IMG/VR virus record: IMGVR_UViG_3300025655_000321 | Coordinates: 1 to 22,490 of that record | Length of the DNA stretch: 22,490 bases | Source of the DNA: a virus | Direction: 5' to 3' (one strand) | Shown here: positions 1 through 22,490 of the stretch, piece by piece | Position numbering within the stretch: the first letter of the stretch is position 1 | How the letters are laid out: the number at the start of each line of letters is the position of its first letter | The notes under the pieces: generated by a model | Databases searched by the model: none | The model's input: the letters and a program-made list of their open reading frames with translations, nothing else | What the model was told of the DNA's origin: nothing | Translations under genes and position numbers: made by a program

Positions 1-1663
1 TAGCTTCAATACCGCTTGGAAGTGCGCGTGTAGTTTGCGGCCCTTGGATTAACCCTGCTGTACCCGGATAAAAACGCATTTCTTTAGGCAGGGGAACCTG
101 TGCAGGAGCGTTGGGGTCTGCCGCCATGGTTACTGTTGCGGGGTTGGGATTTGGTACAGGAGCCGCAGGCATCGGTGCTTGTCCAGTCAGCATGGCTTGC
201 GCACGTTCTGGGAGCCGACCAGTCTGTTGGTAAAAACGACGCTCATCCATCGTGAGAGTGCGAAGCACATCAGTCAGCGAAACACCACCTGCTGCAAACC
301 GAGCAACTTGACCACCATCTTCAAACGCAACCAAACCACCAGCCGCTGCTGTATATGGCTCCATGTTCTCCATATTAGGGGCGGGAAGTGCAGCCACACC
401 GCCAGCGTTCTCAGGGAGCATAGCGACTTGTTGGGGCATCTGAGCAGGCATCGGGGGCATCGCGCCACCGGTTAATAAATCAGCAACAACAGACCCCTTC
501 CCACCCTGTCCAGCCATGGCTTTTTTACGAACGTCCTCTCGGGTTTGAAGTTCACCAGCCACCATGATGTTTTCATACGAACCGGGCTTTGTAGTTGCCA
601 GCTTCATCTGCAACTGCTCGTCTGACAGCTTGTCGTTAAACGAATCTAATTCTTCAGGTGAAATGTCACCGCCACCAGCATAACTATCAACAGAACCTCC
701 TTCTGCAAACGCACCTGTCATTTTGCCAATCGACAGACCGGCTAGTCCCAAACCGCCAACTTGAGACGCAATAGACGGCGGGGGTGCGTACGTGGTTTGT
801 GTTGAGCCAAGACCGATTGGAATACCACGCAGCAAGTTACTGTAGTAGCCCAACTGCTCCATGGGGTAGTCACGCTGGCGTAGGAAGTCGGCGTAACGCT
901 GGTCAAGAATCTGTTGTTGAAGCGCTCTTTGTTGGGCACCAACGGCTTCTTGGGCACTCAATCTCTGGAGGTCTGCGGTTTGACGTTGCGCGCCCAATTG
1001 GCCCAAAGTAGCACCAGCTTGCCCGACCTGTTGCATACCCTGAAGCCCAGCCTGCAAACCTTGAAGGCCGAGAGTTGACCCAAACTGTTGGGCTTGTTGG
1101 GCACGTTCAAACGCAGATTGACTACCTTGACCCTGAATTTGAGCCAGCCGATCCAACAACCCACGCTCTCGTTCAGCTTGAGCAATTGCCTGACGAGCAC
1201 CACCATAAGTACCTTGACGGGCAGATCCAAGATTGGCTTGCTGTTGGGCGATTTGGGCTTCACGAACGGCGGCTTGCTTTTGAACATCTGTCACCGCCTG
1301 CTGATACGGGGACATAAAAGCCTGTATTTGAGACGGGTCGGTTGCCATGCCCATGTACTGTTGTCCAGCACCGGCAGCTTGCGCTCCCATCCCCAAAGAA
1401 CCTAGCCCACCAGCGGCGGCAAATTGACTGCCAGCACCCAGTTCTCCGGGCGTGCGCAAACCCATTGTCTCTTGCTGAGTCTGCATCTGCCCTGGGGTAA
1501 ACCCAGAAATCCGCTCTGCTTGATATGTTTGATATGGGCGGTAGGACTCAGCCTGAGCCCTCTGCATAATGTTTTCAAAATATGGACGAGCATATTCCGG
1601 CAGATTCGTCTGAACGACGTTCTGCTGTGTAGGTTGTTGACTACCACCGCCGCCTTTACCCAT
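1..1663 (-). CDS. Large Gln/Ala-rich ejection protein, 3'-truncated by window
   Basis: A continuous open frame from ATG 1663 (behind TAGGAG, overlapping the previous stop by 8 bases) runs to base 1 without a stop, giving 554 codons so far. It opens MGKGGGGSQQPTQQNVVQTN, LPEYARPYFENIMQRAQAES, then has long Gln/Ala/Gly helical stretches (for example QQQANLGSARQGTYGGARQA, FGSTLGLQGLQAGLQGMQQV, RALQQQILDQRYADFLRQRD). Later come FAEGGSVDSYAGGG and AFEDGGQVARFAAGG, two related motifs. This fits podovirus DNA-ejection proteins. The true length and C-terminus are outside the window. Confidence 0.78.
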   Translation of the reverse strand, partial: MGKGGGGSQQPTQQNVVQTNLPEYARPYFENIMQRAQAESYRPYQTYQAERISGFTPGQMQTQQETMGLRTPGELGAGSQFAAAGGLGSLGMGAQAAGAGQQYMGMATDPSQIQAFMSPYQQAVTDVQKQAAVREAQIAQQQANLGSARQGTYGGARQAIAQAERERGLLDRLAQIQGQGSQSAFERAQQAQQFGSTLGLQGLQAGLQGMQQVGQAGATLGQLGAQRQTADLQRLSAQEAVGAQQRALQQQILDQRYADFLRQRDYPMEQLGYYSNLLRGIPIGLGSTQTTYAPPPSIASQVGGLGLAGLSIGKMTGAFAEGGSVDSYAGGGDISPEELDSFNDKLSDEQLQMKLATTKPGSYENIMVAGELQTREDVRKKAMAGQGGKGSVVADLLTGGAMPPMPAQMPQQVAMLPENAGGVAALPAPNMENMEPYTAAAGGLVAFEDGGQVARFAAGGVSLTDVLRTLTMDERRFYQQTGRLPERAQAMLTGQAPMPAAPVPNPNPATVTMAADPNAPAQVPLPKEMRFYPGTAGLIQGPQTTRALPSGIEA

Positions 1664-2084
1664 TTTGTGCTCCTATTGGCAACTCATAAGTCAGCCACTG
1701 AAATTTGTAACCGTCGCCTTCAAAAATCTTCATCCAACCCTTGCGCCCAGTAGACTCGATGGCATCACAATTCGTATCCCGTGCCCAGCGCTTTAACAAT
1801 TCCAGCATGTCTGTTTTCCACAAAGACAATTGATCGCCACCACAAAACTGAAGACCAAGCACCCGCTTGTTTGGGTAGGCTATAAAGTTTGAAACCACCG
1901 CTCCATAATGTTTATCGCCATCAAACGCCACCCACAATTGGTAGTCATCGCGCTGGCTTACTAAATCATAAATATCTTCTGCGTGGTACCTGCCGTAAGT
2001 ATATTCAGCGGCTTTGACCATGTACTGCTCAATATGGGGCCAGCATTGGTGCACGTACTGCTTTGGCACAAGACTGACCATCAT
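1656..2084 (-). CDS. GNAT-like protein (T7 gp13-type)
   Basis: This 142-residue protein starts MMVSLVPKQYVHQCWPHIEQ and has a GNAT-like fold pattern: DDYQLWVAFDGDKHYGAVVS, then PNKRVLGLQFCGG, a helix WKTDMLELLKRWARDTNCDA and IESTGRKGWMKIFEGDGY. T7 gp13 and many phages have such acetyltransferase-like proteins beside ejection-protein genes, where an assembly role is more likely than a usual acetyltransferase; the standard acetyl-CoA P-loop (Q/R-x-x-G-x-G/A) is not evident. It lies between two ejection-type genes and overlaps both (4 and 8 bases). Confidence 0.72.
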   Translation of the reverse strand: MMVSLVPKQYVHQCWPHIEQYMVKAAEYTYGRYHAEDIYDLVSQRDDYQLWVAFDGDKHYGAVVSNFIAYPNKRVLGLQFCGGDQLSLWKTDMLELLKRWARDTNCDAIESTGRKGWMKIFEGDGYKFQWLTYELPIGAQNG

Positions 2085-3316
2085 GCCTGTTTAGCTTTCT
2101 TAGCCTGATTCTCAGCTTTAGCCATCAGAGCATAGAACGCTTTGGCTCCGCCACGTTTGGCAACCTGCTTTTTGGGGACGTAGGCTTCGCCGTTGGACAC
2201 GAGCGCTGGACGCTTGCCCTCGATACTGGTTTTGATCTTGTCATCTACACCGGCTTTGGGGCCACGTTTGGCGCCAGCACCTTTAATTGGGATAGCACCA
2301 AGTCCAGCCGAAGCCACTTGCTGACCCTTCTTGTTATCGCCTTTACCCAGACCATCTACAGCCTTTTTAGTCAGCACGAAGCCGCCATCTTCAAGTGTGG
2401 GGACGCCACCTTTGGAAAAACCTTGCCCTATTCTTGAGCGTGCAAAATTTTGGAAATAGGGTTGGAAGCGCTGTAAACCAGACCCCAACTGCCCTTCTGG
2501 AATGAGGTCCTCATCACGTTGACCCGCCAAAAGATTGCTGCTTGTAGAAGGCAGAGTTGTGGGAGCCGCAGCTTGTGTGGCACTAAACGGCTGGAATCCC
2601 GGCACTGGGTTTACATCAGTGAAATACTGGAATTCAGAAGTGCCAAGCCCTTGACGCTGTTCCGCTGTTGGGAAACGAACCTCACGAGGCGTGGGAACGT
2701 ATGGGCCTTCGTACGTAGATTTTTCTGGTTCTACTGTTTTAACTTCTGGTTGGGCAAGAAGTGCGGGAGCCGCAGCCATACCAGCCGTCGTAGCTAATCC
2801 TTTAACCCCACCAATATTGCCCATAAAGGCAGTCCGTGCGGCTTTTCCAATTTCCCCAGTATCAAATACGCTTTGTGCACCGGTAGTAAGTTGTTGCATG
2901 GGGGTAAGCGCTGTTGCCGCACCTTCAAGACCAGCATTAGCCGCACTAGCCGCATTAGCTGCTGTACCAGCAGATTGAAGTCCTCCAGCCAAGTTAGCGC
3001 CACCATACGCACCCAAGCCAGCCAAGAAGCCTTTGCCGATGTCTCCCGTACGAACAGTCTCGATGCCACCCACGGTCAATCCAGCACCCAACGGTCCCAT
3101 GAAGGGAGTCAGAGCAATGCCAAGCACTGTCGGCAATATGTTCTTGAGAAACCCTGCTTCTGGCAGACCGGTGTTAGGGTTAATACTAAGCGAGCCACCA
3201 TGCGCCATGGCGAGAGCTTGCAGACCGCCGACTTCTCCGGGGGTCATGTGGACCAGCATCGTGTCATCGCCACGACCTTGGCGTTGAACTGCTTGGGCGA
3301 CGGGGGTCATATTCAT
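2081..3316 (-). CDS. Ejection (internal virion) protein, Gly/Ala-rich
   Basis: This 411-residue protein begins MNMTPVAQAVQRQGRGDDTM and continues LVHMTPGEVGGLQALAMAHG. A hydrophobic Gly/Ala-rich region lies at about 57-140 (TVLGIALTPFMGPLGAGLTV and similar). Later there is a GGVPTLEDGGFVLTKKAVDG segment, and a basic C-terminus that includes RPALVSNGEAYVPKKQ. Gly/Ala-rich membrane-active segments and NGE-x-x-VPK elements are typical of podovirus internal virion proteins ejected into the host envelope. It is linked by an ATGA overlap to the GNAT-like gene. Assignment is by pattern and position. Confidence 0.68.
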   Translation of the reverse strand: MNMTPVAQAVQRQGRGDDTMLVHMTPGEVGGLQALAMAHGGSLSINPNTGLPEAGFLKNILPTVLGIALTPFMGPLGAGLTVGGIETVRTGDIGKGFLAGLGAYGGANLAGGLQSAGTAANAASAANAGLEGAATALTPMQQLTTGAQSVFDTGEIGKAARTAFMGNIGGVKGLATTAGMAAAPALLAQPEVKTVEPEKSTYEGPYVPTPREVRFPTAEQRQGLGTSEFQYFTDVNPVPGFQPFSATQAAAPTTLPSTSSNLLAGQRDEDLIPEGQLGSGLQRFQPYFQNFARSRIGQGFSKGGVPTLEDGGFVLTKKAVDGLGKGDNKKGQQVASAGLGAIPIKGAGAKRGPKAGVDDKIKTSIEGKRPALVSNGEAYVPKKQVAKRGGAKAFYALMAKAENQAKKAKQA

Positions 3317-3343
3317 GTGAGTATTATCCTTGATTTGTCAAGT

Positions 3344-4015
3344 CTAGGGAAGTGCTGAGACAAAGCTGATTGAGCCGATTGCCGATGGGATGGCGGGTCT
3401 GGCGAAGGGGGAGACTTGGGCTGCGTCATGGAACATATAAACACCATCAAGCGGCGTTATGGGGTCATAGGCTTGGTCAGTAGCCCAATACAGTTCTATA
3501 ACGTCCCCAACAGCCACAGTAAAAGTCGCCTCGGAATAAGCGGCGTTATAACCTTCCTCGCCCGGAGTTGCGCTTTTACGAGCCGGGATAGTGAATATGG
3601 TTGCTGAGTTTGCTACATCCGAACCGTTCTTTTGGAGCCAAACCGTTGCGTAATGTTGTGCGTTTGCCGTGTTAATAAACTGAAGGCTGTATCGAATGGT
3701 GTAGACCCCAGCGTATTGTGCAGTTGCTGCGTTGGAGGCAAGTGTCCATCCACTCCCAGATTCTAGAGTATCCCAAGTTACGATGGTCGGAGTGTCATCA
3801 CCGGTAGCAATCTGATCGGTTGAGTCAGAAGCGGCAATATGGGGGAAGGTAAGCTTGTCCCCCCGTCCACGAAAGTACTCGGCCTGAAGCGGAGTCTGGG
3901 AATCCAACTGGTTGAAGTACAACTCCAACACCCGGATAAGCTGGAACATCTGCTCTTCGCTGTACTCAGGACGGGGTCTAGGCAACGGCGAGTGCCTGAA
4001 TTTCTCCATTGCCAT
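3344..4015 (-). CDS. Structural protein with C-terminal jelly-roll-like domain
   Basis: This 223-residue protein starts MAMEKFRHSPLPRPRPEYSE, followed by a helix (EEQMFQLIRVLELYFNQLDS). From about residue 75 it is a beta domain with GVYTIRYSLQFINT, ATVWLQKNGSDVANSAT and DVIELYWATD, a pattern close to C1q/TNF-like jelly rolls found in phage receptor-binding or neck proteins. The C-terminus has a short Pro-rich tail. It abuts the nozzle gene with only a stop/start contact. Likely a virion protein attached to the nozzle or tail; the exact role is not visible. Confidence 0.7.
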   Translation of the reverse strand: MAMEKFRHSPLPRPRPEYSEEQMFQLIRVLELYFNQLDSQTPLQAEYFRGRGDKLTFPHIAASDSTDQIATGDDTPTIVTWDTLESGSGWTLASNAATAQYAGVYTIRYSLQFINTANAQHYATVWLQKNGSDVANSATIFTIPARKSATPGEEGYNAAYSEATFTVAVGDVIELYWATDQAYDPITPLDGVYMFHDAAQVSPFARPAIPSAIGSISFVSALP

Positions 4016-5941
4016 TTACTGTTTTCCGTCTGAGCGTACGTCAAGCCGTGGATTGCCCAACTGCCATTGCACTCCCAAGTCCACCGAACTGACTTTTAGC
4101 GCCATCTGTCTGGCCCGAGCACGTACAAACACTTGATCTGTAAAGGTGCTGACCGAGGTGTTAATCACCCGCTGGGAATCAGATGGATCATTTTGGAAGT
4201 TGGAGCCTGGGTAATTCCGAGGGCGTATGGTTAACGTCACCTCTGGAGCCGCAGCCGTTGAGGTATTGAAGTTGATGTCTGGAATCATCCGGCGGGTAAG
4301 CATGTATGTCTCACCGCTGTTATCAGTGATGTCAAAGTCCGACGACTGAATGAAAGACTCCATGGGTAAGCCAGCATCATTAATGCCAGACTCGTGGGTG
4401 TATAGAAGGCCCGGATCTTGGTTTTCTGGGGTGTAGGCTGCAATTGGCAGGTCACGGGAAGCCACATCCAGCCAAGCGGTTCGGCCTAACTGTCCGTAAT
4501 ACCAAATTTGATCGAGGTGGTTGTAGATCACATAACGATCTACCCAGTCTGAAGTCCCGCTTGGGTAGAACCACCAGACCTCATTAAAGCCCTCGTTCGT
4601 TCCACAAATAACTTGGTCAGACTGGGCGTAGTTGATGTCCTTGAAAACGTACTCCCGCAGGGTGCAGGGGAGGGTTCGCACCCGACCGTCATACATATAG
4701 AACTTATCAAGTCCCATCCAATACGTGATGTTGTTAGCAGAGATGGTTGCCCGTGGCCCCATGATGGAAATGTTGTCAGCGTATTCCTGTAAGCCAAACA
4801 CATCGGCTGTGCCCAAGAACTGGAGAGCAAACAAGTGGGTATCCGTAAATACAAGAATCTCCTGCCGTGTTGCAAGTGCACGAACAATCCGAGATCCCCG
4901 AGAAACCCTAAGAAAACCAGCAGAATTTGTTGCCAACGGCTCCCACATCACCGGGTCATCTTGACTTGCCCAACGAATCAACAGAGGATCAAAGTCTCCT
5001 GAAGAACCGCCGTATGGCTGGCACCCAAAGGCAAGCAAATGCTTATCATTCTGAGAAATCAGAATTTGCATGGCTGTTTCAGGTACATCTGTTGCCCCTA
5101 CCAATGAAGACAACAGAACCGCTGGCGTGGTCAAAGCAGTGGTTGGGTTGACTGACGTCCCCCGTTCCCAATAATAGATCGGCCCACCCACAGCAACGTT
5201 TGTTCCGGTCGTATCAGACCGGATGTTCATCACCAAATCGTTGTCGAAGTTGTCAAACCACCAATCTCGCTGCGGGAGAAACACGGGCGTTGGAGAAGCA
5301 AGCCCCCATCCGTATGAACCACTCCAAGCACCTGTACCCCAACCATATCCAGCCGTTATGGAAGGAAAGCCAGGGTGAATTTGACAGGCAATATCAATGG
5401 CGCTTCCGCCACCAGCAGCCACCGTAGAAGTAGCAGCAGTTGTAACTTGGATCGTAAACGAATCGGCATCAGGTACCGTTAAAACAAGGTGCTCAGTATT
5501 GATCTCGGCATCAGGGATTCCACCAACATCTCCTGTTACGCCGGATATGGTGACGTAATCTCCAACCAAGCAACCGTGTGCCGTTACGTTAATAGTGACA
5601 GTCGTAGACGTATTAGTTGTTTCAATACAGTCGTCTGTGTCAGGTGTGGTTAATGTAGTCCGAATAGGTGTTATGTTGTAAAAAATACCACCGACCTCGA
5701 TATAGACCTTTTCGTTCGTGCCTACTGCCAGTAGATTGTCGGTATACGATGTGATCCAGTTCCACATCTGACGACACGTTCCCACAAACCGCTCGGACGT
5801 AGTTTCAATCCAGCCGCCAATTTTTTGTGGGTAGCCAGAAAAGAACCGGATCTTGTCGCACTCGTACCACCCGCCTTCGTTGGCATAGTTGGTCGTGTCC
5901 CGGTTAATTCCCGGCTTGAATTTAAGCTTGAGGAAGGGCAT
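4016..5941 (-). CDS. Tail nozzle protein (P22 gp10-like), with an inserted repeat domain
   Basis: This 641-residue protein begins MPFLKLKFKPGINRDTTNYA, then NEGGWYECDKIRFFSGYPQK and GGW, the typical opening of podovirus gp10-like tail nozzle proteins. It contains beta-propeller-like strands (LLAVGTNEKVYI, RPRNYPGSNF near the C-terminus). About residues 111-168 form an insert (TVTINVTAHGCLVGDYVTI, GGIPDAEINTEHLVL, DADSFTIQV) resembling the FCCH/HG-x3-GD-x-V domain found in several phage proteins. The nozzle closes the tail channel and supports fibres. A large, well-conserved and mostly intact protein. Confidence 0.8.
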   Translation of the reverse strand: MPFLKLKFKPGINRDTTNYANEGGWYECDKIRFFSGYPQKIGGWIETTSERFVGTCRQMWNWITSYTDNLLAVGTNEKVYIEVGGIFYNITPIRTTLTTPDTDDCIETTNTSTTVTINVTAHGCLVGDYVTISGVTGDVGGIPDAEINTEHLVLTVPDADSFTIQVTTAATSTVAAGGGSAIDIACQIHPGFPSITAGYGWGTGAWSGSYGWGLASPTPVFLPQRDWWFDNFDNDLVMNIRSDTTGTNVAVGGPIYYWERGTSVNPTTALTTPAVLLSSLVGATDVPETAMQILISQNDKHLLAFGCQPYGGSSGDFDPLLIRWASQDDPVMWEPLATNSAGFLRVSRGSRIVRALATRQEILVFTDTHLFALQFLGTADVFGLQEYADNISIMGPRATISANNITYWMGLDKFYMYDGRVRTLPCTLREYVFKDINYAQSDQVICGTNEGFNEVWWFYPSGTSDWVDRYVIYNHLDQIWYYGQLGRTAWLDVASRDLPIAAYTPENQDPGLLYTHESGINDAGLPMESFIQSSDFDITDNSGETYMLTRRMIPDINFNTSTAAAPEVTLTIRPRNYPGSNFQNDPSDSQRVINTSVSTFTDQVFVRARARQMALKVSSVDLGVQWQLGNPRLDVRSDGKQ

Positions 5942-5943
5942 AG

Positions 5944-6408
5944 TTAGGCCACAAGTCCTTGTAGATAAACCGTTTTACCATCTTTCTTGGTGGCTGTCAG
6001 CACCTCTTTTTTGTTGTCCTCAGCCACGTACGACACGTGCACCCAACCGCTGTCAGGAATGCCGGGGGTGTAGAACTCAAGGATCAGTTGGCGGAACTCA
6101 AGGTTATCCCTGATCCACTCAGCCAGTTCAGCGTTTGCCACACCGGGAATCTCAATATCTGCGGCCTGCCCACGGGTGTGATCCGAGTTACGACTTCCAC
6201 CCACCTTGGCATTGACGTCCGGGTGCCGGTAGGCAGAATTCACCTTAACGCCTTTACCGTAGTGGTCCCGCACAGGCTGGAGCACCTTCTCAGCCAGTAG
6301 TTGCAGTGCAGCAAGTTCCTGCTCACCGGGGTTGTTCTCCAGTCCATGACGCAGAGCGGTCTCGGACTTGGTCATCTCCGCAAGGGTAAAGTTTTTGGTC
6401 AGGTTCAT
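5944..6408 (-). CDS. Endolysin, peptidase M15 family
   Basis: This 154-residue protein starts MNLTKNFTLAEMTKSETALR, with a good GGAG site. It has a zinc-peptidase core: VNSAYRHPDVN, then SDHTRGQAADIEI (His77, Asp84) and LILEFYTPG leading to SGWVHVSY (His124). This set of ligands fits the M15 D-Ala-D-Ala peptidase family often used as phage lysins to cleave peptidoglycan stem peptides. No signal peptide is visible, so release depends on the holin. A three-codon tail (GLVA and stop) precedes the nozzle gene by two bases. Confidence 0.85.
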   Translation of the reverse strand: MNLTKNFTLAEMTKSETALRHGLENNPGEQELAALQLLAEKVLQPVRDHYGKGVKVNSAYRHPDVNAKVGGSRNSDHTRGQAADIEIPGVANAELAEWIRDNLEFRQLILEFYTPGIPDSGWVHVSYVAEDNKKEVLTATKKDGKTVYLQGLVA

Positions 6409-6842
6409 TTTTTCTCCAGCAGTTCATCAATTTGAGCACTCTTCTCCTTGGACCCAGCCGAGGAGCCGAAGTAATAGCCAAGCACCATGGTGACGGCTGA
6501 AGTCAGCGCACCCAGCACGTAGATCAGAATGTCTTTGGAGTCGGCGTCCACATCTACAAAAATAATAACGCCGAACAGAATGAACGTCAGACCCACCGTA
6601 CCCAAGGCCAGCACCGGAGTGACAATCTTGTTGAGCATGGGAGCCGCACTGCTGGTGGCAATCTGAATCTCCCGGTCACGGGCAGACTGCATCTCTTTGA
6701 CGTTGGCCTCCAACTGAGCCAGTTCACCACGCTGCGCCATCTCCATGAGTTTGGCTTGGGCCTCGGCCTTCGCATTGGGGTCAGGCATGACTTTATCGAG
6801 GACTTTCTCCCCGATACTTAGTATGGCTCCGAGTGGCAACAT
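6405..6842 (-). CDS. Holin, 3TM (GTA-holin-like) family
   Basis: This 145-residue protein begins MLPLGAILSIGEKVLDKVMP and has an amphipathic helical region (ELAQLEANVKEMQSARDREI) before two clear transmembrane helices at about 70-98 and 104-126, and a charged C-terminus (KEKSAQIDELLEKK). The layout IGEKVLD...PDP..K.EAQ.KLMEM.Q.GELAQLE matches the holin_3TM family found in gene transfer agents and many phages. Holins permeabilise the inner membrane so that endolysin reaches the wall. Its stop forms an ATGA overlap with the endolysin start, a common holin-endolysin arrangement. Confidence 0.82.
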   Translation of the reverse strand: MLPLGAILSIGEKVLDKVMPDPNAKAEAQAKLMEMAQRGELAQLEANVKEMQSARDREIQIATSSAAPMLNKIVTPVLALGTVGLTFILFGVIIFVDVDADSKDILIYVLGALTSAVTMVLGYYFGSSAGSKEKSAQIDELLEKK

Positions 6843-7180
6843 TATAATTTTTCCTCTATTTTTGACGTATCCATGTCTTTAACCCATTTGGGAGGCTCTC
6901 CACTCCCAACCCATTCTGAGCTTTTAGCGATATTAGCGGCAGCGTACGCACCTTTACGGCCCACGATTCCACCGATGGCTCCAATACACAACAACATTAT
7001 GTCCTTCATGATTCCCAAGAAGGCTTCGTCAATTGGAGCAATGCGTTCCATGTCCTGCTCCACAAACATTACCGCCAGCAGAATGGCAATAACGGAAACC
7101 AACAGAATCCCAGCCAGCACCAGAACGATGGTGGCCCAGACCCGGACTTCAATCTCTTCAGTGGTCAACTCTTTAAACAC
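6842..7180 (-). CDS. Two-helix membrane protein of the lysis region
   Basis: I use a GTG start at 7180 (FKELTTEEIEVRVWATIVL), supported by CAGGAG eight bases upstream inside the preceding gene; a longer upstream version would read through that gene. The 112-residue product has two transmembrane helices at about 15-39 and 54-74, separated by the acidic segment EQDMERIAPIDE, then a GRKGAYAAANIAKSSEW tail. It sits directly before the holin, consistent with an anti-holin or additional holin. Its last base is also the first base of the holin start codon. Confidence 0.7.
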   Translation of the reverse strand: MFKELTTEEIEVRVWATIVLVLAGILLVSVIAILLAVMFVEQDMERIAPIDEAFLGIMKDIMLLCIGAIGGIVGRKGAYAAANIAKSSEWVGSGEPPKWVKDMDTSKIEEKL

Positions 7181-7328
7181 TTTTTGGCTCCTGTATCCAT
7201 AAGCACCGGGCACGTCCACCGGTCTCTTTGTAAATCTCAGTTTTCTTTGCCTCACATTCAAGCATTGTCTGGAAGGTCTCAATCCGTATTTCAGAACCCA
7301 GCATAAAGACCAAAAGGACGTACGTCAT
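7173..7328 (-). CDS. 51-residue exported or membrane protein
   Basis: A short frame starts in the ATGA overlap at 7328 and encodes MTYVLLVFMLGSEIRIETFQ, with a hydrophobic N-terminus, then TMLECEAKKTEIYKETGG and ARCLWIQEPKSV. Its two cysteines (24 and 42) could form a disulfide in the periplasm. The N-terminal stretch can act as an uncleaved or cleaved signal. It ends 8 bases inside the next gene. Small ORFs like this in lysis cassettes can be spanin or lysis-accessory proteins; no lipobox is evident, so a spanin role is only a possibility. Confidence 0.7.
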   Translation of the reverse strand: MTYVLLVFMLGSEIRIETFQTMLECEAKKTEIYKETGGRARCLWIQEPKSV

Positions 7329-7849
7329 GAAGCGCCTCTGTTAATGATTGCCATGATGGTTGCGTAGATGACCATGCCTCCGATGACGATGACGGTACCC
7401 CCGCCGATCCACAGGATGAGGTTGTCCCAGAACTCTTTTTCAGCGGCTTCTTGATCCTGCTTGGCTTTGATGCGGTCGGCCCGAATCTTGCGGCGCATCT
7501 CCAAGAACTTGCGGTAGCCGTCCATCCCACCAAAGCCGCCCTCAAGGTTGCAGAAGGCACCGTACAAGAACTCGTGGCGAATGTCCTTCTCCATCTGCAT
7601 CAACTTGTGCTCTGCCTCAAAGACGTTAAACGCCTCCTGAGTATCGTTGGAGAAGTCAAGTTTCTGGAAAAGTTTGGGCTTTTTGGGCTTGTTCTTTTCC
7701 TTCTGGATGACCTGCTCTAACTGATCCGCAACCCCGCAGTATTTGGACAACTGCCCCCAGATACCTTCGGCCTCCTGAGCGAACTCGGAGGCTTTCTTTA
7801 GCCCAGACCATATTGCGCTGGCTGTTGCCAGTAGGGTAATCGGGTCCAT
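7325..7849 (-). CDS. Anchored coiled-coil protein of the lysis region
   Basis: This 174-residue protein begins MDPITLLATASAIWSGLKKA, has a long helical middle (AEGIWGQLSKYCGVADQLEQ, then KPKKPKLFQKLDF, EFLYGAFCNLEG and FLEMRRKIRADRIKAKQDQ), and one C-terminal transmembrane segment at about 144-168. Proteins of this shape (MDPIT...EGI..QLS...RH.FLYGE) recur just before holin genes in aquatic phages. It may be a holin partner, anti-holin or membrane-anchored factor; no enzyme motif is visible. It shares an ATGA overlap with the next small gene. Confidence 0.68.
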   Translation of the reverse strand: MDPITLLATASAIWSGLKKASEFAQEAEGIWGQLSKYCGVADQLEQVIQKEKNKPKKPKLFQKLDFSNDTQEAFNVFEAEHKLMQMEKDIRHEFLYGAFCNLEGGFGGMDGYRKFLEMRRKIRADRIKAKQDQEAAEKEFWDNLILWIGGGTVIVIGGMVIYATIMAIINRGAS

Positions 7850-7869
7850 TTATTTTCTCGATAAAAACT

Positions 7870-8430
7870 TTATATAAACCAAGTAATAATAGAGTACCGA
7901 ATACCTTTAGTAACAGGCATTATTTCGTGCGGATACATAAAATTTGAAGGGAACATGATACACGATCCTTTTTTTAACTTGTATTTTAATTCACGATTAA
8001 AAAAAGCAAACTCTCCGCCTTCATAATCGTCGTTTAAAATAAACGAGCAAGATACAGCACGAGGTCTAGCTTTAAACGAATCTGTATGTTGCGTATAGAA
8101 TTGACCTTCTTTGTACCGTAAAAGTTCATACCCAGAATCTTCTTCGATTCTACAAAAAGAAAACTTTTCGTTGTATTTTTTTATTGCAAACCCAGCAGAT
8201 GCAAAAATATATTTATCTAATTTAGACCTTACTTTTGGATTTTTGTCTATGATATGTGGGTAAGACAAAACAATTGTCTCAGCGGTTCTAATCTTATCAT
8301 CAACCAAACCGTTTCCAATTACTGTTTTTTGCCATTCTTCTTCTTTATTAAATTCTTCCAAAATAGCATCGCAAAGAGCATTAGTCATGACATTTTCAAA
8401 CACAACAATATAATCATTAATATTTTTCAT
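7870..8430 (-). CDS. 2-oxoglutarate/Fe(II) oxygenase B, prolyl-hydroxylase type
   Basis: This 186-residue protein has the classical prolyl-4-hydroxylase-like core: LLRYKEGQFYTQHTD with His115 and Asp117, SCSFILNDDYEGGEF (the GGE turn), KKGSCIMFPSNFMYPHEI with distal His168, and GIRYSIITWF with Arg178 for 2-oxoglutarate. Such enzymes hydroxylate proline or related residues or other substrates; phage relatives are common in cyanophages but mostly uncharacterised. The protein is distinct from oxygenase A, so two separate oxidations may occur. The DNA is strikingly AT-rich: bases 8161-8220 contain only 15 G or C. Confidence 0.87.
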   Translation of the reverse strand: MKNINDYIVVFENVMTNALCDAILEEFNKEEEWQKTVIGNGLVDDKIRTAETIVLSYPHIIDKNPKVRSKLDKYIFASAGFAIKKYNEKFSFCRIEEDSGYELLRYKEGQFYTQHTDSFKARPRAVSCSFILNDDYEGGEFAFFNRELKYKLKKGSCIMFPSNFMYPHEIMPVTKGIRYSIITWFI

Positions 8431-9011
8431 AAAATACTTTTCGGTATTTCATCAACTGGTAGAGTTGGTTCTTGTTGTTGGAACTTGTCAAAATATGCCC
8501 AAGATTTGCTGCCGTAAGATCGAACGTAGTGCATAAATAATTGCACACACTCTTGACCTTCAAATTTATTACGCCAATGATCTGATTGACACCCTAAATA
8601 CATTACAGCATCACCAGGCTCTAATTCAATTGATGTTTCAAAACCGTCAGGACGTTGAAAATAAATAGGCCAGTCTTTGTCTTTTGAAAGATTAACTGTA
8701 AAACTAACTTCACAAGCAGGGCGGTCACGATGGCGAAGAAGTTCCGAACCTTCTTTATAAACACGTGCGTATGTGTAAGTTGGTAAAACCTTTTCTCCTA
8801 ACAATTCTGAAACTTCAGGTATTTTTTCAACAAGCAATCTTAAAAACGGTATAAAGTTGTACATTGAGTGCGAATTAGGCGCTTGAATATCACCCTCAAG
8901 ATTAAACTTAGTACAGTGTTGTTTAAACTCTTTTGAAAAAGCAGCAGCAAAATTGGATGTTATAAAACCCGGAACATGTAAGTAATTATTTTGAATTATT
9001 TCAAGTCGCAT
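8427..9011 (-). CDS. 2-oxoglutarate/Fe(II) oxygenase A
   Basis: This 194-residue protein shows the double-stranded beta-helix signature of phage 2OG oxygenases: YARVYKEGSELLRHRDRPAC, with His94 and Asp96 as the HxD metal ligands, then EVSFTVNLS, a strand PIYFQRPD, ELEPGDAVMYLG and SDHWRN with the distal His145, followed by VQLFMHYVRS. The family decarboxylates 2-oxoglutarate to hydroxylate a protein, nucleic-acid or small-molecule substrate. The substrate here is unknown. It overlaps the cupin by 16 bases and the second oxygenase by 4 bases (ATGA). The sequence is much more AT-rich than the flanking virion genes. Confidence 0.82.
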   Translation of the reverse strand: MRLEIIQNNYLHVPGFITSNFAAAFSKEFKQHCTKFNLEGDIQAPNSHSMYNFIPFLRLLVEKIPEVSELLGEKVLPTYTYARVYKEGSELLRHRDRPACEVSFTVNLSKDKDWPIYFQRPDGFETSIELEPGDAVMYLGCQSDHWRNKFEGQECVQLFMHYVRSYGSKSWAYFDKFQQQEPTLPVDEIPKSIL

Positions 9012-9355
9012 AACAAAGGATCATGAGGAATCTGAACACCTTCTGGGACCATTGATGGGTCAACAATGTCATTAATACCTTCACCAATACGAATAGCATG
9101 AATACAGTAAGCGACTGTATTTGGTTCTAATGCTATAAGTTCGTGCATTTTATCTTTTTTGATATAAATCATGTGCGGCGCTTCAAATTCTGAAACATTG
9201 CCGTCAACAGTTACTTGAAGTCGTCCAGAAGCCAAAAGTGTTAAATGGTCAAATTGATGTGTATGACCATGTTCCATATCACCAACATTTTTAAAGTACA
9301 TCATTCGACTAAACAAATTAGCCACGCACCCAATTTTGACTTCTGGATTTGCCAT
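8996..9355 (-). CDS. Cupin-domain protein
   Basis: I place the start at ATG 9355 (MANPEVKIGCVANLFSRMMY), preceded by AGGAAA. The 119-residue product is a small single-domain cupin: motif 1 is GDMEHGHTHQFDHLTLL (His29, His31, His33, His37), then LASGRLQVTVDG and EAPHMIYI, and motif 2 carries KDKMHEL (His71). Several histidines could coordinate iron or another metal. Small cupins can be sugar isomerases, epimerases, dioxygenases or simple binding domains, so the reaction is not defined. Its overlap with two 2-oxoglutarate oxygenase genes suggests a shared pathway. It ends inside the next gene (16-base overlap). Confidence 0.8.
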   Translation of the reverse strand: MANPEVKIGCVANLFSRMMYFKNVGDMEHGHTHQFDHLTLLASGRLQVTVDGNVSEFEAPHMIYIKKDKMHELIALEPNTVAYCIHAIRIGEGINDIVDPSMVPEGVQIPHDPLLCDLK

Positions 9356-9374
9356 ATTAACTTTCCTGTTGGTT

Positions 9375-9656
9375 CTATTGTGAAGCAACTTGCCCTTCGG
9401 CAACACGAGAAGCTTCTTGATCTGCTTTAAGTTGCCAAACTGCGAGGCAAGCATTTGCCCAAGTTGGAAGTTCTGTAATCGGAGTGTTATCAATAAGTGG
9501 AGAATCGTATTCAATGTGCCCTATGTTATTTCCATGTTCGTTCCACTGAAGGGCCCAAAAATTAACTGGAAGACCACATTCGGACAAATCAAGGTTTGAA
9601 TAGAACACATTGTCCTTGCCGACAGTGTTATCTGGTCCAATAATTACAAGTCTCAT
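9375..9656 (-). CDS. Small tail-region protein, unknown function
   Basis: This 93-residue protein begins MRLVIIGPDNTVGKDNVFYS and contains VNFWALQWNEHGNNIGHIEY, followed by a C-terminal Ala/Gln-rich helix. The beta-hairpin plus (A)VQW...G.IEY pattern recurs as a small protein beside fibre and tail genes in many phages, without a known biochemical role. AGGAGTAAATA precedes its ATG. A 19-base gap separates it from the cupin gene. It may be fibre-accessory, or functionally linked to the oxygenase/cupin module that follows; both are guesses. Confidence 0.65.
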   Translation of the reverse strand: MRLVIIGPDNTVGKDNVFYSNLDLSECGLPVNFWALQWNEHGNNIGHIEYDSPLIDNTPITELPTWANACLAVWQLKADQEASRVAEGQVASQ

Positions 9657-10015
9657 TATTTACTCCTAACAAGTTTGGGGTTAACAACTTTAGCCTTTGG
9701 CTTGGTCTTTACTTCAAGGACAGGTGTCTGATCCTGTAATTTTTGAAAGCCCAAAGATGCCAATAAAACTTTTTGAGATGTTTCGTTAGCCTTGACCATC
9801 TCATTACGAAAACTTTCCACCGCTGCACCAGTCTGTCTTTGTTGTCCGGAATTTTCGATTAAAAGCATCGGCATCCAAGCGATTGCACATTGATAATCGT
9901 CTACTTGATTGCCAGTGTTCATATCCACACCTTGCACCCGAGTAAACCAAGCGCATTGAAGACCAACACAGTCTTTTTTTATCAGCGGGCAAAATGTTCC
10001 GTTTTTAAGTTGCAT
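9656..10015 (-). CDS. Four-cysteine conserved phage protein
   Basis: This 119-residue protein starts MQLKNGTFCPLIKKDCVGLQ. It has cysteines at 9, 16, 21 and 43 in a C-x6-C-x4-C-x21-C arrangement around CAWFTRVQG and AIAWMPMLLIEN, then RQTGAAVESFRNEMVKANET. I recognise this as a conserved hypothetical of aquatic phages. The cysteines could bind zinc or an iron-sulfur cluster, or form disulfides. No function is known. There is no obvious Shine-Dalgarno before the ATG, unlike most neighbours. Its stop overlaps the next ATG by one base. Confidence 0.7.
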   Translation of the reverse strand: MQLKNGTFCPLIKKDCVGLQCAWFTRVQGVDMNTGNQVDDYQCAIAWMPMLLIENSGQQRQTGAAVESFRNEMVKANETSQKVLLASLGFQKLQDQTPVLEVKTKPKAKVVNPKLVRSK

Positions 10016-10017
10016 GA

Positions 10018-11067
10018 TTAATTTTTAGTAGCCCGAATAACGTCAACATACTTAACAGACAAGTCAATAGCATTCCCACTAAACGTTCCTGATCCACTTG
10101 AAAACGAAAATGGGTGAGTGTGCGATCCTCCGCCACCGGTTGCGCCTGTTGCAGCACCTGTTATATATTGAGGGCTAAGGCCAAAGCCTGTGGGGTTTGA
10201 ACCGGGACCAGTTACTGAAACGAAGTGTGTGTGACTCGGGATTTGAGGTGTAGTAAGTGTTGTAGCACCAGCCGAACCTGATACCGCTGTAATTGATACT
10301 GAGCCTGTTGGGGTTTGTGAAGCAAATGCAGTTGTAAAATCCACCGAGCCACCTGTGCTTGCTGACCCCGTCACAACTCTAAGGCCAGAGTTGTTGTAGT
10401 TAGATGTGTCTTTAGTCCAGCCAGTGGGTGCAGAGGTCTGGGCAAACAACATCACAGTACCAGAATCAAACGCTGGGGAGCCAGCAGAAGAAGTCCAAGT
10501 TGTGCCGTTTGAGGTCAAAACATTGCCCGATGTACCTGGCGCTACGAACTGTGGAGAAGATGTTCCGTTACCAAGCAGGACATTATTGGCTGTCAACGTT
10601 GTTGCACCCGTACCACCAGAAGCCACCGGCAAAGCAGAACCTAGGGTCAACGATGTCATGTGCGTAGTGACGTCCACCACATTGGTGCCGTTGTTAAACA
10701 CCCACATTGACTTGCCAGCAGGGACAGCGACTCCTGTACCCGTGGTGTTCTTGACCGTGACCGTGTCGGCTAGGCCGTTGTTAATGATGTAGGGCTTGTC
10801 GATCTGGCACCCAGAACCCAGTATGAGGTTACGTGCCCCGCCGCTGGTCCCCGTGAGGTTTAGTCGGAGATGCCGAGCCGATTGGGTGCTGTTGGTATTG
10901 GTCAGCGTAAGCGTGACATCGCTACTAGAGAACGAAACGTCAGCCGACCCGACGATGGCCTCTTCGATGGCTGTGCCAAGGTTAGTGTTGGTTGTAGATC
11001 CCCATGTACCGACCTGTTCGCCGGTTCCAATGAGTTCAATTTTTAAATCTGAAAAGGTAGAGGCCAT
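10018..11067 (-). CDS. Tail fibre with phage tail collar domain
   Basis: This 349-residue protein begins TFSDLKIELIGTGEQVGTWG, then STTNTNLGTAIEEAIVGSAD, a widely shared N-terminal attachment module of phage fibres. Residues 140-200 are a repeat-like shaft (PVASGGTGATTLTANNVLLG). From residue 203 a tail-collar domain starts (GTVMLFAQTSAPTGWTKD), with QIPSHTHF at 275-282 and GGGGSHTHPF at 311-320, followed by LSVKYVDVIRATKN. The paired HTH-type His motifs are those that bind metal in short-tail-fibre (T4 gp12/gp37-like) tips. Role: receptor-binding fibre. Confidence 0.85.
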   Translation of the reverse strand: MASTFSDLKIELIGTGEQVGTWGSTTNTNLGTAIEEAIVGSADVSFSSSDVTLTLTNTNSTQSARHLRLNLTGTSGGARNLILGSGCQIDKPYIINNGLADTVTVKNTTGTGVAVPAGKSMWVFNNGTNVVDVTTHMTSLTLGSALPVASGGTGATTLTANNVLLGNGTSSPQFVAPGTSGNVLTSNGTTWTSSAGSPAFDSGTVMLFAQTSAPTGWTKDTSNYNNSGLRVVTGSASTGGSVDFTTAFASQTPTGSVSITAVSGSAGATTLTTPQIPSHTHFVSVTGPGSNPTGFGLSPQYITGAATGATGGGGSHTHPFSFSSGSGTFSGNAIDLSVKYVDVIRATKN

Positions 11068-11070
11068 CTG

Positions 11071-11457
11071 TTACTCCTGAATTAAATCCCAAGATTGGGC
11101 TTCTTCGTTCCATATATAGCGTTGTTCATCATTAGGGTAAGGAACAGGTGGTTCCCACAAGCAAGTTTCTTCGTTTAGCAGCCATGAATTGTATGGCTTG
11201 GGGGGAATAAAAGCATCTTGTTGCGGGTCGTAGGTATATCCAATGCCAGCATAGTTTTTCCGAAACGCTTTTGACTGGTCTTCGGATGGTTGCCCATCGG
11301 TGTAATGCACACCACCGTAGGTATTGTAAGAGGTGCGCTTACACGCCTGACCACGAAACATTCCGTATTTGGTTTCCCAGTCAAAGTTGCTTTCGTCTTT
11401 ACCAACGATAACTTCAGTAACTATATTGTGTTCGTCAAGAAATGCGTAATGTGCCAT
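11071..11457 (-). CDS. Tail-associated protein, cyanophage-type (NYAGIGYTYD family)
   Basis: I place the start at ATG 11457 (MAHYAFLDEHNIVTEVIVGK), seven bases after GGAG; a TTG four codons upstream is less likely. The 128-residue product has the family's landmarks: VTEVIVG, a CKRTSYNTYGG patch, FRKNYAGIGYTYD, then FIPPKPYNSWLLNEETCLWE and a repeated W.P/WNEE end. Proteins of this kind are abundant in cyanophages and other marine phages, next to fibre genes, and are probably small tail or fibre-associated proteins. Biochemical function is unknown. Its terminal GAG-TAA overlaps the GGAG site of the next gene. Confidence 0.75.
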   Translation of the reverse strand: MAHYAFLDEHNIVTEVIVGKDESNFDWETKYGMFRGQACKRTSYNTYGGVHYTDGQPSEDQSKAFRKNYAGIGYTYDPQQDAFIPPKPYNSWLLNEETCLWEPPVPYPNDEQRYIWNEEAQSWDLIQE

Positions 11458-11459
11458 CG

Positions 11460-12740
11460 TTAACTCCAAGAAACATTACCGGTTCCGGCAGTAAATGTTG
11501 CAACAGTAAAACCTCCAGCAGTTGATGTTGAGTAAGTAAGTCCGCCACCCGGGTTGGAAATAGTACGAGTATCTGGATATTTAAAAATAACTACGCCGGA
11601 CCCTCCTACACCCCCAGATCCAAGCCGACTTCCCCCTGCACCGCCTCCAGTGTTTGCCCCGCCGGAAGTTCCGTTATTGTTACTTGACCAGCCCCCTGCA
11701 CCACCTCCACCAGCGCCGCCAGACGCTTGCGACCCACTATATGCGCCTCCACCGCCACCACCGGCTCTAGTTACCGAACTTCCAGTAATCGAAGACGCAG
11801 TTCCAGCACCTCCAACCCCCAGGTTGCCCGACCCAGCACCAACCGCACTTGCGCCACCACCACCCCCGGCACGGAAGTTGCCGTTTGTTTCTGCTGTGCC
11901 GCCGTTATTACCTTGCCCGGAGGTGCCTGCTCCACCCGCCCCTCCGTTTGTGCCACCGCCACCGCCTGAGCCACCACTTCCACCAGGAGCGCTCCCTCCT
12001 CCCCCTCCACCACCACCTTCTGAAGTAATAGATGAAAAAACTGAATTACTACCTTTGCCACCAGAAGACACTCCAGATCCTGCTGATCCACCAGCGCCAA
12101 CCGTAACCGTTAAATTAGTGCTTGTAAGAACTGGAAAATTAGCGGCTGTTCTATATCCACCCGCACCGCCGCCACCAGCAGATGCACCATTAGATGCGCC
12201 TCCGCCACCACCACCGGCAACAACCAAATATTCAAGATTAAATTGCAACGATAATGGAACTCCGCCTACATAAGCATCGCCTGAAACAACCCACCCTTGT
12301 GTTGAATCAATATAAGTGAGTGTCAGTGCCTCTCTGTTTGTAGAAATAGCCGCATCCAACACTGCAGAATTAATTTTTCCGCCATCGGCGTCAATTATTA
12401 AATTGTTAGTCGCAAATGTTCCCGCATAATCAACAAAAGTTATTGAATCTCCAGTAGATGGGGAAGATGGAAGGGTTGCAGTTATCGCTCCAGATGTTGT
12501 GTTGACTGGATAAGCAGCGCCAGCAGAAGCGTTAAAGTTGCTGGTTTTAACGGATTGCCAACTAATCACGCCAGAAGCATTTCCGTTAACAGTTAGGTTT
12601 CCCGCAATCGTTACGTTCTGGCTTGTGTCAATCGTAAGTGCCGTAGTGGTCCCGTTTGTTTTAAAAACAAGTTCGCCCGTCGTATCGCCAGTGGATACTA
12701 AAGCACTTCCTGTTGTGGTTCCTGCGGCTATTGATGACAT
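11460..12740 (-). CDS. Glycine-rich tail adhesin
   Basis: This 426-residue protein has three parts. Residues 1-60 are a fibre stem (GELVFKTNGTTTALTIDTSQ then NVTIAGNLTVNG). Residues 60-168 are a beta domain with TFVDYAGTFATNNLIIDADG and EALTLTYIDSTQGWVVSG. Residues 170-385 are an extreme Gly-rich region (many runs of five to eight Gly) opened by EYLVVAGGGGGG and closed by SGVVIFKYP. The YLVVAGGGGGG-type domain is known from phage fibre tips, and long Gly runs can form polyglycine-II bundles as in T-even gp38-type adhesins. Role: host-receptor recognition. A GGAGTAAC site precedes the ATG. Confidence 0.8.
   Translation of the reverse strand: MSSIAAGTTTGSALVSTGDTTGELVFKTNGTTTALTIDTSQNVTIAGNLTVNGNASGVISWQSVKTSNFNASAGAAYPVNTTSGAITATLPSSPSTGDSITFVDYAGTFATNNLIIDADGGKINSAVLDAAISTNREALTLTYIDSTQGWVVSGDAYVGGVPLSLQFNLEYLVVAGGGGGGASNGASAGGGGAGGYRTAANFPVLTSTNLTVTVGAGGSAGSGVSSGGKGSNSVFSSITSEGGGGGGGGSAPGGSGGSGGGGGTNGGAGGAGTSGQGNNGGTAETNGNFRAGGGGGASAVGAGSGNLGVGGAGTASSITGSSVTRAGGGGGGAYSGSQASGGAGGGGAGGWSSNNNGTSGGANTGGGAGGSRLGSGGVGGSGVVIFKYPDTRTISNPGGGLTYSTSTAGGFTVATFTAGTGNVSWS
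11586..12233 (-). repeat. Coding glycine-rich low-complexity region
   Basis: Residues 170-385 of the glycine-rich adhesin are encoded here by irregular GGN-rich sequence (CCN on the plus strand). There is no strict unit length, but runs of five to eight Gly alternate with short Ser/Asn/Thr segments. Slippage or recombination in such sequence can vary adhesin tip loops. Confidence 0.75.
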
Positions 12741-12743
12741 TTG

Positions 12744-12971
12744 TTACTCCGGTAGTAGCGCCTTGAGTTCATCAGCAGTTTGAGCGGCATCCATCTGGGT
12801 TTGCATGGTTGCGTATTTCTCGCGCACCGCTTGCCTTGCCGCCTCTGCCGCCGCTGCTTCAGCAGGGATGGTTGCCTTGATGTCCAAGGGTGCAAATTCA
12901 GCAGACCGAGCAGCCCTGCGTTTCTCATGGGCAATGTCTTTGGCTTTGTTTAGGTTGAGTCCGATTGGCAT
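12744..12971 (-). CDS. Small helical tail-region protein
   Basis: This 75-residue protein starts MPIGLNLNKAKDIAHEKRRA and contains EFAPLDIKATIPAEAAAAEA followed by an Ala/Gln-rich helix and a TADELKALLPE end. The RR.AR..EFAPLD element and the terminal DELKALL helix recur in phage proteins next to fibre genes; in some phages it is the C-terminal half of a fused version of the preceding protein. A role in fibre folding or assembly is plausible but unproven. Its last codon and stop overlap the GGAG of the next gene. Confidence 0.7.
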   Translation of the reverse strand: MPIGLNLNKAKDIAHEKRRAARSAEFAPLDIKATIPAEAAAAEAARQAVREKYATMQTQMDAAQTADELKALLPE

Positions 12972-12973
12972 GA

Positions 12974-13165
12974 TTACTCCTCGTATGTCCAGGCGTTGCG
13001 GAAGGTGCGGTCGCTAGGGATGTCTGCCACATCAACAATCTGAAATGGCTTTCCTTCGGGGACATCTTTAGCCGCAATCTGCTCGATGGTTAGACCGCAG
13101 TTGGGGGAAGGAACGATGACAGACACGCCGCCTTCGTCGTTGGGGTAAATAATTCGTTGATTCAT
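12974..13165 (-). CDS. Small conserved tail-region protein (IIYPNDEGG family)
   Basis: This 63-residue protein begins MNQRIIYPNDEGGVSVIVPS and carries LTIEQIAAKDVPEGKPF and IPSDRTFRNAWTYEE. The set IIYPN...GVSVIVP...TIEEIA.KDVP...F.IVD...IP.DR.FRNAW is a recurring protein in phage tail-fibre regions, sometimes fused to a helical C-terminal domain like the next gene. It may be a fibre-assembly or chaperone-type protein; this is inference from position. It has a strong AGGAG site and ends in GAG-GAG-TAA, which also provides the ribosome binding site of the following gene. Confidence 0.72.
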   Translation of the reverse strand: MNQRIIYPNDEGGVSVIVPSPNCGLTIEQIAAKDVPEGKPFQIVDVADIPSDRTFRNAWTYEE

Positions 13166-13183
13166 AGTTTGCTCCTTGAAAAA

Positions 13184-13597
13184 TTAGCGGAAAACAACAA
13201 CATTTACGAATGATGCATCTGATCCGCTGCCCGCTCCAGTATAACTCGCAACAGCAACAGCATTTACTGTAGGAGACACAAGATTCTGGCGTGTTGACCC
13301 AACCCATCCATCGTTGCTGACTGTAACATTAACACTGTAATTCGCATCAGGCATCGCAGTCGTGAAATTAACCGTGTAAGAACCTGTGCCGTTGTCCGTA
13401 ATACTCGACACATTCCCATCTTCACGAATCGCTACAGTACTAGTACCATTGAAGTTCACCCATGCTCTGCAAGTGTAACTAGGTGCAGAACCAGACGGAG
13501 CCGCCAAAGGGGAGGTTCCAATCGTTAAACCATTGGCTAGAGTTGGCCCACCAGTCCCAGCCGCATCTGTTATGTTGTTTGCCGCTAAAGTTGACAT
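13184..13597 (-). CDS. Tail fibre paralogue D
   Basis: This 137-residue protein starts MSTLAANNITDAAGTGGPTL and has the shared core (TCRAWVNFNGTSTVAIREDG, SITDNGTGSYTVNFTT) at about residues 42-90. A unique C-terminal domain rich in Val, Asn and Ser ends VVVFR. It is preceded by AGGAG within the junction repeat. It is the last of the four copies; the region after it holds two small accessory-type genes. Its core DNA is nearly identical to copies A and C over the bases encoding SSITDNG and VAIRED, so gene conversion or recent duplication is likely. Confidence 0.75.
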   Translation of the reverse strand: MSTLAANNITDAAGTGGPTLANGLTIGTSPLAAPSGSAPSYTCRAWVNFNGTSTVAIREDGNVSSITDNGTGSYTVNFTTAMPDANYSVNVTVSNDGWVGSTRQNLVSPTVNAVAVASYTGAGSGSDASFVNVVVFR

Positions 13598-13603
13598 ATT
13601 TTC

Positions 13604-13618
13604 TCCTGATTAGCGGAA
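13604..13618 (-). repeat. Fibre-gene junction repeat, copy 3
   Basis: Third identical copy of the 15-mer, at the end of paralogue C and ahead of paralogue D. A partial copy (ATTAGCGGAA) is present at 13183-13192, at the end of paralogue D. Confidence 0.85.
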
Positions 13619-14059
13619 GATGGCGACACAACAAATTGATGGGTCTTGTGGATTGCTTGCGAGGTTTCTTATTAACATGCGCCCGCTGGACGACACCATT
13701 GTTGCTTCCGAAAAATTGCAGGCGTTGGTGTTATCAACAGTGGTCATCAGCATTGAGTAATTCCCGTCACTTAACGCACTTGTGAAATTCACCGTGTAGT
13801 CGCCTGTGCCATTATCCGTAATACTCGACACATTCTCATCTTCACGAATCGCTACAGTACCAGTACCATTGAAGCGCACCCATGCTCTTGCGCCATAGTA
13901 CGGAGCTGACCCAGTTGTTTGTGTGATTGCTTGGGTTGTGAGAGCCAGCGTTCCAGTTGTTTCAGGCAGCGTCAGCGTGTAGTCGGTATTGGTATTCGGG
14001 GCTGCAACAGTAAAAGTACCCGTTCCGCTTGCGTTAGGAGATAGTGCTATTTTTGACAA
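13610..14059 (-). CDS. Tail fibre paralogue C
   Basis: This 149-residue protein uses a TTG start (SKIALSPNASGTGTFTV) with AGGAG nine bases upstream; I find no better ATG. The N-terminal shaft (NASGTGTFTVAAPNTNTDYT then LTLPETTGTLALTT) matches that of paralogue A, and the core (ARAWVRFNGTGTVAIREDE, NVSSITDNGTGDYTVNFTS) matches all four. The C-terminal 45 residues differ from the other copies and end in VAIFR. The core has Gly-Ala-Arg where the others have Cys-Arg. Role: fibre or receptor-binding protein by analogy with related phage proteins. Confidence 0.75.
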   Translation of the reverse strand: MSKIALSPNASGTGTFTVAAPNTNTDYTLTLPETTGTLALTTQAITQTTGSAPYYGARAWVRFNGTGTVAIREDENVSSITDNGTGDYTVNFTSALSDGNYSMLMTTVDNTNACNFSEATMVSSSGRMLIRNLASNPQDPSICCVAIFR

Positions 14060-14068
14060 TTTATATTC

Positions 14069-14083
14069 TCCTGATTAGCGGAA
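14069..14083 (-). repeat. Fibre-gene junction repeat, copy 2
   Basis: Identical 15-mer (TCCTGATTAGCGGAA on the plus strand) at the end of paralogue B. It supplies the Phe-Arg-stop codons and the AGGA of the ribosome binding site for paralogue C. Confidence 0.85.
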
Positions 14084-14494
14084 AATGGCTAGCGTGACTA
14101 TGGAACTATCCTGACCCGAACCTGCTAGGTTGTAGCATAAAACTCGAAACGCACTTGTGGTTCTTGCTGTAAAGTCATCACCGCCGCGCACAAGATAGCC
14201 CGTTGCGGTATTACCTAAGTTCGTCCCACAATAATTTGCATCAGGCATAGCAGTCGTGAAGTTCACTGTATAGTCGCCAGTACCATTATCAGTAATACTC
14301 GACACATTAAAATCAGCACGGATGGCGACTGTGCTTGTTCCGTTGAAATTAACCCATGCTCGGCAAGTGTTAGAGTTGGAACTAGAGTCTTGAAGAATGA
14401 CTGGCGTATCCGCAGTCGTAGAACTAATCGAAGTCACCCCCGTCAGCGTTCCAATGCTGCTTATGCCTACTGAGCCGTCTAGTACGATAGCCAT
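14075..14494 (-). CDS. Tail fibre paralogue B
   Basis: This 139-residue protein has a short N-terminus (MAIVLDGSVGISSIGTLTGV, with a Thr/Ser-rich linker). The core starts TCRAWVNFNGTSTVAIRAD and continues NVSSITDNGTGDYTVNFTT. A divergent C-terminal domain of about 45 residues ends in LAIFR. The core is the most diverged copy at the DNA level (AIRADFN rather than AIREDGN). It likely serves as an alternative or additional receptor-binding protein. The upstream Shine-Dalgarno is weak (GGTGGTGA), so expression may depend on coupling to the previous gene. Confidence 0.75.
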   Translation of the reverse strand: MAIVLDGSVGISSIGTLTGVTSISSTTADTPVILQDSSSNSNTCRAWVNFNGTSTVAIRADFNVSSITDNGTGDYTVNFTTAMPDANYCGTNLGNTATGYLVRGGDDFTARTTSAFRVLCYNLAGSGQDSSIVTLAIFR

Positions 14495-14495
14495 G

Positions 14496-14810
14496 TCAGA
14501 TCACCACCCATCTTGAACCGCTATCAATAGTCACCGTAACCCCAGAATCTACCGTTATTGGTCCCGTGCTCATAGCGTTGCTGGTTGACGCCAAAGTGTA
14601 GTTGGCGGTTATTGTTTGCGGGTTCGTATAAAAACCCGAGGATGCATAGAAATCATTTGCTGTTAGTTGGTTGGCAATCGTTACGTTCTGGGACGCATCA
14701 ATGCTAATAGCCGTCGTGTCATCGGTCTGAATGACAAGCTCATTGTCCGTATCACCGGAAGCAATTAATCCACCGGGACTTGAAGATGTGCTATTTATTG
14801 ATGAGGGCAT
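14496..14810 (-). CDS. Short modular fibre protein
   Basis: This 104-residue protein joins two modules seen elsewhere in the window. Its N-terminus (SGDTDNELVIQTDDTTAISI then DASQNVTIANQLT) resembles the start of the glycine-rich adhesin at 11460-12740. Its C-terminus (TANYTLASTSNAMSTGPITV, then SGSRWVVI) resembles the end of the protein at 15376-15852. It lacks the CRAWVNFNG core of its neighbours. It is probably a short fibre or fibre-tip adaptor. The ribosome binding site is weak (AGGAC). Its stop lies one base before the next ATG. Confidence 0.7.
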   Translation of the reverse strand: MPSSINSTSSSPGGLIASGDTDNELVIQTDDTTAISIDASQNVTIANQLTANDFYASSGFYTNPQTITANYTLASTSNAMSTGPITVDSGVTVTIDSGSRWVVI

Positions 14811-14817
14811 TTGTTAG

Positions 14818-14832
14818 TCCTGATTAGCGGAA
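14818..14832 (-). repeat. Fibre-gene junction repeat, copy 1
   Basis: The plus-strand 15-mer TCCTGATTAGCGGAA encodes the terminal Phe-Arg-stop of paralogue A on the minus strand and then AGGA, part of the ribosome binding site of the next gene. Identical copies sit at two other fibre-gene junctions. Confidence 0.85.
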
Positions 14833-15366
14833 GACTAAAATATTAACATTAGGACTATCGTCTCTCTGAACACTCGCCGCATTGTTGTAGATAGTGCCAA
14901 AATTTAATTGAGTGGTTGATCTCGTGTCGTTTGAATCTTGTCCAAGATAACAAGTCAGGGTATTTGTATAGTTAGCCGCCGCAGTTCCTGCAAAAGCATA
15001 GTTCACATCCGGCATCGCAGTCGTGAAGTTCACGGTGTAGTCGCCCAAGCCGTTATCTGTAATGCTCGACACATTCCCATCTTCACGAATCGCTACAGTG
15101 CCAGTGCCGTTAAAGTTCACCCAAGCACGACAGGCATAAAGGGGCGCGGTACCAGAAACCGTAGCAAATTGAGCAGAATCTATATTAGGCGTAGTTAGTG
15201 TAGGACTTGTCAGCGTTTTGTTCGTCAGCGTTTGAGTAGCATCTGTGCCAACCACAGTTGTGGTCGCTTGTGGGAGCGTCAGCGTGTAGTCCGAGTTTGT
15301 ATTCGGCGACTCAATCGTTACCGAACCGGTTCCTGAAGCGTTTCCTTGAATGACGACGTCAGACAT
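14824..15366 (-). CDS. Tail fibre paralogue A
   Basis: This 180-residue protein is the longest of four paralogues. The N-terminal stem (NASGTGSVTIESPNTNSDYT then LTLPQATTTVVGTDATQTLT, followed by TNKTLTSPTLTTPNI) is a standard phage fibre shaft motif. A nearly constant core follows, beginning ACRAWVNFNGTGTVAIRED and running through NVSSITDNG and YTVNFTTAMPDVNYA (about residues 78-125). The last 55 residues are unique to this copy, apart from the shared terminal VFR. The gene is preceded by GAGG and ends in the junction motif shared with its paralogues. Expected role: receptor-binding or fibre-tip protein. Confidence 0.78.
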   Translation of the reverse strand: MSDVVIQGNASGTGSVTIESPNTNSDYTLTLPQATTTVVGTDATQTLTNKTLTSPTLTTPNIDSAQFATVSGTAPLYACRAWVNFNGTGTVAIREDGNVSSITDNGLGDYTVNFTTAMPDVNYAFAGTAAANYTNTLTCYLGQDSNDTRSTTQLNFGTIYNNAASVQRDDSPNVNILVFR

Positions 15367-15375
15367 TATTTATCC

Positions 15376-15852
15376 TCACAGAACCACGTAGCGTTGACCG
15401 CTTGTGACCGTAAATGAAACGCCACCAGCAACCGTAAAAGGCCCAACAATCAGTCCATTCTCACCACTGTTTAATATGGTGTCCTGATTCATGGTCGTTT
15501 TATTGATGTACACCGCACCGGTATCCGAAGTCACCCCACCCCCAACAGCCATGACAGACCGCTCTGCTGGGTAAGTTACGAAGACATCCTTTGACCCTGC
15601 GCTCCAGTTAACTGCTGATCCAGCATTGCTGGATTCCAAAATCGTGTCCCGACTCAGCGTCGTGCCAGAGGATGTGTATGTCCCGATCCCAACTTCCCAG
15701 TTAGTGCCGTCGGTGATGGTGTAGTAAGTGCTGTTGCCGTCGCCAATAACCGAAAAAGACTGAAATCCCGTAGAAGCACCGGCAAGCGTAAGCGTTCCCG
15801 TACCAGTCGTCGTGGTGGTCTCTTTTACCCTGTCCTTGACTACAAACGCCAT
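15376..15852 (-). CDS. Tail-fibre-like structural protein
   Basis: This 158-residue protein starts MAFVVKDRVKETTTTTGTGT after a GGAG site placed just behind the giant adhesin's stop. Its first 100 residues follow a phage virion pattern: VKETTTTTGTGTLTLAGA, FSVIGDGNSTYYTI, WEVGIGTYT, TLSRDTILESSN and VFVTYPAERSV. The C-terminal 40 residues (TILNSGENGLIVGPFTVAGG, then a V-x-SGQRYVVL end) match the fibre-tip module also seen at the end of the protein at 14496-14810. It probably forms part of a fibre or baseplate-like hub. Function is inferred from homologous patterns in marine phages. Confidence 0.7.
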   Translation of the reverse strand: MAFVVKDRVKETTTTTGTGTLTLAGASTGFQSFSVIGDGNSTYYTITDGTNWEVGIGTYTSSGTTLSRDTILESSNAGSAVNWSAGSKDVFVTYPAERSVMAVGGGVTSDTGAVYINKTTMNQDTILNSGENGLIVGPFTVAGGVSFTVTSGQRYVVL

Positions 15853-15861
15853 GCTAACTCC

Positions 15862-18201
15862 TTAATCTACCGTAGGAACGTCTTGCCAAGTTGTGTTCTC
15901 AGAAACGTTGATTACAGCCCAACTCGTAACCCCAGCGCTTTGTGTATTCTGCCATATAACAGATTGGCTGTCATTAATCAACTCCCACAAAAATCTAGCC
16001 AGTGGGCTGTCCGAGGCTATGCCAAGTTCTTGAATTACGGCTTTAAAGTCAGCGTTAGCACGGGTGGTATCCAGCCCGGAGGCGGATTCGTTTATAAAGT
16101 GCTGGAAGATACCTATAGCCGACACCTGATCTGAACCCTGGGCCACCTCGTCAACAAATACTTGGAAAGACCCCGTAGCCGATACTTCATCGGCCCCAGA
16201 CGCAGACTCCGACACATTTGACAAGAAAGCGATCAGCGCAGAAGCGATCTCAGAAGCCGTCACAGTTTCAGCAACCGAACTATTCGCTATTTTTGACGCA
16301 GAAACCTCGTCAGCCCCGGTAGCCGTTTCCTGCACTAGAGAACTAAAGTCAACTGCCCCAGAAACAGAGTCCTGCCCCTGCCCGGACTCCTGTACCAAAC
16401 CCGTAAAGTCAACGGCGCTGGATACTTCATCGGCCCCGGTCGAAGACTCAATGACCACAACCACAAAAACTACCGCAGCCGACACCTCATCCGACCCAGT
16501 CGCCGTTTCTTGGATGAGATGTTGGAATGATCCAGTACCGGAAACCTCATCGGCTCCGGTCGCTGCTTCGTCAATCTGAGAAGTAAGGTCGGCCCCAGCG
16601 CTAACTTCATCTACACCGGCAGCAGACTCATCAATCTGGGCAGCGAAGTCAACGGCGCTGAAGACCTCATCACTTCCAGTAGCCGACTCATCAATCGCTA
16701 CACCGAAATCAACTGCACTGGAGACCTCATCTGAACCAACAGCCGCCTCATCTACAGCACCATTAAAAGATGCGCTTGCCGTTACTTCATCAGATCCGGT
16801 TGCGGACTCGTCAATGAAATCTTGGAACGTGCCGGTTGCAGAAACTTCATCTACGCCTGTGGCGGATTCGTCGATTTGAGAGGCGAAGTTTGCGTTAGAA
16901 GAAACTTGATCCGCGCCAGTAGCCGCTTCATCAATCTGAGCAGCGAAGTCAACCGCACTAGATACTTCGTCAGAAGCCGTGGCAGACTCATCAATTGCTA
17001 CACCAAAGTCAAATGCCCCGGAAACTTCATCCAACCCAGTGACAGACTCGTCAATTTGACTACCTAAAGAAACCCCTGATGACACCTCATCCGTACCAGT
17101 CGCCGACTCATCAATCTGAGATACAAAATCAGTGCTTGCATTAACCTCGTCAGACCCAGTAGCGGACTCATCAATCTGGGAGGCAAAGTCCGCTGTAGCA
17201 CTAACTTCATCCGTACCTGTGGCAGATTCATCAACTTGAGAAGTAAAGTCCGCTGTAGCACTAACTTCATCTGAGCCAGTAGCCCCACCATTACTTACAA
17301 CTAATTGGTTCTGATACGCAAACAAATCTGAGTGTAATGTTCCAGAAAAAGCCGCCGCAGACTGATACTGCGTTGTTCCGGTGTTCGTAACATCGCCAGC
17401 AATACTTGAATATCCGGCGCCCCAACCACCAATGTCGCCACCAGACCAAAAGTTATTTAATAGGGCCCCACCAGCAGTGGTGCTTTCATCAATATAGAGA
17501 ACAGAATCTATCCACAGCCGGATTCTGCCTGGGTTGATCCGAATATCCCAGACCAAGAAATGTACGCCACCATCGAATTCAGGAATAGAACTGAGGGCTA
17601 CATTTTGAACAGCGGCGTTTGTGTTGCTTGTTTGTACAGCCGCGTTGCCGTTACCTGATCTAAACCGCAAGTAATAAACGCTATCAATTTTAGACACGCC
17701 AAGCCATGTACCAGTCCCGGTACCGCCATGCTCAAATAGGCATTCAGTTTTTGTGAACGACGATGGTAACTGTACATACCCAGCAAACACAGCATTTTGG
17801 GTTCTCGTTATAAAGTCTGCACTTAACGACCCTACTTTAAAAGTGCTAGTGAGCGAAAGGTTGCTATTAAGTCCAGTTTCTTGGATAACGCAATCAAAAT
17901 CCACAAGGCTACTAAACTCTTCAGACCCTGTAGCGGACTCGTCAATCTGACCACCCAAAGAAGCCCCAGCAGAAACCTCATCGCTCCCAGTTGCGGACTC
18001 TTGGATAACAACGACAAAAATAGCCGTTGCAGAAATGGAATCGGAGCCTGTTGCAGACTCCGATATTTGAGAAGAAAAATCTGCTAGCGCCCGTACAACA
18101 TCACTAGCAGTAGCAGATTCAGAGACGGTTACAAAATAAACAACCCCACCCTGCGGGAGGGTGGCAAACGGTACCTCAGAGAAGGTTGCATAACCGAACA
18201 C
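15862..18201 (-). CDS. Giant repeat adhesin with internal LamG-like domain
   Basis: This 779-residue protein begins at GTG (MFGYATFSEVPFATLPQGG, a common N-terminus of fibre proteins in aquatic phages). Residues 28-107 hold four 20-residue repeats with consensus E-S-A-T-G-S-D-E-V-S-A-x4-F-x2-x-I-D. Residues 108-127 are a degenerate repeat. About 128-300 form an inserted concanavalin-like (LamG-type) jelly roll, with FHLVWDIR-like and RIRLWIDSVLYID strands. Residues 307-724 hold 21 more repeats in exact 20-residue phase. The C-terminus (725-779) contains three W-x-x-x segments typical of such proteins. The likely role is an elongated fibre or host-attachment protein. Repeat copy number could vary by recombination. 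No protease or lyase motif is visible. Confidence 0.8.
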   Translation of the reverse strand: MFGYATFSEVPFATLPQGGVVYFVTVSESATASDVVRALADFSSQISESATGSDSISATAIFVVVIQESATGSDEVSAGASLGGQIDESATGSEEFSSLVDFDCVIQETGLNSNLSLTSTFKVGSLSADFITRTQNAVFAGYVQLPSSFTKTECLFEHGGTGTGTWLGVSKIDSVYYLRFRSGNGNAAVQTSNTNAAVQNVALSSIPEFDGGVHFLVWDIRINPGRIRLWIDSVLYIDESTTAGGALLNNFWSGGDIGGWGAGYSSIAGDVTNTGTTQYQSAAAFSGTLHSDLFAYQNQLVVSNGGATGSDEVSATADFTSQVDESATGTDEVSATADFASQIDESATGSDEVNASTDFVSQIDESATGTDEVSSGVSLGSQIDESVTGLDEVSGAFDFGVAIDESATASDEVSSAVDFAAQIDEAATGADQVSSNANFASQIDESATGVDEVSATGTFQDFIDESATGSDEVTASASFNGAVDEAAVGSDEVSSAVDFGVAIDESATGSDEVFSAVDFAAQIDESAAGVDEVSAGADLTSQIDEAATGADEVSGTGSFQHLIQETATGSDEVSAAVVFVVVVIESSTGADEVSSAVDFTGLVQESGQGQDSVSGAVDFSSLVQETATGADEVSASKIANSSVAETVTASEIASALIAFLSNVSESASGADEVSATGSFQVFVDEVAQGSDQVSAIGIFQHFINESASGLDTTRANADFKAVIQELGIASDSPLARFLWELINDSQSVIWQNTQSAGVTSWAVINVSENTTWQDVPTVD
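16030..17283 (-). repeat. Main 60-base coding repeat array (21 units)
   Basis: This stretch encodes residues 307-724 of the giant adhesin: 21 tandem units of 20 residues (the first lacks two residues). Every unit keeps E-x-A-x-G-x-D-E-V or a close variant and a hydrophobic position near unit residue 15. Units are diverged at the DNA level but strictly in phase, with no insertion or deletion inside the array. Several unit pairs are near-identical, for example the pairs containing AVDFGVAID and AVDFAAQID, which suggests duplication of two-unit blocks. Confidence 0.9.
17881..18120 (-). repeat. N-terminal 60-base coding repeats (4 units)
   Basis: Four 20-residue units encode residues 28-107 of the same adhesin, in the same consensus as the main array. 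They are separated from it by the LamG-like domain at about 17302-17820. A degenerate fifth unit (ETGLNSNLSLTSTFKVGSLS) borders the domain, so the domain appears to interrupt what was once one continuous array. Confidence 0.85.
18146..18164 (-). other. Perfect GC-rich inverted repeat inside the adhesin start
   Basis: The bases form a 7-base-pair perfect stem (CCACCCT / AGGGTGG) with a 5-base loop. On the transcribed strand it is followed by GGTTGTTTATTTTGT, a T-rich run. This looks like a weak intrinsic terminator or attenuator but lies within codons 13-19 of the adhesin gene, where it encodes ATLPQGG. It may modulate transcription or mRNA stability, or be chance. Confidence 0.35.
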
Positions 18202-18202
18202 A

Positions 18203-18382
18203 TTAAACTGCTTCTAGGTCTTCTTCCTTAAACCAACGGCTTTGAACATCGCCATTGGCGTCCTCCCACTGAATCAGGTAGAAAAATTCACCATCTTCGG
18301 TCATCCGCAGCTTTTGCACTGGGCCTTGAGGTAAAACCGCATTGACCTTGACAGTCTGATCTTTAGCAAATTTGGTAGCCAT
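18203..18382 (-). CDS. 59-residue SH3-like small protein
   Basis: A short frame begins at ATG 18382 behind AAGGAG and encodes MATKFAKDQTVKVNAVLPQG, then KLRMTEDGEFFYLIQWEDAN and a final RWFKEEDLEAV. The alternation of short strands with a tryptophan in IQWEDANG and a closing acidic LxxV resembles small SH3-like barrel proteins found in phages. Function is unknown. It ends one base before the GTG of the giant repeat protein, so the two are likely coupled in translation. Confidence 0.75.
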   Translation of the reverse strand: MATKFAKDQTVKVNAVLPQGPVQKLRMTEDGEFFYLIQWEDANGDVQSRWFKEEDLEAV

Positions 18383-18392
18383 TTATTTCTCC

Positions 18393-18974
18393 TTAAGCAG
18401 CGTCAAGACTAAATTCGTAAGTCACATTCAGCGTATCACCTGATACGACTGTACGAGCGCCGGGGGATTGGAAGGTTGATACGGAAAACAAAGTCCCAGT
18501 TGTTCCGCTTTTAGTGCTGTTGCTGGTCAAAAAAGCTCCAGCAATCGTCACCGATGCGTTCATGGTAAAGACGTCAACCGCACCAGAGTTATCAATCACC
18601 GACGGATCTGCCGTTGTAGCCGCGCCAAAAGTTACTGCTGGGCGTGTAGCTTGAGTGTAAGCTGCGGACTCAACCCAACCAGCATGAGACGACATTGTGT
18701 CACCCGCCGCATAAGTAGGTGACGGACTGTTATTGACCAGACCAAGAAACCAAGTGGCAGTGTAACCAGAACCACTGAAGTACTTGTCGTTCATGTCTTT
18801 AAGGCCGACGTTAACAACTTTATTTGGTGCTTTATCTTCCCATTTCAGGTTGCCATCTTTGTCGTAGCACTTGAAGTGGAAAACGCCGCCACCACGAGCA
18901 GCGTTTTCAGTTGCGCCGCCCAAAACAAGTTGCGAGCCAATGGCATCGCTAGATGATGCTTTTTCGTTAAACAT
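18393..18974 (-). CDS. Phage structural protein, 193 residues
   Basis: The start at ATG 18974 has a good GGAG site. The N-terminal third is charged (FHFKCYDKDGNLKWEDKAPN) and leads into VVNVGLKDMNDKYFSGS and a WFLGLVNNSPSPTYAAGDT motif. The rest is beta-rich and Thr/Ser-rich, ending LNVTYEFSLDAA. The DKDGNLKWE...N.V.N.GL.D module recurs in minor virion proteins of many phages, including some lambda-like ones, without a known activity. It follows the second adaptor and the small beta-rich protein, consistent with a structural role in the tail or head surface. Confidence 0.65.
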   Translation of the reverse strand: MFNEKASSSDAIGSQLVLGGATENAARGGGVFHFKCYDKDGNLKWEDKAPNKVVNVGLKDMNDKYFSGSGYTATWFLGLVNNSPSPTYAAGDTMSSHAGWVESAAYTQATRPAVTFGAATTADPSVIDNSGAVDVFTMNASVTIAGAFLTSNSTKSGTTGTLFSVSTFQSPGARTVVSGDTLNVTYEFSLDAA

Positions 18975-18985
18975 TTTTAACTCCT

Positions 18986-19396
18986 TTACGAAAGTCGAAT
19001 AATTGCCGATGTACTTGTTGCGGCTGGGAATTGAACCTGAAAAGATGTTACTGAAGTCTTATCAGATCCAAAATCTAAAACACAGACTGCTCCGTTGTCC
19101 CCAGCCTTGTAAATCAAAGCACCTCGGGCAGTAATCACACCAGTCCATGATACGTTATTAAAGGTCACAAAGGCTACCCCACTGGATATGGAAACCGTTG
19201 GAGTTAGCACCTGCCCACCTGCCACATAGTTACCGCCTGAAGCCTCGCCTGTTACCGTGTAAGCAGTTGTAGAAGCATCCAACGTGGCTAAGTTGGTGTA
19301 AAGCGCAAGCCGAAACGTATTGCCGGAGAAGTCAAAGTTCCCGTCCAGCAAGCCGCTTTTAAATACGTTGCAGGTGTAGTTACCCGTAAATGGCAT
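18986..19396 (-). CDS. Small beta-rich virion protein, unknown function
   Basis: This 136-residue protein begins MPFTGNYTCNVFKSGLLDGN and is almost entirely beta-prone, with Ser/Thr/Gly-rich strands such as GNTFRLALYTNLATLD and GVITARGALIYK. Homologues with the opening NYxCNxFKxxLL and a FRLALYT motif are common beside neck genes in aquatic phages and are usually annotated only as structural or hypothetical. There is no signal peptide or enzyme motif. It lies directly after the second adaptor. It may be a tail or head surface protein; that is inference. Confidence 0.65.
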   Translation of the reverse strand: MPFTGNYTCNVFKSGLLDGNFDFSGNTFRLALYTNLATLDASTTAYTVTGEASGGNYVAGGQVLTPTVSISSGVAFVTFNNVSWTGVITARGALIYKAGDNGAVCVLDFGSDKTSVTSFQVQFPAATSTSAIIRLS

Positions 19397-20137
19397 TTAT
19401 TGCACCCCGTTGTTTTGTGGGAGGGGCGGAATACGAGCCTGACCACTACGGTACGCGTCACTGCGCTCCATGCCATCACCAAGACGTTTAGCCAACGACA
19501 GCGCTTCACTGTAGCGACCAAGATAATTTTGAATGACGTCTGACTCACCCTTCATGTAGGTATACGCCTCAAGTAACGTGCCATAAAGTAGTACGGAACT
19601 AAAGTTATCACCAAGCCAAGTAGACCCAGCAGTAACAATAGACTCGGGATAATAGTAATAATGAAGTTCAACGCTGTAGATGGCATCCGGTGTGGGTCCA
19701 AGGATGAAAGATAGTTCATTTGTCACCGCCGGGGGATTGTCATTTGTGGTCGTGGGGCCAAACAATGCGTAGTACTCAGGCTTGCCAGTATCCGTGGGCA
19801 CTGGATAACAAGCCCTAATAAAGTTCACATCTTTGTTTAGCAAATACTCATATGCACCCGTAACTGGGTCAATCACCGCCATCGAGTAGACGGCAAGAAA
19901 GTCACCGGGACTGGATAAGTACTTATTGCCGGATGTCGTCGATCCAGTCACATTCTTGCGAATCGAGGGGAACTGAACCGAGTTGTATATCCTCTGCTCG
20001 GCCTGTTTGATGAACGTATCAATCTGTTCTTTAGACGTAAAGTTAACATTGGCGGCTGTAGGGTCGCCATACTGAGTATTCGGAAAGTCGTTTTCCGTGT
20101 ACCCCTTAATCGTCTCAAACAGTTCGTTATACGTCAC
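19397..20137 (-). CDS. Second ring adaptor, phage gp6/SU10-adaptor type
   Basis: This 246-residue protein starts at GTG (MTYNELFETIKGYTENDFPN), with GGGGT just upstream. The N-terminus is a typical adaptor opening: TYNEL..., then SKEQIDTFIKQAEQRIYNSV around residues 35-54, followed by beta strands (YEYLLNKDVNFIRACYP, YSVELHYYYYPESIV) and a helical end (LLYGTLLEAYTYMKGESDVI, YSEALSLAKRLGDG). This is the usual architecture of phage gp6-like or SU10-like head-tail adaptors that stack on the portal or first adaptor. Family membership is by recognition. It ends NNGVQ and its stop directly precedes the next ATG. Confidence 0.72.
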   Translation of the reverse strand: MTYNELFETIKGYTENDFPNTQYGDPTAANVNFTSKEQIDTFIKQAEQRIYNSVQFPSIRKNVTGSTTSGNKYLSSPGDFLAVYSMAVIDPVTGAYEYLLNKDVNFIRACYPVPTDTGKPEYYALFGPTTTNDNPPAVTNELSFILGPTPDAIYSVELHYYYYPESIVTAGSTWLGDNFSSVLLYGTLLEAYTYMKGESDVIQNYLGRYSEALSLAKRLGDGMERSDAYRSGQARIPPLPQNNGVQ

Positions 20138-20140
20138 GAC

Positions 20141-20407
20141 TTACCCCATTTTTCCGCTGATCTTGCGGCCCTTGGTTGCAGCACCATAGCCACGCATCAC
20201 ACCAACACCAAACGGGTTGACCGGTGGATAGTCGCCACGGCTGATGTTTCCAACAGACATGTTCATCTTTTTCATCTCTGTAGCACCCGTCTCATAGTGG
20301 GAGTACGTGGACGCATCCGTGTCTTTGCCAGTCATCGTGTGAGGAGGGGCGTAGACCTCAGCAGGGCCGATCTCTTTGCCTTTGACCTTCATGCTGTACT
20401 TAGCCAT
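20141..20407 (-). CDS. 88-residue conserved phage protein, unknown function
   Basis: The product starts MAKYSMKVKGKEIGPAEVYA and ends with MRGYGAATKGRKISGKMG, a Gly/Lys-rich tail of the type seen in several neighbours. The middle is polar with several Met and Lys residues (EMKKMNMSVGN). No membrane segment or known motif is visible. AAGGGG lies upstream of the ATG, which overlaps the previous stop by one base; three bases separate its stop from the last base before the adaptor's GTG region. It is probably a small virion-associated protein of the neck region, but this rests only on context. Confidence 0.7.
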   Translation of the reverse strand: MAKYSMKVKGKEIGPAEVYAPPHTMTGKDTDASTYSHYETGATEMKKMNMSVGNISRGDYPPVNPFGVGVMRGYGAATKGRKISGKMG

Positions 20408-20574
20408 TATCGACCCCTTCCACTTGATCGCTGGTTCATGACTTTAGCCATACCACGACCGTATTTTTTCATGTCGAGGTTTGTCTTGCCACCTTTTTTC
20501 AAACCTTTGTGAGCCTCACCAGCGGGCTTATTAGCGTGCGCTTTAAGTGCTTCCATTGCTTTTTTGTCTGCCAT
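20407..20574 (-). CDS. 55-residue Lys-rich protein
   Basis: A short reading frame fills the space between the zinc-ribbon gene and the next gene. It begins at ATG 20574 after a clear AGGAG site and encodes MADKKAMEALKAHANK, then a Gly/Lys stretch (KGLKKGGKTN), a KKYGRGMAKVMNQR segment and the end SSGRGR. The stop shares one base with the next ATG. Composition and location match the other small basic proteins of this region. It is too short to assign a function; a virion or DNA-associated role is inference. Confidence 0.75.
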   Translation of the reverse strand: MADKKAMEALKAHANKPAGEAHKGLKKGGKTNLDMKKYGRGMAKVMNQRSSGRGR

Positions 20575-20583
20575 GATCTACTC

Positions 20584-21012
20584 CTAAGTAGTTACTACAG
20601 TTACAGTACCAAGTGCTATGCCCAAAACCAAGTTATTTGGTGTTAAGCCAGCGTCATCCGCTCTTGCCCCACCAACTGGCGCCCACCCCCATTGGATGAT
20701 TCTACTACCGCCGGACGGATCACCAAAGCCCAAAACGGTCGGGTCATTCGTAGCCAGCAATTGAAGTCCTGTATTACCTGCAACCTGATAAGAAGTGTCA
20801 CGGCGGGGATTACGCACCGCCTGCGGATCATCAACAGGGTAGAGGCCCAAGGACAACTGGGGCTGATCTGGGTCCCAGCACTCTTGGCAGACTTTAACGT
20901 TGACATTTTTGGTTTTGACAATTTCTGAGCGTAATGAATGAAGCGGGAACTGAAACCCACACCTGTCGCACATCGCAATTGCGATGCGTCCAAGGGTAAA
21001 TTTCGTAGTCAT
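20584..21012 (-). CDS. Zinc-ribbon-containing phage structural protein
   Basis: This 142-residue protein has two CxxC knuckles near the N-terminus, Cys15/Cys18 (CDRCG) and Cys42/Cys45 (CQEC), which would form a zinc ribbon. The linker PDQPQLSLGLYPVDDPQAVR follows, and the C-terminal half is Gly/Ala/Val-rich, ending in a hydrophobic beta-like stretch with no charged residues. Proteins of this shape are frequent beside adaptor genes in uncultured podovirus-like phages. The start codon overlaps the previous stop by one base (TAATG). It might be a minor virion protein or an assembly factor; no enzyme motif is present. Confidence 0.7.
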   Translation of the reverse strand: MTTKFTLGRIAIAMCDRCGFQFPLHSLRSEIVKTKNVNVKVCQECWDPDQPQLSLGLYPVDDPQAVRNPRRDTSYQVAGNTGLQLLATNDPTVLGFGDPSGGSRIIQWGWAPVGGARADDAGLTPNNLVLGIALGTVTVVTT

Positions 21013-21746
21013 TAGTACCCACCGCCGCCAATAAAGAACTCACGAGGCACAAACCGGATCGAGGCTTTCTCGCGGTCTTCACCCGCCGCCAAGTTCCACT
21101 GCTCCTCGTACGCAAGTTTCAGAATCTCCGTCCGTGCCTCTGCGCCGGGGATCTTCATTGAAAGATAGTAGGCCAGCCCAGCCACCATGCATGGGAGCAT
21201 CCGAAACGGGATGTCCTGGGTTTTTACACCGCCTTCACCCGCGTCCCCAATGCGCTTCATGCGCCAGTACACAAACGTGTACTGATCCCCGGGAGAATTG
21301 GGTGTAGGCCAGATGTTGATGGTGGGGTAGTTGATCCCTGTAGGCGTTGTAGCACCGGATTGCCGGTCAACCCAAACCTGAATTGGACGCCCCTGAGCAG
21401 TTTTATTAGGGATTGCCGCATAGGTAGAAACACTAATACGGCTGATTGTGATGTCTGATTGCGTTGCAACATCACCCGCATTTGTACGAATAACGTGCTC
21501 CAGCAGATCAATGGTATCGACAGGGAGGTTGTATGTGGCCTGTCCTGTGACAAGCGGTATAGAACCTTCCTCGATCGTCCAGAGGTTGATACCCCGGTTA
21601 GCCCACTCAATCGTCATCAGATTGAGGCTGCGACGTGCGGTTTTAAGGTCGTAACCCGTGCGCAACTCAGCACCGCACCGCTCGAAAGCCTCTTCGATGA
21701 TGTCTCTTAGTTCGAGATTAAAACTAGAGGTGCCTGATGTGGTCAT
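21012..21746 (-). CDS. Head-to-tail adaptor (P22 gp4-like ring protein)
   Basis: This 244-residue protein has the layout of a phage connector or head-completion protein. A helical N-terminus (ELRDIIEEAFERCGAEL, then LKTARRSLNLMTIEWANRG) is followed by a beta-rich middle (TGQATYNLPVDTIDLLE, INIWPTPN, YTFVYWRMKRI) and a C-terminal helix (ILKLAYEEQWNLAAGEDRE). The pattern resembles P22 gp4-type adaptors that form a ring under the portal. The last residues end in IGGGGY. It starts in an ATGA overlap and shares one base with the next gene. A second adaptor lies at 19397-20137, as expected for a two-ring neck. Assignment is by pattern only. Confidence 0.7.
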   Translation of the reverse strand: MTTSGTSSFNLELRDIIEEAFERCGAELRTGYDLKTARRSLNLMTIEWANRGINLWTIEEGSIPLVTGQATYNLPVDTIDLLEHVIRTNAGDVATQSDITISRISVSTYAAIPNKTAQGRPIQVWVDRQSGATTPTGINYPTINIWPTPNSPGDQYTFVYWRMKRIGDAGEGGVKTQDIPFRMLPCMVAGLAYYLSMKIPGAEARTEILKLAYEEQWNLAAGEDREKASIRFVPREFFIGGGGY

Positions 21747-21997
21747 TTCATTTTCCTATACGGAGCAACTTTTTGAGCCACCCGTTTTGGCTGGGAGACG
21801 AATTGTTTCCCTGCTGATCGTCCTGCACGCTTGGCCCGAGTTGTTGCGGCGTACTCCTGTGGGGAGAGCGCTTTGATGGCGGCGGCAGGGAGGTATCTTT
21901 CCCCCGTAGCCTTCGGTCCCTGCGTAGATGGTTTGCCACTCTTAGTTCTCCATTTCTGGGCAGTCCACGCTTTCAGGCTTTTCTGCGGAGCCTTCAT
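21743..21997 (-). CDS. Small basic conserved phage protein, unknown function
   Basis: This 84-residue protein is rich in Lys, Arg, Ala and Gln. It has an N-terminal SLKAWTAQKWRTKSGKPS segment and a central GERYLPAAAIKALSPQEYAAT segment; related proteins with this KSGK...GERYLP...AL..EYAATTRAK layout occur in many aquatic phage contigs. No catalytic motif, signal peptide or membrane helix is visible. ATGA overlaps at both ends tie it to the genes before and after. Its position just before the first adaptor suggests a minor virion or assembly protein, without direct proof. Confidence 0.75.
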   Translation of the reverse strand: MKAPQKSLKAWTAQKWRTKSGKPSTQGPKATGERYLPAAAIKALSPQEYAATTRAKRAGRSAGKQFVSQPKRVAQKVAPYRKMK

Positions 21998-22167
21998 TTC
22001 ATCTTCTTAAGAGTCTGCGCAAGTCGTGCACGCTGACCCAGTTTTCCAGGTTTTTTAGCCGCAGCAGCCAGTTTGCCAGCCGGGATCTTTTCACCCTTTT
22101 TGACACCCAACTCTGACCGCAAAGCACCGGGCTTCTTAATGGCAGACTGAATCCATTTTTTAGTCAC
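21994..22167 (-). CDS. Very basic 57-residue phage protein
   Basis: I place the start at a GTG at base 22167 (VTKKWIQSAIKKPGALRSEL), preceded at good spacing by GGGAGGTGGG, a strong ribosome binding site inside the end of the upstream gene. Longer versions with upstream starts would only read through the previous gene in another frame. The product is Lys/Arg-rich with very few acidic residues and contains KKPGALRSELGVKKGEKIPA, a pattern I recognise from many uncultured phages. It could bind DNA or decorate the head, but that is inference. It overlaps the next gene by 4 bases (ATGA). Confidence 0.75.
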   Translation of the reverse strand: MTKKWIQSAIKKPGALRSELGVKKGEKIPAGKLAAAAKKPGKLGQRARLAQTLKKMK

Positions 22168-22453
22168 GGTACCCACCTCCCGCTTTTTTGTACTGTTGCG
22201 CCAGCATCTGGGCTTTACGGGCACTCCACTGCCCCGGAGCGCCCCCCTTGCCGCCAGCCTTGATTCTTTCAAATAAACGCTTGCGCATACCGGGTTGGGT
22301 GTAATTACCCGCCTCGTTCACACGGGACTGTCCACCTTGGGAATAGATGGCAACAGCCAAGTCTCCGTCTTTTTTCTTGACGGTCTTGACCGGCCTCATG
22401 GCCTTTGGCAGTTTTTTAGGGTTTACTGCACCCATTCCCCGGCAGGCACGCAT
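22160..22453 (-). CDS. Small basic phage protein with PGQWSARKAQ-type C-terminal domain
   Basis: This 97-residue protein has a basic N-terminus (NPKKLPKAMRPVKTVKKKDG) and a C-terminal module around residues 54-95 with a PG-x-R-KRLF-ERIKAG start, a GGAPGQWSARKAQ core and a KAGGGYRD end. I recall this QWSARKAQ signature from the DUF5872 family, which occurs in phages and giant viruses; the name needs checking. Function is unknown. The ATG used directly follows the upstream stop; a second in-frame ATG at residue 7 (MGAVNPKK) is an alternative start. The gene overlaps the next one by 8 bases, so the two are probably translationally coupled. Confidence 0.8.
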   Translation of the reverse strand: MRACRGMGAVNPKKLPKAMRPVKTVKKKDGDLAVAIYSQGGQSRVNEAGNYTQPGMRKRLFERIKAGGKGGAPGQWSARKAQMLAQQYKKAGGGYRD

Positions 22454-22490
22454 TTAGCAAGACTTTCCGCCCATAGCCATCTTGACCATC
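22454..22490 (-). CDS. C-terminal tail of a truncated upstream gene
   Basis: Only the last 11 codons and a TAA stop lie in the window; they read MVKMAMGGKSC. The stop directly abuts the ATG of the next gene. A Met/Lys/Gly-rich tail of this kind is common at the ends of small basic proteins in aquatic phages, and the next genes are similarly Lys/Gly-rich. No function can be assigned. The first ATG seen may be an internal methionine of a longer protein, because the frame is still open at the window edge. Confidence 0.5.
   Translation of the reverse strand, partial: MVKMAMGGKSC

Follow-up and report, generated by a model that had tools for sequence, protein, structure and literature searches.

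A tandem array of tail-fibre tip genes in an uncultured tailed phage, with tips probably exchanged by recombination through a constant core

The DNA under study, referred to here as the window, is a linear contig of 22490 bases that makes up an entire IMG/VR virus record; the minus strand of this contig encodes the structural operon of a tailed phage, including tail or structural proteins (Table 1). A preliminary description of the sequence had pointed to four minus-strand genes, here g1 to g4, that share a common core and end in (V/I)FR; an open reading frame check and a repeat search agreed with the coordinates, the strand, the core and the ends, which are (V/I)FR in 4/4 proteins. The repeat search recovered a single four-copy family of 158 nt (13338-13495, 13758-13915, 14232-14389 and 14999-15156), with the remaining copies 71-78% identical to the reference copy, and no inverted repeats in the window. 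Over a 49-codon core, the four genes are pairwise 73-88% identical in protein and 67-79% identical in DNA, in keeping with the earlier observation that the core DNA is alike in all four copies. The C-terminal parts, or tips, had been described as almost completely divergent, which holds insofar as they are pairwise 22-39% identical in protein, but they keep anchor positions and are not wholly unrelated. The fibre protein without a core that is encoded inside the array resembles the end of the upstream 158-aa protein over its C-terminal 45 aa.

Table 1. Positions of the genes and repeats of the window that are discussed in the text
Feature	Position	Strand	Description
DNA-ejection-like protein	2-1663	-	
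Stabilization protein	4016-5941	-	Homologues annotated as stabilization protein
Endolysin	5944-6408	-	
P75	12744-12971	-	Conserved 75-aa partner; phrog_20196
P63	12974-13165	-	Conserved partner of 63 aa, immediately after the array; candidate split-chaperone half
Core gene g4	13184-13597	-	137 aa; core 13331-13477, tip 13184-13330
Junction repeat copy	13604-13618	-	F-R-stop codons and start of ribosome-binding site
Core gene g3	13610-14059	-	149 aa, TTG start; core 13751-13897, tip 13610-13750
Junction repeat copy	14069-14083	-	F-R-stop codons and start of ribosome-binding site
Core gene g2	14075-14494	-	139 aa; core 14225-14371, tip 14075-14224; AlphaFold2 model
Fibre protein without core	14496-14810	-	104 aa; between g1 and g2
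Junction repeat copy	14818-14832	-	F-R-stop codons and start of next ribosome-binding site
Core gene g1	14824-15366	-	180 aa; core 14992-15138, tip 14824-14991; phrog_11355 tail fibre protein, E 3.5e-16
P158	15376-15852	-	158-aa conserved gene upstream of the array; served as anchor gene

Other parts of the window also differ among relatives. Positions 15862-18201 encode a 779-aa repeat protein (ESATGSDEVSA-type), which measures 281 aa in two related loci (L010 and L013) and 404 aa in a third (L018); in L007 the repeat block is rearranged. Between 11981 and about 19000 L008 does not differ from the window; from there on it diverges, and beyond 20153 it is 68-78% identical, whereas L007 is 100% identical to the window where L008 diverges (19000-22166). 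Two upstream haplotypes seem to meet here at a recombination boundary. A 322-aa L013 protein, encoded at another position and ending like the 104-aa protein of the array, carries the first 97 residues of a 349-aa collar-like fibre protein (10018-11067); 10018-11067 is a second mosaic fibre gene. Two overlapping open reading frames lie side by side at 7870-9011. PHROGs identify the first of them (7870-8430) as a 2OG-Fe(II) oxygenase, a type of gene also listed for marine phage variable islands (PMC3909814).

The best family for all four core proteins was phrog_11355, tail fibre protein (E 6e-22 to 6e-15), which each of them matches over core and tip as one domain. Its model has 131 positions, and g1, g2 and g4 span 21-30 to 131 and g3 spans 29-97; the entry is silent on arrays, exchange and the P63-P75 partner described below. 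No Pfam family scored above its cut-off for g1-g4, and Gp53-like_C (PF21882) gave 12.1 bits with g4 against a cut-off of 24.9 and no match with g1-g3. The family is widespread, with at least 600 matches in a core-based scan of viral contigs, and the core protein is conserved across distant phages; a literature text search for the core motif found no paper. FR forms the C-terminus of 169 of the 199 complete unique members from 305 loci. When 107 members were aligned, the core proved constant and the tips kept the anchors TTS..R and D...V.VA.FR around some 27 variable residues, which suggests that the tip is a variable face on a conserved fold and not a free extra domain.

We modelled g2 with AlphaFold2 on this 107-sequence alignment and obtained a predicted eight-strand beta-sandwich for residues 46-138, with a mean pLDDT of 74 for the model, block means of 77-92 from residue 61 on and an uncertain N-terminal part. 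The best solved matches were the phiAB6 tailspike C-terminal domain (Z 8.8) and Pam1 (Z 8.0), followed by AP22 gp53 (Z 6.3), Helix agglutinin (Z 5.3), LKA1 gp49 and R-pyocin feet, with unrelated proteins interspersed and 8-25% sequence identity to the solved fibre and tailspike domains; the resemblance to lectin-like fibre feet (discoidin / H-type lectin fold) is of moderate strength, with Z at most 8.8 and a mean pLDDT of 74, and such Z values can reflect a common arrangement. A sequence search of solved structures with the tip domain gave nothing convincing. The R-pyocin foot is described as a jellyroll lectin fold with much the same set of relatives, in which variable distal loops on a conserved scaffold are the proposed sugar-binding site (PMC6363177); the C-terminal region of the phiAB6 tailspike is an independent beta-sandwich (PMC5314372). 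The predicted beta-sandwich of our proteins resembles the R-pyocin foot and the C-terminal domains of AP22 gp53, LKA1 gp49 and the phiAB6 and Pam1 tailspikes (Z 8.8 to 4.7), but those domains are the ends of long fibres or spikes, whereas the proteins of the array are stand-alone, 137-180 aa long and encoded in tandem. The model suggests that each protein has a short N-terminal part of its own, that the core forms a beta-sheet scaffold which stays constant, and that the tip presents a variable, lectin-like face and finishes with the conserved strand (V/I)FR. From the fold and the gene position, the tips may bind sugars or receptors on the host surface, and the array would then give the phage several adhesin specificities.

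Alternatively, the four proteins could be Ig-like decorations of the virion, on its head or tail surface, that undergo exchange as fibre tips do without being the receptor-binding tips. Such a role would fit the sub-threshold Pfam matches to Ig-like families (Big_13 with 24.0 bits at a cut-off of 27, Filamin and Invasin_D3), the matches of g1 to two PHROGs of the class head and packaging, and the presence in the window of other fibre candidates, at 11460-12740 (glycine-rich PF21722) and 10018-11067. We nevertheless consider it improbable, given that tail fibre is the best family for 4/4 proteins, that the best fold matches are tailspike or fibre C-termini and H-type lectins, and that the homologue in Rhizobium phage PPF1 is annotated as a tail protein and stands in a row of genes that includes baseplate genes.

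We compared members across 305 loci after splitting each into N-part, core and tip; an early regular expression for cores was too strict, and the core sets were defined by profile searches. The loci are metagenome contigs, in which assembly errors are possible, and the comparison rests on these contigs and on predicted structures. For 68 cross-locus pairs with N-parts at least 90% identical, tip identity was 0.40 or less in 66 and 0.60 or more in two. Among 41 pairs tested, 15 formed islands, in which the N-part and the DNA 20-170 nt downstream were both at least 0.92 identical and the tip DNA between them was 0.49-0.58 identical; shuffled tips gave 0.52, the chance level. Chance-level tips between flanks of this identity do not come from point divergence. 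The converse was seen in nine pairs, whose tips were 80-94% identical in protein although their N-parts were unrelated. Together these pairs bear out the proposal that the tips are exchanged modules. The preliminary description had named relatives with the same four genes in the same order and no exchange as the contrary case; array content instead varies among relatives with the same flanking genes, and 63 loci (a few of which share a contig) held 0-4 core genes in the 1.0-6.5 kb between the P158-type gene and P63.

Metagenome contigs with repeats of 70-120 nt are prone to misjoining, and an assembler could have linked the wrong tips at repeated cores. We give this explanation almost no weight: L008, a second assembly of the locus, does not differ from the window anywhere in the array, cores at 67-79% identity can be distinguished by reads, the islands return to the same downstream DNA, which a repeat error would not do, and tandem core genes also occur in a complete circular genome.

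In L018 the genes that flank the array match those of the window (93% and 97% identical), but the tips and the gene order are different. Its g2-type gene is 92% identical to that of the window in N-part DNA, continues through about 30 near-identical core codons and then carries another tip; in the g4-type gene the tip is likewise replaced, and the N-terminal 38 aa of g3 are found on another protein. At L018:8140-8969 the g3-type N-part runs into another protein, of 179 aa, which is followed by its own 97-aa gene, and the same layout is present in L010, L011 and L013 (189-196 aa and 96-97 aa); the 179-aa-type protein and the 97-aa-type gene are perhaps a second tip-plus-partner type. A 798-aa open reading frame without a homologue in the window is inserted in the array between a g1-like N-part and a 104-aa gene at L018:3944-6340. 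L010 and L013 have one core gene at the array position.

We located the crossovers from the same-codon fraction, counting only codons for a residue that is identical in both sequences. In pairs with the same N-part this fraction dropped from 0.77 to 0.53 in the 5' to 3' direction through the core, whereas background pairs showed no such drop (0.36-0.57 throughout). The decay was present in 15/15 independent N-part groups, and none of 20000 background resamples gave one as large, indicating that crossovers fall inside the core, as had been proposed in the preliminary description for homologous exchange at shared cores. In pairs with the same tip, the last seven core codons were raised (0.78 vs 0.57) and most of the earlier core was not, which points to crossovers near the core end or to old exchanges and counts against placing every crossover in the core. 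Within the window, g3 (13817-13888) and g4 (13397-13468) have in common a minus-strand tract of 72 nt with 68/72 identical positions and no synonymous changes, and its run of 21 same codons was reached by 0/14726 background pairs; the tract points to exchange, or a late common origin, inside the lineage of the window.

A history without exchange, in which duplicated genes kept their core under protein constraint while their tips diverged rapidly by point changes, would agree with the retention of the core protein in distant phages and with the near-background synonymous identity of the core in unrelated pairs; from the latter, most of the likeness among the paralogs in the window reflects protein constraint. 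It does not explain chance-level tip DNA between flanks at least 92% identical, the same tip on unrelated N-parts or the graded synonymous identity through the core, and we hold it to be very unlikely. Recent duplication of whole tip genes was ruled out, as no same-genome pair has a tip in common.

We therefore favor, with a probability of roughly 0.8, the reading that the window comes from an uncultured tailed phage whose tail operon includes a tandem array of tail-fibre tips, and that the tips are exchanged by recombination through the constant core. The core DNA would support homologous or annealing-type recombination between co-infecting phages; a crossover in the core would bring in a different tip and leave the fold intact, the second crossover would lie at the end of the gene or within the one after it, and exchange would sometimes take place between copies of one genome's array. 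The core DNA identity of 67-79% is low for RecA-type recombination and counts against the exchange reading. An ERF-family annealing protein is encoded in two of 13 related records, one of which is L012 (79% identity in the upstream 193-aa protein); RecT and YqaJ were found in none of the 13.

The junctions between the genes had been proposed as a further exchange site. The 15-base junction repeat TCCTGATTAGCGGAA indeed occurs without mismatch at 13604, 14069 and 14818 and in part at 13183, and the 18-mer TTCCGCTAATCAGGAGAA has three matches with up to 3 mismatches against 0.01 expected. However, TTCCGCTAA is made up of the F-R-stop codons and is the commonest family end (36 members), and TCAGGAG in the junction is the ribosome-binding site of the next gene, and we rejected the junction repeat as mainly a recombination site on these grounds. 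In L018, TCAGGAGAATATAAATTGTCAAAA follows the stop of a different gene and precedes the same g3-type start, showing that the junction belongs to the downstream gene and stays with its N-part. The repeat is mostly FR-stop codons and a ribosome-binding site, and may be a place where the second crossover tends to fall.

A constant scaffold with a hypervariable lectin-like face is the classical form of target for a diversity-generating retroelement, and either hypermutation by such an element or a DNA-inversion switch could in principle lie behind the tip diversity. Neither has any appreciable likelihood in our judgment, as no reverse transcriptase or template repeat was found in the window or in the 13 related records (fragments of 27-66 kb), no tip has a second copy in its locus, the window is without the inverted repeats of a switch, and the tips differ in length and throughout.

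The array is followed by a conserved gene pair. P63 lies directly after 161 of 251 core genes. Among 21 P63 genes from loci chosen independently of the core, 19 had a core gene directly before them; the two exceptions were a cut locus and L018 with its inserted unit. P75 comes next after P63 in 122 of 168 cases, and 10 open reading frames of relatives encode both as a fusion. A fused homologue was predicted with a pLDDT of 95 as a small beta part and a helical hairpin, for which a fold search returned generic helical bundles only and no convincing solved structure; a sequence search of solved structures with P75 likewise gave nothing convincing. No Pfam family scored above its cut-off for P63-P75: the best P75 homologue reached 19.0 bits with Phage_tail_APC (PF16778; cut-off 26.6), which the P75 of the window itself did not match. 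P63-P75 homologues have weak similarity to tail fibre assembly PHROGs. In the complete circular 34.5-kb phage genome MW202867.1 (L310:15-1198), the order is P63, P75, core gene, core gene and then endolysin, the partner pair preceding the tips.

In Alteromonas phages A5 and V22, a lectin-headed tail fibre gene and a small downstream assembly-protein gene have moved between distant phages (PMC10579305). By analogy with that pair, and from the linkage, P63-P75 is probably a tip-assembly chaperone that matures the tips, but the Alteromonas chaperones are DUF4376 proteins, and P63-P75 has no Pfam match above cut-off. A more elaborate arrangement is conceivable, in which the locus is a dedicated cassette system, the core serves as both scaffold and recombination address, the tandem tips are displayed together on the virion and the invariant P63-P75 matures any tip; we regard it as possible but doubtful.

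Tail-fibre modularity is already known as a mechanism class, and the array is a well-supported variant of it. Phage receptor-binding proteins may have a near-identical N-terminus and an exchanged C-terminal domain (PMC10684548), and host-recognition genes form variable islands in marine phages (PMC3909814); here, in contrast, several tips are encoded in one genome, and the crossovers can be traced to a zone within a short constant core. Ackermannviridae carry up to four tail spikes, with adjacent adhesin genes and swappable receptor-binding modules (PMC8432352), but those spikes are large and enzymatic, whereas the array encodes small tips of one family. To these precedents the present case adds the arrangement of the tips in tandem, an exchange zone that can be seen in the short core, and the linkage to P63-P75. 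The array offers a countable case of tail-tip change in uncultured phages, with a large pool of interchangeable lectin-like ends, and the fixed P63-P75 pair can be used to locate such tips. The finding also makes it testable whether several tips are present per virion and whether one small split chaperone serves any tip.
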